This document shows, in pieces, positions 1 through 64,000 of a stretch of DNA of 64,000 bases; positions within the stretch are counted from its first letter, which is position 1, and each line of letters starts with the position of its first letter. Origin of the DNA: Saccharibacillus endophyticus (GTDB lineage Bacteria > Bacillota > Bacilli > Paenibacillales > Paenibacillaceae); the NCBI RefSeq assembly GCF_013185185.1, contig NZ_JAAZWE010000001.1, forward strand, positions 496,001 to 560,000. The letters are read 5' to 3'. Both the position numbers and the translations under genes were made by a program. The notes beneath the pieces were generated by a model. The model was not told the origin of the DNA. It was given only the letters and a program-made list of their open reading frames with translations, and searched no databases.

Positions 1-1608
1 AAGCGTTTGGTTATAAATTATTCAAAAGAATATATAAAGCAAGCAGAGGTACTTAAAGAAGAATGGTTTGGTAAAAACATTCTTCATCACGCTGCAATGG
101 CCGGCTATAAGGCTTTGAGATTGAATTATGATTTTGAACATGATTTTTTGTATTCTATAGATACAAATATATGGAGTAAATGGTCTCCGGTATTATTTTG
201 CTCATATAATGAAAGTCCAGAGGAAGAAAAGATTCGAAAACAACTAATGAGAATGGCTTACAGCAAGGCTTCATCTAAAATTATTAATGATCTGCTGGAG
301 CTTATGCTTAAATACGACCAAGATAATTCCAGCATTTCTTTTATTGGTTTAATGGAAGAATGTTGGGATGATGAGTTGCAAGTGAAGGTTTTTCGATTTT
401 TGAGAGAACAAAAATTGAATGATCAAAACAAAAGTATACTTATTGGTGAACTTCTAGAGAGTAAGGTGTCTGGTGTAGAGGAATATGTTTTATCGATAAT
501 TAAAACACAATTGAATAACGATGAAAATAGTAAATTATCGGCTACTATACAAGCTGTGGCTTTATTGAAATCTAATGAACAAACATGGAAACAAATATGG
601 AATTTTAAACAACATGATCCAATATTTTTACGTGAGGTATTTTTATTAGCTGCAGACAAAACTGAAGCTAAGTTGAAAGTAAATTCTTTTTCTGAAGAAT
701 TTTTGGCTGAGATATTTATATGGTTAACCAAGCAATTTCCTCACCATGAAGATCCCAACCACGAAAATGAAACTATGGCTCATTGGGTGGGACCAAGAGA
801 ACATATCGCTGAATTTAGAGACAGCCTTTTAATTTTGCTAAAAGGGCGAGGAACGGAAAAATCCATTTCAGCTATTGAACAAATTATTAGATCCTTTCCT
901 CATTTAAGCTGGTTGAATTGGACACTGCAAGAAGCTAAAGAAACAACGCGACGTAGCACATGGCAGCCAGTAAGCGCTAAAGATCTAATTTTGCTTGCGG
1001 AAAACTCTCAGAAAAGAATTGTAGACAGTGGGCATCAGCTTATAGATGTTGTATTAAAGGCACTGACAAAGATTGAGCAAAGATTACATGGTGTAACTCC
1101 TGAAGTTCGGGACATATGGAATGACGTTGGAGATAATAAGTATACACCTTACAATGAAAATGAATTTTCGGATTACATCAAAAGGAGACTTGAAGATGAA
1201 ATTCGGGGAAATGCAATCGTTGTAAATAGGGAAGTAGAGTTACAAGCTACTTTAGCGTCAGAAACAGGAGAGCGAACGGATATTCATGTGGATGCAGTAG
1301 CTCTATCAGATGCAGATAATTTTGAAAAGATAACTGTTGTTATCGAAGTAAAAGGCAATTGGCATCGGGAGCTGCTAACTGCCATGCAAACCCAGTTAGC
1401 AGATCGCTATTTAAGTGAGGGTAAGACTAGTTATGGTATCTATTTAGTGGGATGGTTTGATAGTGAAAAATGGAGTGCATCTGATTCACGTAAGAAGAAT
1501 GCCCTTAAGTACGACATAGAGGAAGTCAAAGAAATATTACACAAACAAGCAGAAGAATTATCAATCAATAAACAAATAAAAACTTTTGTAATGAATGCAA
1601 AATATTAA
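1..1608 (+). CDS. Partial large protein with C-terminal PD-(D/E)XK nuclease-like domain
   Basis: The reading frame is open to the left edge, so this is the 3' part of a longer gene; a TTG at 7 has no convincing ribosome-binding site. The first ~330 codons are helical and repeat-like with no motif I recognise. The last ~110 codons contain Asp (codon at 1279), then Glu-Val-Lys (codons at 1345-1353) on a hydrophobic beta strand, then a Gln-Leu-x-x-Arg-Tyr helix, the layout of a PD-(D/E)XK nuclease fold. Similar C-termini occur in large predicted NTPase proteins of accessory, possibly defence, islands; that is from memory and the N-terminal part is not visible. The gene is much more AT-rich than its neighbours and ends 14 bp before a convergent AraC gene, suggesting horizontal transfer. 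Nuclease fold moderately likely; biological role unknown. Confidence 0.6.
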   Translation, partial: KRLVINYSKEYIKQAEVLKEEWFGKNILHHAAMAGYKALRLNYDFEHDFLYSIDTNIWSKWSPVLFCSYNESPEEEKIRKQLMRMAYSKASSKIINDLLELMLKYDQDNSSISFIGLMEECWDDELQVKVFRFLREQKLNDQNKSILIGELLESKVSGVEEYVLSIIKTQLNNDENSKLSATIQAVALLKSNEQTWKQIWNFKQHDPIFLREVFLLAADKTEAKLKVNSFSEEFLAEIFIWLTKQFPHHEDPNHENETMAHWVGPREHIAEFRDSLLILLKGRGTEKSISAIEQIIRSFPHLSWLNWTLQEAKETTRRSTWQPVSAKDLILLAENSQKRIVDSGHQLIDVVLKALTKIEQRLHGVTPEVRDIWNDVGDNKYTPYNENEFSDYIKRRLEDEIRGNAIVVNREVELQATLASETGERTDIHVDAVALSDADNFEKITVVIEVKGNWHRELLTAMQTQLADRYLSEGKTSYGIYLVGWFDSEKWSASDSRKKNALKYDIEEVKEILHKQAEELSINKQIKTFVMNAKY

Positions 1609-1622
1609 TTCTCATCACCTAT

Positions 1623-2588
1623 TTAATTTTTATATCCTGAACGCCGATACTCCCCCGGAGTCACCCCAACCCTCTCCCTGAACGCCTTTACAAAATAGCT
1701 CAACGACCGAAACCCGCATTCCAGGCTCACCTCCTGCACGCTCTGCGTCGTTAAATGCAGGAGGCGCTGAGCCATTTTGACCCGATATTGCAGCAAATAC
1801 TCGATCGGCGATACGCTCGTATACGCCTGAAAACACCGCGCCGCTTCGCTTTTGCTAATATTGGCCGATAGGATAATATCCTGAAGCGTCACCGGATTCC
1901 GGTAATTCTCCCGAATATAAGCGATCATCTGCTGAAGTCTCACCTGCGCCTGGATCGCTTTTTTGTCTTGCGGAAATCGCGGCAGTTCATCCAGATGCGC
2001 GAACAGGATCTGCCATACCTCGCTAAGCTCCCGCTGCACCTGCATTTCATACCCTTGACCGTTCAAGTCGCGAGGCCCGAAGTCCAGATAAGGAAAAGCT
2101 TCGTACACGCTCTTCGGCCCAAACTCCTGCAACAACGCAAACACCAAATCCAACCGCTCCAATACGTCTTTTTGCCAAGAAATCTCCGGTTTGAATACGA
2201 CATAAGGCAGATCCGGCGCATCCAGCAGCGGCGTGATGTATTTCTCGTAAATGACGCTGGAGTGCGGGGCGATCATCTCGGCGGAGAATACGATATTCGG
2301 ACACGGACATTCCTGCGGCTCGCCGACCTGTTGAAATCGATGAAGCGTATTGTTGCTGATAAAGATCCCTTCCCCGGGATTCAGCGGAACCAGATGATGA
2401 CCGACTTGCACCTGAATCGCGGAACCTCGAATCACGAAAAACTCCGGTTCGAAATGCCAATGCAGCGGAACCTGTCGTTGTTGGAACAAATGAAGCTCGT
2501 CGACGTAGAACTGGATCGGAAAATTCGCCGTGCCGTGTTGGGTACCTTCGTACAGCATAGCATCTAAAGGCATCGTGTCTGGACGCAT
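1623..2588 (-). CDS. AraC family transcriptional regulator with cupin sensor domain
   Basis: A 321-residue regulator. The N-terminal half (about residues 20-110) is a cupin-like beta barrel with the usual His/Glu pattern (HWHFEPEFF) and a proline-rich turn (LNPGEG), which in this family binds a small ligand, often a sugar. The last ~100 residues carry the two helix-turn-helix motifs of AraC/XylS proteins, ending in the characteristic GFRSLSYFVKAFRERVGVTP type pattern. The ATG at 2588 follows AAAAGGAG at a good distance. It is transcribed divergently from the acetyltransferase gene at 2748, which it may control. Family call firm; ligand unknown. Confidence 0.9.
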   Translation of the reverse strand: MRPDTMPLDAMLYEGTQHGTANFPIQFYVDELHLFQQRQVPLHWHFEPEFFVIRGSAIQVQVGHHLVPLNPGEGIFISNNTLHRFQQVGEPQECPCPNIVFSAEMIAPHSSVIYEKYITPLLDAPDLPYVVFKPEISWQKDVLERLDLVFALLQEFGPKSVYEAFPYLDFGPRDLNGQGYEMQVQRELSEVWQILFAHLDELPRFPQDKKAIQAQVRLQQMIAYIRENYRNPVTLQDIILSANISKSEAARCFQAYTSVSPIEYLLQYRVKMAQRLLHLTTQSVQEVSLECGFRSLSYFVKAFRERVGVTPGEYRRSGYKN

Positions 2589-2747
2589 AAGCAGCTCCTT
2601 TTCGGGAAAATAGTGATAACGAATGGAAAGAAAGTGGATTGAGCCTAAGCAGGCTTATGCCTATAATCTGTTCTGGGAAGAAGTCGTTTCGCTGCACCTC
2701 GTATTTTCTTCATCTTACCAACAAAATAGGTAAAGTCGGAGGTTTTT

Positions 2748-3353
2748 ATGGATATCGAGCAGATCAAACGCATGACCAATACCGGAGAAATGTATGATGA
2801 CGCCGCTCCCGACGTGGCCCGCGTCAGAGATCATGCGTTGGCGGAGTGCCGAAGATATAATGCTAAAGTAAACGCCAACGAAGGCTACGACATGTCGATT
2901 TTGACAGCGTTATTCCACGAGGTCGGGGAAAATGTGTACATCGAATCGAATTTTCGCTGCGAGTTCGGATTTAATATCTCGATTGGAAGCGAAGTGTATA
3001 TCAACCATGATATGATTATTCTGGATTGCAACGAAGTCAAGATCGGGAATGACGTGTACATAGGACCGCGTGCGGGATTGTATGCGGCCAACCATGCGGA
3101 AGATCCATTCGAGCGAGCGGAAAAAGGCGTATACGCCAAGCCGATCGTGTTGGAGGATCGGGTATGGCTGGGCGGCGACGTGAAAATTATGCAGGGCGTG
3201 ACGATCGGGGAGAACAGCATCATCGGCGCGGGCAGCGTCGTGACTAAGGACATCCCGCCCAACGTCGTCGCAGCCGGCAATCCGTGCAAAGTGATTCGAC
3301 CGATCCGTTTTTCGGATACGCAATGGAAGCGCCCAAATGAAGGAGGAAAATGA
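2748..3353 (+). CDS. maa: Sugar O-acetyltransferase, maltose acetyltransferase type
   Basis: 201 residues, the usual length of the LacA/NodL/maltose O-acetyltransferase group, which transfers acetyl from acetyl-CoA to a sugar hydroxyl. An N-terminal helical Mac segment is followed by a left-handed beta helix of isoleucine/valine-rich hexapeptide repeats from about residue 65 to 190. The catalytic histidine is His116 in the motif AANHAEDP, and the CoA-binding end motif IIGAGSVVTKDIPPN is intact. GGAGG at 2738 precedes the ATG. The stop overlaps a weak upstream ATG of the next gene; the two are probably co-transcribed. The natural acceptor cannot be read from the sequence. Confidence 0.9.
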   Translation: MDIEQIKRMTNTGEMYDDAAPDVARVRDHALAECRRYNAKVNANEGYDMSILTALFHEVGENVYIESNFRCEFGFNISIGSEVYINHDMIILDCNEVKIGNDVYIGPRAGLYAANHAEDPFERAEKGVYAKPIVLEDRVWLGGDVKIMQGVTIGENSIIGAGSVVTKDIPPNVVAAGNPCKVIRPIRFSDTQWKRPNEGGK

Positions 3354-3355
3354 CC

Positions 3356-3961
3356 ATGAACCCAGCTGATTTTAAAGATTTCCGTTGGTTAAACGAGAGC
3401 CGTGCCGAATTCGAAGGGGACAAGCTGACCATTTACGCCCCGGAGAAAAGCGACTTTTTCTGCAATAACGGAGCGGTTTCCGACGAAGGCATTACCCCGG
3501 AATCGCTGACGAACGCGCCTTTTTTCTATAAAGAAGTCACCGGGGATTTCGTGATGCGCGCACAAGTGCAAGTGGATTTCAAAGACGTCTACGACGCGGC
3601 TTGCTTGATGGTCATGGACAATCTGGACGTGTGGGGCAAGTTTTGTTTTGAATTTACCGACTTCGATACGCATGCGGTGGTGAGCGTCGTGACCAACCAT
3701 ACGTCGGACGACGCCAACGGCAGTAATATTGAAGGGAATTCGGTATGGTTGCAAGCGGTGCGCGTAGGCCAATCGTTCGCGTTCCACTATTCGCTCGACG
3801 GCAATCGCTTCTTCATGGTTCGCTTCTTCAATCTTCCGGTGGGAGACACGGTCAAAGTCGGTCTTGTCGCTCAAGCTCCTACGGGCGGCGGAGGAGATCG
3901 GGTCTACTCGAATTTCTCGTTGGAGCCGCGGACGGTGAAGAATATTCGAAGCGGCGAATAA
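3356..3961 (+). CDS. DUF1349 domain protein
   Basis: A protein of about 200 residues of the DUF1349 family (concanavalin-like beta sandwich, sometimes named regulation of enolase protein 1). The family pattern is visible: an aromatic N-terminal FRWLNE segment, FFCNNG, a central DAACLMV strand followed by WGKFCFEF, and a final GLVAQAP turn. I chose the ATG at 3356, not the ATG at 3350 that overlaps the preceding stop, because AGGAGG at 3341-3346 is then 9 nt away. No signal peptide. It is coupled to the acetyltransferase gene and followed by a terminator, so the two form a short operon. Biochemical function is not known for this family. Confidence 0.85.
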   Translation: MNPADFKDFRWLNESRAEFEGDKLTIYAPEKSDFFCNNGAVSDEGITPESLTNAPFFYKEVTGDFVMRAQVQVDFKDVYDAACLMVMDNLDVWGKFCFEFTDFDTHAVVSVVTNHTSDDANGSNIEGNSVWLQAVRVGQSFAFHYSLDGNRFFMVRFFNLPVGDTVKVGLVAQAPTGGGGDRVYSNFSLEPRTVKNIRSGE

Positions 3962-3962
3962 G

Positions 3963-4000
3963 AAAAGGGCTTTCCGGCATCATGCCGGGAGGCCCTTTTT
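3963..4000 (+). terminator. Rho-independent terminator after the DUF1349 gene
   Basis: Stem GGGCTTTCCGGC / GCCGGGAGGCCC with GT wobble pairs and an ATCAT loop, followed by five T. It begins just after the stop at 3961 and closes the maa-DUF1349 operon. Confidence 0.85.
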
Positions 4001-4360
4001 CATATTCATATGTGTTTCTGGCGAAAGCATCATTCCTTCAACGCCCCGATCATTCCCCCATGCACGCAATGCTTGCGCAAGAATGAGTACAGCATCAAGA
4101 TCGGCAAGTTCGTTACGATGATTGTTGTATGCTTGATGGCGATTGCATGGATTAGTCAGTGCGCTGAAGCACCGATTCCAGTGCAACGGTAAGGATCAAC
4201 TTAAAGTCGAACCCCAGTCGTAAAGACCCTGCTGATTGTCGTAAATGCCTTTAACGACGCGATAGGCGAGCATTTAAAATTTTCGGGATGCGTCTTCGGA
4301 TCGAAGCTGTTAAACTGACAAAAGCTATCGATAAGATAGTGAATCTATAAAGCTTTATGA
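4001..4360. other. Gene-poor stretch with possible minus-strand gene debris
   Basis: No intact gene is convincing here. On the minus strand about 4197-4270, one frame reads LAYRVVKGIYDNQQGLYDWG before a stop, and the adjacent frame just upstream reads FNSFDPKTHPENF, as though one coding sequence had been broken by an indel. I cannot name the parent gene. Short frames on either strand at 3980-4192 look random. Confidence 0.35.
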
Positions 4361-4669
4361 GCGATAAGAAATGAGGACTTAGGGAGTGCCGAAATCCTGG
4401 GAATGTACGCCGATTTGAAAGAAGATTCCGTAACGGACGCTTTGAACTTTAACGCCAGTCTGATCAACACGAAAGTGATGAAAACATCGATTCTAGGGGA
4501 GCGGTACGAATATATCGTATTTTCGCTGCACGGCGGAGTCGTGCTGTGCAGAAGCGAAGACGTCGAATAAATCGAAGATTGGATCGACGAAAAGTTCCAA
4601 GAAGTGTTCAGACCGAAAAAAGCGACCGCTTCGGAAGAAGAGAAGATCATCGAATTGGTACATAGCTGA
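4361..4669 (+). pseudogene. Decayed gene fragment with an internal stop
   Basis: One frame reads as protein-like sequence (AEILGMYADLKEDSVTDALN ... YEYIVFSLHGGVVLCRSEDV), is interrupted by TAA at 4568-4570, and continues in the same frame as IEDWIDEKFQEVF to a stop at 4667. There is no start codon or ribosome-binding site and a stop lies just upstream at 4358. The composition matches real coding sequence of the region, so this is most likely the 3' remnant of a lost gene. The parent family is not recognised. Confidence 0.5.
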
Positions 4670-4696
4670 AATTAAAGAACCAATAAAAACATTGAT

Positions 4697-4738
4697 AAGA
4701 GAACGGCTGTTGCGGAGAGAACAAGCGGCCGTTTTCTT
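4697..4738 (+). terminator. Probable terminator
   Basis: Stem AAGAGAACGGCTG / CGGCCGTTTTCTT with a 15-nt loop and a T-rich 3' arm. It lies just after the gene remnant at 4361-4669 and probably once ended it. Confidence 0.65.
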
Positions 4739-4774
4739 ATTACGTAAATCTGAATTTGAACGGGATCATTGTGT

Positions 4775-4805
4775 GCCATACAATTTCGTTATTGTATGGC
4801 TTTTT
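4775..4805 (+). terminator. Perfect hairpin followed by five T upstream of the MFS gene
   Basis: GCCATACAAT and ATTGTATGGC form a perfect 10-bp stem with a 6-nt loop, followed by TTTTT. It sits 50 bp before the MFS transporter start. It has terminator form, either a second terminator for upstream transcription or an attenuator for the MFS gene. Confidence 0.6.
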
Positions 4806-4855
4806 CACGCATGGTATCATTTCGGATATTGTCAAAGTGGAAGTAGGGGGAAGAG

Positions 4856-6181
4856 ATGTCAAAAGATCAAACCGAAAAGAATGTTCCGACCCGGGAATCG
4901 GCGGGGAGTCGGAACGCCGAATTCCGGTCTTACGTCGATTCGCCGGAAAAGCAGCGCCGATTGTACCGGAAAACGATGAATATCGTGATCGCGTCGCAAA
5001 TGTTCGGCGGAGCCGGACTTGCCGCCGGCATCACGGTAGGCGCGCTGCTCGCGCAGGACATGTTCGGCACGGACGGCTATGCGGGCGTGCCGACGGCGCT
5101 GTTTACGTTGGGTTCGGCCGGTGCTGCCTTGATCGTCGGTCGCTTGTCGCAGCGCTCGGGACGACGCGTCGGACTGGCCAGCGGATTTTTAGCGGGAGGA
5201 ATCGGCGCGATCGGCGTCGTATTGGCCGCCGTGCTGAACAGCATTCCGCTACTCTTGTTATCGCTGCTCGTATACGGCGCCGGATCGGCGACCAACTTAC
5301 AGGCCCGGTATGCGGGTACGGATCTCGCCCTGCCGACGCAGCGCGCCAAATCGATCAGCATGGCCATGGTGTTCACCACGTTCGGCGCGGTAGCGGGACC
5401 GAATCTGGTGAACGTGACGGGCGGCGTTGCTACCTCATTGGGCGCTCCGGCCCTGTCCGGTCCGTTCATGCTGGCCGCCGCCGCCTATCTGCTGGCCGGA
5501 TTCGTCCTGCTGATCTTCCTGAAGCCCGATCCGCTGCTTGTTGCCAAAGCGGTCGCTTCCGCGGAACGGGAAAAACTCAGCCTCGGCAGCGCTGCGCCCG
5601 CGCCTCTTTCGCAAGCGCAAAGGGAAGTCAATAAGCGGGGCGTTATCATCGGCGCTTCCGTCATGGTGTTAACCCAGATCGTGATGACGGGCATCATGAC
5701 GATGACGCCGGTACATATGAAGCACCACGGTCACGGACTCGGTGCCGTCGGCATGGTCATCGGCATCCACGTGGCGGCGATGTACCTGCCTTCCTTATTG
5801 ACCGGAGTTCTCGTCGATAAATACGGTCGCAAACTGATGTCCTACGCATCCGGCGTGACGCTGCTGCTGGCCGGTCTGTTAGCCGCATTCGCGCCGGGCG
5901 ATTCCATGCCGCTGCTCATTCTTGCGCTCGCGCTGCTCGGCCTGGGCTGGAACTTCGGTCTGATCAGCGGAACCGCGGCGATCGTGGATGCCACGACGCC
6001 GGAGACCCGCGCGAAAACGCAGGGAACGGTGGATGTGCTGATCGCTCTTGCGGGAGCCTCAGGCGGTGCGCTGTCGGGTATGGTGGTTGCGCATTCGAGT
6101 TATTCGATGCTTTCTTTGGGCGGGGCCGTGCTAGCGTTGTTGTTGATTCCGGTGGTGTTGTGGTCGAGGAAGACGGCATAG
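4856..6181 (+). CDS. MFS transporter, probably a drug/metabolite exporter
   Basis: 441 residues with a ~45-residue hydrophilic N-terminus and about twelve hydrophobic segments. The major-facilitator motif A is visible after the second segment (GRLSQRSGRRVGL) and its degenerate copy lies in the second half (LVDKYGRKLMSYA). Such proteins use the proton gradient to move small molecules across the membrane; the overall pattern fits an efflux carrier, but the substrate cannot be told. The ATG at 4856 follows a GGGGGAAG ribosome-binding site. It stands alone on its strand, preceded by a hairpin at 4775. Confidence 0.85.
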   Translation: MSKDQTEKNVPTRESAGSRNAEFRSYVDSPEKQRRLYRKTMNIVIASQMFGGAGLAAGITVGALLAQDMFGTDGYAGVPTALFTLGSAGAALIVGRLSQRSGRRVGLASGFLAGGIGAIGVVLAAVLNSIPLLLLSLLVYGAGSATNLQARYAGTDLALPTQRAKSISMAMVFTTFGAVAGPNLVNVTGGVATSLGAPALSGPFMLAAAAYLLAGFVLLIFLKPDPLLVAKAVASAEREKLSLGSAAPAPLSQAQREVNKRGVIIGASVMVLTQIVMTGIMTMTPVHMKHHGHGLGAVGMVIGIHVAAMYLPSLLTGVLVDKYGRKLMSYASGVTLLLAGLLAAFAPGDSMPLLILALALLGLGWNFGLISGTAAIVDATTPETRAKTQGTVDVLIALAGASGGALSGMVVAHSSYSMLSLGGAVLALLLIPVVLWSRKTA

Positions 6182-6262
6182 AAGGATAGGTTAATGTACG
6201 GGAAAATATAAGTGCAAAAGCATTTGCATAATCTGCGCTCCGAGAACGAATCGATGGGTCTA

Positions 6263-6357
6263 CAGAGTGACCTTATGGACGTCCGCTGGCTCGAAAAGCA
6301 CAAAATTGAAATAGGCACCGGGCAGAATGCGTGATTCTTGCTTTTTCGGTCACTCTG
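6263..6357. repeat. 10-bp inverted repeat with a 75-nt interior
   Basis: CAGAGTGACC at 6263-6272 is exactly complementary to GGTCACTCTG at 6348-6357. The interior encodes a short open stretch (DLMDVRWLEKHKIEIG) that ends in a stop, which might be leftover coding sequence. There is no T tract after the right arm. The ~300 bp between the MFS and MarR genes otherwise holds only the MarR promoter and operators. Confidence 0.45.
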
Positions 6358-6390
6358 GATCACTTGGAACGGTCAAACGGCGGATATTGA

Positions 6391-6453
6391 TTAATAGGCT
6401 AATGATTTTCGTTGACAGCTGAATTCCCTCGTGATACATTTAGTCTGCTAAAT
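6391..6453 (+). promoter_or_regulatory. MarR gene promoter with two TTAN-N4-CTAA operator-like sites
   Basis: TTGACA at 6412-6417 and TACATT at 6435-6440, 17 bp apart, make a good sigma-A promoter for the MarR gene. The palindrome ATTTAG-TCTG-CTAAAT (6438-6453) overlaps the -10 box and the start point. A second related site, TTAATAGGCTAA, lies at 6391-6402, upstream of the -35 box. Both fit TTAN-N4-CTAA, and the placement suggests autorepression by MarR (inference). Confidence 0.7.
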
Positions 6454-6479
6454 ATATTTTGGGTAGTGGAGGTTTAGCA

Positions 6480-6905
6480 GTGAACAATCAGATTGATTGC
6501 GATATTCGTCAGTCATTAGATAAAATTTCATCTCGTATGCGTCGAGACTATAATGAAAGTCTGCGAGAAATTAATTTGTATGTAGGTCAGGATAATTTAC
6601 TTTGTCGTTTATGGGAAAGTGATGGAATTACCCAAATGCAATTATGCGAACATTTAAAATGTGAACCGCCGACAGTCACGAACATGGTGAAATCGCTGGA
6701 GCAAAATGGATTTATATCTCGCAAACGCGATCAACAAGATGCTAGAGTCATGCGGATTTATTTGACCGAAAAAGGGCGAGATTTACAGGCGTCGGTTAAG
6801 CTAAAGTGGAAACAGCAGCAAGACAAGTTGCTCCATTCCTTTTCTCCTGAAGAACGTTTAGCTTTAAGAGATGTAATGGATCGGATGGAGAGAAACTTAT
6901 ACTAA
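6480..6905 (+). CDS. MarR family transcriptional regulator
   Basis: A protein of about 141 residues with the winged helix-turn-helix of MarR regulators: recognition segment CEPPTVTNMVKSLEQNGFISR followed by the wing RKRDQQDARVMRIYLTEKG. MarR proteins bind as dimers to short palindromes and usually sense phenolic or oxidising compounds. I chose GTG at 6480 because GGAGG (6468-6472) is 7 nt away; a TTG at 6461 has no such site. Its promoter carries matching palindromes, and the same motif recurs at 6925 and 7312 before the following genes, so it probably controls the flavoenzyme block downstream. The gene is AT-rich. Confidence 0.9.
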   Translation: MNNQIDCDIRQSLDKISSRMRRDYNESLREINLYVGQDNLLCRLWESDGITQMQLCEHLKCEPPTVTNMVKSLEQNGFISRKRDQQDARVMRIYLTEKGRDLQASVKLKWKQQQDKLLHSFSPEERLALRDVMDRMERNLY

Positions 6906-6924
6906 AGTTTCTCTCATCATTTAT

Positions 6925-6936
6925 TTAGCAGGCTAA
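6925..6936. promoter_or_regulatory. Operator-like site TTAGCAGGCTAA
   Basis: Third copy of the TTAN-N4-CTAA motif, 19 bp after the MarR stop codon and about 70 bp before the small winged-helix gene. Its sequence and position suggest that the same MarR protein controls the following genes. Confidence 0.55.
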
Positions 6937-7004
6937 TTATTTATTTCTTTTGCCGAAACAGATCTGTCGATTCCTTGGCAGCTCGATCCAAAGAGGTGTA
7001 TCCA

Positions 7005-7223
7005 TTGAAAATTGAGCAGCTTATTCTTGCCTGCATACAAGAGAAACCCGGTATAAGTGCCGAGAAAATCGTTGCATGCTTAAATGAAATTCAATCAGAT
7101 TTGCAAATAGACGTTAACGGGAATTTTCGCATTTTGGTTTATAGGCAGCTACGCACATTGAAAAAGAGACGTAACGTTCATAATAAAGGTGACCGTTGGT
7201 ATAGGATCAATCCTAATAAGTAA
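7005..7223 (+). CDS. Small winged-helix-like protein
   Basis: A protein of about 72 residues starting at TTG 7005, chosen because AAGAGGTG at 6991-6998 is correctly spaced; the frame extends upstream to 6975 without a better site. The sequence reads as one compact DNA-binding-like fold: a helix (LKIEQLILACIQEKPGISAE), a second helix, and a recognition-like segment (YRQLRTLKKRRNVHNKG) ending in DRWYRI, which resembles a wing. I recognise no named family. It sits between the MarR and nitroreductase genes, flanked by the TTAN-N4-CTAA sites at 6925 and 7312, so it may be an accessory regulator of the cluster. Confidence 0.6.
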   Translation: MKIEQLILACIQEKPGISAEKIVACLNEIQSDLQIDVNGNFRILVYRQLRTLKKRRNVHNKGDRWYRINPNK

Positions 7224-7311
7224 ATTTTAAAATACTCAAGAACTCAAATCTCTAAACATGATTGAAGTCTTCGAAAAGTAATCAATCATCCGTTATATCT
7301 TAACCTATTGT

Positions 7312-7323
7312 TTAATAAGCTAA
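7312..7323. promoter_or_regulatory. Operator-like site TTAATAAGCTAA
   Basis: Fourth copy of the TTAN-N4-CTAA motif, about 100 bp upstream of the nitroreductase start. With the sites at 6391, 6440 and 6925 it marks a candidate MarR regulon. Confidence 0.5.
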
Positions 7324-7427
7324 GTATTATCTTGGTTTCTTATCTTCTGAAAATACCGACAGCTATCCGTAGAGCCAAAATGAATTTAACAGCCCCAAAT
7401 AAAGTTTTTATTAGAAGGGATAATTCA

Positions 7428-8168
7428 ATGAATGATACTTTAAAACTGCTTCAAAATCATGCATCCGTTCGTTCGTATACAAGCCAGCCGTTGACTGAGG
7501 AACAGCGGTCCGCTATTTTTCAGGCGGCGAATCAAACGTCCTCGTTTAGTCTGCTTCAGGCAGTAACCATTATGAGAATTACTGAACAAGATCTTCGGAA
7601 AAAAGTAATGCATCTTTGCGTGGATCAACCTTATATCGAAGAAGCGGCAGAGTTCTGGATTTTTTGTGCTGATTTTAATCGCAACCATCAAATCGCCCCT
7701 GACGTAGATCTTTCCTACGTTGAGTTTCTACTGATCGGATCGTTCGATGCGGGGTTAATGGCTCAAAATGCTTTAACGGCAGCCGAATCAATGGGTCTTG
7801 GAGGGGTCTATATCGGCGCAGTTAGAGCAAACATAGAAAAATTAACCGATTTATTGAATTTACCAACGCATGTTGTTCCTTTGGTAGGGCTTTGCATGGG
7901 TTACCCTGCTGAAGAGAAGCCTGGTTTGAAGCCTCGTTTGCCTCAATCAATGATGATGTTCGAGAATCAATACCAGCCGGTGGACAAAGATCAGTTGGAA
8001 GCGTATGACCGACAGATGCGCGATTATTATCAGAATCGTCCAGTCAGCGCACCCTTTTCTGTGAAAAAGATAAAAGGTTGGACAGACCATATCGCGGATC
8101 ATCTCGAGAGAAGCCAAATGCCTTCCATGCTCGAGTATTTAAATAAACAAGGCTTTGCGAAAAAATAG
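7428..8168 (+). CDS. NfsA/NfrA-type NAD(P)H nitroreductase or flavin reductase
   Basis: About 246 residues, the usual size for the FMN-binding, oxygen-insensitive nitroreductase NfsA/FRP group, which reduces nitro compounds, quinones or free flavin with NADPH. Family features visible: N-terminal HASVRSY, the mid-region GLMAQNALTAAESMGLGGVYIG that binds FMN, and the GLCMGYPAEEKPGLKPRLP strand-loop. The ATG at 7428 follows AGAAGGGA; the frame runs back to 7308 but that part looks non-coding. It is followed 52 bp later by the first LLM monooxygenase. Since LLM enzymes use reduced flavin, this protein could be their flavin reductase (inference). Confidence 0.85.
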   Translation: MNDTLKLLQNHASVRSYTSQPLTEEQRSAIFQAANQTSSFSLLQAVTIMRITEQDLRKKVMHLCVDQPYIEEAAEFWIFCADFNRNHQIAPDVDLSYVEFLLIGSFDAGLMAQNALTAAESMGLGGVYIGAVRANIEKLTDLLNLPTHVVPLVGLCMGYPAEEKPGLKPRLPQSMMMFENQYQPVDKDQLEAYDRQMRDYYQNRPVSAPFSVKKIKGWTDHIADHLERSQMPSMLEYLNKQGFAKK

Positions 8169-8220
8169 AAGGTCATAAGAAAGAAAATTCGATTTACCTC
8201 ATAATACGGGAGATGACGTT

Positions 8221-9225
8221 GTGAACTATTCGGTACTCGATTACGTGCACGTTTTTAAGGGAGAAACCCCTCAACAAGCGCTGGAAAATACAAAAGAAAC
8301 ATTAGCATTAGCGGATTCCTTGAACTATAAACGATACTGGTTTACGGAGCATCACAACGCAACGACCATATTCAGCATGGCTCCCGATTTATTGATGATG
8401 CTCGCCGGTACGTTGACGAAAAAGATGAACGTCGGAGCAGGAGGCATCATGCTGCCCAATTACAGTCCTTATAAAGTGGCGGAAAACTTTGCGCTATTAG
8501 AAGCATCGTTTCCGGGTCGCGTGGATTTGGGCATGGGACGTGCATCCGGAACGGACATCTTGGCAAAAATCGCACTTCAAATGACCAGAGAGAAAATGAT
8601 TGAGGTAGATACGGCTGATCAGATTCAAGAGATTATTTATCATTTAACGAAATCCTTCCCCGAAGGTCATCCCTTCCAAGCGTTAAAAATCGCTGGAGCA
8701 CCGTATAAGCCAAATATGTTTATGCTAGGCTCATCCGCAGGCGGCTTAAGTTTGGCGGCAAAATTCGGTATGAAATTCGCTTTTGCAGGCCAATTAAACC
8801 CGGGGCAAGACGTGCAATTATTGAACCTTTATAAACAACGCTTCGAAGCGCAAGGCCATAAAGAAAAGCCGTACAGCATTTTATCGAAATTCATTTTCGT
8901 GGCAGACACGGAAGAAGAAGCACAACGAGCGGCCTTGCCGGCTGAAATTAGCTGGATGAAAATGTATATGGGCGTAAAATCAGAAGACTTGCGATTAATG
9001 TCGGTTGAAGAAGCGGCCAACTATGAATTTACTCCATATGAACTGGATATCCGTGAACAAAATAAAGGACGCTTTATCATAGGGAATTCCGAGCAAGTCA
9101 AGACGGAAATTCAAGAACTTGAACGCACAGCACATATTGACGAGATTATGATCGCGGATTGGTATGCGGATCAGCGTACGCGATTAAAAGGATATGCGTT
9201 ATTGGCTGAATTGATGAAAGCATAA
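8221..9225 (+). CDS. LLM class flavin-dependent oxidoreductase, MsnO8-like
   Basis: 334 residues of the bacterial luciferase-like TIM-barrel family. The sequence carries YWFTEHHN early on, GAGGIMLPNYSPYKVAE, then GRVDLGMGRASG, all typical of the single-component LLM group often annotated MsnO8. Such enzymes bind FMN or F420 and oxygenate small substrates; the substrate here is unknown. The GTG at 8221 follows GGGAGATGAC. It lies between the nitroreductase and two NtaA-type monooxygenases on the same strand, and is AT-rich like the MarR and nitroreductase genes. Confidence 0.85.
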   Translation: MNYSVLDYVHVFKGETPQQALENTKETLALADSLNYKRYWFTEHHNATTIFSMAPDLLMMLAGTLTKKMNVGAGGIMLPNYSPYKVAENFALLEASFPGRVDLGMGRASGTDILAKIALQMTREKMIEVDTADQIQEIIYHLTKSFPEGHPFQALKIAGAPYKPNMFMLGSSAGGLSLAAKFGMKFAFAGQLNPGQDVQLLNLYKQRFEAQGHKEKPYSILSKFIFVADTEEEAQRAALPAEISWMKMYMGVKSEDLRLMSVEEAANYEFTPYELDIREQNKGRFIIGNSEQVKTEIQELERTAHIDEIMIADWYADQRTRLKGYALLAELMKA

Positions 9226-9279
9226 TGGCTCTAGATACACAATCATCTTAATGATTCGAGTCGGAAAGAAGGCATATCC

Positions 9280-10671
9280 ATGAATAACGTAAAAAAAAGT
9301 GAATCATCCGCAGGCAAGCCGGAAACGAAAAACAAGCATATGATCTTGGGAGCGGTCCTCGGAAACAACTTCGGTTCGCATCCTGCCGCATGGCGGATGC
9401 CGCACGCGGACCTTGGGTCATACACTAATATTGATGCTATCGTGAAACAGGCACGGTCAGCCGAACGGGGAGGAATGCAGTTCCTCTTCCTGCCCGAACG
9501 TCTTTTCCTGCAAGGCGATCTTTCCAAGGCACCGCCTTTGTTCAACATCGATCCGATCATTACCCTTTCGGCCGTGGCTCAGGCAACCGAAAAGATCGGA
9601 CTGATGGGCACGGCGTCCACCTCCTTCACCGAGCCGTACCTGCTGGCCCGCCAATTCAAGGCCCTCGACGTGATCAGCCGCGGACGGGCCGGATGGAATG
9701 CCGTACCGAGCTACGAACCCGTTGCTTTCGCGAATTTCGGCAAGGTTCCGCCTCTCCGGGAGAATAAGTACGAGCGTCTCCACGAAGTGGTGCAGATCGT
9801 CCAGGCGCTGTGGGGAAGCTGGGGATACGAAGCGGGCCGGCCCGACCCGAACGGCATGTTCGCTGACCCGGCCCATATTCGTCCGATCGACCTTCAAGGC
9901 AAGCACGTCGGAGCGCGCGGACCGCTTCCCATCCCTCCGTCCGAGCAGGGACAGCCGGTCATTATGATGCCTGCCAGCAGCGGTTACGGCTTGCAAGCTG
10001 CCGGCATGTACGCCAACGTCGTTGTCGGAATGCCATCGACGATCCAAGAAAGCCGGGCCATCCGTCGGGCTCTGCAAGAAGCTGCCGTACAGGCGGGCCG
10101 AGATCCCGAAGAAATCAAATTCGTTGTATTCGCCGGCTTCACAGTCGGCGAAACGAAGCGGAAAGCCCTCGATGCACGGCGCGCGCTCGACGACAGAACG
10201 GATATCCGAGGACCATTGTCACATCTAGGCGCGTATCTCGGCTTGCGTGAGGAAATCGCTCTCCCTGACGCCCCTCTCACGGCTGCGCAGCTCGCCTCCG
10301 TTCGGGCGAATCCGCAAGACGCACGTTCCATTTTGGCAGTCAAGCTGGCTAAAGCAGGATGGTCGCCCCGTGACATCCTCGCCCATGGGGTGTTCGAGGC
10401 TACACCTACTATAGTCGGCACCGCCGAGGAAGCTGCCGACTACCTTCAGGAATGGTTTGAAGCCGGAGCCGCGGACGGATTCGTGACAAACTTCGACGAC
10501 TTCCACACGGGGATCGACGAATTCGTCGATCGCGTCGTTCCCGTCCTGCGCGAACGCGGCCTTTTTCTCGACGGATATGAGGGGAAAACTCTCCGTGACC
10601 ACTTAAGTCTGCCCGAGCAGTACGGACTAGATCCCCGTATTGCAAATGAATCGACCGGAGGCGCCCTTTGA
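9280..10671 (+). CDS. NtaA/DmoA family FMN-dependent monooxygenase
   Basis: 463 residues, the usual length of the NtaA/SnaA/DmoA/SoxA monooxygenases, which use FMNH2 supplied by a separate reductase to attack C-S or C-N bonds (nitrilotriacetate, dimethylsulfide, dibenzothiophene and similar). Typical motifs: LLARQFKALDVISRGRAGWNAVPS, then ADPAHIRPIDLQGKH, then GQPVIMMPASSGYGLQAA, and the C-terminal GAADGFVTNFDDF. ATG at 9280 with GAAAGAAGG upstream. Its base composition is clearly GC-richer than the genes on both sides, though it shares their direction, so it probably arrived separately. The substrate is unknown. Confidence 0.88.
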   Translation: MNNVKKSESSAGKPETKNKHMILGAVLGNNFGSHPAAWRMPHADLGSYTNIDAIVKQARSAERGGMQFLFLPERLFLQGDLSKAPPLFNIDPIITLSAVAQATEKIGLMGTASTSFTEPYLLARQFKALDVISRGRAGWNAVPSYEPVAFANFGKVPPLRENKYERLHEVVQIVQALWGSWGYEAGRPDPNGMFADPAHIRPIDLQGKHVGARGPLPIPPSEQGQPVIMMPASSGYGLQAAGMYANVVVGMPSTIQESRAIRRALQEAAVQAGRDPEEIKFVVFAGFTVGETKRKALDARRALDDRTDIRGPLSHLGAYLGLREEIALPDAPLTAAQLASVRANPQDARSILAVKLAKAGWSPRDILAHGVFEATPTIVGTAEEAADYLQEWFEAGAADGFVTNFDDFHTGIDEFVDRVVPVLRERGLFLDGYEGKTLRDHLSLPEQYGLDPRIANESTGGAL

Positions 10672-10794
10672 TAGACTGGAAAATTGTCTCTAAAGATTGT
10701 AGATAGTATAGAACGTTTGACACGTTATTGTTTATTTATTTTGAGTCCTATCGGCAAGTAGATACCATATAAAAATAAATTAGGGGGGTTGTTT

Positions 10795-12126
10795 ATGTCC
10801 GAAAAAAAACAAATGCTGCTTGGTTTAGGATTTACGGGGGCATACGGGGCAAGTGCCAAAGCTTGGAAAAGCGAAGGCGTCCATGTGACTACTTATCCAG
10901 ATATTCATGCAGATATTCGCTATGCTCAACTTGCTGAAAAAGGTAAATTTCAATTTCTGTTTGTAGGGGATTTCCCTGGAGCGATACCCGATGATAACAG
11001 GGAAGTGCCATCGATGACGCTTGAACCTATCATTACGGCCACTGCCATATTACAACAAACCAAACACATTGGCGTGGCGTCGACTGTGCACACTCAGTGG
11101 AATAATCCTTTTACGTTAGCACGTCAATTTAAAGGGATAGATTTAATGAGTGGTGGACGTATTGCTTGGAATGCGGTTACGGGATCAAGTCCAAAGGCAG
11201 CAGAGAACTTTGGTGTAAAATTAATGGATAATAGATCACGGTATGAAAGTCATTACGAGTTCGTAGAAACTGTACAGCACTTATGGGCAACATGGGGAAA
11301 AGATGCTCTAAAAGCCGATAAAGAAACCGGTGTCTTTGCGGATTACAGCCAAGTAAAACCTGTTCATATATCCGGTAAACATATACAGGCAAGCGGAGCC
11401 TTGCCCATTCCGCCTTCACCGCAAGGACAACCGGTCATCTTTCACTCTGGTGGATCCCCGAATAGTATAGCGTTTGCAGGACGTTATGCGAGTGCAATGA
11501 TTGGTGAAGTGTGGACGATCGAACAAGGGATTGCTACAAGAAATGCACTACGCCAGGCTGCGATAGACGCGGGTCGAAATCCGGATGAGATTAAATTTAT
11601 CTCAGGACTCATGCCGGTTATTGCCAATTCTAAACGTGAAGCCATAGATCGTCACGCAAGTTTTATGGATGAAAATATCGTAAGACAACGTGCATATCAT
11701 ATCGGAATGATATTAGGAATCAGCTTGACTCCTGAAGATTTGGAACGACCGATCGCACCGGAAGTTTTAGATAAGGTAAAAATCGGCCGTTACTCCGATC
11801 CTCGTACTGAGAATGTTTTAAAAGTGGCGCGTGAAGGTTGGACATTACGCGATGTCATTTATCATTCCGTGATTGATTACCATCCTGCAACATTAGGGGA
11901 TGCAAAAGAAACGGCGGATTACCTAACTGAAGTGTTTGAAAGCGGCGCAGCAGATGGTTTTTGGATACTGCCCGATGCTTATGAAACCGACTTGAAACGT
12001 TTTGTGGAAGAAGTGGTTCCTATTTTACAGGAGCGTGGTATATTCCATGAAGATTATGAGGGAGAGACTTTAAGAGAAAATCTTGGCGTGCCCTATCAGT
12101 ATGGTGTAGATAAACGATTATCTTAA
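10795..12126 (+). CDS. NtaA/DmoA family FMN-dependent monooxygenase (second copy)
   Basis: About 443 residues, same family as the gene at 9280: FTLARQFKGIDLMSGGRIAWNAVTG, FADYSQVKPVHISGKH, GQPVIFHSGGSPNSIAFAG and the GAADGFWILPDAYE end motif. The two differ widely outside these motifs, so they are old paralogues and not a recent duplication. ATG at 10795 with GGGGGG six nt upstream; an in-frame TTG at 10789 is less likely. The gene is AT-rich, unlike its neighbour at 9280. It ends the flavoenzyme block and is followed by a hairpin at 12141. Substrate unknown; sulfur or nitrogen scavenging is plausible. Confidence 0.88.
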   Translation: MSEKKQMLLGLGFTGAYGASAKAWKSEGVHVTTYPDIHADIRYAQLAEKGKFQFLFVGDFPGAIPDDNREVPSMTLEPIITATAILQQTKHIGVASTVHTQWNNPFTLARQFKGIDLMSGGRIAWNAVTGSSPKAAENFGVKLMDNRSRYESHYEFVETVQHLWATWGKDALKADKETGVFADYSQVKPVHISGKHIQASGALPIPPSPQGQPVIFHSGGSPNSIAFAGRYASAMIGEVWTIEQGIATRNALRQAAIDAGRNPDEIKFISGLMPVIANSKREAIDRHASFMDENIVRQRAYHIGMILGISLTPEDLERPIAPEVLDKVKIGRYSDPRTENVLKVAREGWTLRDVIYHSVIDYHPATLGDAKETADYLTEVFESGAADGFWILPDAYETDLKRFVEEVVPILQERGIFHEDYEGETLRENLGVPYQYGVDKRLS

Positions 12127-12140
12127 TAGAAGTAATACAG

Positions 12141-12170
12141 AGCACAGGCTGAGAAGGGCCTGTGCTTGTT
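12141..12170 (+). terminator. Hairpin after the flavoenzyme block
   Basis: AGCACAGGC and GCCTGTGCT form a perfect 9-bp stem with an 8-nt loop, followed by a short T-rich stretch (TGTTTAT). It lies 14 bp after the stop at 12126. The T tract is weak. Confidence 0.65.
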
Positions 12171-12176
12171 TATGAG

Positions 12177-12366
12177 CGTAAAAAATCAAGTCAAGAAGTA
12201 CCGATGCCGGTCGGTTTCGACGCGGAGGGACGGGAGATTGTTACTTTTCTTCCGGGCAAAGTCGGTAAATACCTGCTGCCTGCCTGGTTATGGGCGCCGG
12301 AGATCGTGGACGATGCAGGCAGGCTGCTGCGCCGTGTCCATGATGCCAGCGTTCCGCTGATCGGAA
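12177..12366 (+). pseudogene. Fragment of an aminoglycoside phosphotransferase-like gene
   Basis: A short open stretch reads VPMPVGFDAEGREIVTFLPG, then LPAWLWAPEIVDDAGRLLRR and VHDASVPL. This is the hinge-to-nucleotide-pocket part of the APH (phosphotransferase) kinase fold; family members are about 250-300 residues and continue with the HGDL/HNDF and DF/W catalytic motifs, which are missing here. The N-lobe before it is missing too. There is no start with a ribosome-binding site. The right end runs into the promoter of the ArsR gene. A remnant is the best reading. Confidence 0.7.
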
Positions 12367-12407
12367 AGCCGCTCGCCGCCATGTACGAGCGAGATTACGA
12401 GCTTATA

Positions 12408-12435
12408 TTGATATATCGGTAAAAATCGATATAAT
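12408..12435 (+). promoter_or_regulatory. ArsR promoter with overlapping operator; likely leaderless transcript
   Basis: TTGATA (12408-12413) and TATAAT (12430-12435) lie 16 bp apart. The ATG of the ArsR gene at 12442 is where transcription should begin, about 7 nt after the -10 box, and there is no ribosome-binding site, so the mRNA is probably leaderless. The inverted repeat TATATCG (12412-12418) / CGATATA (12427-12433) overlaps both boxes and is a candidate ArsR operator. Confidence 0.7.
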
Positions 12436-12441
12436 AAAGAT

Positions 12442-12756
12442 ATGGAACACATTGACATATTCAAAGCTTTATCGAACGAGACTCGCTTGAACATTTTGAA
12501 GTGGCTGAAGGAACCCGAACGGCATTTTCCCGACCAAAGCGCGAACATCCCGAAAGGGGAGGGCTTTGAAGGCGGAGTTTGCGTAGGCGAAATTCAGGAA
12601 AAGGCGAAGATTTCGCAATCGACCGTATCCCACTATCTGAACATGATGCACAAAGCCGGATTGCTGGAATCGGCCCGTTACGGTCAATGGACATACTATA
12701 GACGCAACGAATCGTTTATTCGCCGCTTTATCCGATCGCTCGACACCGAGATCTGA
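12442..12756 (+). CDS. ArsR family transcriptional regulator
   Basis: 104 residues with the ArsR winged helix-turn-helix: IFKALSNETRLNILKWL at the N-terminus, then the recognition segment KISQSTVSHYLNMMHKAGLL and the wing (SARYGQWTYYRRNE). A ~20-residue insertion with a single Cys (GFEGGVCVGEI) lies between the first helices; the CxCxxC arsenic site of classical ArsR is absent, so the signal may be something else. ATG at 12442 immediately follows the promoter. The downstream gene on the same strand is a DUF896 protein 78 bp away; no obvious metal-resistance gene is adjacent. Confidence 0.9.
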   Translation: MEHIDIFKALSNETRLNILKWLKEPERHFPDQSANIPKGEGFEGGVCVGEIQEKAKISQSTVSHYLNMMHKAGLLESARYGQWTYYRRNESFIRRFIRSLDTEI

Positions 12757-12834
12757 CGCGAACGTCATGGAGTTCGAAGTCGCTAACGATACGGAGCGCG
12801 GGACGATCGCCGCGAAATGAAGGGGGACAAATAT

Positions 12835-13083
12835 ATGGTTATTCCGATCTTGGAACGAATTAATGAACTGTCGAAAATGGAGAAAGAAAACGGATTGACC
12901 GAAGAACAGCGGCAGGAACAAACGCATCTTCGCAAAGAATACCTGGGAATCTTCCGCGGTTCGGTTAACGATCTGCTGCTCAATTCCACGATCGTCGATC
13001 CGCTGGGCGACGACGTGACCCCGGAAAAATTGAGAGCGAAACAAAACGAGATCGCTCAAAACAAAGATAACGAATCGCTGTAA
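12835..13083 (+). CDS. DUF896 family protein (YnzC-like), copy 1
   Basis: About 82 residues of the DUF896 family, small helical proteins found across Bacilli (B. subtilis YnzC/YozC), function not established. Family pattern is clear: IPILERINELSK, then RKEYLGIFRGSV, then LLLNSTIVDPLGDDVTPEKL. ATG at 12835 follows AGGGGGAC; an in-frame ATG at 12817 lacks a site. It is one of two paralogues in this window; the other is at 16170, and 38 consecutive nucleotides are identical between them (12982-13019 and 16317-16354). Confidence 0.88.
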   Translation: MVIPILERINELSKMEKENGLTEEQRQEQTHLRKEYLGIFRGSVNDLLLNSTIVDPLGDDVTPEKLRAKQNEIAQNKDNESL

Positions 13084-13095
13084 CTCTTTACATCG

Positions 13096-13136
13096 AACTC
13101 GCCGTATCGCGCCACTGCGATTACGACGAGTTTTTT
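13096..13136 (+). terminator. Terminator after DUF896 copy 1
   Basis: Imperfect stem AACTCGCCGTATCGC / GCGATTACGACGAGTT followed by a run of T from 13131. It lies 12 bp after the stop codon. Confidence 0.7.
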
Positions 13137-13165
13137 CATGTGAAAATTTTTGCTCGGAAAAGGAC

Positions 13166-13228
13166 TTGCCAGAATATCGAATAGCGACTACAATGTTGAT
13201 ACATCAACTGTTGATGTATCAACATTGT
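13166..13228 (+). promoter_or_regulatory. SDR promoter with a 39-bp perfect palindrome operator
   Basis: TTGCCA (13166-13171) and TACAAT (13189-13194) are 17 bp apart. From 13190 to 13228 runs a perfect inverted repeat with two 19-bp arms around one T. It contains two abutting 14-bp palindromes, GTTGATACATCAAC (13195-13208) and GTTGATGTATCAAC (13210-13223). The repeat begins inside the -10 box, so a bound repressor would block transcription. The MarR gene at 14061 is the natural candidate (inference). Confidence 0.85.
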
Positions 13229-13244
13229 AAGAGGAGAATGAATC

Positions 13245-13946
13245 ATGACGAAAACAGCGTTGGTAACAGGCGCGAATAAAGGGATCGGTTTTGAAACGGC
13301 GAAGCATCTGCTGCAAGCGGGATACCGCGTATTGGTAGGCGCGCGCGATCAAGCACGCGGCGAAGCGGCCGTCGCCGAGCTGCAAGCTTTCGGAGACTCG
13401 AAGCTGCTCGTCGTGGACGTTGCCGATCTCGGCAGCATCGATAGAGCCGTCGCGACGATCAACGAACAGTATCCGGAGCTGTCGCTGCTGATCAACAACG
13501 CGGGCATCCCCGGCGATATGCACCGCGTCGGCTGGGAATCGAACGTCGAAGAACTGCGCGAGACGCACCAGGTCAACTTTATCGGACCGTTCGCGTTGTC
13601 GAAAGGATTGCTTCCGCTGTTGATCGCCAACCAAGGCATCATCCAAAACATCACGATTCCGATCGAGCCTCTGTCATTCTTCAATCCGTTCGCGTATTCG
13701 ACGTCCAAAGCGCCTTTGAACGTGATGACGAAGTCGTGGGGCATGGCGTTCGAACAAGAAAACATCCCGGTGCAGATCTTTGCCGTCATGCCGGGAGGCG
13801 TGACCACGGACCTGAACGGCAACATGACCGGCGATTTCATGAAGACGCCGGCTCAAGCCGCCGAGCTGATTACCGGCTTCGTGCTGGACGGCGAGAACCG
13901 TAACGGGCAGGTCATCAACTTCGACGGTACGCTGTCGGTTTATTGA
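13245..13946 (+). CDS. SDR family NAD(P)-dependent oxidoreductase
   Basis: 233 residues of the classical short-chain dehydrogenase family. The cofactor motif TGANKGIG is at residues 8-15, NNAG near 85, and the catalytic pair YSTSK at Tyr151 and Lys155. It probably reduces a carbonyl compound with NADPH, as plant carbonyl reductases do; the substrate is unknown. AGAGGAG precedes the ATG at 13245. The promoter carries a 39-bp palindrome and the gene is followed, after a terminator, by a MarR regulator on the same strand, which suggests inducible detoxification of reactive carbonyls or electrophiles (inference). Confidence 0.9.
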   Translation: MTKTALVTGANKGIGFETAKHLLQAGYRVLVGARDQARGEAAVAELQAFGDSKLLVVDVADLGSIDRAVATINEQYPELSLLINNAGIPGDMHRVGWESNVEELRETHQVNFIGPFALSKGLLPLLIANQGIIQNITIPIEPLSFFNPFAYSTSKAPLNVMTKSWGMAFEQENIPVQIFAVMPGGVTTDLNGNMTGDFMKTPAQAAELITGFVLDGENRNGQVINFDGTLSVY

Positions 13947-13964
13947 TCCTTATCCGATTTAACG

Positions 13965-13995
13965 AAACCCTTTCTCCTCAGGAGAGAGGGTTTTT
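13965..13995 (+). terminator. Terminator after the SDR gene
   Basis: AAACCCTTTCTCC and GGAGAGAGGGTTT pair with a TCA loop and end in five T. Confidence 0.9.
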
Positions 13996-14060
13996 GCTTG
14001 ATTTTGCGTTATAATAAAAGATATCGTAAGCCCGTTCGAAATAAATCCGAGAAAGATGTG

Positions 14061-14507
14061 ATGGTTTTGAGCAAAGATTGGTCGCAGGAATCCGCTCTTT
14101 TATATGAAATCTACCGCGTCAACAACGCGATCAATACGACATTCGATGCCTACATCAGCATCAGCCAGTCGCGCTTCGAGATTCTCGCCCTGATCTACAA
14201 CGAAAGCGAGATCAGCCAAAGCGACCTGCAGCGCAAAGTCACGCTCGACAAAGCGGCCGTCGCCCGTCATCTCAAGCAGCTGGAGGAAAACAAGATCGTG
14301 ACCCGGCGCAAAAAAGACGGGGACAACCGCTCGGTATTCGTTCAGCTGACCGATGCCGGCCGGGAAATGATCGAGACGTCGCAAAAAGAAAAAGAACATT
14401 TCGCGAACGAGCTGCTGGCCGACATGGGCGAAGCGGAACTGGCTCAATTGAAAAAAACGCTGGTTCGGTTGAATCACAACATCGAGCGTATGAGAAAGCA
14501 AAATTAA
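14061..14507 (+). CDS. MarR family transcriptional regulator
   Basis: About 148 residues with the MarR winged helix: QSRFEILALIYNESEISQSDL, recognition segment KVTLDKAAVARHLKQLEENK and wing TRRKKDGDNRSVFVQLTDAG. Starts at GTG 14058, ATG 14061 or TTG 14067 are possible; the upstream GAGAAAG is a weak site and I prefer the ATG. A TATAAT at 14010-14015 may be its own -10 box, between the SDR terminator and the gene. The double GTTGATNNATCAAC palindrome at 13190 is the likely binding site, making this the repressor of the SDR gene (inference from adjacency). Confidence 0.88.
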   Translation: MVLSKDWSQESALLYEIYRVNNAINTTFDAYISISQSRFEILALIYNESEISQSDLQRKVTLDKAAVARHLKQLEENKIVTRRKKDGDNRSVFVQLTDAGREMIETSQKEKEHFANELLADMGEAELAQLKKTLVRLNHNIERMRKQN

Positions 14508-14526
14508 TAATTGTTTTTCGAAAAAG

Positions 14527-14569
14527 AAAAAGTGCAGCAACATGAATCGTCATGCCGCTGCACTTTTTG
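14527..14569. terminator. Bidirectional terminator between MarR and the VOC gene
   Basis: AAAAAGTGCAGC and GCTGCACTTTTT form the stem, with inner ATGA/TCAT pairing. A run on one side and T run on the other let it stop both convergent genes. Confidence 0.85.
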
Positions 14570-14576
14570 CGTCTGC

Positions 14577-14945
14577 TTAAGCCTTACTATGCAGCGTGAT
14601 CCAGTACCCGTCGGGATCGGCAAAGCTAAACGTGCGTCCGAACGGTCCGTCGATCGGAGCCGATACGATCGTTACGCCTGCCGTGGCAAGCTTGTCGTGA
14701 ATCTCTTGAGCATCGGGCGCGTGCAGCCATAATGCAACGCCAAGTCCCGGCTGCGTAACCGAGCGCAGCTCAACGCCCGGCATCGGATCGCGCAGCGCGA
14801 AAGCGATCGGTTTGGTGTCGAAAACGACCGCGTGAGGCGGGCCTGCTTGGGATCGAACGAGACCGAGATGATTCTGATAAAACTGTGCGGAACTTTCAAG
14901 ATCGGTCACCTGAAGCGAAATAAAGTCGGGTCCAATAACGGGCAT
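14577..14945 (-). CDS. VOC (glyoxalase/bleomycin-resistance fold) protein
   Basis: About 122 residues of the vicinal-oxygen-chelate fold: DFISLQVTDLESSAQFYQNH at the N-terminus, a central FALRDPMPGVEL strand pair, and the closing FSFADPDGYWITLH motif with the usual metal-ligand Glu replaced by a polar context. Such proteins bind or degrade small toxic compounds; this one cannot be assigned a substrate. I chose the ATG at 14945 because AAAGGAGA stands just upstream; the frame runs further but is non-coding-like. It is divergent from the esterase gene at 15048, sharing the region with the palindrome at 15008. Confidence 0.85.
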   Translation of the reverse strand: MPVIGPDFISLQVTDLESSAQFYQNHLGLVRSQAGPPHAVVFDTKPIAFALRDPMPGVELRSVTQPGLGVALWLHAPDAQEIHDKLATAGVTIVSAPIDGPFGRTFSFADPDGYWITLHSKA

Positions 14946-14972
14946 GATATTCTCCTTTGCGTACCTATGAAT

Positions 14973-15031
14973 TTGGATTGCGTTTATATGTTCACTATAC
15001 AAGCCCGCTACTGACAGCAGTATGTCAGTAG
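14973..15031 (+). promoter_or_regulatory. Esterase promoter with CTACTGACA-N6-TGTCAGTAG operator
   Basis: TTGGAT (14973-14978) and TATACA (14996-15001), 17 bp apart, form the promoter. The inverted repeat CTACTGACA (15008-15016) / TGTCAGTAG (15023-15031) lies directly downstream, about +1 to +25. The 9-6-9 form is typical of TetR-type operators. No TetR gene is next to it, so the regulator is elsewhere. Confidence 0.7.
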
Positions 15032-15047
15032 TCAAAAGGAGAGACGG

Positions 15048-16058
15048 ATGAAAGCAGTCAAACGAATATCCGCGGCCGTATTGTCGCTGCTGATCGCTAT
15101 TCCGGTTTTGTTTTTCGGCATCGGCTTATTCACACCTGATCCCGCGGCGCATTTGACGAGATGGGCGTTCGGCGGAATCGGCGATCAAGCGCAAGGTTCG
15201 TATGCCCGAATTCCCGAGTTTTCAAGCTTGAGCGAACAGGTCGTCGTACATCGAAACGAAATTTACGATCCTTCATCCCGTTTCGGCCGAATGGATATCT
15301 ATATACCGAAAGATAGCGTAAACAGGCAAAAGCCCGTGCTTTTCTGGGTACACGGCGGAGCTTTTGTGGGAGGAGACAAGAACGGGATCGCCGATTATAT
15401 GACCATGCTTGCCAGCCAAGGGTACATCGTCGCGAATTTGAACTACGAGCTGGCGCCCGAATCCGAATATCCGAAGCCGCTGCTTCAGATCGGAGAGGCC
15501 TATCGCTATATCGAAAAGAACGCTTCAAGGTACGGAGCCGATATGACGCGGATCGCGTTGGGCGGCGACTCGGCGGGCGGGCAGCTGATCGGACAGTTCG
15601 CCAATATGCAGGTCGATCCCGGATACGCGGAGACGATCGGCATAGAACCTTCGATCCGTCCCGATGCTATCAAAGCCGTCGTGTTCTTCTCGGCGCTGCT
15701 GGATGTCGAAAAGTTCGACGAAACGGATTCCGGCATGTCCAACTACTTTTTCAACAAATCGGCTTGGGCTTATTTCGGGAAAAAGAACTGGAAGACGTCG
15801 GCGGAAGCGAAGCAGTCGAATATAACGGGGAATGTAAATGCCGATTATCCGCCGACCTATTTGACCGACGGCAACACGAATTCGTTTCAAAGCCATGCCG
15901 AAGAGCTGCGCGGACAGTTGGAAGCATCGGACGTTCCGGTCGAAGCTGCTTTTTACGAATCGGAGCTTATGCATGAATATCAATTCGATATGAGTAAGGA
16001 TGAGTCGCAGGACAATTACCGCAGAGTTTCTGACTTTTTGGCAAGATATCTGCAATGA
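15048..16058 (+). CDS. Membrane-anchored alpha/beta hydrolase (HSL-type esterase)
   Basis: 336 residues. Residues 7-28 are a hydrophobic segment (signal anchor), so the enzyme is probably held on the outer face of the membrane. The alpha/beta hydrolase core follows with the oxyanion motif HGGAFVGG, the nucleophile Ser175 in GGDSAGG, and a probable catalytic His in LMHEYQF near the C-terminus. This is the hormone-sensitive-lipase/carboxylesterase group that hydrolyses short acyl esters; the natural substrate is unknown. ATG at 15048 with AAAGGAG upstream. A strong inverted repeat sits at its promoter, so expression is likely induced. Confidence 0.85.
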   Translation: MKAVKRISAAVLSLLIAIPVLFFGIGLFTPDPAAHLTRWAFGGIGDQAQGSYARIPEFSSLSEQVVVHRNEIYDPSSRFGRMDIYIPKDSVNRQKPVLFWVHGGAFVGGDKNGIADYMTMLASQGYIVANLNYELAPESEYPKPLLQIGEAYRYIEKNASRYGADMTRIALGGDSAGGQLIGQFANMQVDPGYAETIGIEPSIRPDAIKAVVFFSALLDVEKFDETDSGMSNYFFNKSAWAYFGKKNWKTSAEAKQSNITGNVNADYPPTYLTDGNTNSFQSHAEELRGQLEASDVPVEAAFYESELMHEYQFDMSKDESQDNYRRVSDFLARYLQ

Positions 16059-16169
16059 ACGATGCGGCCTGACCCGTCTATCGGCGCGAAAGATGTACAC
16101 GAAAGCAGAAATTAGTTAAAATATGATATAACCAAAATGAAAAATGCATGGAGTCAGGGAGGAAGTCAT

Positions 16170-16412
16170 ATGGTAAACCCGAGTTTGGAACGAATCAACG
16201 AGCTGTCCAAGAAACAAAAAGAAGTCGGTCTGACGGAGGCTGAAAAAGAAGAGCAAGCGGTGCTTCGCAAAGAATATTTGCGTACCTTCCGCGGTTCGGT
16301 CGACGAGCTTCTGCTGAATTCCACGATCGTCGATCCGCTGGGCGACGACGTGACGCCCGAGAAACTAAGAGCGAAGCAGAACGAAATCGCGAAAAAAAGA
16401 GATGAAAATTAG
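16170..16412 (+). CDS. DUF896 family protein (YnzC-like), copy 2
   Basis: About 80 residues, paralogous to the gene at 12835. Same pattern: LERINELSKKQKEVGLTEAE, RKEYLRTFRGSV, LLLNSTIVDPLGDDVTPEKL. ATG at 16170 with AGGGAGGA upstream; the frame extends back to 16137 but without a start site. The C-terminal halves of the two copies are almost identical in DNA as well as protein, while the N-terminal halves differ more, which suggests gene conversion or constraint on that part. Function not established. A terminator follows. Confidence 0.88.
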   Translation: MVNPSLERINELSKKQKEVGLTEAEKEEQAVLRKEYLRTFRGSVDELLLNSTIVDPLGDDVTPEKLRAKQNEIAKKRDEN

Positions 16413-16457
16413 GAAACGAAAATCAAGAAACGAAAACTAAAATTCGAGTTCGATCCG

Positions 16458-16488
16458 AAGAAGCCTGCCGATCCGGCAGGCTTCTTTT
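16458..16488 (+). terminator. Terminator after DUF896 copy 2
   Basis: AAGCCTGCCG and CGGCAGGCTT pair around an ATC loop and run into CTTTTT. Confidence 0.9.
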
Positions 16489-16542
16489 TGTCCGGGTGAT
16501 TTTCGCTCGATAGCCTCTTTAGCATCGCCGCATGAACGACCC

Positions 16543-16557
16543 TGTACGAAAGTACAA
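16543..16557 (+). promoter_or_regulatory. Palindromic motif before the histidine kinase gene
   Basis: TGTACGAAAGTACA (16543-16556) is a 5-4-5 palindrome about 25 bp upstream of TATAAT (16581-16586). The part CGAAAGTACAA recurs as CGAAGGTACAA at 18639-18649 before the MMPL gene. It is a candidate binding site for the adjacent response regulator. Confidence 0.5.
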
Positions 16558-16607
16558 TATCCACGTTTCCTGTTCGCCTTTATAATAGAAGGCAAGGAGG
16601 CGTTGTT

Positions 16608-17828
16608 TTGATTTCCGACCTTATCTTTTCGCGTTTTAAAAAAACCGCTCGCGGCGGATCGGCGGATGAACTGTTCGTTTCGAGGCTGCCTGTTATCTTA
16701 TGGATTTGCATGGTGTTCGCGGCGGGACTGATCCTGCAAAATTTTATCCGTTTCGATCTTGTCGGCAGCTTGGCTTTCGGCATAATCACGGCTTTGCATA
16801 TCGACGTGCATTGGCATGCGCATCGTTGGGCCAAATCGCATCCGTGGATGTATTTCATTCTTCAGCATGTTTTGGTCTGGATTGCCGCTTTGTCGGTACC
16901 GCAGGGATACCAGGCCGTCATTATCGGATTTTTCCCTATACTTGCCGCTCAAAGCGTCGCCGCATTCGATTTGAGAAAAAAGGTTGCCGTCGTGCTTTTG
17001 GCCAATGCCGGATCGTTCGTATCGCTTGTATTCGTGCTGGGCCAGCTCCGCGATCTTGCGCTGCTGCTGCCCCTGTTCGGGTTGATGTTGGTCGTCGTTA
17101 TCGCGTACGCCGTGCTTTTTTTCAATCAGGTGCATGCGAGGGTTCGTACGCAGGCTTTTCTGAGCGATCTGGAAAAAGCGCACCGCAAAGTCGAAGAACT
17201 TACGTTGGCTAACGAAAGGCAGCGGATGGCCCGCGATTTGCACGATACGCTCGCGCAAGGCGTTGCCGGCCTCATCATGCAGCTTGAAGCCGCGGAAGCC
17301 TTTTGGATGCAGGGCAACACGGAACGCACCGGAACGATTATCCGGCTGTCGATGAGCCAGGCACGAACCACGCTTGCCGACGCCCGACGGGCGATCGATA
17401 ATTTGCGGGCCAAATCCGCTTCCGACCTTGATTTCCGCGAAGCGGCGGAAGCCGAGATCGAGCGTTTCGTTCAAGCGATCGGCTTGCGCGTTTATACGGA
17501 TATCCAAGTCGCGCGCAGCCCGTCGAGAGTGGCCGCCGAGCATCTGCTGCGGATTCTGAGCGAGTGCCTGACGAACGTGGCCAAGCATGCGCGCGCAGGC
17601 AAGGTCTGGGTCTCTTTGTCCGAACGCGGCGATCTGTTGGATATGGAGATTCGGGATAACGGTGATGGTTTCGATACGAATCAGATCGGCAAGCAAGCCG
17701 GACATTACGGAATATTGGGCATGCAGGAACGGGTGCGGCTGATCGGAGGCAAGCTCAGTGTGTTCAGCGGCAGCGAAGGAACGCGCGTGCAGGTCGAAAT
17801 TCCGTTAAGCAAAGGAGAGAAAGCATGA
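16608..17828 (+). CDS. Sensor histidine kinase, NarL/DesK-type
   Basis: 406 residues. About five hydrophobic segments between residues 25 and 165 make a membrane sensor with almost no extracellular domain. A coiled linker leads to the HisKA_3 dimerisation helix with the phospho-acceptor His212 in ARDLHDTLAQGVAGL, then an HATPase domain with the N box (LLRILSECLTNVAKHA) and G box (IRDNGDGFD). The TTG start at 16608 is supported by AAGGAGG at 16594-16600. It overlaps the response-regulator gene by 4 bp. A sensor buried in the membrane usually responds to envelope stress or membrane-active compounds; the MMPL transporter downstream fits that idea. Confidence 0.9.
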   Translation: MISDLIFSRFKKTARGGSADELFVSRLPVILWICMVFAAGLILQNFIRFDLVGSLAFGIITALHIDVHWHAHRWAKSHPWMYFILQHVLVWIAALSVPQGYQAVIIGFFPILAAQSVAAFDLRKKVAVVLLANAGSFVSLVFVLGQLRDLALLLPLFGLMLVVVIAYAVLFFNQVHARVRTQAFLSDLEKAHRKVEELTLANERQRMARDLHDTLAQGVAGLIMQLEAAEAFWMQGNTERTGTIIRLSMSQARTTLADARRAIDNLRAKSASDLDFREAAEAEIERFVQAIGLRVYTDIQVARSPSRVAAEHLLRILSECLTNVAKHARAGKVWVSLSERGDLLDMEIRDNGDGFDTNQIGKQAGHYGILGMQERVRLIGGKLSVFSGSEGTRVQVEIPLSKGEKA

Positions 17829-18496
17829 GTCAAGCAGAAGAAAACCGGATTTATGCCGTGCTGATCGCGGACGATCATCTGGTGGTGCGGGAAGGATTGA
17901 AGTTGATTCTGGAAACCAATCCCCGGTTCCGTATCGCCGGAGAAGCGGAGAACGGCGAAATCGCGGTAAAGCTGGCCGAAAAAGCGAAGCCGGATGCCAT
18001 ATTGATGGATCTTAACATGCCGATCATGGGCGGGCTTGAAGCGATGAAAGCCATGAACCGCAAAGGTCTCGATATTCCGGTGATCATTTTGACAACCTAT
18101 AATGAAGACGACATGATCGCGGACGGATTGGAGCTCGGCGCCAAAGGGTATCTGCTCAAAGACACCGGCCGCGAGCATCTGTTCCGCACGATCGAGTCCG
18201 CCGTTCGCGGCGAGACGCTGCTTCAAGCGGATATCGTCAGCCGGGCGTTCGCCGCCAGGCAGAAAAGGCAGAGCACGGAACCGGCGATCAAAGCGGAAAG
18301 CGTGTTGAGTCCGAAAGAAGTGCAGACTTTGCAGCTCGTCGCCAAAGGGTACCGAAGCAAAGAGATCGCGTTCGACATGGGCATTTCCGAACGAACGGTC
18401 AAAGCGCATTTGACGAACATCTATAATAAGCTCGGCGTCGATTCCCGGATGCAGGCGATATCGGCTGCGGTGGAGCAGGGGATCGTACATCTTTGA
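17825..18496 (+). CDS. Response regulator, NarL/LuxR family
   Basis: 223 residues. The receiver domain (residues 8-125) shows the acidic pocket IADDH, phospho-acceptor Asp62 in ILMDLNMPIMGG, Thr in ILTTYNE and Lys in YLLKD. The C-terminal LuxR-type helix-turn-helix (about 155-215) reads SPKEVQTLQLVAKGYRSKEI with ERTVKAHLTNIYNKL. Its start overlaps the end of the kinase gene (ATGA), so the two are translationally coupled. Likely targets are its own operon and the MMPL gene, which share a CGAARGTACAA motif upstream. Confidence 0.92.
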   Translation: MSQAEENRIYAVLIADDHLVVREGLKLILETNPRFRIAGEAENGEIAVKLAEKAKPDAILMDLNMPIMGGLEAMKAMNRKGLDIPVIILTTYNEDDMIADGLELGAKGYLLKDTGREHLFRTIESAVRGETLLQADIVSRAFAARQKRQSTEPAIKAESVLSPKEVQTLQLVAKGYRSKEIAFDMGISERTVKAHLTNIYNKLGVDSRMQAISAAVEQGIVHL

Positions 18497-18525
18497 ATTT
18501 CCATATTCCTATACAGTGAAATAAC

Positions 18526-18562
18526 AAAGCCTTTCCGTGCCGCCGCGCGAAAAGGCTTTTTT
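18526..18562 (+). terminator. Terminator after the two-component operon
   Basis: AAAGCCTTTC and GAAAAGGCTTT pair, with one bulged A, around a 13-nt GC-rich loop; six T follow. Confidence 0.8.
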
Positions 18563-18618
18563 GCGATTTCGCTTCGAGGCTTCTTGCATTCCTGTAAGGG
18601 TGATCTGCTGGCTGCTTG

Positions 18619-18649
18619 CGTACATGTACGTTTTTGCCCGAAGGTACAA
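18619..18649 (+). promoter_or_regulatory. Palindrome and shared motif before the MMPL gene
   Basis: CGTACATGTACG (18619-18630) is a perfect 12-bp palindrome. It is followed by CGAAGGTACAA (18639-18649), which nearly repeats the motif at 16547 before the kinase gene. Both lie in the non-coding space between the terminator and the MMPL start. They are candidate sites for the neighbouring NarL-type regulator. Confidence 0.5.
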
Positions 18650-18748
18650 GTCCGTAAACGGCACGTTCGTACGATGGCGGCTTTCCGTTTCGAGCCTAAG
18701 ATAAATGAAGACACAGATTATCATCACGAAACGGAGTGGAAACTACGC

Positions 18749-20941
18749 ATGGCAAAATATTTATATCGGCTCGGCTTATGGTCGGCCAAAAATCGCTTGA
18801 AAGTCATTTTCGGAGGCATCGCACTGCTGATCGCGACCGCCGTACTGGCATTATCGATCGGCCCGGCATTTAACGAAAACACGCCGATTCCCGGATTGAA
18901 ATCCCAAGAAGCGTTGGAAATGATGAATAACGAGTTCCCGTCGGCTCCCGAAAACGGCGGTCAAACCAAAATGGTGTTCAAAGCCCCGCAAGGTGCAACC
19001 TTATCTTCGCAAAGCGCGCAGATGACGATCGCGCGCACGCTGAAAAAAATCGCCGAAGATCCTGCCGTCAAAGAAGTCGTCAGCCCGTACAAAAACGGAT
19101 CGCTCAGCGTCGACCGGACGATCGCTTACGCGACCGTCACCTATGACGTACCGGGCGGGGAGGTCACGAAAGAATCGAAAGCAAACATCGACGCCGCGGC
19201 CGAGACGCTGCGAGAAACCGGTTGGCAGGCGGAGATGAGCGGCAACGGCTACAGCAAAATGAAAATCGTCAGCATCATGGAAGTGATCGGCGTGTTCGTC
19301 GCTTTCCTGGTTCTGTCCGTCACGTTCGCTTCGTTCCTGACCGGCCTGCTGCCGATCGTTACCGCGATTATCGGGCTCGGCATCGGACTGATGGGCGTTC
19401 TGCTCGGATCCAATGTATTGGAGATGTCCGCGACTTCGCTGTCGCTGTCCGCCATGTTGGGGCTTGCGGTCGGCATCGACTATGCGCTGTTCATCGTCTC
19501 GCGTTACCGTCAGCAGCTGCTCGAAGGGTATGACCGGGACGAAGCCATCGCGATCGCGAACGGAACGGCGGGAAGCTCGGTCGTGTTCGCCGGCATCACG
19601 GTCATGATCGGCTTGTGCGGATTGGCTGTCGCCCGAATTCCGTTCCTGACCGCGATGGGCTTGGCCGGGGCGCTGTGCGTGCTCGCTGCCGTACTGATTG
19701 CTGTCGTTTTCGTTCCGGCTGTCCTGTCTTGGATGGGCGAGCGGATCAGTCCGAAAAAAAACAATCCGCTGCTCGCCAAATTTTCGTTCAAAAAAGCAGG
19801 TCGACGCGAAGACGTGGATACGGCGTGGGGCACGTTCGTGACGAAACGCCCATGGCTCGTCGTGTTGGGAGGCGTGGCGCTGCTTGCCGCGATCGCGCTG
19901 CCGTTCGGACGCATGGAGCTCGGGATGCCCGACGACGCGCAAAAACCGGTCGAACAAACGGAGCGGCGCGCCTACGATTTGCAAACCGAAGCTTACGGCG
20001 CCGGCAGTCACAGTCCGCTCGTGATTCTGGCCGAGGCTTCAGGCGGCGAACAAGCGGGGATTGATGTGCAAAAAGCGATCGAGGCACTCGGGAAGTTCAA
20101 AAATATCGGAACGGTAACCCCCGCTATGCCGGGGCCTTCCGGTAATCTGTTCCTGATCAGCGTGGTTCCCGCAACAGGGGCGCACGATCAAGAAACGCGG
20201 GATTTGGTTCAGCAAATCCGAGGCGGCGCGGCAGATATTCAGCGAGATACGGGAGTCCGGTTGATGGTGACGGGCAGCACCGCGGTCGGCATCGATATTT
20301 CGCAAAAACTCAGCGACGCGCTGCCGAAGTTTTGCCTCGTGATCATCGGGTTGGCTTTCTTGCTGCTGATGACGGTATTCCGCTCCCTGCTGGTGCCGAT
20401 CAAAGCGGTGCTCGGCTTTATCTTGTCATTGGGCGCGACGCTGGGCTTCGTCGTTCTTGTCGTCCAGGATGGGCATACGGGCACGCTCTTCGGTTTCGGA
20501 GGACCGGGACCGATCCTGAATTTCCTGCCGATCATTGTCGTCGGTATCCTGTTCGGCCTGGCTATGGACTATGAAGTGTTTCTCGTCAGCCGGATGCGCG
20601 AAGAGTTCAAACACAGCCGCGACGCGAAGCGCGCCGTGCTTGCGGGGATCAAGCATAGCGGCAGCGTGGTTACGGCGGCAGGCTTGATCATGATCTCCGT
20701 ATTCGTCGGTTTCATGCTGGCGGAAGATCCGATCATCAAGTCCATGGGCTTCGCGCTCGCGTTCGGCATCTTGTTCGACGCTTTCGTCGTCCGCATGCTG
20801 ATCGTGCCGGGCGCCATGACGCTGATGGGACGCTCCGCCTGGTATTTGCCGAAATGGCTGGACCGTATCCTGCCGAATATCGACGTCGAAGGCGAATCCG
20901 TGATGGAAGAAGTGAATCGCCGAAAAAAAGAAGCGGCGTAA
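18749..20941 (+). CDS. MMPL/RND family transporter
   Basis: About 730 residues in two similar halves, each with one membrane segment, an extracytoplasmic domain of about 130-150 residues and then five membrane segments, as in MmpL and YdfJ-type transporters. Signature stretches include the helix AMLGLAVGIDYALFIVSRYR in the first half and GILFGLAMDYEVFLVSRMRE in the second, carrying the Asp-Tyr pair used for proton coupling. The likely role is export of lipids or membrane-active drugs. ATG at 18749 follows GGAGTGG; the frame runs back to 18584 but crosses the regulatory region. It lies directly downstream of the two-component system, a common pairing in Bacilli. Confidence 0.9.
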   Translation: MAKYLYRLGLWSAKNRLKVIFGGIALLIATAVLALSIGPAFNENTPIPGLKSQEALEMMNNEFPSAPENGGQTKMVFKAPQGATLSSQSAQMTIARTLKKIAEDPAVKEVVSPYKNGSLSVDRTIAYATVTYDVPGGEVTKESKANIDAAAETLRETGWQAEMSGNGYSKMKIVSIMEVIGVFVAFLVLSVTFASFLTGLLPIVTAIIGLGIGLMGVLLGSNVLEMSATSLSLSAMLGLAVGIDYALFIVSRYRQQLLEGYDRDEAIAIANGTAGSSVVFAGITVMIGLCGLAVARIPFLTAMGLAGALCVLAAVLIAVVFVPAVLSWMGERISPKKNNPLLAKFSFKKAGRREDVDTAWGTFVTKRPWLVVLGGVALLAAIALPFGRMELGMPDDAQKPVEQTERRAYDLQTEAYGAGSHSPLVILAEASGGEQAGIDVQKAIEALGKFKNIGTVTPAMPGPSGNLFLISVVPATGAHDQETRDLVQQIRGGAADIQRDTGVRLMVTGSTAVGIDISQKLSDALPKFCLVIIGLAFLLLMTVFRSLLVPIKAVLGFILSLGATLGFVVLVVQDGHTGTLFGFGGPGPILNFLPIIVVGILFGLAMDYEVFLVSRMREEFKHSRDAKRAVLAGIKHSGSVVTAAGLIMISVFVGFMLAEDPIIKSMGFALAFGILFDAFVVRMLIVPGAMTLMGRSAWYLPKWLDRILPNIDVEGESVMEEVNRRKKEAA

Positions 20942-21091
20942 AAGCATCAAAAATCGGTATTGTTCATTTTGTGCTAGTTATAATCCGGATAATCCTAACG
21001 CGCCGAACCCTCTCTCCTTTACAATGAATGCACGAGCACGCAGCAAACCGACAACCGAAAATCATTGAAATCGAGAGAGGGCGGCTAAGCG

Positions 21092-23173
21092 ATGAAGCAT
21101 ACGTTCAAGGAGTATCGGCAACCGGAAATCCTGCGCAATCATTTGAATCTGGGAGGCACTAATCCGGAAGGCGAGAAGATCGACGTCACCAGTTTGTACA
21201 TCGAACGGGGCGGCAAGCCGCATATTCCGGTTATGGGCGAGTTTCATTATTCCAGATGTAATCGCAACGACTGGCACGACGAGCTGTGCAAAATGAAAGC
21301 CGGCGGAATCACGCTCGTCTCCACCTATGTATTTTGGATCTATCACGAAGAAATCGAAGGCGTCTTCGATTTTTCGGGCAATAACGATCTGCGCGCCTTT
21401 ATCCAAGAATGCGAAAAGGTCGGTCTGGACGTCGTGATCCGAATCGGTCCGTGGGCGCACGGCGAATGCCGCAACGGCGGATTCCCGGATTGGCTGCTGG
21501 ATAAACCGTTCGAACTTCGCGACAACAATCCGTCCTATTTGGCGCAAGTGCGCACGCTGTATACGAAGATTTTCGATCAGGTGCAGGGGCTCTTTTACAA
21601 AGACGGAGGAAAGATCATTGCCGTTCAGTTGGAAAACGAGCTGACGGATCGGGCCGACCATCTGGCGAAGTTAAAAGAAATCGCGATCGACTGCGGGATC
21701 GTCGCTCCGATCTATACCGTGACCGGATGGAATGCCGTGGAAGGCGCTCAGATCCCGGTAGATGAAGTGCTTCCGGTATTCGGCGGGTATTGCGAAGCGC
21801 CTTGGGAAGATCATAGAAATCCGCTACCGCCGTCTCCTCATTATTTTTTTACCGGCCTGCGCAACGATACCGGCATCGGGGCGGATCTGCTTCCTCAAGC
21901 GATCGAAACGGATTCGCGGTGGCGTTTGCCGTATGAACGGTATCCTTTTGCAACGTGTGAGCTGGGCAGCGGCATACAAGTCACGCATCATCGCAGACCG
22001 TTGATCAAGCCGATGGACATTTACAGCCTATCGCTCGTGAAGATCGGTGACGGCAACAATCTGATCGGTTATTATATGTATCACGGCGGCACGAATCAGA
22101 TCGGCAAACGGTCGACGTTCCAGGAATCGAAAGCCACCGGCTACCCGAACGATTATCCGATTCTGTCGTATGATTTTCAATGCGCGTTGTCCGAATACGG
22201 AGAAGTGCGGGAACAATACCGTCTGCTGAATCTTCTGCATTTATTCGTTCAGGATTTTCAGGAAACGCTTGCGCCGATGACGCGGGTAGAGGCTGCGCAA
22301 TCCGTTTCCAGGGAAGATACGACTTCTTTGCGGTATGCGATGCGCACGGACGGAGATCGCGGGTTCGTATTCGTGAATCATGTTCAACGGCTGACGGAGC
22401 TTGCGGATGTGCAAGATGCGGTGATCGATACGGGGAGCATCGCATTTCCGAAAATCGACGTGAGCGGCGAAATCAGTTTCTTTATGCCGTTTCGTATGGA
22501 GCTGCCGGGCGCGGTTCTCGATTATGCGACGGCTCAGCCTTTGTGTATCGCAGGCGATACGTATTTCTTCGCGCAAATCCCCGGAATCAAGCCCGAATAC
22601 CGATTCGGCGACGGGCAAACGATTACGGTTCAAGCGGGGATCGAATCGGCTTTTGAGATTAACGAGGCGACGATCGTGACGCTGACTTGGGAGCAGGCCA
22701 AATATTTGCGCAGATTGGAAGGGGAACTGTACGTAGGCGAACAATGCGACCTGTACCGATCGACCGGCGAAATTCGTTCTGTTGCGGGCGGTGACGTTCG
22801 TTATCTGCATTGGACCGGAAAAAGCTTTGAGCCGCATTCCATTCAACAGCCGTATACGGCACCCGTAGTCACGTATGAGGATGTCGCGAAGCTTCCTTTT
22901 GAGCCGAAGCATACCGAAGAACTGCATATCGGCGGCGAGCGGAACGTTCAATGGCGAAAAGTTTCCGTGACGGGAGCCGAAGGGTTCGTCGATATCGACT
23001 ATTATGGAGATACGGCGCAGATTTATGCAGACGGGGAACTGGTCGCGGATAGTTATTATTACGGAGAGACATGGAGAGTGCCGGCAAAGCTGCTGGAAGG
23101 AAAAGAGTGTTACCTTGCCGTGTCGGAAATGCGGGATGACTTTTACAAAGAGTTCGAGAGCAAGACCGGCTAA
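21092..23173 (+). CDS. Beta-galactosidase, GH35
   Basis: 693 residues. An N-terminal TIM barrel (about 1-330) carries the GH35 signatures GGITLVSTYVFWIYHE and VIRIGPWAHGECRNGGFPDW, the acid/base Glu183 in QLENEL and the nucleophile Glu290 in TCELGSG. A beta-rich C-terminal half follows. There is no signal peptide, so it cleaves terminal beta-galactose from imported oligosaccharides in the cytoplasm. The ribosome-binding site GAGAGAGG is 11 nt from the ATG. An AraC regulator follows 34 bp later on the same strand, probably in the same operon. Galactan side chains of pectin are a plausible substrate given the locus further on. Confidence 0.9.
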   Translation: MKHTFKEYRQPEILRNHLNLGGTNPEGEKIDVTSLYIERGGKPHIPVMGEFHYSRCNRNDWHDELCKMKAGGITLVSTYVFWIYHEEIEGVFDFSGNNDLRAFIQECEKVGLDVVIRIGPWAHGECRNGGFPDWLLDKPFELRDNNPSYLAQVRTLYTKIFDQVQGLFYKDGGKIIAVQLENELTDRADHLAKLKEIAIDCGIVAPIYTVTGWNAVEGAQIPVDEVLPVFGGYCEAPWEDHRNPLPPSPHYFFTGLRNDTGIGADLLPQAIETDSRWRLPYERYPFATCELGSGIQVTHHRRPLIKPMDIYSLSLVKIGDGNNLIGYYMYHGGTNQIGKRSTFQESKATGYPNDYPILSYDFQCALSEYGEVREQYRLLNLLHLFVQDFQETLAPMTRVEAAQSVSREDTTSLRYAMRTDGDRGFVFVNHVQRLTELADVQDAVIDTGSIAFPKIDVSGEISFFMPFRMELPGAVLDYATAQPLCIAGDTYFFAQIPGIKPEYRFGDGQTITVQAGIESAFEINEATIVTLTWEQAKYLRRLEGELYVGEQCDLYRSTGEIRSVAGGDVRYLHWTGKSFEPHSIQQPYTAPVVTYEDVAKLPFEPKHTEELHIGGERNVQWRKVSVTGAEGFVDIDYYGDTAQIYADGELVADSYYYGETWRVPAKLLEGKECYLAVSEMRDDFYKEFESKTG

Positions 23174-23207
23174 CAGGCTTATCAAATCGAAGGAGATCGA
23201 ACCGACC

Positions 23208-24062
23208 ATGTTACCCTTCAGACTTTTTCATCATAAAGGCCATATCGAATATCCGTTGTCCTTATACAGCTGCGGCTTGCATGAACAGCACCGGGTGCAT
23301 CGGGCTATCGGTTATCCGACCTTTCAATGCATGATTTGTTTCGGCGGCGCGGGGACCTTTGATTTTGAAAACGGATCTTCCTTAACGATGCAGAGGGGAG
23401 ACGTGCTGCTTGTGCCGGGCAAACTGGCTCATGCGTACGGTCCGAAAGCGGAAGGCGGTTGGGTGTTAGGGTATATGGGCATCGAGGGGCCTTTGATCGA
23501 GCCGTTGATTCATTCCCTGGAGCTTCCGCTTATGCAGCCGATCGCGGTGGTAAGCGAGCATCATATGAAGCAGCTCGAAACGGATCTGAGGCAGTTGTGG
23601 AACGGAAGCGAACCGGACGGGCGGGATAGTTACGATCAGCAGCATGCTTCTACGCGGATTTACCATTTGCTGACGTCGATTGCCGCGATGACGCGCAGCG
23701 AGGATTCCGTATCCAAAGACCGCAGCAGTGCCGGAGTCAAAACGCTGCTGCGCGCGTCGGTGCAGTATATGGAGCAGCATTATATGGAAGAATTAAGCAT
23801 CGCGAATATCGCCGATACGGTAGGCTACTCCAAACAGCATTTTCAACGCAAATTCAAAGAAATCTACGGCGTAAACCCTAATCATTATCTGCAGCGTTTG
23901 CGAATGCTCAAAGGCGAGCAGCTATTGGCCGAACAATCCGAACTTTCCGTAGGCGAGATTGCGATCAGGGTCGGCATGGAATTCAATTATTTCGTGCGCT
24001 TGTTCAAAAGGGAGCACGGAATCACGCCGGCGCAGTATCGATTGACCCGAGCGTATGAATAA
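23208..24062 (+). CDS. AraC family transcriptional regulator
   Basis: 284 residues. An N-terminal cupin-like sensor (MICFGGAGTFDFE, RGDVLLVPGKLAHAY) is followed by a C-terminal AraC double helix-turn-helix (IADTVGYSKQHFQRKFKEIY and EIAIRVGMEFNYFVRLFKRE). The ATG at 23208 has AAGGAGA upstream; the frame runs further back, overlapping the GH35 gene, but with no start site. Being co-directional and 34 bp behind GH35, it is likely the local regulator of beta-galactosidase. Confidence 0.9.
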   Translation: MLPFRLFHHKGHIEYPLSLYSCGLHEQHRVHRAIGYPTFQCMICFGGAGTFDFENGSSLTMQRGDVLLVPGKLAHAYGPKAEGGWVLGYMGIEGPLIEPLIHSLELPLMQPIAVVSEHHMKQLETDLRQLWNGSEPDGRDSYDQQHASTRIYHLLTSIAAMTRSEDSVSKDRSSAGVKTLLRASVQYMEQHYMEELSIANIADTVGYSKQHFQRKFKEIYGVNPNHYLQRLRMLKGEQLLAEQSELSVGEIAIRVGMEFNYFVRLFKREHGITPAQYRLTRAYE

Positions 24063-24161
24063 TTGAGAGAAGATCTATTTATCCATGCGAAATATCAAAA
24101 TCCTCGAGCCCTGTAATCCAAAAAAGTCACATTAGTCTATATTGGCAAGAAGTTCGTATGA

Positions 24162-24212
24162 AAATAAAACCGACCTGATCCTGATTCGAATAGGATGCAA
24201 GGTCGGTTTTAT
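24162..24212. terminator. Bidirectional terminator between AraC and DinB genes
   Basis: AATAAAACCGACCT and AGGTCGGTTTTATT form a near-perfect stem around a ~20-nt loop. It separates the convergent genes ending at 24062 and 24220. Confidence 0.85.
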
Positions 24213-24219
24213 TCGTTTT

Positions 24220-24690
24220 CTAATTTTCGATAATGCTCTTCATGTTTTTGATCGTTGCAAAGTGCATGGCTTCATGGTAAATCAGAAAACCGAGCAGCTG
24301 CTCTACAGTGGTAAAGGTAAGTCCTGTAGAAGATTTGTAAGGCGAATGGATGTCTTCGTTCAATTTGCTTGAGAGAACCTCTTCGACCCGCTGCATCTGT
24401 TCCGTCAGCAAGTCGAGGAGTCGGGACAACGTCGGGGGCTCGATATCCCAATCGGACGGTTTGGTTCCCGGATCGAACAGCTTGTTGAAGTTAGCCGGAT
24501 ATTGGGTGTCTTGGCCGGCAAGCTGGAAAGCGAACTTCTCGTGTATCACGTACATGTGTCCCAGATTCCATTTGATATGGTTTTTCAAACCGATCGGAAT
24601 AATTTCCGTCGTAGAGTCATCCATGCCTTTCACATACTCAATAGTCTGAAGGCGAACGAACTTCAATTGATCCATGACAAAATTGCTCAT
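24220..24690 (-). CDS. DinB family protein
   Basis: 156 residues of the DinB/YfiT four-helix-bundle family. The probable metal ligands are visible as His in HIKWNLGHMYVIHE and HEAMHFA. Members include thiol-dependent transferases and damage-inducible proteins; most have no known substrate. ATG at 24690 follows GGAGGTTAATAAG. It lies just downstream of a TetR gene on the same strand (22 bp) and may be the last gene of the NTF2-TetR-DinB operon. Confidence 0.85.
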   Translation of the reverse strand: MSNFVMDQLKFVRLQTIEYVKGMDDSTTEIIPIGLKNHIKWNLGHMYVIHEKFAFQLAGQDTQYPANFNKLFDPGTKPSDWDIEPPTLSRLLDLLTEQMQRVEEVLSSKLNEDIHSPYKSSTGLTFTTVEQLLGFLIYHEAMHFATIKNMKSIIEN

Positions 24691-24712
24691 CTTATTAACC
24701 TCCGATAATGTA

Positions 24713-25300
24713 TCAGTGAGTCGGATGGCTATCCGAAGCCGAAATGCAAGCCGAGACCCGCTGCTTCAGATTGGCCAATGTGCGTCCGAACAAGGCTTCA
24801 TCATGCAGCGCTCTGCTCAGAACCAATCCTCCCTGAATGCCCGCGATCGTTTCTTCGGACATGCGGTCGGCCGTCTCTCGAGAAAGACCGGTTCGAACCA
24901 ACGCCGCGCTAAATGCTTCGATCCATCTTACGAAATATTGCCGAATCGCGGCAGCGAACCGATCCCGGGTTTCGTCCAAAGCGAATGCGCCGATCAAGCA
25001 AATCCGCTGACCCGATTGAAAATAAGCATCGACCTCTTGCCACATCTGATCGATCGCGGCTTGTGCTTCGCTTTGTTCGAGCGGTTCGAAAATTTGACGG
25101 GTAAACCATTGATCGATATGCGTCAGAACTTCGGAAGCCATCTCGTCTTTTCCGCCGGGGAAGAAATGATACAAGCTTCCTTTGGACAGACCGGTTCGGG
25201 CCGTAATCTTGCTCATGGAGGCTCCTTCATAACCTAACTCGCGGAATACTTCAGTAACGAGAGGGATGACGTCTGGCTTTTCGAAAACGGTACGGGTCAT
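24713..25300 (-). CDS. TetR family transcriptional regulator
   Basis: About 195 residues. The N-terminal helix-turn-helix reads [20 protein letters not shown] followed by [16 protein letters not shown], the classical TetR DNA-binding segment; the rest is the helical ligand domain of the YxaF/LmrA subgroup. I chose the ATG at 25300, which overlaps the stop of the NTF2-like gene (ATGA), over upstream in-frame starts. A 16-bp perfect palindrome (25796) in the operon promoter is the likely operator, making the pair autoregulated. Confidence 0.9.
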
Positions 25301-25758
25301 AGGCCTAAGTCGCTTAAGCTTGGATGATCGGCAGGTCGGGTACCGAGCGGCCAATGGAATTTGCGTTCTTCTTCTTTGATCGGCATGTCGTTGATCGAGG
25401 CGAATCGGCGCTGCATCAATCCGTTTTCGGCGAATTCCCAATTCTCGTTGCCGTAAGATCTGAACCAGTTGTTGCTATCGTCGCGCCATTCGTAAGCAAA
25501 GCGTACCGCGATGCGGTTATCCGTAAACGACCACAATTCTTTGATCAGTCGGTAATCGAGTTCTTTGGCCCATTTGCGGGTGAGCAAAGAGACGATGGCT
25601 TCGCGGCCCGTGATAAATTCGCTCCGGTTTCTCCAATAACAATCTTCGGTGTACACCAGCGAAACGCGCTGCGGATCGCGGCTGTTCCAGCTGTCTTCGG
25701 CCACGCGGGTTTTTTGGATTGCCGTTTCGAGAGTGAATGGAGGGTTCAAGTTTTGCAT
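25297..25758 (-). CDS. NTF2-like (DUF1348) protein
   Basis: 153 residues of the nuclear-transport-factor-2 fold, DUF1348 subgroup: an N-terminal helix ([20 protein letters not shown]), then [12 protein letters not shown], and the beta-sheet end ([19 protein letters not shown], then ENWEF). These small cone-shaped proteins bind hydrophobic ligands; many have no assigned reaction. ATG at 25758 with GAGGAAAT upstream. It is the first gene of an operon with the TetR gene it overlaps by 4 bp. Confidence 0.88.
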
Positions 25759-25790
25759 GATTATTTCCTCGCTTTCTATACTGTTTGTCT

Positions 25791-25819
25791 CAGTATAAAC
25801 CGATCGGTTTAGAAGCGCA
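25791..25819 (-). promoter_or_regulatory. TetR operator inside the NTF2-TetR promoter
   Basis: TAAACCGATCGGTTTA (25796-25811) is a perfect 16-bp palindrome. On the minus strand TTGCGC, 17 bp, TATACT form a promoter whose spacer is filled by this palindrome. A bound TetR dimer would block polymerase. Confidence 0.85.
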
Positions 25820-26314
25820 AGTTCATATTTTTCTTTTCGCAGAATACACATTCCGTGATCGTTATAGGACGCATGGAATCGGTCATAAGCGTTGGTATTA
25901 AGGGCTGCATGTGCATGCAAGATTTGCGCAAACAGGCGGGATATGAAGAAAAAAAGCATTGTGCATGCACGACTTGGAACGAAAAAGCATCGTAAGACAA
26001 TTTTCGGCGAGATCGGCTTAGATCTGACCGAGCGGCTAATCCGATTACGCGATACGATAAGTATTGAGTCGTTCGTTCATCGCGGATGCACAACTTAGCG
26101 AAGGTACGGCGATTGAGTAAATGAAGAAAACGTTGGAGGAAATGCTTTTGATGAACGGATGATTGAAGTAAGTGTTTGAAAATTGGAGCAGCCAAGCGAA
26201 TTTTTCGACGGCAGAAGGTCATTAATTCGCTTATATACATATGTACAAAATACGGATTTTGTGAATAAGTATTAAATCTTTTATATCATATGGAACATCT
26301 TCGATCAAAAACAT
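25820..26314. other. Gene-free stretch, possibly decayed coding sequence
   Basis: About 500 bp with no supported gene. A plus-strand frame at 25892-26098 shows a protein-like patch ([20 protein letters not shown]) without start site, broken afterwards by several stops. GTGCATGCA occurs twice (around 25910 and 25968). I see no promoter aimed at a neighbour except that of the NTF2-like operon. Confidence 0.35.
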
Positions 26315-26361
26315 AAAAAGCTGTAGTTACCTCTTGAATCCCGGCAACTGCAGCTTTTTAT
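26315..26361 (-). terminator. Terminator near the end of the GH3 gene
   Basis: AAAAGCTGTAGTT and AACTGCAGCTTTTT form a stem with a 14-nt loop, with T on one side and A on the other. It lies 65 bp after the GH3 stop on the minus strand and can act in both directions. Confidence 0.75.
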
Positions 26362-26425
26362 TTGATTTACCGTTGTTTTAGACGTTTAAGCCCATATTTA
26401 TCAACGGTTTCTTCAAGCGGTCCAC

Positions 26426-28705
26426 TTAACTTATTTTCGAGTTATTTGCAGCTTGCAAGATTCCCTGCATCATGTCCTCAGTAAAAGCGCCGTTACTCAT
26501 TACACATGCATTATGCAAGGTTGTGCCCAAGATCATTTCTTGCATCCCGGCACCCAAACCCTCATTATTACTTGGATTTGCTTGTGACTGCATAGCTTTC
26601 ATTATTTCTGCTCCGACAGGATTATCCATTAAATCTCCGAAAGTCGAATGTCTTGTCAAAATGTTAGGGATAACCGTTGTCGAATGAACGTAGACGGTTT
26701 TGCGTTGCAAAATTTCACGAGAAGATGAACCGATTAAAATATCGAAGCTTCCCGTCTCCACATGCCAGTCGTTTATTTTAGTATTGTAATAAGCAAAAGC
26801 TCTCTTTTCCAACTTAAACGTTACGATTTTTTCTTCGCTTGGATAAAGGTGAACTTTTTCGAATCCTTTTAACTCTTTTTCCGGTCTGGAAATCTTGCTT
26901 TCGATGTCCCTTACATAAAGTTGGATAATTTCTTTTCCTTCCATATCCCCCGTATTTTTCACCTTGATCGAAACAGTAATTGAATCGGTATCCTGAATTT
27001 CATCGCGATTTACTTGGATGTTGCTGTATTCAAAGCTTGTGTAACTCAATCCGTATCCGAACGGAAACAATGGTTCAACGTCTCTAGTATCGTAATGCCT
27101 GTAACCAACAAATATTCCTTCGCTATAGTCGGCCGTTTCTCCATCTCCGGGGAAGTGTAAATACGAAGGGTTGTGAGCCAACTTCTTAGGGAATGTTTCA
27201 GCCAATTTTCCGCTCGGATTAGCCAGTCCGAATATCAAATCAGCAATAGCTCCTCCTAATGCCTGTCCTCCCAAGTAACCTTCAAGTACCGCTTTTACCT
27301 GATCAAGCCAAGGCATTTCAATAGGTGCCCCATTGCTTAAAACGACAATTACATTGCTTTGAACTTTGGCGACTTCTTCGATCAAAACTCTATGGCTTAC
27401 AGGTATGCTCAAATATTTACGATCAAATCCTTCCGATTCGTAGCTTTCGGGCAGCCCGGCAAAGATTACCGCAATCTCCGTTTTCTTCGCTAGCTCAACG
27501 GCCTCTGAGATCAGCTGTTCATCCGCCTCGTCGCGATCGAGGGAATAACCTTCGGCAAAATCGAGTACAGTGGTAGGCAAGGCTGCTTTTTGCATCTCTT
27601 CAAAAATATCGTCGACTTTTGTAGGATTAATATGTGAGCTGCCTCCGCCTTGAAATCTCGGTTTCTTTGCGAAAGCTCCTATCACCGCAACGGATTTCAC
27701 CGATCGAAGAGGTAGAATTCGATCTTCATTCTTTAGCAATACCATGCTTTCGCGCGCTGCTTCCCTAGCTATCTTATGATGTTCGTTCTTGTCATAGGCA
27801 GCATTTTGCTTCTTGTTTTCTACTGCCTGAAAAACGATTTTCAATATCCTCTCCACACTCTGATCAAGCTTCTCCAATGAAAGTTTACCTGTTTGTACAG
27901 CTTCAATAATTTTTTTCTCTCCCATTCCTCCGCTTGCCGGCATTTCAAGCTCAAGCCCCGCTTCAATACCGTCATCCAGTTCGTTTACAGCCCCCCAATC
28001 GGACATGACCAACCCTTCGAAACCCCATTCTTCCTTGAGAATTTCAGTCAACAATTTTTTATTTTCAGAACAGTAGCTGCCGTTCACTTTATTATAAGCG
28101 GCCATTACAGTCCAAGGTTGTCCGTCCTTCACGGCTTGTTCGAAACTGGCCAAGTAGATTTCTCTCAATGTACGTTCGTCAACTACGGCATCGACAGACA
28201 TCCTTTTGAACTCTTGATTATTTACCGCGAAATGCTTGATGGAAGTCCCCACACCTTGGCTTTGAACTCCCTTGATATAACTAGCCGCAAGACTGCTCGA
28301 TAAATAAGGATCTTCTGAGAAATATTCAAAGTTCCTTCCGCACAACGGCGAGCGCTTGATATTGACACTCGGTCCAAGCACAATAGATACATCTTCTGCT
28401 TGAGCTTCCCTCCCGATAGTCGCTCCCGTTCTATTGATCAAATCTTTATCCCAAGAGCAAGCTAGTCCGGCGGCGGAAGGGAAGCAGGTCGACGGAAGGC
28501 TTTTATTGATTCCGAGATGGTCGGTATCTCCTTCCTGTTTTCTCAAACCATGCGGTCCGTCTGTCATCATGACGGACGGAATACCCAATCTCTCGATTTC
28601 CTTCGTATTCCAAAAATCTTTACCGGAGCAAAGACCGGCCTTTTCTTCCAAAGTCATTTGTTTCAGTAACTCTTTAATATTTCTCATCGGTTTAATTTGT
28701 TGCAT
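26426..28705 (-). CDS. Beta-glucosidase-type glycoside hydrolase, GH3
   Basis: 759 residues with the full GH3 layout: N-terminal (beta/alpha) barrel starting with LLKQMTLEEKAGLCSGKDFW, substrate motifs MTDGPHGLR and KHFAVNN, the nucleophile Asp in VMSDWGAV, a second sandwich domain (SVAVIGAFAKKPRFQGGGSS), and a C-terminal fibronectin-III-like domain (SYTSFEYSNI, then KVKNTGDMEGKEIIQLYV). No signal peptide: it acts on imported oligosaccharides, removing a terminal beta-linked sugar. ATG at 28705 with GGAGG nine nt upstream; that site lies inside the 3' remnant of a lost transporter gene (28692-28766). The gene is more AT-rich than its neighbours. Confidence 0.9.
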   Translation of the reverse strand: MQQIKPMRNIKELLKQMTLEEKAGLCSGKDFWNTKEIERLGIPSVMMTDGPHGLRKQEGDTDHLGINKSLPSTCFPSAAGLACSWDKDLINRTGATIGREAQAEDVSIVLGPSVNIKRSPLCGRNFEYFSEDPYLSSSLAASYIKGVQSQGVGTSIKHFAVNNQEFKRMSVDAVVDERTLREIYLASFEQAVKDGQPWTVMAAYNKVNGSYCSENKKLLTEILKEEWGFEGLVMSDWGAVNELDDGIEAGLELEMPASGGMGEKKIIEAVQTGKLSLEKLDQSVERILKIVFQAVENKKQNAAYDKNEHHKIAREAARESMVLLKNEDRILPLRSVKSVAVIGAFAKKPRFQGGGSSHINPTKVDDIFEEMQKAALPTTVLDFAEGYSLDRDEADEQLISEAVELAKKTEIAVIFAGLPESYESEGFDRKYLSIPVSHRVLIEEVAKVQSNVIVVLSNGAPIEMPWLDQVKAVLEGYLGGQALGGAIADLIFGLANPSGKLAETFPKKLAHNPSYLHFPGDGETADYSEGIFVGYRHYDTRDVEPLFPFGYGLSYTSFEYSNIQVNRDEIQDTDSITVSIKVKNTGDMEGKEIIQLYVRDIESKISRPEKELKGFEKVHLYPSEEKIVTFKLEKRAFAYYNTKINDWHVETGSFDILIGSSSREILQRKTVYVHSTTVIPNILTRHSTFGDLMDNPVGAEIMKAMQSQANPSNNEGLGAGMQEMILGTTLHNACVMSNGAFTEDMMQGILQAANNSKIS

Positions 28706-28766
28706 TCTTCCGAGCCTCCAGTTCTTTTACGATTTGCGAATATTTCTTGTCGAGATCATATCCCCG
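28692..28766 (-). pseudogene. 3' remnant of a GPH sugar symporter gene
   Basis: A minus-strand frame of 24 codons plus stop reads YDLDKKYSQIVKELEARK before ending, nearly the same as the C-terminus of the intact symporter at 32051 (YDLDKKYPQIVKELEARK). A stop lies directly upstream, so nothing else is left. The remnant contains the ribosome-binding site of the GH3 gene and overlaps its start codon. The ancestral order was therefore symporter then GH3, with overlapping genes; the body of the symporter has been lost and the epimerase gene now sits there. Confidence 0.85.
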
Positions 28767-28797
28767 TTATTATTTATTCCATATCGGATTCAACGTT

Positions 28798-30357
28798 TTA
28801 ATCACTAATCTTCCGACTCGCAAGCAGCTCCGTTTCCACATCCAGCTCCGACACCACTTTTTTGTAGACGCGCCCTTCTCCTTCGGCGTGCAAAGGATTC
28901 CACACCTGCGCAAAAAACGGTTCTCGTTTGGCGCGTTCTCGATAATTCCAGCTCTCTCGCTCGCACTGCGGACAGAAGTGCCCGCCTTCCAACATCAGCG
29001 TGGGACTCGCTGAAAACGAATGTCCGAACGCGCATTCAAAATCAAGCTTACCGCTCCAATCGCCGGTGGTCATCTCTGTCGAAAGGCACGTTCCCCCACG
29101 GAATGCTGCGGCGCCTCTGATATCTTCAAGATTTAGGCCCGAAGCTGGTTTGGATTCTTCGTAACCGTGGTTCAGCCGGATGACGGTATCCCATTGTTCG
29201 AATTTTCTCATGTCAGATAGTCGATCAGGCAAGGTTTCCCAATTCGTTTTACTGCCCCAATAGGCTTCGATCTTTGCCTCGTCTTTGTCTTCGATGAATC
29301 GGATGGTGCCGCGTTCTTTGACCGCCTGTTTTCGGATCGTCCGTTTGATCATTTTCCCCATGAACTTTTGCCCGCCGGGCAGTTTGGTTATGACCTTGGC
29401 GACTGGGACGAGTGCTCCTAAGTTATCGAGATAACTGCGGTAAAAATAATCCATCGAATCGCTGCGAAAATGCAGGCGATGCTCCAGTTTGTCGGAATCG
29501 AGATAATATTGTCCGTGAAAATTCCGCGTCGCGTACCATTTGGGTTCGATCAGATGATCCAGGTTGCTGATGCCTAATTTCCCGTACATGGCCCGATACA
29601 TATCGAGTGTGCTGACCCGGCAGCTCTCCCCGCCTCCGACATTATAAATATGTCGCCAAAACCCGGGGTCCAAGCTTTCATCGATATCGAATATGCACAG
29701 ATTTCGCATCAATCGACCGGAGTCGCGATCGGATACGTATTCCAGCACGTTTTCCAAGCAGTTATGAAACATGATCGGATCTTCAATCTTGCTCATCGCC
29801 GGGCCCATGATTCCGGTCTGCCGGAGACTTACCCAGTAACGCAGTCCCGATTCGATCACCATACGCTCGGCCGCAATTTTCGATACGGCGTAATAATCGT
29901 AGACGCTCGGCTTCAGCGGGTCGCCGACGCGTCCCCAATGGATTGGCGGCATTCGGTCGCCTGTCTGGGCCACCGTGCCGATATAGACAAATCGCGTATG
30001 CGTTTCGCGGCCGCTTTCTTTGATCGCTTCAACAATATTGAACGCGGAACCGTAGTTGACTCTCATCGCGATTTCCGGAAACTCATCCGCAGCGGGAGAT
30101 ACGAAAGCGGCGATATGCAAGATGATATCGGCCTTCTTCACGCATTCGTTCACTAAGTCCCGGTCAAGTAGGTCGCCGTATACGACTTCAATCCCTTCGA
30201 TTTGTTCGTAGGCGTTCAATTTGGCGCGACTGCCCGGCGTGTCCAGATCAAGCAGAAGCAGTTCGCATTTGTCCAGATCGTTTTTCATCAATTTGAGCGT
30301 TTCGATACCCATATTGCCTGCCGCTCCGGTAATCATGACTTTCTTTTTTGACTTCAT
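28798..30357 (-). CDS. NAD-dependent epimerase/dehydratase with Cys-rich C-terminal extension
   Basis: 519 residues. The first ~300 are an extended SDR (epimerase) domain: MITGAAGNMG for NAD, DLLDRDL, IAAFVSP, and the catalytic YDYYAVSK with Tyr and Lys. Ordinary family members stop near residue 300-330; here ~200 residues follow, containing CAFGHSFSASPTLMLEGG and then HFCPQCERE, which could hold a metal ion. I do not know this extension. The ATG at 30357 has only a weak AGAGAAG upstream. It is divergent from the TetR gene at 30531 and upstream of GH3, so it belongs to the saccharide locus. Substrate unknown, likely a sugar derivative. Confidence 0.8.
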   Translation of the reverse strand: MKSKKKVMITGAAGNMGIETLKLMKNDLDKCELLLLDLDTPGSRAKLNAYEQIEGIEVVYGDLLDRDLVNECVKKADIILHIAAFVSPAADEFPEIAMRVNYGSAFNIVEAIKESGRETHTRFVYIGTVAQTGDRMPPIHWGRVGDPLKPSVYDYYAVSKIAAERMVIESGLRYWVSLRQTGIMGPAMSKIEDPIMFHNCLENVLEYVSDRDSGRLMRNLCIFDIDESLDPGFWRHIYNVGGGESCRVSTLDMYRAMYGKLGISNLDHLIEPKWYATRNFHGQYYLDSDKLEHRLHFRSDSMDYFYRSYLDNLGALVPVAKVITKLPGGQKFMGKMIKRTIRKQAVKERGTIRFIEDKDEAKIEAYWGSKTNWETLPDRLSDMRKFEQWDTVIRLNHGYEESKPASGLNLEDIRGAAAFRGGTCLSTEMTTGDWSGKLDFECAFGHSFSASPTLMLEGGHFCPQCERESWNYRERAKREPFFAQVWNPLHAEGEGRVYKKVVSELDVETELLASRKISD

Positions 30358-30383
30358 CTTCTCTCACCTGCATCGTGGATTTA

Positions 30384-30427
30384 TTGACAAATCATTCGTC
30401 TAACCTCAGAATACAGACACAGTGTCT
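30384..30427 (+). promoter_or_regulatory. TetR gene promoter with AGACACAGTGTCT operator
   Basis: TTGACA (30384-30389) and CAGAAT (30407-30412) are 17 bp apart on the plus strand. The 13-bp palindrome AGACAC-A-GTGTCT (30415-30427) follows directly, over the start point. GTGTCTATT recurs near 30485. It lies between the divergent epimerase and TetR genes and probably controls both. Confidence 0.65.
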
Positions 30428-30530
30428 ATTCAACAACCACCAGTCTATTCGGAAAATGATGCGATATCGACACTTTCATTCTCCGTGTCTATTTCCGCGA
30501 AAAAATAATCGATTCCAAGGAGAAGACGGT

Positions 30531-31088
30531 ATGAATCAACGCGAAAAATTAACCAAGATGCTGCTCAAGCAAGGCTTGATCCGGTTGCTGAAGCAAAAAA
30601 ACATCAATCGGATCAACGTCAAAGAATTATGTGCCGAAGCCGGACTCAATCGTTCCACCTTCTACCTGCATTACGACGGCGTTTTTCATTTGCTCGAAGA
30701 GCTCGAACAGGAGATCATCGGCAAGACCAAAGAATATCTATCGAAAATCGAAGCCGACAATGATAGCATCGCGTATATCCGCGCTTTTTTGGACCATATT
30801 CAAAAAAACGGCGACCTCTACACTTTGATGCTTTTGAGATCGGATGAGCTCTCTTCTTTTCCGAAGCGCTTGATCAACGAAGTATTGAACAATATCGATA
30901 ACGACCTGCGTTTGAATGTGCCCGAGCAGCTGAAAGACTATATTTACGCCTATCTGGTCAACGGAAGTCTCAGCATCATGCAGGAATGGATCCGACGCGA
31001 ATTCACGGTATCCAGCTCGGAAATCGCGAATTTGATCTACTCATTAGCCGACTCTTCGATGCAGGCCTTCATGTCTCGCAACGAATAA
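30531..31088 (+). CDS. TetR/AcrR family regulator, DhaS-like
   Basis: 185 residues. The helix-turn-helix reads INRINVKELCAEAGLNRSTF followed by YLHYDGVFHLLEELEQEI, the pattern of the TetR branch that includes DhaS (regulator of dihydroxyacetone kinase); the C-terminal domain is all helical. ATG at 30531 with AAGGAGA upstream; the frame extends to 30348 but covers the promoter. It is divergent from the epimerase gene, with a 13-bp palindrome between. Probable local repressor of the epimerase-GH3 genes. Confidence 0.85.
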   Translation: MNQREKLTKMLLKQGLIRLLKQKNINRINVKELCAEAGLNRSTFYLHYDGVFHLLEELEQEIIGKTKEYLSKIEADNDSIAYIRAFLDHIQKNGDLYTLMLLRSDELSSFPKRLINEVLNNIDNDLRLNVPEQLKDYIYAYLVNGSLSIMQEWIRREFTVSSSEIANLIYSLADSSMQAFMSRNE

Positions 31089-31172
31089 TGACTGTCGAAA
31101 TTCCAGAACGCCGCCTTTATAGGCATAGGAAAAGGTAATGTACGTTCATACATGTTCGTTAGTTCCGAGGCG

Positions 31173-32006
31173 TCAAAGGGTCAAGCCCCCGTCGACCGCG
31201 ATCACCGAGCCGGTCATGTAAGCAGATCGATCCGAGGCCAAAAAGACGACGGTCTCCGCGATATCCGACGGGTCCGCAAATCGGCCGATCCGCATATTGG
31301 GGAATTCTTCCGGCACATAACCGGACTCCTGCATCATCAAGGGAACGGCTTGCGTCAAAGGCGTATCGACGCCTCCCGGACAAATCGCGTTGATCCTTAC
31401 GCCTTTGCGCACGTATTCGATCGCTGCCGCTTTGGTCAGTCCGATCACGGCATGCTTGCTCGCGGTATAAGCGGACATGCTGTGTTCGGCGCGCAGGCCC
31501 GCCGTGGACGCCGTATTGATAATCGAACCGATTCCTTGGGCATGCATGATTTTAAGCACCTTTTTCAAGCCGAGAAACACGCCTCGTACATTGACGCTCA
31601 TGATCCGGTCGAATTCCGCTGCGTCCAGATCTTCGATTAAAGAGAACTTTTGCAGAATGCCGGCATTATTGAAAAATACGTCGATTCGGCCGTAAGCGTC
31701 GATCGCGGCTTGAACGTAGCGTTCGACGTCTTCTTCGCGGGAAACGTCGGCCTGTACGAATAAGGACTCGCCTCCCTGCTTGCGGATCAAGTCGGCCGTT
31801 TCTTCGCCGGTTTCGGCATTGAAATCGACGGCGACCACCGTATAACCGGCGGCAGACAATGCAAGCGCCGCTGAACGTCCGATTCCGCCGCCGGCTCCGG
31901 TGATGATCGAGATCGCTCCCTTCGTGGCCTGTTGTCGGACGGAACTTTTGACGATCGTTTTCGGGTTTTCGGACGGTTCGCCCGGCATGGAATGTTCAGT
32001 ATGCAT
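31173..32006 (-). CDS. SDR family oxidoreductase
   Basis: 277 residues with a ~30-residue N-terminal extension, then the classical SDR core: TGAGGGIG for NAD(P), NNAG, catalytic Ser and YTASK, and CPGGVDTPL after it. It is most like glucose-1-dehydrogenase/3-oxoacyl reductase type enzymes. It lies 44 bp after the GPH symporter and in the same operon as the GH78 rhamnosidase, so oxidation of a released sugar, for example L-rhamnose, is a reasonable guess; SDR-type L-rhamnose 1-dehydrogenases exist. ATG at 32006 has AAAAAGGAG upstream. It converges on the TetR gene at 31088 with no clear terminator between. Confidence 0.88.
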   Translation of the reverse strand: MHTEHSMPGEPSENPKTIVKSSVRQQATKGAISIITGAGGGIGRSAALALSAAGYTVVAVDFNAETGEETADLIRKQGGESLFVQADVSREEDVERYVQAAIDAYGRIDVFFNNAGILQKFSLIEDLDAAEFDRIMSVNVRGVFLGLKKVLKIMHAQGIGSIINTASTAGLRAEHSMSAYTASKHAVIGLTKAAAIEYVRKGVRINAICPGGVDTPLTQAVPLMMQESGYVPEEFPNMRIGRFADPSDIAETVVFLASDRSAYMTGSVIAVDGGLTL

Positions 32007-32050
32007 GATAGTAATCTCCTTTTTGTGAACGGATAGGCCGTATGGGTGTC

Positions 32051-33493
32051 TTAATTGTTCGCCTGTTTTCTAGCTTCCAATTCTTTGACGATTTGCGGGT
32101 ACTTCTTGTCCAGGTCGTATTTGCGAAGGAGCAGATAACTGACAACGAACAAAGCAAACGGCAGGTATATGGTCAAGGCCAAAATGCTCGCGATAGCGGA
32201 ATCGGATTGAACGGCCAAGGTTCCGTCGTAGCTGCCGAAAGCCAGAATCCATCCGATCATGGCCGTACCGATCCCCATGCCGACTTTTTGTCCGAAACTG
32301 CTGCCGCTGTTCGCCATGCCGACAATACGCTTGCCGGACTGCCATTCCCCGTATTCGATCGTATTGGCGAGCAGCACACCGCTGACCGCCATCATCGGAA
32401 TCATGGCAAACGTAGAAAATGAACCGAAAATCAAAGCGCCTAAAAAGCTATACGGCATGAAGCAGCGGATGCCTGTCGATGCAATGCCGATCAGAAAACC
32501 GATCTGTGCGGTACGCGTTATGCCGTATTTTTTAATCATTGGGCCTACAAGCGCGAAGCCTATAAGGACGGGCAGAAGACCTACAGCTCCCATGACACCG
32601 ACCAAATTTTCGTTTCCGAGAATATACTTGGTGTAATAAACGTTTGTCGAACCAGAAATAGAGTTGGACATTTGATATAAAATATTAATAAAAAGCATGA
32701 TGACCCAATATTTATTTTTGAACAACAACCTGATGCTTTCCCGAAAAGTGACTCGGTCTTCTTCTGCCGTTTCTTTGAGTCGGTCTCCGTCTACTTTTTC
32801 TTCGGAAGACAAAAACGTGGTCAATAACGCAAGACCTGATAGAATACCCAGCGTGACGCCGATGATGATCCAAGCTTTCTGATCGCCGCCGAGCATGTTG
32901 GACATCGGGATCAAAAAGATGGCGACGGCCATGCCTATGGCATATCCGAAGGCGGCCCGCGTAATACCCATTTTTCCGCGTTCTTCCGTGCTTCGCGTAC
33001 GCAAAGCCATCAGACTTCCGAGAGGAATCGCGATAGCGGAATAGACGAAGCCGGTTGCCAAAGTGATCGTCACGAAAGCGTAAACGTACTTCACCGAATC
33101 GGAAGCGCTTACAGGAACGGTAAACAATAAAATGATGGAAGCGATGGCTGGAACGATCATCCATAAAAACCAGGGGCGCGCTTTTCCGTATTTTGATTTC
33201 GTCGAATCCACGATCTTTCCCATCATCAGATCGATAAAAGCGTCCAATATCCGGGTCAACAGCATGATGGTACCCACAGCTGCCGCCGCTAATCCGATTT
33301 TATCCGTGTAGAAAAACGTAAGCATCCCGGCCAAGCCGCTGATGGAATTGACCGCGACCATCGAAGCGCCGTCGCCGAGGTAATGCTTAAGGGTCATCGT
33401 TTTTTGAATTCCGTCGGCATCGACGCCGAGCGTTTTTTTCGGTTTGCTTGCGATCGGATCCAGTCGATTGATCTCGTTTTTTTCGGCTTTCAT
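32051..33493 (-). CDS. Glycoside-pentoside-hexuronide (GPH) cation symporter
   Basis: 480 residues with about twelve membrane segments, of the MelB/XynB/UidB family, which imports glycosides with sodium or protons. Visible family features: an N-terminal cytoplasmic lead into LKHYLGDGASMVAVNSISGL, the motif DAFIDLMMGKIVDSTKSKYG between the second and third segments, and RPWFLWMIVPAI. The C-terminal YDLDKKYPQIVKELEARK is a cytoplasmic helix. It stands between the GH78 rhamnosidase and SDR genes in one operon, so the cargo is probably a rhamnose-containing oligosaccharide or its monomer. A 12-bp hairpin separates it from GH78. The same C-terminus survives as a fragment at 28692. Confidence 0.9.
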   Translation of the reverse strand: MKAEKNEINRLDPIASKPKKTLGVDADGIQKTMTLKHYLGDGASMVAVNSISGLAGMLTFFYTDKIGLAAAAVGTIMLLTRILDAFIDLMMGKIVDSTKSKYGKARPWFLWMIVPAIASIILLFTVPVSASDSVKYVYAFVTITLATGFVYSAIAIPLGSLMALRTRSTEERGKMGITRAAFGYAIGMAVAIFLIPMSNMLGGDQKAWIIIGVTLGILSGLALLTTFLSSEEKVDGDRLKETAEEDRVTFRESIRLLFKNKYWVIMLFINILYQMSNSISGSTNVYYTKYILGNENLVGVMGAVGLLPVLIGFALVGPMIKKYGITRTAQIGFLIGIASTGIRCFMPYSFLGALIFGSFSTFAMIPMMAVSGVLLANTIEYGEWQSGKRIVGMANSGSSFGQKVGMGIGTAMIGWILAFGSYDGTLAVQSDSAIASILALTIYLPFALFVVSYLLLRKYDLDKKYPQIVKELEARKQANN

Positions 33494-33514
33494 GGGCTTC
33501 CTCCTAGTTATGAA

Positions 33515-33542
33515 GGGAAAAGGGAATCGTTTCCCTTTTCCC
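33515..33542 (-). other. Perfect 12-bp intergenic hairpin within the GH78 operon
   Basis: GGGAAAAGGGAA (33515-33526) and TTCCCTTTTCCC (33531-33542) pair exactly around a 4-nt loop. On the minus strand there is no following U tract, so it is more likely a processing or stability element between the GH78 and symporter messages than a strong terminator. Confidence 0.7.
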
Positions 33543-33550
33543 GGACTCCG

Positions 33551-36298
33551 CTAAACCGTTATTTCGGCCGCGTTCAACCGATCAAGCACCATATTGAACA
33601 AGTCTGCCGATTCTTGGGTTCCGTTAGCTACCACTTCGCTGATCGTAAATCCGTAAGCCATCTTGATCAGAGGGTGATTCAACATGTCAGGCGCATACTG
33701 ATTGAACAGTTCTACGGCTTCCGGTTGATCCATGATTTCTTGCAGCGTGGAGTCCATCGAATACCGATCTTTCTCCAGGCTCGTTGCCGTTTCGTATTCG
33801 AACGTATGCAGTCCCGAACCGACTTCGATCGGCTCCGCTTTTTCCGGCAGATGAATAACTGCCGTCGTGTTGGCCGGAATCTTCACCTCGATACGGATTT
33901 TTCGGTTTTCGCAGGACCATACGCTTCTGATTTCTCCGTACACCGATCGGAAAGAAGCCTCTACCCAGGTAATGCCTTTGATGAATTGCGGCTTGATTGA
34001 TACCTTTTTGTAGCCCAGCTCCAGAAGGCCGATTCCCGCCAGCTTGCCGTACATCCAATCGCCGATCGAACCGTATGCGTAATGATTCAGCGAATTCATT
34101 CCCGATTCGTCAAAGCTACCGTCGGGCAGAATCGAATTCCACCTCTCCCAGATCGTTGTCGCGCCTTTTTTGACTGCGTACAACCAGGACGGATAATCTT
34201 CTTTGAGCAGAAGCGTTCCGGCCAGCTCATGTTCGCCTTGTTCCGTCAATACGTGGCAGAGGTAAGGCGTGCCTACGAATCCGGTCGATAAATGGTTTTT
34301 GTGATTGGCGATATTGGTTGTCAGCGATTCTAGGATTCGAGGTTTATATTTCTCATCCGCCAAATCGAAGTGCAAGGCCAATACGCAGCCGGTCTGCGTC
34401 TCGCTGACCATTCTTCCTGTCTTGGTGATGTATTCGTCGTTGAAGGCTTGTTTAATTCTTAGATACAACTCGTCATACTTGGCCGCGTCTTCGTTCTTGT
34501 TCAGAATTCGGGCCGTTTGTCTGACGATATCGGTCGAATAGGCATAATAAGCGTTGGCGACCAGATACTTGTCGGTGGCTCCGGTTCGATCCGCGCTTTC
34601 TTCTTTATCCAGTGCTAGCCAGTCTCCGTATTGAAAACCGGTTTGCCATAATCCGCTGCTTCCGCAGCGGGCGGAAATGTAATCGACCCAGCCGGTCATG
34701 CTCTCGTATTGGTCTTCCAATATTTTTAGATCGCCGTACGTTTGATACATGACCCACGGAATGACGGTAGCGGCATCGCTCCAAGCGGCGGCTCCTTCCT
34801 GATCGCCCAGAATATTGGGCACGACATGAGGGACGCCGTACTCCGCCGTTTGTTCGGAAGCCAGATCTCGCAGCCATTTCGTGAAAAACAGCGCTACATT
34901 GGCATTATAAGCCGCTGTGCCCGCGAAAACCTGAGCGTCTCCCGTCCAGCCCAAGCGTTCGTCCCGCTGCGGGCAATCGGTCGGAATGTCCAGGAAGTTG
35001 CCGCGCTGTCCCCACTGAATATTGCTTTGAAGTTGATTGATCAACGGATTCGACGTTCGGAAAGAGCCTGTCTCTTCCATGTCCGTATGCAGCGCGCAAG
35101 CGCGGAAATCGCCCGTGTCGATCTCTTCAAGCCCCTCGATCGCGATATACCGGAAGCCGTGGAACGTAAAATGCGGCGTGAACGTTTGGACCTGTCCGTT
35201 GCAGATAAAGGTATCTACGGAAATCGCTTGTCTCAGCGTGTCGGGATAGAAGTTCCCGTCCTTATCCAGTGTTTCCGCATGGCGGATTATGATTTTTTGC
35301 CCGACATGGCCGGTCGCTTCGAATTCGACGAACCCGGTGAGGTTTTGGCCGAAGTCAATGATCCGCTCGCCTTTGGGCGAAGTGATAAGAGCTTGGGCCG
35401 GAAGTTTCCGGGTAATCCGGACAGGTTCGCTTTCTTGCGCGACCAGCTTGCCGTTATCGAAACACGTGATCTTAGCGGCGTGCGAGGCATCCGTTTCGAA
35501 GGTCGAATCGAACGTCTCGCCCATATAAATCTCGCTGTAGCGGATGCTTCCCGTCGTCGCTTGCCAGCTGTCGTCGGTCGCGATAATTTCTTTCGAACCG
35601 TCTTTGTACGCGATATGAATCTCCGCCAGCGCGGCAACCCGCTCTCCGTAATGGTTAGGCGTGCAGCTGAATCCGAAGATCCCTTTGTACCAACCGTTTC
35701 CGACCGTGATTTCGATCTTGTTCGTTCCCGGGATCAGCTCTTTTACCGCATACGTTTGATATTGCAGCCGCTTGTTGTAATTGGTCCAGCCCGGAGCGAA
35801 AAAGGTATCTCCTACCTTCTCCCCGTTCATTTTGATTTCGTAAACGCCCAGCGAAGTCGCGTACACGCGGACTTTTTCGATCTCTTTTTTCACGTCGAAC
35901 TCCCGAACGAAAACCGGACATGCCGTTTCCTCGGCCGCGAAACCGTGCGTGATCCATTTCGCTTGAAAATTCGTTCCGCCGGACAATCCCGTTTCGAATG
36001 AAGCTTCGGCCGAAGCTTCATGACCTTGATTATCCCAGACCGTGACGCGCACGTCGTACAAAGAGCAAGGCTGCAAGTCTTGGCCGGCGTAGGCGATCAG
36101 CACGGAGGAATCGCTTTCGCGCATTCCGCTGTCCCACACCGCTCGGCCTCCTAGATTCACCTCGATTCGATAAGCCTTTTGCAGCACGTTTTTTTCCGAC
36201 GATTCGATCTTCCACGAAATTCTCGGTTTCTTCAGATCGATTCCGATCGGGTTGTTGAGATATTCGATTCGTACATCCGTCAATTTCATCATTTTCAT
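33551..36298 (-). CDS. Alpha-L-rhamnosidase, GH78
   Basis: 915 residues with the full GH78 domain order: N-terminal beta domains (residues ~1-300, LEYLNNPIG-like opening DVRIEYLNNPIGIDLKKPRI), then an (alpha/alpha)6 barrel with the catalytic signature DCPQRDERLGWTGDAQVF near residue 445 and WERWNS later, and a C-terminal beta domain. About 80 extra residues follow the usual end (from SLEKDRYSMD), helical and unknown to me. There is no signal peptide: it removes alpha-L-rhamnose from imported rhamnogalacturonan or rhamnosides. The first ATG at 36298 has GGAAAGG touching it; in-frame ATGs 6 and 9 nt further are as likely. First gene of the GH78-GPH-SDR operon, with a cre box upstream. Confidence 0.9.
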   Translation of the reverse strand: MKMMKLTDVRIEYLNNPIGIDLKKPRISWKIESSEKNVLQKAYRIEVNLGGRAVWDSGMRESDSSVLIAYAGQDLQPCSLYDVRVTVWDNQGHEASAEASFETGLSGGTNFQAKWITHGFAAEETACPVFVREFDVKKEIEKVRVYATSLGVYEIKMNGEKVGDTFFAPGWTNYNKRLQYQTYAVKELIPGTNKIEITVGNGWYKGIFGFSCTPNHYGERVAALAEIHIAYKDGSKEIIATDDSWQATTGSIRYSEIYMGETFDSTFETDASHAAKITCFDNGKLVAQESEPVRITRKLPAQALITSPKGERIIDFGQNLTGFVEFEATGHVGQKIIIRHAETLDKDGNFYPDTLRQAISVDTFICNGQVQTFTPHFTFHGFRYIAIEGLEEIDTGDFRACALHTDMEETGSFRTSNPLINQLQSNIQWGQRGNFLDIPTDCPQRDERLGWTGDAQVFAGTAAYNANVALFFTKWLRDLASEQTAEYGVPHVVPNILGDQEGAAAWSDAATVIPWVMYQTYGDLKILEDQYESMTGWVDYISARCGSSGLWQTGFQYGDWLALDKEESADRTGATDKYLVANAYYAYSTDIVRQTARILNKNEDAAKYDELYLRIKQAFNDEYITKTGRMVSETQTGCVLALHFDLADEKYKPRILESLTTNIANHKNHLSTGFVGTPYLCHVLTEQGEHELAGTLLLKEDYPSWLYAVKKGATTIWERWNSILPDGSFDESGMNSLNHYAYGSIGDWMYGKLAGIGLLELGYKKVSIKPQFIKGITWVEASFRSVYGEIRSVWSCENRKIRIEVKIPANTTAVIHLPEKAEPIEVGSGLHTFEYETATSLEKDRYSMDSTLQEIMDQPEAVELFNQYAPDMLNHPLIKMAYGFTISEVVANGTQESADLFNMVLDRLNAAEITV

Positions 36299-36369
36299 CC
36301 TTTCCGATTATCGGCAGCGAATGGTTTGCCATATGGACTGATTCTGCGATATTCTTTGTTTTTCTTTGA

Positions 36370-36448
36370 TGTTAGCGCTTTCTGATTTTATTTTAAGCGG
36401 TTGAGGTTTAGAATTATGGTATTCTGATTTTATTTTTGGCATTATAAT
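36370..36448. promoter_or_regulatory. Divergent control region: cre box and 15-bp direct repeats
   Basis: TGTTAGCGCTTTCT (36370-36383) matches the CcpA cre consensus with one mismatch. TTCTGATTTTATTTT occurs twice, at 36380-36394 and 36422-36436, 42 bp (four helical turns) apart, like AraC half-sites. TATAAT at 36443-36448 is the -10 box of the plus-strand AraC gene; on the minus strand TAACAT overlapping the cre box could serve GH78. The arrangement suits activation by AraC and repression by CcpA. Confidence 0.7.
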
Positions 36449-36481
36449 GCTAAGAAATTCGATCGAAAGGATGAGAGCGTA

Positions 36482-37717
36482 TTGGAAGCCGATCTGGAAG
36501 TCTGTCGAACTCTTTGCTCGTCTCTGGCCGGACTGCACGATATATCCGCTTTTTTGGTAACTCCGACCGGGGAAATCGTATTCGAGTGCGTGGAATCCCG
36601 GCTGTTAAACCCTTTGTACCGCAACGATAAGCAGAATTTGTTCGCGTTGTTGAATTTCGATCCTGTACAGCATTACGACTTCCCCGTCATCCGGCGGACC
36701 GTGCTTTTCGAATCTTACATTCTGGTAAGCGTCATGCGGAATCAAGAATTCAAAGGAACGGTCATTCTGGGTCCTGCGCTTGCCCGAACGATGGCTGAGC
36801 CTCATATTAACGGGTTGATTAGCGACTTCGATGCTTTTTCGACGCGGGATCACATCCTTCATTACTATATGAACCTGTCGATTTTGCCGAAAGAAAAACT
36901 CATTCATCTCGCTCTGCTGGTCCATGCCTCGATCAATGGCGTCTATCTGCCCTTCGAGGAAATCAGCGCGCGAAATGATCAACTGATGCGGTTTCCCGAC
37001 AACTTGGAAGCGACGCGCTTGACGTTCGAAAAAACCGAATCTTTCGAAGCCCCGCATCATGATCCGCTGCTGGAAAAACAACTGCTTGCCCTGATTCGGG
37101 AAGGCCGCGTCGATGAATTGAAAACATTTACCGTCATGAGCGAAGAAGCGACCGGGGTTTTGTCTAAATCCAGCCATATCCGTTCCCAAAAAAACTTGGG
37201 GATCGTGGCGATCGCCATTTGCGCCAGAGCGGCGATCGACGGAGGCGTCTACTCGGAGATCGCGTTTTCGCTAAGCGACCGTTACATTCAGCGGCTTGAA
37301 GATTTGTCTTCCGTCAAAGAGATTGATAAGCTTCAAATGGAAGCGATTTTTACGTTCGCGAGCAAGGTGGCGGAAGCGCGGGAGCAGAAATATACGACAA
37401 CCGTGACGGCCTGCCAAAATTACGTTTATTCCAATCGATTCGAAAAAATCACGCACGAAGACATCGCCAAGGCCGTCCGCCTGAGCCCCAACTACTTGTC
37501 GGTTCTGTTCAAAAAAGAGGTCGGACTGTCGGTCGGCGAGTACATCCAAAAAGTCAAAGTGGACGAAGCCAAAAACCTAATCGCGTACACGGCGACTTCG
37601 TTATCGGAGATCAGTTCTTTGCTGCAATTCACGGACCAAAGCTACTTCACCAAGATTTTCAAAAAAATAGAAGGCATCACGCCCAAGCAGTACAAAGAAA
37701 GGCATCGCCTGCTATAG
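36482..37717 (+). CDS. AraC family regulator with a long N-terminal sensor
   Basis: 411 residues, longer than the usual ~290. The first ~290 residues contain no cupin; they read as a PAS/GAF-like sensor (LHDISAFLVTPTGEIVFECV, then YILVSVMRNQEFKGTVILGP) and a helical linker. The C-terminal ~100 residues are the AraC double helix-turn-helix (AVRLSPNYLSVLFKKEVGLS and SSLLQFTDQSYFTKIFKKIE). TTG start at 36482 after AAAGGATGAG. Divergent from GH78; the direct repeats at 36380 and 36422 are likely its sites. The sensor domain probably binds rhamnose or an oligosaccharide (inference). Confidence 0.87.
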   Translation: MEADLEVCRTLCSSLAGLHDISAFLVTPTGEIVFECVESRLLNPLYRNDKQNLFALLNFDPVQHYDFPVIRRTVLFESYILVSVMRNQEFKGTVILGPALARTMAEPHINGLISDFDAFSTRDHILHYYMNLSILPKEKLIHLALLVHASINGVYLPFEEISARNDQLMRFPDNLEATRLTFEKTESFEAPHHDPLLEKQLLALIREGRVDELKTFTVMSEEATGVLSKSSHIRSQKNLGIVAIAICARAAIDGGVYSEIAFSLSDRYIQRLEDLSSVKEIDKLQMEAIFTFASKVAEAREQKYTTTVTACQNYVYSNRFEKITHEDIAKAVRLSPNYLSVLFKKEVGLSVGEYIQKVKVDEAKNLIAYTATSLSEISSLLQFTDQSYFTKIFKKIEGITPKQYKERHRLL

Positions 37718-37744
37718 AGTCGCAATTCGCCTCCGTTTTGGCCA

Positions 37745-37817
37745 TAAAAAAAGAAGCGGAAGACTTTATGATCGCAAGCCTAAGCTTTTGATCCGCAGTT
37801 TCTTCCGCTTCTTTTTC
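37745..37817. terminator. Bidirectional terminator between AraC and GNAT genes
   Basis: AAAAAGAAGCGGAAGA and TCTTCCGCTTCTTTTT form a perfect 16-bp stem; the ~40-nt interior holds a smaller GATC..GATC stem. It ends the convergent genes on both sides. Confidence 0.88.
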
Positions 37818-37825
37818 AAATCCGC

Positions 37826-38215
37826 TCAACCTCTGTGCCACACGCCGCCCGCTCCGGCCTTGAACCCGCAGCCTTCGTAAAATGCGGCGTTTTTTTGTTC
37901 GAACGTCAGCGTCACAATCTCCAAACCATACGCTTCCGCCTCTTCCAACAACCTGATCACTAGTTTTTTCCCCATCCCTTGTCCCTGATAATCCGGATGC
38001 ACGATAACATCTTCCATATATCCATGCTGCAAGCCCATCCCGGCTACATAGCCAAAGGCAATGAGTTTTTCCTGTTCATTTTTAACGCCCGCCCAGAAAT
38101 TACACCGCTCGAACAGAATAGGAAAGTCACTGTCCCGCCGCACCCAGCCGATCGCTTCTCTAAGGTCAGGCACTTCATTGTTCTGTAGCTTCGGGTTAAT
38201 CAACACTTGAATCAT
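37826..38215 (-). CDS. GNAT family N-acetyltransferase
   Basis: 129 residues of the GNAT fold. The acetyl-CoA loop is intact (VIVHPDYQGQGMGKKLVIRL, the Q/RxxGxG/A motif), with the final YEGCGFKAG typical of the family. It transfers acetyl to an unknown amine. ATG at 38215 with GAAAGGAG upstream. It stands alone between a terminator and the L-galactose operon, and no operon link is visible. Confidence 0.9.
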   Translation of the reverse strand: MIQVLINPKLQNNEVPDLREAIGWVRRDSDFPILFERCNFWAGVKNEQEKLIAFGYVAGMGLQHGYMEDVIVHPDYQGQGMGKKLVIRLLEEAEAYGLEIVTLTFEQKNAAFYEGCGFKAGAGGVWHRG

Positions 38216-38438
38216 GAAGCTCTCCTTTCATGCCGTTCTTCATTGTCTTTCCCCAGAATACAGACCATAAGAAAAAAGCAATTTGTGCAGATGAAAACGC
38301 AGAATAACAACTATAAATTAGCCAATGAGCATCCGCAACCGATATACAGCAGCGATTCCATTAATTGCATGATTATAGGAACTTCATTATAATCTCTATC
38401 TAAACCTTTTCAAAGGAACCCAAATCTAGTCTACAAAC

Positions 38439-39467
38439 TCAATCCCCCAACTCCACCATCGCCTTAATCACCCCAGACTCCGGCTTCAACCAACTTTCAA
38501 ACTCCCCGATCATCTCCGCAAATCCCGCCCGGTGCGTAATATACCGGTCGGTATCGATCATCCCGCCAGCAAGCGCCTCCCGGACCGATGCGAAGTCTTC
38601 CGGCGTCGCATTCCGACTCCCCAGCAGCGTCAACTCGCGGCTATGGAAATGCGGATCATTAAACGTAATATCATCCTTAACCAGACCCACGTACACCAAA
38701 GAACCGCCATGCGCAACGTACCCGAAAGCCTGCTGCATCGACTGCACGCTGCCCGTCGCATCGATCACGATCGGAGCCCCTGCGCCGTCGATGAGTTCAT
38801 CCAACTGCCGCTGTACTTCGCCGCCCGCGATAATCGTATGCTCCACGCCCGCCCATTCCCGGCAAAAGGCCAACCGTTCTTCGTTGATATCCATCGCAAT
38901 GACGCGTGCTCCCGCATAACGCGCCAGCGCCATAATCCCAAGCCCGATCGGTCCCGCTCCCACGACCAACACCGTCTCGCCGCTTCCCTTAACCAACCCC
39001 GAACGGCGAAGTCCGTGTGCACCGATTGCAAGCGGTTCCAACATGGCGGCTTGATCGAGCGTCAGTCCTTTCGTTCCGATCAGATGGCTCACCGGAATCG
39101 AGACGCGCTCCCGCATGCCGCCGTCGATATGAACGCCGAACACCTGCATGTGTTGGCAGCAGTTCGTTTTTCCGATTCGACAAGCCGAGCAGTTTCCGCA
39201 GTGCATGTACGGGATCACGCTCACTGTGTCGCCGGCGCCCAGCCCTTGCTCATTTTCGCCGATTTGCTCAATGACCCCTGCCAACTCATGTCCCAAAATC
39301 CTCGGATAGTTGAAAAAAGGCTGCTTCCCGCGAAACGCATGCAGATCCGTTCCGCAGATTCCGATCCGCCGAATCCGCACGATCGCATGTCCCTTTTCCC
39401 TGATCGGTTCCGGTAAATCTTCGCGCAGCACCAGACGACCTACTTCTTCGCACACGATTCCTTTCAT
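38439..39467 (-). CDS. LgoD-like L-galactonate 5-dehydrogenase (zinc alcohol dehydrogenase)
   Basis: 342 residues of the zinc-dependent medium-chain dehydrogenases. Catalytic zinc motif GICGTDLHAFRG and GHE near 38-62, structural zinc cysteines CGNCSACRIGKTNCC near 90-105, and the NAD loop VVGAGPIGLG. From memory it resembles E. coli LgoD (YjjN) closely in several stretches: GTDLHAFRGKQPFFNYPRIL, IPYMHCGNCSACRIGKTNCC and LLGSRNATPEDFA. LgoD oxidises L-galactonate to D-tagaturonate. ATG at 39467 overlaps the preceding gene by 4 bp. With the two upstream genes it would complete conversion of L-galactose to D-tagaturonate. L-fuconate or another acid is an alternative substrate. Confidence 0.8.
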   Translation of the reverse strand: MKGIVCEEVGRLVLREDLPEPIREKGHAIVRIRRIGICGTDLHAFRGKQPFFNYPRILGHELAGVIEQIGENEQGLGAGDTVSVIPYMHCGNCSACRIGKTNCCQHMQVFGVHIDGGMRERVSIPVSHLIGTKGLTLDQAAMLEPLAIGAHGLRRSGLVKGSGETVLVVGAGPIGLGIMALARYAGARVIAMDINEERLAFCREWAGVEHTIIAGGEVQRQLDELIDGAGAPIVIDATGSVQSMQQAFGYVAHGGSLVYVGLVKDDITFNDPHFHSRELTLLGSRNATPEDFASVREALAGGMIDTDRYITHRAGFAEMIGEFESWLKPESGVIKAMVELGD

Positions 39468-40432
39468 GCCAGGTCCCTGCTTTCGCTCGCCTTTTTCAAA
39501 CCCTGATTATATTCCGGAAGTCCGCTTGGCCAGCTCTTATTATGGATCGGCTTGAGAATCTCCAATACTTCTTCCAATAACGTCTCGTCGATCGTCTCCT
39601 CGATCCACCCTGCATTGCGAATGATATTGGCAGACGAAGCCGTACTCACGAGCGTCGTCGGAATCTGCGCATGGCTCGTCGAATACTGCATAGCCAACTT
39701 CGCGATATCCGTGCCGGCCTTCTCGCAGTGAAGCGCCGCTTGGCGGCACAACGCTTTCACTTCTTCTCCCGCAGGATGCCACGACGAAGGTTCGCGCGTA
39801 CTGAGCAGTCCCATCGCCAGAGGCGAAGCGTTCACCAGCCCCACCCCTTTTTCCTCCAATAAGGGTACCAAATCCAGCAGGGAGTTATCGTTCAGCGCAT
39901 AATGGCAGTACGACAGAATCGCATCGAACTTCATTTGCGGCAGCATCTGCTCGAACAAGGCCAAAGGCAGACCGCTGATCCCGCAAAAACGAATCTTTCC
40001 TTGCTCTTTTAACTGATGCAGAGCCGGAACCGCTTCCTCCAAGATGATCTCCGGCGAAACGAATTCGATATCATGCAAAAACAACATATCCAAGTAATCC
40101 GTCTGAAGACGCTGCAAGCTTTCCTCCACGCTGCTGAAAATCCGTTTCGCCGTAAAATCGAACTCTGCTTCTCCGTAACGCCCGGCTTTCGACGATAACA
40201 GGAACTTGTCTCTCGGAACCTGTGCGATCGCTTGGCCGAGTACCGCCTCCGCGCGCGTCAATCCGTAATAAGGCGACACGTCGATGTAGTTGATGCCGCA
40301 GTCGATCGCCGCATGTACCGTTCGAATGCTTTCCGCGTCGTCCGTTTCCCGGAACACGCCGCCGAGCGAAGAAGCGCCGAAGCTTAAGATTGAGACGTCC
40401 AGACCGGTTTTGCCCAGTTTGCGCGTTTGCAT
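39464..40432 (-). CDS. L-galactose/L-fucose dehydrogenase-like aldo/keto reductase
   Basis: 322 residues of the aldo/keto reductase TIM barrel; the tetrad residues Asp, Tyr (SPYYG), Lys (SSKAGRY) and His (FLHDIEF) are in place. Several stretches closely match plant L-galactose dehydrogenase as I recall it: FGASSLGGVF, LHDIEF, DAILSYCHYALNDNSLLDLV, and GVGLVNASPLAMGLLS followed by WHPA. That enzyme oxidises L-galactose to L-galactono-1,4-lactone with NAD; bacterial relatives also use L-fucose. ATG at 40432 touches the stop of the lactonase gene (TAATG), and its stop overlaps the LgoD-like gene, so three genes are tightly coupled. Confidence 0.82.
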   Translation of the reverse strand: MQTRKLGKTGLDVSILSFGASSLGGVFRETDDAESIRTVHAAIDCGINYIDVSPYYGLTRAEAVLGQAIAQVPRDKFLLSSKAGRYGEAEFDFTAKRIFSSVEESLQRLQTDYLDMLFLHDIEFVSPEIILEEAVPALHQLKEQGKIRFCGISGLPLALFEQMLPQMKFDAILSYCHYALNDNSLLDLVPLLEEKGVGLVNASPLAMGLLSTREPSSWHPAGEEVKALCRQAALHCEKAGTDIAKLAMQYSTSHAQIPTTLVSTASSANIIRNAGWIEETIDETLLEEVLEILKPIHNKSWPSGLPEYNQGLKKASESRDLA

Positions 40433-41298
40433 TATGAAATTCCTCCGTTATCCAAATAAAATGTGTTCGCGTTTTCTCCGAATAGCAAAGCCTTCTCCCG
40501 ATCGGTCCATTCCGCCGGAATCGCATGCAGCAATATATCCATCACCTGATCGTATTCCGCAGCCAACAGGCATACCGGCCAGTCGCTTCCGAACATGACC
40601 CTTTCCGGTCCGAAAGTTTGCAGCACGCGGCGCACATAAGGAACGAAGTCGTCGACACTCCAGCCTGACGGATTCGCTTCGGTCACCATCCCGGAGATTT
40701 TGCAAGATAGACCCGGGTAATCGGCAAAAGCGCTCAAATGATCCGCCCAAGCTTCAAAATGCTTTGGCTCGCCGTGTTTACCGCTTTGCGCAATGGGAGG
40801 CTTGGCGAGGTGATCCACGACCCCTCGCAAATTCGGAACCTTTTCCAACAAACGCAGCGTCACTTCCATCTGAGGCGCCGTCAGCAGCAGATCGATCGGC
40901 ACCTGTTCGTCGGCGTATCCCCGCAGCGCTTCGACGAATGCCGGCTCCAACATGCGCGAAGCGTCGGGCATATCTTGAATCATTAAGCGAAATCCGCGGA
41001 ATTTGGGATTGCGGCGGAATCGTTCGTAATGAAGGCGATGATCACCGTCGAACAAATCGATCCAGCCCACAACCCCGAGAATCGAAGGCGTACGGTCGGC
41101 CAGCGACAAGATATATTCGGTCTCTTCCAGAGTCGGCGCCGCCTGAACAAGGATACTCCCGTCCAAGTTGTGCGCATGCAGCAGAGGTTCCAGGTCGTTC
41201 GGCAAAAAGTCCCGATGCAAAACCGGAAGCTCCGGCGTGATCCATCCGTAATCTCCCCGTTCTATTTTCCAATAATGCTGATGAGCGTCGATACGCAT
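40432..41298 (-). CDS. Amidohydrolase, probable aldonolactonase (COG3618 group)
   Basis: About 288 residues of the amidohydrolase-2 fold. The metal motif DAHQHYW stands at residues 3-9, followed by LPNDLEPLLHAH, the GVVGWIDL strand, GVVDHLAKPPI with a ligand His, and the closing MFGSDWPVCLL with the catalytic Asp. This group includes L-fuconolactonase, L-rhamnono-lactonase and L-galactono-lactonase. I chose the ATG at 41298 because AAAGGGGTG is correctly placed; a TTG at 41319 lies within that site. First gene of the operon, divergent from an AraC gene at 41439. Ring opening of L-galactono-1,4-lactone fits its neighbours. Confidence 0.85.
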   Translation of the reverse strand: MRIDAHQHYWKIERGDYGWITPELPVLHRDFLPNDLEPLLHAHNLDGSILVQAAPTLEETEYILSLADRTPSILGVVGWIDLFDGDHRLHYERFRRNPKFRGFRLMIQDMPDASRMLEPAFVEALRGYADEQVPIDLLLTAPQMEVTLRLLEKVPNLRGVVDHLAKPPIAQSGKHGEPKHFEAWADHLSAFADYPGLSCKISGMVTEANPSGWSVDDFVPYVRRVLQTFGPERVMFGSDWPVCLLAAEYDQVMDILLHAIPAEWTDREKALLFGENANTFYLDNGGIS

Positions 41299-41330
41299 AC
41301 GGCAGTCCACCCCTTTCAACGACTATTGTA

Positions 41331-41417
41331 TCCGACGAAAAAAGGATTGAATATCGTCTTTCCTTGCATATTTATCGCTTTTTTTGATATTTTGTAAGCG
41401 TAATCTATTTTGTCGGA
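41331..41417. promoter_or_regulatory. Inverted repeat between the lactonase operon and AraC
   Basis: TCCGACGAAA (41331-41340) and TTTTGTCGGA (41408-41417) face each other across the divergent promoter region, with a GT-type mismatch. They are candidate AraC half-sites. A weak cre-like TGTAAGCGTAATCT overlaps 41392-41406 with two mismatches. Confidence 0.45.
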
Positions 41418-41438
41418 AAAGGAAAGGAGCGATGATCC

Positions 41439-42308
41439 GTGAAGCCTTTGCGTAAACCGTTCGACGGCGATCCTCTTTTCCCGCTTGAACTGTCTTACCG
41501 CACGATGAAAAAGCCGATCGACGAATTGCCGGATCATCTGCATGACCGATATGAGATCGTCTTCGTGCATAGCGGTCAAGGCGTGTTCTTTATCGACGAT
41601 GCTTGGTATGAGAAAAAAGCAGGCGATTTGTTTCTGATTCCCGGCAACACGATCCACCGATCGCTGCCTCATGACGAAGATCCGGTCGTGTCGTCCGTGT
41701 TGTTTTTCGCGCCGCGCCTGCTGCATACGGAGTCCGTAGACGGTGCTTATCATGCGCTGCTCTGCTTCGATCGGGCGCGCAAACATAAAACGTACCGCCT
41801 GGAGCTGCCTGATTCGCTGATCGCCGAAATAGAAGCTTCGTTCAAAGAAATTCATCTGGAACTTGAGCGGCAGCAGCTCGGCAGCCGTGAAGCGGTCAAG
41901 CTGATCGCGAGTACGCTGCTGCTGCGAATCAACCGCCTGATTTACGCGCAGCAGCCGGACCGCGCCGAAGAAACGGCAAGTATTCCGTTTTGGATGAAAG
42001 AAGCATTGCGCGAGATCGACGAGCATCCCGAGCGTTCCAACGGATTGTCTACACTCGCGGCGAGAGCCTGCATCTCTCCGCCGCATTTTTCGCGCGTATT
42101 CAAGCAGTTGACCGCCATGAACGTAACCCAATACGTCAATGCCAAGCGAATCGTACGGGCAAAAGAACTGCTGACCTCTACCGACCGCAGCGTCGCGGAG
42201 ATTGCTCAAAGCTGCGGTTACGAGACGACGGCGCATTTTCATCGGATATTCAAGCGGGTTGCCGGCACGACGCCGAGCGGATATCGGAAAACTGCGCCTC
42301 AACAATAA
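41439..42308 (+). CDS. AraC family transcriptional regulator
   Basis: 289 residues. The cupin sensor at the N-terminus shows DHLHDRYEIVFVHSGQGVFF and KAGDLFLIPGNTIHRS; the C-terminus is the AraC double helix-turn-helix (LAARACISPPHFSRVFKQLT and EIAQSCGYETTAHFHRIFKR). GTG at 41439 with AAAGGAG upstream. It is divergent from the three-gene lactonase/AKR/dehydrogenase operon and is its likely activator, so the inducer may be L-galactose or a related sugar acid. Confidence 0.9.
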   Translation: MKPLRKPFDGDPLFPLELSYRTMKKPIDELPDHLHDRYEIVFVHSGQGVFFIDDAWYEKKAGDLFLIPGNTIHRSLPHDEDPVVSSVLFFAPRLLHTESVDGAYHALLCFDRARKHKTYRLELPDSLIAEIEASFKEIHLELERQQLGSREAVKLIASTLLLRINRLIYAQQPDRAEETASIPFWMKEALREIDEHPERSNGLSTLAARACISPPHFSRVFKQLTAMNVTQYVNAKRIVRAKELLTSTDRSVAEIAQSCGYETTAHFHRIFKRVAGTTPSGYRKTAPQQ

Positions 42309-42345
42309 AAAACGACAGAAAGCGATTCGCTTCTCTGTCGTTTTT
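42307..42345 (+). terminator. Terminator after AraC, facing GH105
   Basis: AAAAACGACAGAAAGCG and CGCTTCTCTGTCGTTTTT pair with one mismatch around ATT; T run on the plus side, A run on the minus side, so it can work both ways. Confidence 0.85.
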
Positions 42346-42393
42346 GAGCAGACGGAACATTTCGAAGTTTTTTCAATCGCTATATTCGTTTTG

Positions 42394-43521
42394 TTAGGAT
42401 ACTCCTTCTGCTTCCAACACCGCCAACATCAAGGGAGCGACGCCCATCGGCGTATCGCTGACCACGGCTTCGGAGATATAGTAATCGTACGAACCGTTGC
42501 GGTCGATGCTCAGTCCCGCGCCGTGGCAGATGCTGTTCAGATGAATGCCCTGCTCGTCTTCCGTAATCAGATGCTGCAAAATGCCTTCATACCCGCGCCG
42601 CATCGGTTCCTCGAAATTGTTTTCCAGGTAGCCCAGCCGCAGCCCTTTCGCCATCGCGTACACGAACATGCAGGACCCCGAAGCTTCCGAATAATTGCCT
42701 TTGCGCCCTCCCTGATCCAATACCTGATGCCACAGACCGCTGTCCGCATCCTGAACCTTGACCAGCGCGCCGATCATCCGTTGGAAAATGCCGATGAGCG
42801 TGCCCCGCTGACGATGCGCGACCGGAACATGATCCAGCACGTCCACGGCCGCCATCGCGTACCATCCCATCGCGCGGCTCCAAAAATGCGAAGACAGTCC
42901 CGTCGACGAATCGGCCCATTCCTGTTCTTTCGACTCGTCCCAACCGTGATAAAGCAGTCCGGTACGCGGATCGCGGGTACGGCGTTCGATCAACAGCAGT
43001 TGGTGCATCGCTTCGTCGATCAGATCGGGACGGTCGAACGTTTTGCCGTATTCGGCCAGAAACGGCGAAGCCATGTACAGACCGTCGAGCCACATCTGAA
43101 ACGGATACACTTTTTTATGCCAGAATCCGCCTTCCGAGGTTCGAGGTTGGGAGATGAGCTGGGCAGCGAGCAGATGGGCGGCTTCCGCGTAATGGTTTTC
43201 TCCCGTCGCCCGGTATAGAGTGAACAGGTTTTTCCCTTGGTTGATCTGATCCAGATTGTACTCTTCCAACCGATAGGTGCGAATACGTCCGTCTTCCCCG
43301 ACAAACGCATCCATATGCCGCTTCATGAACGCGATATATTCCGGTACTTCAAGCTGCTGGCCTGCACGCGCAATCGCCATAAGCTGCATCCCGGGGACGT
43401 AGGCCCAGCGCTCCATGACCCATGGATGCTCGCCTTTGTCGTTGCACTGTGCCAAAAGCCGGTCGGCGAATTTGCGTACGAGCCGGGTTCCTGCCGCGTT
43501 TTTCGCGTTTATCGTTGTCAT
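42394..43521 (-). CDS. Unsaturated rhamnogalacturonyl hydrolase, GH105 (YteR-like)
   Basis: 375 residues, the size of YteR/YesR, forming an (alpha/alpha)6 barrel. Typical motifs: WVMERWAYVPGM, the catalytic Asp in PFQMWLDGLYMA, HFWSRAMGWYAMAAVDVLD, and GSCMFVYAMAKGLRLGYL. It hydrates the double bond of unsaturated galacturonyl-rhamnose left by rhamnogalacturonan lyases, freeing rhamnose and a keto-acid. No signal peptide, so cytoplasmic. ATG at 43521 overlaps the stop of the upstream hydrolase gene. No pectate or rhamnogalacturonan lyase is in this window; those must be encoded elsewhere. Confidence 0.9.
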   Translation of the reverse strand: MTTINAKNAAGTRLVRKFADRLLAQCNDKGEHPWVMERWAYVPGMQLMAIARAGQQLEVPEYIAFMKRHMDAFVGEDGRIRTYRLEEYNLDQINQGKNLFTLYRATGENHYAEAAHLLAAQLISQPRTSEGGFWHKKVYPFQMWLDGLYMASPFLAEYGKTFDRPDLIDEAMHQLLLIERRTRDPRTGLLYHGWDESKEQEWADSSTGLSSHFWSRAMGWYAMAAVDVLDHVPVAHRQRGTLIGIFQRMIGALVKVQDADSGLWHQVLDQGGRKGNYSEASGSCMFVYAMAKGLRLGYLENNFEEPMRRGYEGILQHLITEDEQGIHLNSICHGAGLSIDRNGSYDYYISEAVVSDTPMGVAPLMLAVLEAEGVS

Positions 43522-44630
43522 CTCTGCCGTGCCTCCTTGTTGGTCGTCATCAGCTGCTGCTTCAGCCAGGCAAACGCCGGATCGCCGTGAATCTCGTGAC
43601 CGCCTTCGAAAAAGTCTGCTTCAATGCCGTCGGGACGGCCTGCTGCCTGAAAAATGGTGTGCAGCCGATCCAGCGCTTCGCGAACGCCTGCAAGACCGAA
43701 TAGATGATCTTTCGCACCCGACTCTACAAAAAGACCGCGCGGCGCGATCAGGCCGAGCAGATCGGGCATTTCCGCTTCAAGCAAAATACCGGGGATATAA
43801 TTGTCCAGACAGTGATTGCGCGACAGGATGCTTGCGGCAAACGTATTTGTGTAACCGCTTACGACTGTGCAAGCAATACGCGGATCCAAAGCAGCGGTAA
43901 ACCCGGCGACAAGCCCCCCGCCCGAAATGCCCATGATCCCCGCCCGATCGGAATCGAATTCATGGCGCGTCTGTACATAATCCAGCGCGCGCATCGTCTC
44001 GTAGATCCGGTACCCCGCCATCGTTTGCCCGACCATAAGCAGCGCCGAAGATAAGCGGAAGCAGGAATTTTTGCCCGGATCTTCGGCCGCCGAAGCCAAG
44101 TCCTCTTCCAAGCGGCGATCGCCGAAACCCAGCAGCTCGGGCGCGACGACGACGAATCCTTGCCGCACGAGAGACAACGCGAAATCTTTATGCAGGCCCG
44201 GCTCGCTTTCCCTCGCCGATCCGTCCGGATGCAGCCCTACGATCTCGCGGCTTCCGTAACCGTGACCGTGGATCGCGAGTACGACAGGACGCGAATCGGA
44301 AGCCGCGGAATGCCGAGAATCGTCATGCGTATTCGAATTCGGCAAAGGAATGTCGGGAACGAGCAGATATAGCGGCATGCGAAGACCTTCGTACGTCGTA
44401 ATTTCGATGCGCTCTCGAATATAACCGTCGCACTGCGTATGTTCCATCAGCGTCGGGTTCAATTCGGCGGGAACGGACGGGAATTCGCCCAAAAGTTCGC
44501 GGAATCGAAGACGCAGCTCCGTTTGCCATTGATCGAAAGGGATGTTCGCTTCCCATTCCGAACGCCGGGGTGCTGATTCGCTCAGCGTACGTATGAAATG
44601 CTCTAACGTGTTCGGTTCATGTGGGTTCAT
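43518..44630 (-). CDS. Alpha/beta hydrolase, possible pectin or rhamnogalacturonan esterase
   Basis: 370 residues of the alpha/beta hydrolase fold, close to the YtaP/dienelactone-hydrolase group. Visible parts: IHGHGYGSREIVG for the oxyanion hole, nucleophile Ser in MGISGGGLVAGF, Asp in ESGAKDHLF, and His in FEGGHEIHGD. No signal peptide. ATG at 44630 is chosen because AAGGAGAAC is well placed; the frame extends another 20 codons without one. Its place between a pectin methylesterase and GH105 suggests that it removes acetyl or other ester groups from pectic oligosaccharides, but that is inference. Confidence 0.82.
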   Translation of the reverse strand: MNPHEPNTLEHFIRTLSESAPRRSEWEANIPFDQWQTELRLRFRELLGEFPSVPAELNPTLMEHTQCDGYIRERIEITTYEGLRMPLYLLVPDIPLPNSNTHDDSRHSAASDSRPVVLAIHGHGYGSREIVGLHPDGSARESEPGLHKDFALSLVRQGFVVVAPELLGFGDRRLEEDLASAAEDPGKNSCFRLSSALLMVGQTMAGYRIYETMRALDYVQTRHEFDSDRAGIMGISGGGLVAGFTAALDPRIACTVVSGYTNTFAASILSRNHCLDNYIPGILLEAEMPDLLGLIAPRGLFVESGAKDHLFGLAGVREALDRLHTIFQAAGRPDGIEADFFEGGHEIHGDPAFAWLKQQLMTTNKEARQR

Positions 44631-44686
44631 CGCGTCAGTTCTCCTTTTTGATTGCGGGTCTCGCCGGATCGATTGAACGGTTCCGA

Positions 44687-45577
44687 TCAATATCCCTCCG
44701 GATGCCAGCCGTCCAAAATCTCGATCACCCGATAGTCGGCCGCTTCTTCGGCACTTAACTGACGAGACCAGTCGGCACGCGCATCGGGATTCGCTCCGGG
44801 TCCGCTGCTGTCGAATTCTTCATAACGGCTGGTCGATTCCCGATCCGGCTGTCCCCAATTGTGCCAGCCTTCCGGAATAATCGAAGCGTCGATCGTCGTC
44901 CGGATCAACGCGACATGCGCGAAGGAGCGCCAAGGGCGTCCCAGATAGACGTCGCTGACGCCTTCCCCGCCCGTGATGTTGCAATCGAGAAATACATAGC
45001 CGAACTTTGCGTCTTCGGGCGTGGAAGCTGCGGTTATATAGCCGCGGGAGCGCTTGTTATGCAAGCGGCAGCGGTCAAAGACCGCAGTCGCCGCGCCGAA
45101 GATATAATCGACATCGCCTTCAATATAGCAATCGTCGTAGTATTGTTTGCCTTTTCCCGCATACAAGGTGTCCTGGTCACCCAGCAATCGGACGCGTCGG
45201 AATACCGCATAGCCGGCGTCGACGAACGCAGCAACGGCTTGGCCCGTACCGGGTCCGGAAGCATTGCGGATCGTCACGTTTTCGGCGGTAAAATGTTCGG
45301 ACAAGACGTTGAGCGTACCGCTGCGGAACGTGCCGAGCGGCTGTCCTGCCTGGTCCGGCGTATGCGCATTGTCCGACCAGCTGATGATCGTGGAAGCGGC
45401 ATCGTCACCCAGCAGCAGGATCGGCGGGGCATCGGCGCGAACCGTCACCTTTTCCTCATATACGCCGGGTTTGATCCGCAGCGTGACCGATCCGGCAGAG
45501 CCGGTCGGAATATAATCAAGTGCCGACTGAAGCGTGGCGAAATCGGCATCGGACTGCTTAGAAACGGTAATGAGCAT
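44687..45577 (-). CDS. Pectin methylesterase, CE8
   Basis: 296 residues of the CE8 right-handed beta helix. The five family motifs are present: PGVYEEK, GQAVAAFVD, the catalytic LLGDQDTLY and DVDYIFGAATAV, and the C-terminal YLGRPWRSF. It removes methyl esters from galacturonan, releasing methanol. Secreted members carry a signal peptide; here the protein starts directly with MLITVSKQSDADFATLQSA, so it should be cytoplasmic. ATG at 45577 (or TTG at 45580) follows AAAGGAG. It begins the CE8-hydrolase-GH105 operon and is divergent from an AraC gene. Confidence 0.9.
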   Translation of the reverse strand: MLITVSKQSDADFATLQSALDYIPTGSAGSVTLRIKPGVYEEKVTVRADAPPILLLGDDAASTIISWSDNAHTPDQAGQPLGTFRSGTLNVLSEHFTAENVTIRNASGPGTGQAVAAFVDAGYAVFRRVRLLGDQDTLYAGKGKQYYDDCYIEGDVDYIFGAATAVFDRCRLHNKRSRGYITAASTPEDAKFGYVFLDCNITGGEGVSDVYLGRPWRSFAHVALIRTTIDASIIPEGWHNWGQPDRESTSRYEEFDSSGPGANPDARADWSRQLSAEEAADYRVIEILDGWHPEGY

Positions 45578-45661
45578 CAAGGGGCGGACTCCTTTCCCGG
45601 ATTGGCGGGTATGTTCTATAATGAAGTTAAAACAGGTCGGTGCGAGAAAAGGAAGTGAACC

Positions 45662-46528
45662 ATGTCCGGTATCAGCAGCCCCAATCCCAAGCATGTTCTG
45701 GAAGACGGACGATTCAGTATTCAACATATGAAGCGCAAAGGGATCACGGCCATGCCGCGTTCCCACAGTCATGACCAGATCGAATTGTATTTCCTGTGCG
45801 AAGGCGAACGCGTCTACTTTGTCGATGATCGCGTCGTCACCGTGCATAAAGGCGAGCTGATCCTGATCCGCCCGAATCAGCTTCACGCGACGGCAAGTTC
45901 CGAGATGGCGGAGTTCGAGCGGATTCTGGTCAATTATGATCCTCTGCTGCTGCCGGATGCTCTACAAGGCGAAAACAAATGGTTCCATAATCAGGGCTAC
46001 CGGATGTTTCGACTGACGCTGCGGGAGCAAGACGAGGTCAAACAGCTGCTTACCCGAATCCTCGACGAATGTCTGGCAAGCCGCGACTATTACGAAAGCT
46101 GCGCGGTCGCTTTGTTCACGGAACTGATGATTCTGCTTCAGCGTTCCGAAGGCGTGCAGTTTCAGCAAAACGGATCGGCCAAGCCGCCGCTGCACGATCT
46201 GGTCAACAACGTTGCGGCGCATATCCGCGAACATCATCGGGAAACGCTGACGCTGGAAGCGACGGCCGCTCATTTTTTTATCAGTCCTTCGTATTTGAGC
46301 CGCGTGTTCCACCGTTTAACCGGGTTTCACTTCCGCGAATATATTTTGCATATCCGAATGCGGGAAGCCGAGCAGCGGTTGGCCGACTCGGAAGAACGGG
46401 TTCAGGAGATCGCTTCAACCGTCGGATTCGAGCATTTATCGCATTTCAACAAGACGTTCAAGAAAGCGACGGGACTGACGCCTCTGCAATACCGGAAGCA
46501 GGCGCGATCGCTTCGCCGTCCAGATTGA
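45662..46528 (+). CDS. AraC family transcriptional regulator
   Basis: 288 residues. N-terminal cupin (HSHDQIELYFLCEGERVYFV, then HKGELILIRPNQLHAT) and C-terminal AraC domain (AHFFISPSYLSRVFHRLTG and EIASTVGFEHLSHFNKTFKK). ATG at 45662 with AAAGGAAGTG upstream. It is divergent from the pectin methylesterase operon, its likely target. Its last 71 bp overlap the 3' end of the convergent GH28 gene, an unusual arrangement that leaves no room for a terminator. Confidence 0.9.
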   Translation: MSGISSPNPKHVLEDGRFSIQHMKRKGITAMPRSHSHDQIELYFLCEGERVYFVDDRVVTVHKGELILIRPNQLHATASSEMAEFERILVNYDPLLLPDALQGENKWFHNQGYRMFRLTLREQDEVKQLLTRILDECLASRDYYESCAVALFTELMILLQRSEGVQFQQNGSAKPPLHDLVNNVAAHIREHHRETLTLEATAAHFFISPSYLSRVFHRLTGFHFREYILHIRMREAEQRLADSEERVQEIASTVGFEHLSHFNKTFKKATGLTPLQYRKQARSLRRPD

Positions 46529-48098
46529 CGTTACGGCAGCGGTGTACGGTTAACTGCGGGCGTTCCCGGGTCCGGAGCGCGATATTGTCGAGCTCTATTC
46601 CGTCGGCATGCCGCAGGACGATCCCTTTTTCGCTGGTCGCCCGAAGCTTTTCGATACGCAGATTGCGGAGGGGCATTTCGGGAAGGCCATTCACCAGAAG
46701 CGCTGCAGCCGCTCCTCCGCAAACGACGTCCCGAATCGCGATATCCCGAAATACCGGCGTTTCTTCCGTTACCGGATACACTTCGTCGTCGCTGCCTTCA
46801 GACCCTTCCACCCCTGCATAAAAGAGATGGAACGAAATCGCTTCGTGCACGATATCCCGCATCACGATCCGCTCGATCTCGATATCCTCCACGACACCGC
46901 CGCGTCCGCGCGTACTTTTGAACCGCAGGCCGATATCCGTTCCGCTAAACAAACAATCGCTGACGCGCACCCCGCGTACGCCGCCGGACATCTCGCTGCC
47001 GATCACGACGCCGCCATGCCCGTGATACACGCTGCAATGCCGGATCGTGATCGACTGGCACGGCATTCCCGCACGCCGGCCTGCTTCATCCTTACCGGAT
47101 TTTAGGCAAATGGCATCGTCACCGACATCGAATACGCTATGTTCGACAAGCGCATGGGTGCACGATTCCAGATCCAGTCCGTCTCCGTTTTGCGAGTACC
47201 AGGGGTTACGGACTTGCACCCCGCGAATGGTCACTTCTTCACAGCCGACCGGATGCAAACACCAGGCCGGGGAATTTTGAAACGTAGGCCCTTCGAGCAA
47301 AATCCGTTGGCATGAGCGCAGGCTAACCATGTTCGGACGCAAGAAGGTTCGGGCAGGCAAATAATCTTGCGCGCCGGCTGCAGGGTGCGAAATTCCTGCT
47401 TGCTCGACATGCGCGGATGCCGTAGATAATCGCTCGCGCAGTTCCCGACAGTACGCTTCTCCGTCCCGTGCTTCCGCGTTGGGCCACCAAACTTCATTCG
47501 CCGTATCCACGACGCCGCCGGATTGAAGCAGCTGCGTCCATTGCGGCGGCGTTGTCTTGAAACGCTTGACCGGACGCCAGCCTTCCCCGCCGCCGTCGAA
47601 AATTCCGCTGCCGGTAATGGCGATATCCGTCAACTCCGAACCGTCCAGAGGAGCTTGGCAGCGCCATTCCGGACGGCCTTCGAAATGCGAAGGCACCAAC
47701 GGATACAATTCAGGATTAGAGTCGAATTGGACCAGCGCGCCGCTCTCTACGCGGAGGTTGATTCGGCTTCGCAGCGTTAGCGGGCCGGTGCGCCATAATC
47801 CGGCGGGAATGATCACCGTTCCGCCGCCCGAGGCGGCACAGTCGTCGATAGCGGCTTGCAAGGCGGACGTGCACAAGTCCAATCCGTCTCCGACCGCGCC
47901 GTAGTCCAGCACGGTTACGCTTCGATCCGGAATTCGCGGCAGTTCGGGCAGCGGGTATCCGGTGTCATGCCCCTCGGATTTATCGCGATCCGAATGTGCG
48001 CCGGACCGATCCGAGTGCTTCAACCGATCCGCTCCGTCCCATTCATCAAGATGCTGCGGCTTGCGTTCAGCCTCGCTGCGGGTTACATGCCTATTCAT
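46458..48098 (-). CDS. Polygalacturonase-type glycoside hydrolase, GH28
   Basis: 546 residues, longer than simple GH28 enzymes, with an extra ~50-residue charged N-terminus. The parallel beta helix begins at VLDYGAVGDGLDLCTSALQA. Catalytic signatures: NGDGLDLESC (~306), DDAICLKSG (~328), GHGGVVIGSEM (~361) and RFKSTRGRGG. There is no signal peptide, so it acts inside the cell on galacturonan or rhamnogalacturonan oligomers, probably as an exo-enzyme. It lies 23 bp after the GH43 gene in the same operon. Its 3' end overlaps the convergent AraC gene by 71 bp. Confidence 0.9.
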   Translation of the reverse strand: MNRHVTRSEAERKPQHLDEWDGADRLKHSDRSGAHSDRDKSEGHDTGYPLPELPRIPDRSVTVLDYGAVGDGLDLCTSALQAAIDDCAASGGGTVIIPAGLWRTGPLTLRSRINLRVESGALVQFDSNPELYPLVPSHFEGRPEWRCQAPLDGSELTDIAITGSGIFDGGGEGWRPVKRFKTTPPQWTQLLQSGGVVDTANEVWWPNAEARDGEAYCRELRERLSTASAHVEQAGISHPAAGAQDYLPARTFLRPNMVSLRSCQRILLEGPTFQNSPAWCLHPVGCEEVTIRGVQVRNPWYSQNGDGLDLESCTHALVEHSVFDVGDDAICLKSGKDEAGRRAGMPCQSITIRHCSVYHGHGGVVIGSEMSGGVRGVRVSDCLFSGTDIGLRFKSTRGRGGVVEDIEIERIVMRDIVHEAISFHLFYAGVEGSEGSDDEVYPVTEETPVFRDIAIRDVVCGGAAAALLVNGLPEMPLRNLRIEKLRATSEKGIVLRHADGIELDNIALRTRERPQLTVHRCRNVNLDGEAIAPASGIAEASVPSLS

Positions 48099-48121
48099 TT
48101 TGGCAATCCTCTCCTTCCCCT

Positions 48122-49702
48122 CTATTCCAACCCTTCATAACTGAACCAATCAAAGTCGGCGTGGTTGGAGCTGTCCGCCCCGTTCGAGCTGGCATACAGT
48201 CCGATATAAGCGCCGGTGAATCCGCCTGCCGTATCCGTGCTGAGCACCCGACCGTCGGCATTCGCATGCAGCGGCGTCCACGTCTGCTGTTCGTTTTCCC
48301 GGTAAAAGAAACTGTAGTCCTGACCGCGGGCTTCGACTTTGAACTGGGTATGCGTTTTGCTCCACGGCACGCTGGCCAATACCTCGTCTTCGCCGTGCAA
48401 ACGTACCGTCAGCGTTAGAGTCCCTGTTTCGCCTGCGAAACCTTTTTCCCCGGAAGCCACTTCGAATCGGAAATGGTTATCCGCATTTTGGAACAACACC
48501 AGTCCGGCCGTTTCGTCAGCCGCGGCGGGTTCGAACGTCATGTCTGCGGCCGCGCGGAACGAAAGATGCTGCTGCCTGCGCGCGATCAATGCCGGATTGG
48601 CAAGGTCGCTCAGCTTCTCCGGCTTCAAACGCAGACGCAGATTTCCCGGCGCATCCTTCAAACTCCAGAAGTCGCCTTGCGGCGTTCGCAGGAAGTTCCA
48701 AACCAACGACAAGTCGCTTTGATCGAACTCGTCGCGAACAGAAGGCTGCGGCCAGATCGTCTCCGGCAGGTCGGGTGCAGGCGTCTCGAATTCCAGCATG
48801 CCTTTTCCCGGATTGACGATCGGCCATTCGTTTTCCCACTTTACGGGCGTCAAGAACGTCTCGCGTCCGAGGTTGCGGTAATAGCCGCCGCTCGTGCGCG
48901 AAGCCAGGCAGAACATCCACCAGTCGCCGTGCTGCGTCTCGATCAATTCGCCGTGGCCGACGTTCACGATCGGAAACTCCCGGCCCAAATGGCGGTGAGT
49001 CAGGATCGGGTTGGCTTTATTGCCTTCGTAAGGACCCGTGATCTGTTTGCTGCGCGCAATCGTGATCGCATGGGTATGTCCCGTGCCGCCTTCGGCGATC
49101 AGCACGTAATACCAATCTCCGATTTTGTACACATGCGGTCCTTCCTGGGCATGGCCGACCTTCAGTGCTCCCTGCCAAATACTGAGCTTTTCGCCGATCA
49201 GCTTGCCCGACTTCAAGTCGATCTCTTGCAGCCAGATATCCATATGCTTCGCGTAATCCTGACCTTCCGGCGGAACGCGATTTCCCGTGTAGTAGACTTT
49301 CCCGTCGTCATCGAAAAAGAGCGAAGGATCGATCCCCGGCGCATCCTCCAGCCAGACCGGGTCCGACCATTCTCCTGCCGGATCGGCAGCGGTCACATAG
49401 AAGTTATGACAGTCCTTGTCATTGTCCACGAAGGTCGTTATCATATAGAACACGCCTTCGCGGTAACGAATCGTAGGCGCCCAGATGCCTCGGGACGGCG
49501 TGTTTTGATCCAGGTTCAACTGCGACGGACGATCCAATACATGGCCGAGCTGTCGCCAATGAACCAGGTCTTTGCTGTGGAAGATCGGTACGCCGGGGAA
49601 AAATTCGAAGCTCGAAGTGACCAGATAATAGTCTTCGCCGACGCGGATCGCCGACGGATCGGGATAAAAACCGGGCAGGATCGGATTGCGGAACGTTTTC
49701 AA
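48122..49702 (-). CDS. GH43 beta-xylosidase/arabinofuranosidase with C-terminal sandwich
   Basis: 526 residues: a five-bladed propeller (about 1-300) plus the C-terminal concanavalin-like domain (DUF1349/GH43_C2) of subfamily GH43_11-type enzymes. Catalytic residues: base Asp in PGFYPDPSAIRVGEDYYLV, pKa-modulating Asp in GIDPSLFFDDDGK, and acid Glu in QEGPHVYKIGDWYY. No signal peptide. It removes terminal xylose or arabinose from imported oligosaccharides. The start is a TTG at 49702 with AAAGGAGG exactly 7 nt away. First gene of the GH43-GH28 operon, divergent from the membrane AraC sensor. Confidence 0.9.
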   Translation of the reverse strand: MKTFRNPILPGFYPDPSAIRVGEDYYLVTSSFEFFPGVPIFHSKDLVHWRQLGHVLDRPSQLNLDQNTPSRGIWAPTIRYREGVFYMITTFVDNDKDCHNFYVTAADPAGEWSDPVWLEDAPGIDPSLFFDDDGKVYYTGNRVPPEGQDYAKHMDIWLQEIDLKSGKLIGEKLSIWQGALKVGHAQEGPHVYKIGDWYYVLIAEGGTGHTHAITIARSKQITGPYEGNKANPILTHRHLGREFPIVNVGHGELIETQHGDWWMFCLASRTSGGYYRNLGRETFLTPVKWENEWPIVNPGKGMLEFETPAPDLPETIWPQPSVRDEFDQSDLSLVWNFLRTPQGDFWSLKDAPGNLRLRLKPEKLSDLANPALIARRQQHLSFRAAADMTFEPAAADETAGLVLFQNADNHFRFEVASGEKGFAGETGTLTLTVRLHGEDEVLASVPWSKTHTQFKVEARGQDYSFFYRENEQQTWTPLHANADGRVLSTDTAGGFTGAYIGLYASSNGADSSNHADFDWFSYEGLE

Positions 49703-49736
49703 AGGGATGCCTCCTTTAGAGTGAAAATTAATCCGT

Positions 49737-49748
49737 TTACATATGTAA
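49737..49748. promoter_or_regulatory. Perfect 12-bp palindrome in the GH43/AraC divergent region
   Basis: TTACATATGTAA lies 35 bp upstream of the GH43 start on the minus strand. It may be a regulator site, though AT-rich palindromes of this size also arise by chance. Confidence 0.4.
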
Positions 49749-49850
49749 GCCTTATCAATTATAGTTCGTATACATTTAATTTTCTTGCTATAAACATGTC
49801 TATTTTGATCATTTTTATACTTTCATGCTTTTAACTTAGGAGTGATGACC

Positions 49851-52043
49851 ATGAAGAAAAGAATGAAGCTGCATACGCCTTTTTTTCTGAGTTTGACGCT
49901 GATCGCGGTATGCAGCATTCTTGTGCTCTCCGTCGCGATCTTTTTCTGGTACCGGAGCTTAACGATTCAGAACGTCAACAAGGCCAACGAAAGCGTGCTT
50001 TTGAATACGGCCAACGTGTACCGAAATTACAAAGACGTCGCCCAAAACTATACGATGGATTTCTATGCGAACCCGAATATCCACGCGCTCATGATGAGCG
50101 GCGACACCGATTGGAGCGACCAGCTTTACAGCGCTTTAAGCCAGATCAAGGGTGCGCTGATCGTCAATCCTTATTTGGAAAACGCCTATATCTTCGGTAC
50201 CGAAGAACCTGTCGCCATGTTCGAGAATCTTCCGCTCAGCCTGGACTCCAAACAAGAATTGTTTCGTAAAATTCAGGAGAGCCGAATTGTCGAGTCGCCT
50301 TTTCTTTGGACCGCGCAGCGAAATGACGGAAGCGACATTCCGTTGATCGCGGTTTTCTATAATGACCGGGCTTTTGCCAACAGCGCTTATTACGGCGGCG
50401 TCGCGATCACGATCAATCCGGCGGAACTGCAAAAAAATCTGTTCGTGCAGCAGGGCGAAGATTCCACGCATTACCGAATTCTTGACGAGCACGGAAATTT
50501 GTTGATGCATAGCCCCGGAATCTCGGAAATCGACCCCGAAATGGCGCAGCGCATTATCCAAACGGAAGCTTCGGCTGAACACTCTTTCGTTTTCAAAGGC
50601 AATGATGAAGCGAAATTGATTACCTACGTCCACTCGGAAAAAGACGGATTGTGGTTCGTTTCCGAAACCTCTTATACCGACAGCGTGCGCGATATCTCCA
50701 ATGCCCGGAACCTGATGATGCTTCTGTGCCTGGCTCTTACCCTCGTCGCGATCGCGATTGCTTTCTGGATCTCGCGCCGCATGTATCAACCGATCGACCG
50801 GATCTTCGGCAGCATCGTTCATCTGTCGGGCAGCCCTGATTCCCCGCAGAGTCGGGATTACCGGATCGTCAATCGCGAACTGGAAAGCATCGGCGAACGA
50901 ATGGCCCAGCTGCGCAAAGAAAACGACGACAGCGCCGTGCTGCATTGGCTGCTCGCTCCCCGCGATGCCGACGGGAGCGGTACGCCGCAGCGCTTGGCCG
51001 AGTTGGAAGGTTCTTATTGCGTATGCGTATTGTCTGCGGAAAAAGACTGCGACGAGATGTTGGCGCTCATTAAGCTAACGTTCGAAGAGTGGGCCAATCT
51101 CCGGATCTTCCGTCCGCACCGCCATACCGCCGTGCTGATTGTCAGCGAGTTAACGCCGGGATGTTTGGATGATCCCGAAGATTTTCAAAAGCGCTGGAAC
51201 CAAGTCGAACATAGCGCAGACGCAGCGGGGATTCGTTATACGCTCGGCGTCAGCGGGTTGACCGGCCTCGCGGAACAGCTGAAAGACCGCTATGACGAAG
51301 CTTGCGACTGTCGGCGCCACGTGAAATTCCGCAAGCAGCAATCGATCATATTCGCCGAAGGTCTGCTTCCGCTTCATGCAGGGCCGATTCCGGAAAGTCA
51401 TATGGAACCGATTCGGACTGCCGTGCGCAAACGGGACGAAGCGTCGATCAATCAGGCAGTCGGGCAGCTTTTGTCCGTGACCTGCGAGTATCGGGCGGAA
51501 GCCTCGACTGCTTTTCTCGCCAGCCTGGCTTCGGAGCTGAGTCGTATCGGCGCGAAAAAGGCAGAACACTGGGACCTCGATCTGCTCGATCTGTATCCGC
51601 TAATCGATCGGATCGGGAACCACGCCGAATTGCGGGAGTGGCTCGATCATCACTGCCGCGTTGCAAGTGATCGGCTGGATCGGATCGACGGTCTGCAAAC
51701 GCGCAGTCTCGCCGCAGAAGCGGTACGTTATATCGCCGAGCATTACAACGATCCCGAATTGTCGCTCAACGCGCTGGCGGAAAAGCTGTCGATCAGTTCG
51801 GCGTATCTCAGCCGCTTGATCGCGGACGGAACCGGCAGCAATTTCCCGGAACTGGTGAATCTGCATCGTCTGGAACAAGCCCAGCGGCTGTTGATCGGAG
51901 AGCTTGAGCTGGATATTCGCGAGATTGCCGAACAGGTCGGGTACAACAGCAGCACCTATTTTACGACTCAGTTCAAAAAGCGCTACGGCGTCACTCCTTC
52001 CAAATGGAGAATCCACCACGTGCTGGAGCATAAGGAACCGTAA
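49851..52043 (+). CDS. Membrane-bound AraC family regulator (YesS-like)
   Basis: About 730 residues. A first membrane segment (about 10-33: FFLSLTLIAVCSILVLSVAI) and a second (about 285-307: LMMLLCLALTLVAIAIAFWI) enclose an extracellular Cache-like sensor of ~250 residues. A linker with HAMP-like start (RRMYQPIDRIFGSI) leads to a middle domain and the C-terminal AraC helix-turn-helix (EKLSISSAYLSRLIADGTGS and EIAEQVGYNSSTYFTTQFKK). This is the architecture of B. subtilis YesS, regulator of rhamnogalacturonan use. ATG at 49851 is 8 nt from TAGGAG; GTG at 49842 is too close. It precedes the sugar ABC importer, its likely target. Confidence 0.88.
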   Translation: MKKRMKLHTPFFLSLTLIAVCSILVLSVAIFFWYRSLTIQNVNKANESVLLNTANVYRNYKDVAQNYTMDFYANPNIHALMMSGDTDWSDQLYSALSQIKGALIVNPYLENAYIFGTEEPVAMFENLPLSLDSKQELFRKIQESRIVESPFLWTAQRNDGSDIPLIAVFYNDRAFANSAYYGGVAITINPAELQKNLFVQQGEDSTHYRILDEHGNLLMHSPGISEIDPEMAQRIIQTEASAEHSFVFKGNDEAKLITYVHSEKDGLWFVSETSYTDSVRDISNARNLMMLLCLALTLVAIAIAFWISRRMYQPIDRIFGSIVHLSGSPDSPQSRDYRIVNRELESIGERMAQLRKENDDSAVLHWLLAPRDADGSGTPQRLAELEGSYCVCVLSAEKDCDEMLALIKLTFEEWANLRIFRPHRHTAVLIVSELTPGCLDDPEDFQKRWNQVEHSADAAGIRYTLGVSGLTGLAEQLKDRYDEACDCRRHVKFRKQQSIIFAEGLLPLHAGPIPESHMEPIRTAVRKRDEASINQAVGQLLSVTCEYRAEASTAFLASLASELSRIGAKKAEHWDLDLLDLYPLIDRIGNHAELREWLDHHCRVASDRLDRIDGLQTRSLAAEAVRYIAEHYNDPELSLNALAEKLSISSAYLSRLIADGTGSNFPELVNLHRLEQAQRLLIGELELDIREIAEQVGYNSSTYFTTQFKKRYGVTPSKWRIHHVLEHKEP

Positions 52044-52050
52044 TGCTTGC

Positions 52051-52153
52051 TTAAGGCAGCTTAAGTTCAAAAAAATGATGCTTTTTTCGTTTTGTTAAGC
52101 CCTTCTTTTCGCGATTTGTTAAGCTTTATCTCTTTATTTTGATAGCGCTTACA
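52051..52153 (+). promoter_or_regulatory. ABC importer control region: direct repeats and a perfect cre box
   Basis: TTTGTTAAGC occurs at 52091-52100 and 52115-52124, 24 bp apart, and GCTTAAG occurs twice just after the regulator stop around 52050; such repeats resemble AraC operators. TGATAGCGCTTACA (52140-52153) fits the CcpA cre consensus at every position. The importer genes start at 52224, so catabolite repression and activation by the upstream AraC sensor are both likely. Confidence 0.75.
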
Positions 52154-52223
52154 TATTTCCCGGGCTTATGCTGATGGCGTTACGAATCCAACACGTCAAA
52201 ACGAAAAAAGGAGTGGAACGTCG

Positions 52224-53204
52224 ATGGTGCAACAAGCTACGCCGCGCGAAACGAACGAGCGTCTCGCCAAGCGTCAGGCTGTAAGCTTCGGTCGGCTGCG
52301 AAAGTCGATCGGAAGAGATGCTCCCTTATACTTGCTGGCGCTGCCGGGAATCGCGGTTCTGATCCTCTTCGCCTACCTGCCGATGAGCGGGCTGATCCTC
52401 GTATTCAAGAACTACAACTTCAATGACGGCATCTTCGGCAGTCCCTGGGCGGGATTCGCCAACTTCGAGTTCTTTTTCTCCAGCATGGAAGATGCGATTC
52501 GGGCAACGCGCAACACCGTCATGCTGAATGTGCTGTACATGTTGACCGGTACCTTTTTCTCCGTGGCGATCGCTATTGTATTGAATGAAATACGCAGCAA
52601 ATGGTTCGTCAAAATCACGCAAAGCGTCATGTTCTTTCCCTACTTCATTTCGTGGATCATCATCGGAGCGATTCTGTTCTCCCTGCTGGACTACGATAAA
52701 GGCATCCTGAACCAATCGCTCGCCGCTTTGGGCTTAAGTCAGGTGGATTGGTATTCGAGTCCGTGGCTGTTCGTCGTCATTTTGGTGCTGGCGAACATCT
52801 GGAAAAGTGCCGGATACGGCGCGATCATCTATTATGCGGTGCTTCAGGGGATTGACACCTCCTACTATGAAGCGGCCCGGATCGACGGTGCTTCGAGGTG
52901 GCAGATCATCATGCGGATCACGCTGCCGATGCTGATCCCGTCGATCATCCTGATGAGCCTGCTCAGTATCGGCGGGATGCTCAAAGGCGATCTCAGCATG
53001 ATCATGGGCGTCACTTTCCTGAATCCTTTGCTGCTGCCGACCACCGATATCATCGACGTGTACGTCTACCGTACCGCGATCCGTTCCGGCGAGTTCGGAT
53101 TCGCGTCGGCGATTACGTTGTATCAGTCCGTGTTCGGCTTCATTCTGGTGCTGGTCGCCAACAAAATGGCCGGCTGGTACGACAAAGACAGCAAACTCTT
53201 CTAG
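52224..53204 (+). CDS. lplB: Sugar ABC transporter permease, LplB-like
   Basis: 326 residues with about six membrane segments. N-terminal cytoplasmic part, then LYLLALPGIAVLILFAYLPM, GLILVFKNYNFNDGIFGSPW, and the cytoplasmic EAA loop YYEAARIDGASRWQIIMRIT that docks on the ATPase. These permeases (LplB, YtcP, YesP) serve import of polygalacturonate, rhamnogalacturonan or aldotetrauronic oligomers in Bacilli. ATG at 52224 follows AAAAGGAG. It is the first gene of a three-gene importer without an ATPase; family members use the shared ATPase MsmX encoded elsewhere. Confidence 0.9.
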   Translation: MVQQATPRETNERLAKRQAVSFGRLRKSIGRDAPLYLLALPGIAVLILFAYLPMSGLILVFKNYNFNDGIFGSPWAGFANFEFFFSSMEDAIRATRNTVMLNVLYMLTGTFFSVAIAIVLNEIRSKWFVKITQSVMFFPYFISWIIIGAILFSLLDYDKGILNQSLAALGLSQVDWYSSPWLFVVILVLANIWKSAGYGAIIYYAVLQGIDTSYYEAARIDGASRWQIIMRITLPMLIPSIILMSLLSIGGMLKGDLSMIMGVTFLNPLLLPTTDIIDVYVYRTAIRSGEFGFASAITLYQSVFGFILVLVANKMAGWYDKDSKLF

Positions 53205-53216
53205 GAGGTGAAAAGC

Positions 53217-54101
53217 ATGTCCAAGGCTGAAAACAAAGGCTTATTGATCTTTTTCTACATCTGCATCGCCGTCTTTTCTGTCATTTGCTTCGCCCCGTTC
53301 GTGCTGGCGGTCTCCGGTTCGTTATCGACGGAGTCTCGGATAGCGGCGGAAGGGTATTCGTTCTGGCCGCGCGGCTTTTCGCTGGAGACGTATCAGTTTT
53401 TGTTCGGCTCCAAACTGGAACAGATCGTTCGCGCCTATGCCGTGTCGTTGACCGTGACGGTGCTGGGCACGGTGTCGGCGGTTCTGGTCACGACGGCGTA
53501 CGCCTATGTGGTTTCCGTCAAAAGTTTCCGCTTCCGCAACGTCTTTGCCTTTTTCGCCTACTTCACCATGCTGTTCAGCGGCGGCACGCTCCCTTGGTAT
53601 CTGCTCAGCACGAAATACTATCATCTCGACGACAAGCTCATCGGCCTGATCGCCCCTTACCTGCTGAGCGTGTTCCTGATGTTCCTGATGACCAACTATT
53701 TCCGCAGCATTCCGCACGAGATCGTGGAATCGGCGCAGATCGACGGAGCCGGACATCTGCGTATTTTCATCCGGATCATGCTGCCGCTCGGGCGGGTCGG
53801 GGTGGTCACCATTTCCCTGTTCTACGCGCTGCAATATTGGAACGACTTCTACCTGCCGCTGATGCTGGTCACCGACGAACGGCTGTACACGATCCAATAC
53901 CTCATGTACACCATGATGGCCAATATCCAGTTTCTCGCGTCCGGCAATGCCGCGCAGGTCGGAGGAGCGATCATCGCCCCGCCGCTTGAAACCGCCAAAA
54001 TGGCGATGACTTGTCTGACCGTGCTGCCGATCGCGATTTTGTACCCGTTTTTGCAAGGCTTTTTCGTAAAAGGAATCGTGGTCGGCTCGGTCAAAGGTTG
54101 A
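53217..54101 (+). CDS. Sugar ABC transporter permease, LplC/YtcP-like
   Basis: 294 residues with six membrane segments: IFFYICIAVFSVICFAPFVL at the N-terminus, SLTVTVLGTVSAVLVTTAYA, FAYFTMLFSGGTLPWYLLST, the EAA loop IVESAQIDGAGHLRIFIRIM, and a C-terminal FLQGFFVKGIVVGSVKG. It pairs with the LplB-like permease to form the membrane channel. ATG at 53217 is 8 nt from AGGAGG; a GTG at 53208 lies inside that site. Co-transcribed with both neighbours. Confidence 0.9.
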   Translation: MSKAENKGLLIFFYICIAVFSVICFAPFVLAVSGSLSTESRIAAEGYSFWPRGFSLETYQFLFGSKLEQIVRAYAVSLTVTVLGTVSAVLVTTAYAYVVSVKSFRFRNVFAFFAYFTMLFSGGTLPWYLLSTKYYHLDDKLIGLIAPYLLSVFLMFLMTNYFRSIPHEIVESAQIDGAGHLRIFIRIMLPLGRVGVVTISLFYALQYWNDFYLPLMLVTDERLYTIQYLMYTMMANIQFLASGNAAQVGGAIIAPPLETAKMAMTCLTVLPIAILYPFLQGFFVKGIVVGSVKG

Positions 54102-54163
54102 TCGTACCGCTATAAGGGCAAAGCGCTTGAATCTTCGACTACATGAGGGAGGTTGGTTCATTT

Positions 54164-55690
54164 ATGTTCGGAAAAAAAGGATGGCTCGGTTTGCTTATGA
54201 CTGCGGTTCTGCTGCTTGGTGCGTGTTCGCAAGGCGGAGGCGCAACGACGACCGGCACAGGCGGCAGCGACGCAAATTCCACGGATGCGTCCGGTAACGA
54301 AGCAAGCGGCGAGTTGGCTCCGGCCAAGCTCAAGATCGTGCTGTACGGAGACGAGTCTAACCGGATGAAGGAATTGGCGAAGACGGAGTTTTACGACCGC
54401 ATCAAGCAGGAAATCAACGCCGAAGTCGAATTCCAATTCCTGCCGTGGACGGAATATGCGGGCGGCAAGACGGATCTGATGCTCTCCACAGGCGAAGACT
54501 TCGCGACGTACACCGACGCCAACTACATGGTCAAATCGGTCGCCAAAGGCCTGTACGCGGATCTCACCCCCTATACGGAAGCTTCCGACGATCTGAGCCG
54601 AACGGTAGACGAAGCTTCGTTCAAAGCCTTCCAATTGAGCGGAAAACAGTATGCGATTCCGGTCGGCAACAAACCCAATTCCGCCGAGTTTTACAGCGTG
54701 CTCGTCCGTCAGGACCTGCTGGAAGAAGTCGGCATGAGCGAAGTGACTTCGCTTGCGCAGCTGGAGGAATACTACGATAAAGCCCATGCTGCCCATCCCG
54801 AGCTGATCGGTTACGCCGGAGTCGATGCTCGCCGGATGCTGCTGTACGATTACACGGACAAAAACCTGTATTGGCAAAACGATTTTGTCGCATTGGACGA
54901 ATCGGCGCAGGACGATCGGATCATCAATTGGTTCGAGTCCGAAGAATTCAAAAAATATGCAGGCCTGATGCGCGGCTGGTACGAAAAAGGCATCATCCCG
55001 AAATACGCCGCCACCAACGTCCCGCAGTTGCAATCCGACTGGAATTCCGGCAAAGCGATGTTCTGGGCCGGTACGGCGGCGCGTCCTTTCGAAGGCGCGG
55101 CGACCATCTCCCAAGCCGTGCCGGACGCCAAGCTGGTCAACTACTTCCTCGGCGAAGGCCGTCCGAAGATCAGCCGTGGCACGTATAGCACCGCGTTCTT
55201 CGTCTCTTCGGCCGCGAAAGATCCGGAACGTTACGTGATGTTCTTCAATCTGCTGCAAAAAGATCAAGAACTTTACGACCTGTTCGCCTACGGCATCGAA
55301 GGCACGGATTATACGCTGGACGAGAACGATCGGATCACCCGCCTGACGACGGATTCGTTGATTCCCGACTGGCTGCTCATGAACAAAAACTTTATCCGTT
55401 TCGACAACAGCGTGCCGGACGATTTTATTGCCGAATACAAAGCTTGGGACGACGGCGCGGTCATTTCGAAAGGCGCAGGCTTTAACTTCGACAACACCCC
55501 GGTCAAAAACGAAGAAACCAAGCTGAACGGCGTATTGACCGAATACCTGGCTCCGATCGGCAGCGGCTTCGTCGATTACGAGACGGGATATCCGAAAGCG
55601 CTGGAACGACTTAAAGCCGCAGGGATCGACAAGTATATCGCGGAATATCAAAAGCAATTTTCGGCGTGGCATGCGGAGCAGAATCAGTAG
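54164..55690 (+). CDS. Extracellular solute-binding lipoprotein of the sugar importer
   Basis: About 508 residues. The N-terminus is a lipoprotein signal: Lys-Lys, a hydrophobic core (GWLGLLMTAVLLL) and the lipobox LGAC, then a Gly/Thr/Ser-rich linker. The mature part is a two-lobed binding protein of the LplA/YtcQ type (AKLKIVLYGDE start, FLPWTEYAGGKTDLMLSTGE, AIPVGNKPNSAEFYSVLVRQ). It binds oligosaccharides outside the cell and hands them to the LplB/LplC-like permeases. ATG at 54164 follows GAGGGAGG; an ATG at 54143 lies upstream of that site. Last gene of the importer operon. Confidence 0.9.
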   Translation: MFGKKGWLGLLMTAVLLLGACSQGGGATTTGTGGSDANSTDASGNEASGELAPAKLKIVLYGDESNRMKELAKTEFYDRIKQEINAEVEFQFLPWTEYAGGKTDLMLSTGEDFATYTDANYMVKSVAKGLYADLTPYTEASDDLSRTVDEASFKAFQLSGKQYAIPVGNKPNSAEFYSVLVRQDLLEEVGMSEVTSLAQLEEYYDKAHAAHPELIGYAGVDARRMLLYDYTDKNLYWQNDFVALDESAQDDRIINWFESEEFKKYAGLMRGWYEKGIIPKYAATNVPQLQSDWNSGKAMFWAGTAARPFEGAATISQAVPDAKLVNYFLGEGRPKISRGTYSTAFFVSSAAKDPERYVMFFNLLQKDQELYDLFAYGIEGTDYTLDENDRITRLTTDSLIPDWLLMNKNFIRFDNSVPDDFIAEYKAWDDGAVISKGAGFNFDNTPVKNEETKLNGVLTEYLAPIGSGFVDYETGYPKALERLKAAGIDKYIAEYQKQFSAWHAEQNQ

Positions 55691-55750
55691 TACATCGCAA
55701 GCGAAACAGACTTAAAAGTTCCTTTCGAGAGAATTCAAGAGGATTTATCG

Positions 55751-55790
55751 AACAAACGCGCTTTCGGATAATAGAGGGCGCGTTTGTTTT
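55751..55790 (+). terminator. Terminator after the sugar importer operon
   Basis: AACAAACGCGC and GCGCGTTTGTT form a perfect 11-bp stem with a 16-nt loop and a TTTT tail, 60 bp after the solute-binding protein stop. Confidence 0.85.
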
Positions 55791-55823
55791 CGTTGAGGCG
55801 CATTAGAGATAGGCCCGCTTCTT

Positions 55824-57347
55824 TCATATGCGCGCTATGCCCCATGCTATAGCCAATCGCTTTACGCCTTCCTCGATTGCGGCTTCATTTAATCCCGCGT
55901 ATCCAAGCAGCACTTGCGTTTTGACTGGGGACGATACATCCGAAGGATCGATATAACAGTCGGCTGCCGGATAGACTCTGACTCCCCATTTTTCTGCAGC
56001 CCCGATCGATTCCTGCTCGGTCATTCCGTTATTCGGCTTCAGCAGCAGATGCAAGCCGGCAGCCGCACCGATGATTCGCACCTTTTGATCCATGTAAGTT
56101 CGAATAGCCGCCACCAAGGCCGAGTATCTTTTTTTATACAAATTCCGCATTCGATTAAGATGTCTGGCCCACTCCCCGCTCTGCATGAACAACGCCAACG
56201 TATATTGATCCAATCTCGAAGTCGTTTGTTTGTAATGCTGTCCTCTCGTCCGGTAGGCGGGCATCAGCTTATCGGGAAGAACCAGATAACCGATACGCGC
56301 CGAGGGCATCAGCGACTTTGAAAACGTCCCTACGTAAACCGTATTGCCGTGCTTGTCCAGGCTATGCAAAGAAGGAATCGGCCGCCCTTCATAACGAAAC
56401 TCGCTGTCGTAATCATCCTCGATGATCGTTCCGCCTGCCGCCCGCGCCCATTCGATCAATTCCAGCCGCCGTGATACGGACATCACGGTGCCGGTGGGGA
56501 ATTGATGGGAAGGGGTAATGTAGACGGCCTGTACTTCGTGCTGCCCGAGTTCGCTCACTCGTATGCCCGATTCATCCAGTTTTACCGCAACCGGGGCGCG
56601 CCCGCACTCCTCAAAAATCATGCGCATGCGCGGGTACCCCGGCTCTTCCATTGCGTATCTCGCTTCTCGTCCGATCAGCCGGCACAACAAGTCCATCAAC
56701 CACTGCGTTCCCGCACCGATGACGATCTGTCCGGGCGAGCAGCGCACGCCGCGCGACTGATACAGATATTCGGCAATTTGCTGTCTTAACTCGATCTCTC
56801 CCTGCGGGTCTCCGTATTGGAGAAGGCGCGCATGCTCGGGAGACAAGCTTTTCATCAGAAACTGACGCCATAAGCGGTACGGAAAATGCTGCGTATCGAC
56901 GTCGCCGTATCTGAAGTCGTACAACGGTTCATTTGCGGCATTCAAAGATTCAAGCTCGGCTCCGCCGTCCAAATCCGAGTCGTCGGAGTCCCACGGATTT
57001 TTGCCGTTGATCAGATTCGTCGGTTCGTCTTTGTTGAGTTGGGACCGATCACGCTTTAATGCCTCTTCGCTCTCGGGCAGTTCGGATACAAACAAACCTC
57101 GACGAGGCTCGCTGTGCACATAACCTTCCGCAAGCAGCTGCTGATAAGCCGCATCTACCGTATTTCGGCTAACATGCAGATGACCGGCCAGTCGGCGCTG
57201 AGAAGGCAATTTGCTGCCCGAAGAAATTCGCCCGGCACGGATCTCTATTCTCAAATAGCTGTACAACTGTTCATAAATCGGTTCTTTTCGATGGCTATCC
57301 CATATTCCGTCCGGATTGCTTGTCAACAACGGCGTAAGTTCCAACAT
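55824..57347 (-). CDS. MocR/PdxR-type regulator (GntR HTH fused to aminotransferase)
   Basis: About 507 residues. The first ~75 are a GntR winged helix (EPIYEQLYSYLRIEIRAGRI, LPSQRRLAGHLHVSRNTVDA), a linker follows, and the rest is a fold-type I aminotransferase with the PLP lysine in TFSKSLMPSARIGYLV and the IIEDDYDSEFRY motif. MocR proteins use PLP or a PLP-amino acid adduct as signal. ATG at 57347 with AAAGGGG upstream; the longer frame begins before that. It is divergent from the DapA-like gene, with AACTGG repeats between. Confidence 0.9.
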   Translation of the reverse strand: MLELTPLLTSNPDGIWDSHRKEPIYEQLYSYLRIEIRAGRISSGSKLPSQRRLAGHLHVSRNTVDAAYQQLLAEGYVHSEPRRGLFVSELPESEEALKRDRSQLNKDEPTNLINGKNPWDSDDSDLDGGAELESLNAANEPLYDFRYGDVDTQHFPYRLWRQFLMKSLSPEHARLLQYGDPQGEIELRQQIAEYLYQSRGVRCSPGQIVIGAGTQWLMDLLCRLIGREARYAMEEPGYPRMRMIFEECGRAPVAVKLDESGIRVSELGQHEVQAVYITPSHQFPTGTVMSVSRRLELIEWARAAGGTIIEDDYDSEFRYEGRPIPSLHSLDKHGNTVYVGTFSKSLMPSARIGYLVLPDKLMPAYRTRGQHYKQTTSRLDQYTLALFMQSGEWARHLNRMRNLYKKRYSALVAAIRTYMDQKVRIIGAAAGLHLLLKPNNGMTEQESIGAAEKWGVRVYPAADCYIDPSDVSSPVKTQVLLGYAGLNEAAIEEGVKRLAIAWGIARI

Positions 57348-57350
57348 TCC

Positions 57351-57413
57351 AAACTGGCCCCTTTCATTTGATCGAAACTGGTTCTGTCGAACAAGCCAGT
57401 TCATTTATATACT
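57351..57413. promoter_or_regulatory. MocR operator-like repeats in the divergent region
   Basis: AACTGG occurs at 57352-57357 and 57376-57381 as a direct repeat, and inverted as CCAGTT at 57396-57401. Spacing is 24 and 20 bp. MocR regulators commonly bind direct repeats with one inverted partner. TATACT at 57408-57413 is a possible -10 box of the DapA-like gene. Confidence 0.6.
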
Positions 57414-57448
57414 ATACGAAATCGAAAAAGAAATGGGAGTGTCGGGTT

Positions 57449-58333
57449 ATGTTCAAAGGATTGTCCGCTTTTCCCCTTACGCCTTTTAAGGATGAGGATA
57501 TTGACGAACAAGCTTTTCTTGCTTTGGTCGGCCGCCTGGTTGAAGCCAAAGTCGATTCGATCGGCGTACTCGGTTCGACGGGCAGCTATATGTACCTCGG
57601 TCGCGAAGAACGTCGGCGAGTTATCGAATTGTCGGTTCGCGAAGCCGGGAAAATTCCCGTTATGGCAAGCATTAGCGAACTTCGCCTGCGCGACGTGCTG
57701 CTGCTGGCTGAAGATGCGCAAAAAGCCGGGGTGAGCGCCATGCTTCTTGCTCCCGTGTCGTATCAACCGCTCAGTGAAGAAGAAGCGTTCTCGTTGTACG
57801 AAGAAGTTTCACGCCGCGCGTCTGTTCCGATCTGCGTCTACGACAATCCCCGTACAACGAGGTTTACGTTTAGCGACGATCTGCATGGGCGAATTGCGGC
57901 GCTGCCTCATGTGCAATCCATTAAGATTCCCGGCGTTTCGGATCATTCAGTCGAGGCAAAAGAACGTATCGATCGTTTGCGGTCGGTCGTTCCCGAAAAT
58001 TTCGCGCTTGGCATCAGCGGCGACCCCTGCGCGGCAGCGGGACTGAATGCAGGCTGCGACGCCTGGTATTCCGTATTGGGCAGCTTATTCCCGAAAGTCT
58101 GCCTGGAACTGACCCGTCATGCGCAAGCCGGTCGAGCGGAAGAAGCCCTTCGCGTCTCCGAACGCTTGGCTCCGATCTGGACTTTGTTCAACCGTTACGG
58201 CAGCGTGCGCACCGCCGCGGCAATCGCGATTCGTCAAGGATGGATGAGTGCGCCGGGATTGCCTCGTCCGCTTGCTCCTGTTCCGGTTTCCGACATCGAG
58301 CAGATTGCCGATTATCTGAATACGTTGTCCTAA
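57449..58333 (+). CDS. DapA family aldolase/lyase
   Basis: 294 residues, usual length of the DHDPS/NAL class I aldolase family. The Schiff-base Lys159 stands in QSIKIPGV, Tyr131 in CVYDNPRTT, and the pyruvate-binding GSTGS near residue 45. Since the LysA pathway dapA is normally housekeeping and is not paired with a MocR regulator, this is more likely a catabolic member (for example 2-keto-3-deoxy-acid or hydroxyproline-type lyase), but the substrate cannot be read. ATG at 57449 with GGGAG upstream; the frame runs to 57368 through the operator. Divergent from MocR. Confidence 0.85.
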   Translation: MFKGLSAFPLTPFKDEDIDEQAFLALVGRLVEAKVDSIGVLGSTGSYMYLGREERRRVIELSVREAGKIPVMASISELRLRDVLLLAEDAQKAGVSAMLLAPVSYQPLSEEEAFSLYEEVSRRASVPICVYDNPRTTRFTFSDDLHGRIAALPHVQSIKIPGVSDHSVEAKERIDRLRSVVPENFALGISGDPCAAAGLNAGCDAWYSVLGSLFPKVCLELTRHAQAGRAEEALRVSERLAPIWTLFNRYGSVRTAAAIAIRQGWMSAPGLPRPLAPVPVSDIEQIADYLNTLS

Positions 58334-58336
58334 TAG

Positions 58337-58432
58337 CTTGACCAATCTTAATCCGAGGTTTACGTTCGCCTGAAACATACACGCTTTAGGTACGATTCAG
58401 GGGGGCGTAACCTTACATTTAACTTGGTCAAG
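58337..58432 (+). ncRNA. Nested inverted repeat, possible structured leader of the EamA gene
   Basis: Three nested pairings span 96 nt: CTTGACCAA (58337-58345) with TTGGTCAAG (58424-58432), GGTTTACG (58357-58364) with CGTAACC (58406-58412), and CCTGAA (58369-58374) with TTCAGG (58396-58401). There is no T tract after the last arm. It lies between the DapA-like stop and the EamA start, 80 bp before the latter. No known riboswitch class is recognised. Confidence 0.45.
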
Positions 58433-58512
58433 ATACTGATTAAAGGAAAACGGCCCCGATAACGCGAATGAAGAAGCATGCAGAGATCGGTTAAGGAGGC
58501 TAGGGTAAAGTC

Positions 58513-59451
58513 GTGTGGTTTATGTTCGCAATTGCAGCTTCCGCTTGCTTCGGTATTCGGGGGATTTTGTATCAATGGACTTCGCAGCGGCCGGCAGATC
58601 GAAATCTGCTGTTCGTGGGCGTGTATTTGTCGGGAATTATCGTCTCGCTTCTGCTGAATTGGCAGGCGAAACAGCCCTGGAACGACGGGATTGAGCTGGG
58701 CATTCTAATGGGGATGTTTTCTTTTGCCGCCAATGCTTCGTTGTATCGGGGCTACGAGGTCGGCCGCGCGTCGGTCGTGGCGTTCTTCTCTGCTTTGTCA
58801 CCGCTGGTTGTCGTTCTGGCCGCTTATCTGCTATGGAGCGAAGCGCCGGGCGTTTTGCAGGGAGTCGGCTTCGCCATAGTCGTGCTGGCGCTCGTCATCG
58901 TCCGTTACGGACAAGATCTTCGCAGCGGTCAGCTTCGCGGTTGGAGTTGGGGAACGCTCGCGATGCTGCTATACAGCTTCACGGATTTGAGTTCCAAACA
59001 ATCCGTGCTGGTCGGCGCATCGATGCTGCCGGTGTTGACGATGATGTTCGTGACGGGGACGGTATTGTTTCTGGGGATGTACGTCGCAGATCAGGTTCGG
59101 AAAAGCCGCGGGAAAAAGGAAGCGGTAAATGATACGGCGTCTAATCTGGAGAATCAACAACCTGCATCAGCTGCTACCGCCCCCGACCTTACGGCTTCTG
59201 CCGCCTGGACGATGCGGCGCACATTGTTATGGGGCATGACCGTAGGTCTGACCAATATCGCAGGCATGGTTCTGATGCTGAACGCGCTGCAGGAAGGCGT
59301 CACGGGCATCGTCTCCGCGATTACTGCGATGAGCGTGATCGTCGTGATTTTGTACGCGCGCTTTTATTTGAAAGAAACGATGAGCCGCCGCGAAGCGTTA
59401 GGCATTTTGCTTGCTTTTGCGGGGATTGTCGTACTGAGGTTGGCTTCTTGA
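58513..59451 (+). CDS. EamA/DMT family transporter
   Basis: 312 residues with ten hydrophobic segments in two EamA repeats, split by a ~35-residue polar loop (about 195-230). First repeat starts WFMFAIAASACFGIRGILYQ; the second ends with ALGILLAFAGIVVLRLAS. Such proteins export amino acids or other metabolites. Start GTG at 58513: GGAGG at 58495 is 13 nt away, AGGG at 58502 is nearer, so the start is somewhat uncertain. It follows the DapA-like gene on the same strand and may export or import a related compound. Confidence 0.85.
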   Translation: MWFMFAIAASACFGIRGILYQWTSQRPADRNLLFVGVYLSGIIVSLLLNWQAKQPWNDGIELGILMGMFSFAANASLYRGYEVGRASVVAFFSALSPLVVVLAAYLLWSEAPGVLQGVGFAIVVLALVIVRYGQDLRSGQLRGWSWGTLAMLLYSFTDLSSKQSVLVGASMLPVLTMMFVTGTVLFLGMYVADQVRKSRGKKEAVNDTASNLENQQPASAATAPDLTASAAWTMRRTLLWGMTVGLTNIAGMVLMLNALQEGVTGIVSAITAMSVIVVILYARFYLKETMSRREALGILLAFAGIVVLRLAS

Positions 59452-59718
59452 AAAAGAAAAAGCGCCCGGGTTTTTGGGGACGCTAACATTATAAGAAAGA
59501 TCCTATTCGGTTTGGGAGCTTGATGGCTGCAGGAGAAATTCGTTCAAGACGCTGTTTCACTCGGAAAATGGATTAGATTTAAACAAGGAGTTTTCCGAGT
59601 TCAAAGGCGTCAACATAGCGCTGAGTGTTACCGCAGGTTTTCTTCGAAATCCTGTATTTCACTGAATTTCTCCCTCCGCCGTACGCTTTGCCACGAATCA
59701 AATCTTTCTCTGCCTGTT
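59452..59718. other. Gene-free stretch with one inverted repeat
   Basis: No supported gene. ACTCGGAAAA (59559-59568) and TTTTCCGAGT (59591-59600) form a 10-bp inverted repeat with a 22-nt interior. A weak hairpin (AGCG..CGCT) follows the EamA stop directly. Otherwise I see nothing. Confidence 0.4.
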
Positions 59719-59746
59719 AGCGCCCTTAAAGCTGGGCGCTTTTTTG
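59719..59746 (+). terminator. Terminator between EamA and ecfT
   Basis: AGCGCCC and GGGCGCT form a perfect 7-bp stem with an 8-nt loop followed by six T on the plus strand. It lies just beyond the stop of the convergent ecfT gene. Confidence 0.8.
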
Positions 59747-59753
59747 AGTGAGT

Positions 59754-60572
59754 TTAGATATGGGGAAGATAGTCATCTAAAACAAGAAGAGCGCTTAAAC
59801 TTAACAACATAAGCAATCCGGCTGCAAGATCGAGCTTCGTCAAACAAAGCGGGCGGTATACGGTTCTCCCCCGCCCGTCGCCGTAAGCCCGCGCTTCGAT
59901 CGCCAGCGTCAAATGATCGGCTCGGCGGGCGGTGCTGACCAGTAGGGGAACCAGGATCGGGATGAACTCGCTTAGACGAGACAGCGGATTGCGACTGGAT
60001 GGCTCGAAGCCTCTGGCTCGCCTTGCCAATCGAATACGGTGGATTTCTTCCAGGATTGTCGGGATGAATCGAATGGCGATTACGACCATCAGCGAGAATT
60101 GTTCGACGGGAACGCGCAGCTTGGACAACGGCTTCAGCAGCGTTTCCAGTCCCTGCGCCAGAACGAGAGGTCGGGTCGTGCCCGTCAGCGCGGATGCCGG
60201 CAGAATCATCAGCAGGATGCGCCAGACGATTCGGATTCCTTCTTCGATCCCTTCGACGGTGACTTGCAGGAAACCATATGAAGCGAGAATCGTTTGTCCT
60301 TTTCCCAGCATCGCATGATACAGCAGCGTGAGCAGCAGAACCGGAAGCAGCGGCAGCAGACCCCGCAGGTAAAAAAGAACCGGAATACGCGATACAAGCA
60401 AAATGACCACGACCGCGATCGTCGCCGCAACATAACCGCTTCGGTGATCCAGCATCATGATGACCACCATCAGCATTAATAGGCTAATCAGCTTGATACG
60501 AGGATCAAGACGGTGCAAAATGGATTTCCGCTCAATGAACTGGCCGACTAACAATCGATCAGAACGGTTCAT
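59754..60572 (-). CDS. ecfT: ECF transporter transmembrane subunit EcfT
   Basis: About 272 residues of the CbiQ/EcfT family with five to six membrane segments. The two coupling-helix Ala-Arg-Gly type motifs are visible (RLARRARGFEPSS and TLAIEARAYGDGRGRT), which grip the two ATPases. ATG at 60572 is preferred because CAGGAGG is 8 nt away; it overlaps the end of ecfA2 by 14 bp. Last gene of the bioY operon, so the complex imports biotin. Confidence 0.9.
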   Translation of the reverse strand: MNRSDRLLVGQFIERKSILHRLDPRIKLISLLMLMVVIMMLDHRSGYVAATIAVVVILLVSRIPVLFYLRGLLPLLPVLLLTLLYHAMLGKGQTILASYGFLQVTVEGIEEGIRIVWRILLMILPASALTGTTRPLVLAQGLETLLKPLSKLRVPVEQFSLMVVIAIRFIPTILEEIHRIRLARRARGFEPSSRNPLSRLSEFIPILVPLLVSTARRADHLTLAIEARAYGDGRGRTVYRPLCLTKLDLAAGLLMLLSLSALLVLDDYLPHI

Positions 60573-61485
60573 CCGACGGGCCTCCTGTTTCTTTTCGGGC
60601 ATTCCAGGCTTCCTTTACCCGCTCAAGAACATCCGCTTCGCGGCAGCTTGCCGGATTCAACGCTCGACCTGACAGCTGCCCGGTCAAGCGCAGCAGTTCG
60701 ATCGCTTCCGGCAGCGGCATTCCGGCCTGACTGAGCAACTCGCTTCGATGCAAAAACAACTCGTCTGCCGTGTCGTGTGCCAACAGACGTCCCTCATGCA
60801 GCAATGCAACGCGATCCGAATACTCCGCAACATCCTCCATCCGGTGGGAAATAAACAACACCGCGCGTTGTTCGTGCTGCAGGCCGTTTCGCTGCCAATC
60901 TCGAAGAAGCTTCAGCAGCTCGCGCCGGCTTACCGGATCGAGTGCGGCTGTAGGCTCGTCCAAAATCAACAATCGAGGATTCGCGATGAGCACGGAAGCA
61001 ATAGCCAGCCGTCTTTTTTGTCCCCCGCTGAGTAAAAAAGGCGATTGCTGGAGCAGTTCTTCGCTTAAGCCGAACGTCGGAAGGATTGCTCGAATGGATG
61101 CCGCAATTTCTTTCGAAGAATCTCCCCGCATTCGCAAAGCAAAGCTCAATTCTTTCTCGACGGTCGTTTCGAAGATCTGATGCTCCGGATATTGAAAAAC
61201 AAATCCGATCTCAGGCACAACGCGAGCACGTCCTTTGCGATCTCTGGCCATCGATTGTCCTTCAAGCCGGTATTCACCCGTAAATTCGGGGATCAGTCCT
61301 TTAAACAAACGGGCCAGCGTAGACTTGCCGGCTCCGGTCTTGCCGATCAACGCGGTCCAGGTTCCGGGTTCCAATGTTAGATCGATATGCTTCAGCACAG
61401 GCGTTCCGTCCAGTTTAACGCAGACGTCGCGAAGCTCCCAACCGCTTTGCTGCTCGATAACGGTCTTTTTTATCCGATTGACCAT
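60559..61485 (-). CDS. ecfA2: ECF transporter ATPase EcfA2
   Basis: 308 residues, ABC ATPase of the ECF group. Walker A GKTGAGKST, Q loop FVFQYPEHQIFE, signature LSGGQKRR, Walker B LLILDEPTAALDP and switch His in ISHRMED. The extended C-terminal region beyond residue 270 is longer than usual. Start overlaps the end of ecfA1 by 16 bp. It forms a heterodimer with EcfA1 to power the transporter. Confidence 0.9.
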   Translation of the reverse strand: MVNRIKKTVIEQQSGWELRDVCVKLDGTPVLKHIDLTLEPGTWTALIGKTGAGKSTLARLFKGLIPEFTGEYRLEGQSMARDRKGRARVVPEIGFVFQYPEHQIFETTVEKELSFALRMRGDSSKEIAASIRAILPTFGLSEELLQQSPFLLSGGQKRRLAIASVLIANPRLLILDEPTAALDPVSRRELLKLLRDWQRNGLQHEQRAVLFISHRMEDVAEYSDRVALLHEGRLLAHDTADELFLHRSELLSQAGMPLPEAIELLRLTGQLSGRALNPASCREADVLERVKEAWNARKETGGPSDEPF

Positions 61486-62270
61486 TGCGATGCAACACGT
61501 CCTTTCCAGTCGGCGGCCGTTTCTCCGGTCCAGCCGAGCAGCTGCCCTATTCGAACGGCAAAAGGTTGTTCCAGTCCGTACTGCTCAAGCGGCGTCTCCC
61601 GGAAAAAGCTGTCCGGCGAACCGTCGAATACCAACGTTCCCTGATCCAGCAGCAGAACGCGACGCGATGCCAAAACTTCGTCCATATGATGGGTGATTTG
61701 CACGACGGTTATTCCTTGCTGATGAAAATCCCGCATGAGTTTGATCAGTTCGCTGCGGCCTTCAGGATCGAGCATGGAAGTCGCTTCATCGAAGACGATG
61801 AATTGAGGTTGCATCGCGATGACCGCCGCAACGGCAGCCCTCTGCTTCTGTCCGCCCGACAGCTCGTGCGGAGCGGAATTGGCGTACGACTCCAGCCCTA
61901 CGGCTTGCAGCGCACTGCGAACCCGTTCTCCGATTTCGTTAGCAGGAACAGCGATGTTTTCCAAACCGAATATAATCTCGTCCGTGACATTTGTCGTAAT
62001 AAATTGATCTTCGGGATTTTGAAAGACCAAGCCGACGGCTTGGCGAATACCGCGAGCTTGTTTGGGATCGGACATCGTTTTTTCACCGAGTCGAACGGAA
62101 CCTTTTTTGGCAGGCAGCAGCCCGTTCATAAGCTTGGCGAGGGTAGATTTTCCGCTCCCGTTACCCCCTACGATCGAGATAAATTCTCCCTTTTCGATCG
62201 CGAAACTGACGTCTTTCAATACCTCTTGATCCCTGCGATAGTAATAACCGACTTGATCGAAGACCAGCAT
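61470..62270 (-). CDS. ecfA1: ECF transporter ATPase EcfA1
   Basis: About 266 residues with Walker A GGNGSGKST, FVFQNPEDQFI-type Q loop (LVFQNPEDQFITTNV), signature LSGGQKQR, Walker B FIVFDEATSMLDP and ITHHMDEV. The ATG at 62270 comes one base after the bioY stop, so translation is coupled; a longer frame from 62297 lies within bioY and is less likely. Partner of EcfA2 in the biotin importer. Confidence 0.9.
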   Translation of the reverse strand: MLVFDQVGYYYRRDQEVLKDVSFAIEKGEFISIVGGNGSGKSTLAKLMNGLLPAKKGSVRLGEKTMSDPKQARGIRQAVGLVFQNPEDQFITTNVTDEIIFGLENIAVPANEIGERVRSALQAVGLESYANSAPHELSGGQKQRAAVAAVIAMQPQFIVFDEATSMLDPEGRSELIKLMRDFHQQGITVVQITHHMDEVLASRRVLLLDQGTLVFDGSPDSFFRETPLEQYGLEQPFAVRIGQLLGWTGETAADWKGRVASQWSIG

Positions 62271-62271
62271 A

Positions 62272-62826
62272 TCAGGCGCCGAGCACTTTCTCTTCAACCG
62301 GACTGACCGCGCGGGCTTGCACGACCACGATCGCAGCGATCACGGCCTTCACGATATCTCCGGGCACAAAGGCCAGCGAGGCAATCAATCCTGTCCATAT
62401 CGGCGTGTTCGTAATCAAAGCCATGACGACCGCTCCGATCGCTCCGCCCATAATAACGCTGAACGCAATATTTATAGCTATGAGTTTCCAAGTTTTCAGC
62501 TTCGGCCATACTCGTTCGGTCGCCCAGCCGATGCAGAATGCAACCAGCGGCCAGCTGAAGATGTACCCGGCGGTCGGACCTACCAAAGGAGCCAATCCCC
62601 CCGACCCGCCGGCAAGGATAGGCAGGCCGAGCGCAACCAGCACGATAAACAGAATCAAGCTGATCGAGCCCGTTTTTTTACCGAGAAAACCGCCGGCCAG
62701 CATTACCCCCAATGTCTGAAGGGTGATCGGAACGGGAATGAATCCGAGCGGAATCGGAGGAATCATCCCCAATACGGCGATCAGTGCAGCAAATAAAGCG
62801 GCATATACCATTTCTTTTGTTTTCAT
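62272..62826 (-). CDS. bioY: Biotin ECF transporter S component BioY
   Basis: 184 residues with six membrane segments, the BioY pattern throughout: AALFAALIAVLGMIPPIPLG, PVPITLQTLGVMLAGGFLG, GGSGGLAPLVGPTAGYIFSW and the C-terminal FVPGDIVKAVIAAIV. It binds biotin and delivers it through EcfA1A2T. ATG at 62826 with GGAGG upstream. A BirA operator overlapping its promoter at 62924-62961 confirms biotin control. First gene of the bioY-ecfA1-ecfA2-ecfT operon. Confidence 0.95.
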   Translation of the reverse strand: MKTKEMVYAALFAALIAVLGMIPPIPLGFIPVPITLQTLGVMLAGGFLGKKTGSISLILFIVLVALGLPILAGGSGGLAPLVGPTAGYIFSWPLVAFCIGWATERVWPKLKTWKLIAINIAFSVIMGGAIGAVVMALITNTPIWTGLIASLAFVPGDIVKAVIAAIVVVQARAVSPVEEKVLGA

Positions 62827-62902
62827 GACATTGTCAACCTCCGATATCGTTCTTCTTACTATGTAGGCAAGCTAGTCCGATCCTGCTTGCTTCGTGCTTT
62901 TG

Positions 62903-62961
62903 CATTATAGCCTGATCGAAATCTATTGTAAACCATATTTTTCATTTATGGTTAACAATAG
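62903..62961 (-). promoter_or_regulatory. bioY promoter with BirA operator
   Basis: On the minus strand TTTACA, 17 bp, TATAAT form a strong promoter (the -10 lies near 62903-62908). The inverted repeat TTGTAAACC (62926-62934) / GGTTAACAA (62950-62958), 15-bp spacer, matches the BirA biotin operator and covers the -35 box. Biotin-loaded BirA would therefore repress the operon. Confidence 0.92.
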
Positions 62962-63013
62962 ATTTCTGCTTAAGTCGACTCGCCGTCTTGTCAGACTCGC
63001 TCAACTTTATAGC

Positions 63014-63060
63014 CGATAAAAAGAAGCGCCCCCTTTCCGCAGAAAGGAGCCGCTTCTTTT
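63014..63060 (-). terminator. Terminator of the substrate-binding protein gene
   Basis: AAAAAGAAGCG and CGCTTCTTTTT, with an inner CCTTTC / GAAAGG stem, form a long hairpin that begins at the stop codon of the gene at 63060. A and T runs on both sides allow action in either direction. Confidence 0.85.
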
Positions 63061-64000
63061 TACTTGAACAGGTCCGGATACAATTCTTTCGACAATTTCT
63101 CGATCCCTTTCAAAGAATCGTACCCATAACCGAACATATAGTTATAATTCATGGCATAAACTTGTTGGTTTTTAATCGCTTGCATGCTTGAGAGCTTAGG
63201 ATTCGCGTATAGCGCTTCTTTGACCTTCTCGGTCTGCTCGCCGTCCGGAATGATGATGATATCGGGGTCGGTCTCGATCAGCATCTCGATACTGCCGTCG
63301 CCCGCGCGATCTTTGAGCGGATTGTCGAGTTTGATCTTGTTCATGACGTCGTTGAAAAAGGTTTCTCCCTGAAGCGTCAGCAGGCTGACTTCGCTCGCGT
63401 CGAACATATGCAGGTAAACATACGTCTTGTTTTCCGTGATCGTGCTCAGCTTCGAGGTCACGGCTTCTTCGCGCTTTTTCAGGTCGTCGATGAAGGTCTG
63501 CGCATTTTCTTGAACGTCGAAAATTTTGCCCAGGTTTTCGATGTCGGCATAGACCGAATCGTACGTGCCGCCCGCGATCGAAGATTCCAGCACGTACGTC
63601 TTGACGCCCATCTCGTTCAGCGAGTCGACCGTTCCCGTACCCCAATCCGCGTTGTCGAACAATCCGCCGCGGCCCAACACGATGTCCGGATCGACGCCGA
63701 GCGTGACTTCTTTGCCGACATAACCTTGATCGAGAATGTTCAGCTTCGCGTATTCGTCGGCTACGTCCGGATCGCCTTCGCCCTGCCCTGCGCCGACGCC
63801 GACGATCTTATCGCCGAGTCCCAAGTGCAGCAACAGTTCGGCAGTAGGGCGGGTGTTAGCCATGATGCGCTCGGGGGCTTTGTCGAAGGTTTGGTCTTTG
63901 GCTGTCCACTCCGTGCCGCCCTCAGCCTTGGCCACGTTCGGCATCGTCAACGGGTAAAGAGCCGCTTCGGTTTGCGCTGCCGTTTCCGTCGATCCCGCGG
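63060..64000 (-). CDS. Siderophore/iron-type ABC substrate-binding lipoprotein (partial)
   Basis: The frame is open to the right edge; the visible part lacks the signal peptide but begins with a low-complexity linker (GSTETAAQTEAALYPLT) typical of a lipoprotein after its Cys. The rest is the FecB/BtuF type two-lobed fold joined by a long helix: PERIMANTRPTAELLLHLGL, GDKIVGVGAGQGEGD, DIVLGRGGLF, SIEMLIETDPDIIIIPDGEQ and the end KGIEKLSKELYPDLF. It should capture ferric siderophore, heme or cobalamin outside the cell. The permease and ATPase genes are not in this window. A strong terminator follows. Confidence 0.85.
   Translation of the reverse strand, partial: AGSTETAAQTEAALYPLTMPNVAKAEGGTEWTAKDQTFDKAPERIMANTRPTAELLLHLGLGDKIVGVGAGQGEGDPDVADEYAKLNILDQGYVGKEVTLGVDPDIVLGRGGLFDNADWGTGTVDSLNEMGVKTYVLESSIAGGTYDSVYADIENLGKIFDVQENAQTFIDDLKKREEAVTSKLSTITENKTYVYLHMFDASEVSLLTLQGETFFNDVMNKIKLDNPLKDRAGDGSIEMLIETDPDIIIIPDGEQTEKVKEALYANPKLSSMQAIKNQQVYAMNYNYMFGYGYDSLKGIEKLSKELYPDLFK

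Follow-up and report, generated by a model that had tools for sequence, protein, structure and literature searches.

A predicted L-galactose catabolism operon in Saccharibacillus endophyticus and its relatives in the Paenibacillaceae

Which sugar is served by three overlapping genes that carry only the generic names aldo/keto reductase (AKR), amidohydrolase and zinc-binding alcohol dehydrogenase (ZnDH)? The genes reside in the 64-kb stretch of Saccharibacillus endophyticus DNA analysed here (the window), where the genes around them act on plant glycans (GH105, pectinesterase, GH28, GH43 and GH78). We propose a function for all three, and consider it highly probable from their sequences that they form an L-galactose catabolism operon, probably regulated by an AraC-family protein, that feeds galacturonate enzymes encoded elsewhere. 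In the route that we infer, with its substrates, stereochemistry, cofactors, inducer and polysaccharide source, C1 of L-galactose would be oxidised by the AKR to give L-galactono-1,5-lactone, which the amidohydrolase would open to L-galactonate, and the LgoD-like ZnDH would oxidise L-galactonate at C5 to D-tagaturonate. This product would then be reduced to D-altronate and dehydrated to KDG by the enzymes of the genome's own uxaB and uxaA genes, and KDG would be phosphorylated and subsequently cleaved by KDPG aldolase to yield pyruvate and glyceraldehyde-3-phosphate.

All three reading frames are intact and stand in tandem on the minus strand. The amidohydrolase gene (40432-41298) overlaps the AKR gene (39464-40432; 322 amino acids) by 1 nt (TAATG), and the latter overlaps the ZnDH gene (38439-39467; 342 amino acids) by 4 nt (ATGA). 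The listed amidohydrolase ORF spans 40432-41319 and starts with TTG. A purine-rich stretch, AAAGGGGTGG, precedes an ATG at 41298 near this 5' end, and therefore the operon probably extends from 38439 to 41298, with an amidohydrolase of 288 amino acids. A preliminary description of this DNA had correctly recognized three overlapping genes, but the end that it gave for the operon (38439-41417) falls in the intergenic region. It had also placed an AraC-type regulator divergent from the operon, in agreement with the plus-strand gene at 41439-42308, whose product carries cupin (PF02311) and HTH_18 (PF12833) domains and is the probable regulator of the pathway. Between the operon and this gene, positions 41345-41403 are nearly identical in a MAFFT alignment of the window with S. 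sacchari and Saccharibacillus sp. JS10, and this conserved block is a candidate promoter or operator. The intergenic region of the window showed no direct repeat of the kind expected at an AraC operator, and neither sigma-70-like sites (3 versus 3.2 in shuffles) nor terminator-like sites (2 versus 5.5) are in excess. A cre site at 41392-41406 was rejected as evidence for catabolite control; its consensus occurs five times in the window against an expectation of 1.54, and five matches also turn up in 3 of 100 shuffled sequences.

The predicted function of the AKR as an L-galactose 1-dehydrogenase is suggested by its nearest solved relatives. It is 53% identical to the L-galactose dehydrogenase of Luteolibacter LG18 that was crystallised with bound L-galactose (9w6y; Z 45.4, rmsd 1.3 over 307 residues), 48-49% identical to plant L-galactose dehydrogenases and 44% identical to the Bacteroides plebeius enzyme. 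The next identity is 28%, and thus enzymes bearing the name L-galactose dehydrogenase (44-53%) resemble the AKR more closely than other AKRs do (28%). Likewise, its bit scores are 289-337 to five distinct chains bearing that name and 124 to the next solved relative. The Asp-Tyr-Lys-His catalytic tetrad of AKRs is present as D51, Y56, K82 and H120, and is invariant across 16 aligned sequences. Both AKRs and zinc alcohol dehydrogenases belong to large, promiscuous families, and the genome holds 25 matches to the operon AKR, itself included, which might favour an unrelated module for aldose or polyol oxidation (of D-arabinose, for example) that combines broad-range AKR and sorbitol-type dehydrogenases. 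We judge this very unlikely, because the operon AKR is isolated within its own genome (711 bits to itself, 97 to the next match), because it is 28% identical to the Candida auris arabinose dehydrogenase, and because such a module offers no role for the uxaA, uxaB and GH95 neighbours that recur in relatives.

The amidohydrolase is a predicted L-galactono-1,5-lactonase. It matches PF04909 (Amidohydrolase_2) at 148.7 bits, has 4dlf as its best solved relative (153 bits), and, at E <= 0.001, has no second match in the genome. We take its family to be COG3618, and the HQH, HLAK and GSD motifs that it carries to be the metal-binding motifs of an aldonolactonase of this type. Its sole NCBIfam match is to L-fucono-1,5-lactonase at 238.9 bits, which is under the 400-bit equivalog cut-off, and therefore the protein was kept out of the L-fuconolactonase class.

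This same match is a reason to ask whether the operon handles L-fucose (6-deoxy-L-galactose), in place of L-galactose or alongside it, via L-fuconolactone and L-fuconate. The two sugars have their C2-C4 configuration in common (PMC12370193), and enzymes of family GH95, as noted below, can free either one. We nevertheless regard this alternative as improbable. The closest characterised AKR, which we take to be LguA of Luteolibacter LG18, is reported to favour L-galactose and to have zero activity on L-fucose (PMC12632266); the first residues of 9w6y differ at one place from the LguA N-terminus printed there. Moreover, L-fucose isomerase is encoded in a cluster of its own, apart from the operon, and this weakens the case for L-fucose. 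The cluster comprises a DeoR regulator, an FGGY kinase, a class II aldolase and a FucI that scores above the two equivalog cut-offs; the genome also encodes a second FucI. The preliminary description had held that a dehydratase for L-fucose is absent. This stands for dehydratases of the MR/MLE type, the type that the search covered, none of which scores above the Pfam cut-off in the genome, but one gene of the altronate dehydratase family is present, and a 2019 paper calls enzymes of this family promiscuous in its title. Finally, the operons of relatives are joined by tagaturonate-reductase-like and altronate-dehydratase-like genes, which again argues against L-fucose as the substrate.

For the last step encoded by the operon, the ZnDH is predicted to be an LgoD-like L-galactonate 5-dehydrogenase. 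It shares 41% identity with E. coli LgoD over 340 amino acids (267 bits) and 34% with RspB (162 bits), a comparison that covered these two E. coli proteins. When LgoD is used as the query in the S. endophyticus genome, the ZnDH is the best match at 291.5 bits, followed by one at 138.4. Cysteines are found at residues 90, 93, 96, 103/104 and 38, and GHE at 59-61. The protein matches 22 NCBIfam models, none of which is named LgoD and none at its curated cut-off, the nearest being PRK10083 (192.4 bits versus a cut-off of 376). A tree groups the Bacteroides and Acidisarcina enzymes with full support, separate from the others, but the branches of RspB and LgoD are long and the majority of forks lack resolution, and we therefore relied on identities.

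The genome encodes uxaB-uxaA-uxaC and KDPG aldolase elsewhere, and thus combines the adjacent AKR and C5 dehydrogenase with tagaturonate reductase, altronate dehydratase (assigned by Pfam family and neighbourhood only) and KDPG aldolase, the downstream enzymes that the search covered. The core of the preliminary description, in which L-galactose passes through the lactone and L-galactonate to D-tagaturonate and into the galacturonate route, draws support from three sides: the likeness of the AKR to an L-galactose-bound enzyme, the ZnDH as the clear best match of LgoD in the genome, and the two uxa-like genes in relatives' operons.

That description also knew of no such compact operon in the Paenibacillaceae. 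The arrangement proves to be widespread there, and no literature describing it in this family was found, as judged by titles and the openings of abstracts. Of the 295 Paenibacillaceae genomes examined, 169 encode the AKR. Weighing against the pathway reading, a lactonase homologue (1e-55) is missing from 15 of these 169 and is present without the AKR in 28 genomes. Within the genus, 13 of 16 genomes carry the AKR and seven the lactonase. Context was counted at 80 named loci, the best 80 of 367, to which the counts that follow in this paragraph refer. In 57/80, the lactonase and ZnDH genes are both found on the strand of the AKR gene and no more than 5 kb away from it, so the three-gene grouping is not due to chance. 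Individually, ZnDH is found near the AKR in 72 loci, lactonase in 60, uxaB in 25 and uxaA in 23, with all four in 20, and the UxaB of one such operon exceeds the tagaturonate reductase cut-off (555 versus 359 bits). In 61/80, the other strand encodes an AraC homologue (at least 38% identity) no further than 6 kb from the AKR. As further points against the reading, ZnDH occurs without lactonase in 15 loci, six of which share a neighbourhood unlike sugar catabolism (its neighbours were typed only in the like-arranged L051), and the AKR has no nearby partner in five, two of them with incomplete flanks (L098 and L124). An ABC transporter at 52224-55690 of the window was considered as an L-galactose importer and set aside: its permeases are approximately 34-35% identical to those adjoining the P. 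cellulositrophicus operon, and no match at 1e-8 links the binding proteins of the two loci. The two transporters are therefore not obvious orthologues.

L-galactose is an uncommon plant cell-wall sugar of mirror-image form. Its source was previously suggested to be rhamnogalacturonan-II, in which it occurs, in keeping with the pectin genes of the window. This is only one possibility, since pectin genes occur in the examined flanks of only 5 of the 80 loci (best 80 of 367), and corn xylan also releases L-galactose (PMC4491172). A GH95 gene lies within 8 kb in 17/80 of the same best-matching loci, whereas none was found in the 64-kb window and the genome's own two are elsewhere. GH95 is the alpha-L-fucosidase/alpha-L-galactosidase family, whose members release one sugar or the other (PMC8245568, PMC4491172), and a 2023 review counts two L-galactosidases in it (PMC10154630). 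If the pathway is confirmed, GH95 genes adjoining the operon become candidate L-galactosidases. The residue (Thr or His) at the GH95 -1 subsite was rejected as a means to distinguish these activities, as a Xanthomonas enzyme with Thr is L-fucose-specific (PMC8245568).

The chemistry itself is already known. L-galactose pathways are on record for Bacteroides (Phocaeicola) vulgatus (Hobbs et al. 2014, PMC4108180; BVU_0219 and BVU_0222) and for Luteolibacter sp. LG18 (lguABCDEF, 2025), as cited and described in PMC12632266. The LG18 cluster resembles the window in its AKR and in a divergent gene for an HTH activator, and it includes tagaturonate reductase and altronate dehydratase genes, as do 23/80 relatives (best 80 of 367). 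Unlike the window operon, the lgu genes as named in that paper include no lactonase, and LguD is reported there to be distant from both LgoD and BVU_0222. LguA and LguD accept both sugars and both acids (PMC12632266), and the window operon, whose AKR shares 53% identity with that of LG18, might similarly serve L-galactose and L-glucose. We consider such a dual pathway extremely unlikely, because L-glucose use requires the C-4 epimerase LguG, the kcat/Km of LguA is 40-fold in favour of L-galactose, and L-glucose is presumed by the authors to be missing from natural environments (PMC12632266).

The preferred reading, L-galactose catabolism, shares its enzyme types and the intermediate D-tagaturonate with the P. 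vulgatus pathway. There, the 2014 work of Hobbs et al. is said to have included BVU_0220 and a lactonase step. The sequences compared here are not the BVU proteins but those of B. finegoldii, a likely counterpart, whose genes run AKR-amidohydrolase-FucP-zinc alcohol dehydrogenase. Its AKR is 46% identical to that of the window, its lactonase 25% over only 149 amino acids, and its zinc enzyme 33%. The window also differs in gene order, in having AraC rather than LacI regulation, and in lacking FucP among its genes. In E. coli, where LgoD (YjjN) matches the ZnDH over its full length, the 15 kb inspected around lgoT-lgoR-lgoD contain no gene annotated as an AKR or lactonase. Because the ZnDH is nearer to LgoD (41%) than to the Bacteroides enzyme, the operon is a partly mosaic version of these systems. 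Watanabe et al. (Mol Microbiol, 2019) reportedly described conversion of L-galactonate to D-altronate by two dehydrogenases in Acidovorax avenae, where the L-galactose pathway is said to overlap an L-fucose route; this two-dehydrogenase logic would also be that of LAC-UxaB-UxaA-AKR-ZnDH operons.

Predicted L-galactose operons of this kind are thus not unusual within the Paenibacillaceae and, if the function is confirmed, use of this sugar would be common in the family, given an AKR in over half of the genomes examined. More tentatively, and with somewhat less than even confidence, we suggest that the Paenibacillaceae own a family-wide system built partly from other components than its Bacteroidota equivalent, with an LgoD-type C5 dehydrogenase and a distinct lactonase beside the AKR that both have in common. 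Its full form would be a single cassette, LAC-UxaB-UxaA-AKR-ZnDH-GH95, that takes plant-glycan L-galactose to KDG, in which case L-galactose would be a routine food for soil and plant-associated Gram-positive bacteria. Confirmation would also imply that the pathway has been assembled from partly different branches of enzyme families across phyla. In other phyla, Catenovulum carries the three enzymes together with altronate dehydratase and mannitol-dehydrogenase-family genes, the product of the latter sharing no more than 26% identity with the UxaB proteins used for comparison, and in Acidisarcina the AKR and zinc alcohol dehydrogenase genes are accompanied by one for a tagaturonate epimerase.

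On the minus strand of the window, three intact open reading frames (ORFs) at 38439-41298 encode, head to tail, an Amidohydro_2 protein (the proposed lactonase), an aldo/keto reductase (AKR) and a zinc dehydrogenase (ZnDH), with overlaps of 1 and 4 bases at the gene junctions, confirming the three-gene operon of the preliminary description. For the first gene, the most likely start codon is the ATG at 41298, which has a purine-rich stretch upstream, and an AraC-type regulator gene diverges from the operon from 41439. About 59 bases between them (41345-41403) are nearly identical in three Saccharibacillus species and constitute a candidate operator; no direct repeat was found in the window's intergenic region around this block. 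Plant-glycan genes (GH105, pectinesterase, GH28, GH43 and GH78) surround the operon. In S. sacchari, whose AKR is 89% identical, GH28, pectinesterase and GH105 genes are followed by the three operon genes in the same order as in the window.

A PDB sequence search with the AKR placed five distinct chains named as L-galactose dehydrogenases at the top (289-337 bits), with the next chain at 124 bits. The structure predicted from 21 sequences (mean pLDDT 87.9) matches 9w6y, the Luteolibacter LG18 enzyme with L-galactose and NADP+, with a Z score of 45.4 and an rmsd of 1.3 over 307 residues at 53% identity. This entry is taken to be LguA of the 2025 Luteolibacter paper, with one residue differing between the PDB sequence and the N-terminus printed in the accessible text (PMC12632266). 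Next among the structural matches come the enzymes of spinach, of Myrciaria and of rice (48-49% identity) and that of Bacteroides plebeius (44%), and after these L-galactose dehydrogenases Candida arabinose dehydrogenase at 28%. Because a common fold by itself is no proof, we base the assignment on this identity gap to other AKRs; the catalytic tetrad is present.

Of the two E. coli proteins compared with the ZnDH, LgoD aligns over 340 residues at 41% identity and 267 bits, with gaps at three positions, and RspB reaches 34% and 162 bits. When LgoD was used as the query on the S. endophyticus genome, the ZnDH scored 291.5 bits and the runner-up 138.4. Against the NCBIfam models the ZnDH passed no curated cut-off. 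The only NCBIfam match of the lactonase is L-fucono-1,5-lactonase, at 238.9 bits against a cut-off of 400, and we therefore do not call it an L-fuconolactonase. No further lactonase matches were present in the genome at E <= 0.001. The B. vulgatus L-galactose pathway reportedly includes a lactonase step. The operon's lactonase may be dispensable, because the accessible text names no lactonase among the lgu genes of Luteolibacter (PMC12632266).

Given the AKR and ZnDH identities and the uxaA and uxaB partners of relatives, we consider it very probable that the operon would serve L-galactose catabolism to D-tagaturonate, as originally proposed. Elsewhere in the genome (contig C10, 820.8-826.3 kb), uxaB, uxaA and uxaC lie behind a LacI gene; UxaB and UxaC pass their model cut-offs, UxaA is named from its Pfam family and neighbours, and one KDPG aldolase scores above its cut-off. 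The genome also carries a separate cluster of a DeoR regulator, fucI, an FGGY kinase and a class II aldolase, and a second fucI; a search for MR/MLE-type dehydratases gave none above cut-off. Together with the statement in the available text that the nearest characterised AKR does not accept L-fucose (PMC12632266), these features make it quite improbable that the operon serves L-fucose, an alternative kept alive by the promiscuity of the altronate-dehydratase family.

Neighbourhoods were compared in the best 80 of 367 AKR relatives; 62 of these 80 loci exceed 16 kb, the rest being shortened by contig ends. Partners were called by tblastn with fixed identity thresholds. ZnDH, lactonase, uxaB and uxaA were counted up to 5 kb from the AKR on its own strand, GH95 up to 8 kb away on either strand and AraC up to 6 kb away on the opposite strand. 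Among these 80 loci, ZnDH lies near the AKR in 72, lactonase in 60 and both in 57, with AraC in 61 and GH95 in 17. Both uxaB (25 loci) and uxaA (23) recur, and all four catabolic partners occur in 20 loci, where the operon would thus encode the entire path from L-galactose to KDG. The uxaB-type representative belongs to the mannitol-dehydrogenase family and scores 555 bits with the tagaturonate-reductase model (cut-off 359), the uxaA-type representative to the D-galactarate/altronate dehydratase family, below the galactarate-dehydratase cut-off, and the GH95-type representative was typed as GH95. Pectin genes (GH28, GH105 or pectinesterase, at least 30% identity) flank only five of the 80 loci, including those of the two nearest Saccharibacillus relatives; a pectin setting like that of the window is therefore not general.

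In five of the 80 loci the AKR lacks both ZnDH and lactonase nearby (flanks incomplete in two), and 15 have ZnDH without lactonase. Among these 15, six Paenibacillus loci around P. amylolyticus (L091, L093, L101, L108, L110 and L135) have a common neighbourhood that bears no resemblance to sugar catabolism. Its genes were typed only in the similarly arranged locus L051, where a Cys/Met PLP enzyme and a radical SAM CofH/MqnC-like protein are among the neighbours. In one Saccharibacillus genome (locus L046, 4495-8707), genes clustering with uxaB and uxaA precede a 52% identical AKR, with neither lactonase nor ZnDH among the named matches nearby; this is a second arrangement type within the genus.

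The AKR (E <= 1e-60) is found in 169 of 295 Paenibacillaceae genomes, that of S. endophyticus included, and the lactonase (E <= 1e-55) in 182, and therefore the impression that such an operon is unusual in this family does not hold. At these thresholds the two genes co-occur in 154 genomes, the AKR stands alone in 15 and the lactonase in 28, and 98 genomes lack both; a lactonase threshold of 1e-95 changes the counts to 113, 56, 9 and 117, respectively. Fisher's test on this co-occurrence takes no account of relatedness. Among 16 Saccharibacillus genomes, 13 have the AKR and seven the lactonase. In a phylum-wide sample the AKR occurs in six of 398 genomes, all Paenibacillaceae, and Bacillaceae contribute three loci (Aquibacillus, Neobacillus and Gracilibacillus) to the best 80 of the 367 relatives.

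The same chemistry is described in the accessible text for Luteolibacter and, as cited there, for B. vulgatus BVU_0219/0222 (PMC12632266). Four records in a plasmid collection carry the AKR (E <= 1e-40): P. cellulositrophicus has the lactonase, AKR and ZnDH genes, then a regulator, an ABC transporter and GH95; B. finegoldii has AKR, amidohydrolase, FucP and zinc ADH; Acidisarcina has zinc ADH, FucP, AKR and tagaturonate epimerase; and Catenovulum has zinc ADH, amidohydrolase and AKR plus altronate-dehydratase and mannitol-dehydrogenase-family genes, the product of the last sharing only 26% identity with the UxaB proteins compared. A zinc ADH gene lies nearby in all four records and an amidohydrolase gene in three. 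The window ZnDH is 50% identical to that of Catenovulum, 41% to LgoD, 37% to that of Acidisarcina and 33% to that of B. finegoldii, and the lactonase 40% to that of Catenovulum and 25% (over 149 residues) to that of B. finegoldii. From these sequence identities, the Paenibacillaceae version appears to be partly built from other branches of the same enzyme families; the ZnDH tree is consistent with this, yet poorly resolved. The kind of pathway is already known, and the modest twist lies in the family branches used and the breadth of the operon's spread.

Rhamnogalacturonan II is a possible source of L-galactose. According to the available texts, the sugar also occurs in corn xylan, from which a GH95 enzyme frees it (PMC4491172), and as L-galactose-6-sulfate in red-algal porphyran (PMC12316285). 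No GH95 gene was found in the 64-kb window; the genome has two outside it, one adjoining GH31. On a plasmid of the alga-associated Catenovulum adriaticum, the same enzyme set lies near arylsulfatase genes, which would fit the red-algal sugar as a source there.

Elsewhere in the window, two adjoining minus-strand ORFs of 335 and 261 aa (16698-18490) have one base in common and no Pfam match, and may not be genes. At 49842-55690, two ABC permeases, a DUF3502 protein and an AraC-type regulator that matches dCache weakly probably form a sugar ABC transporter system beside GH43, only distantly related to the one beside the P. cellulositrophicus operon. At 7308-12126, a nitroreductase-family gene is followed by three consecutive luciferase-like monooxygenase genes.
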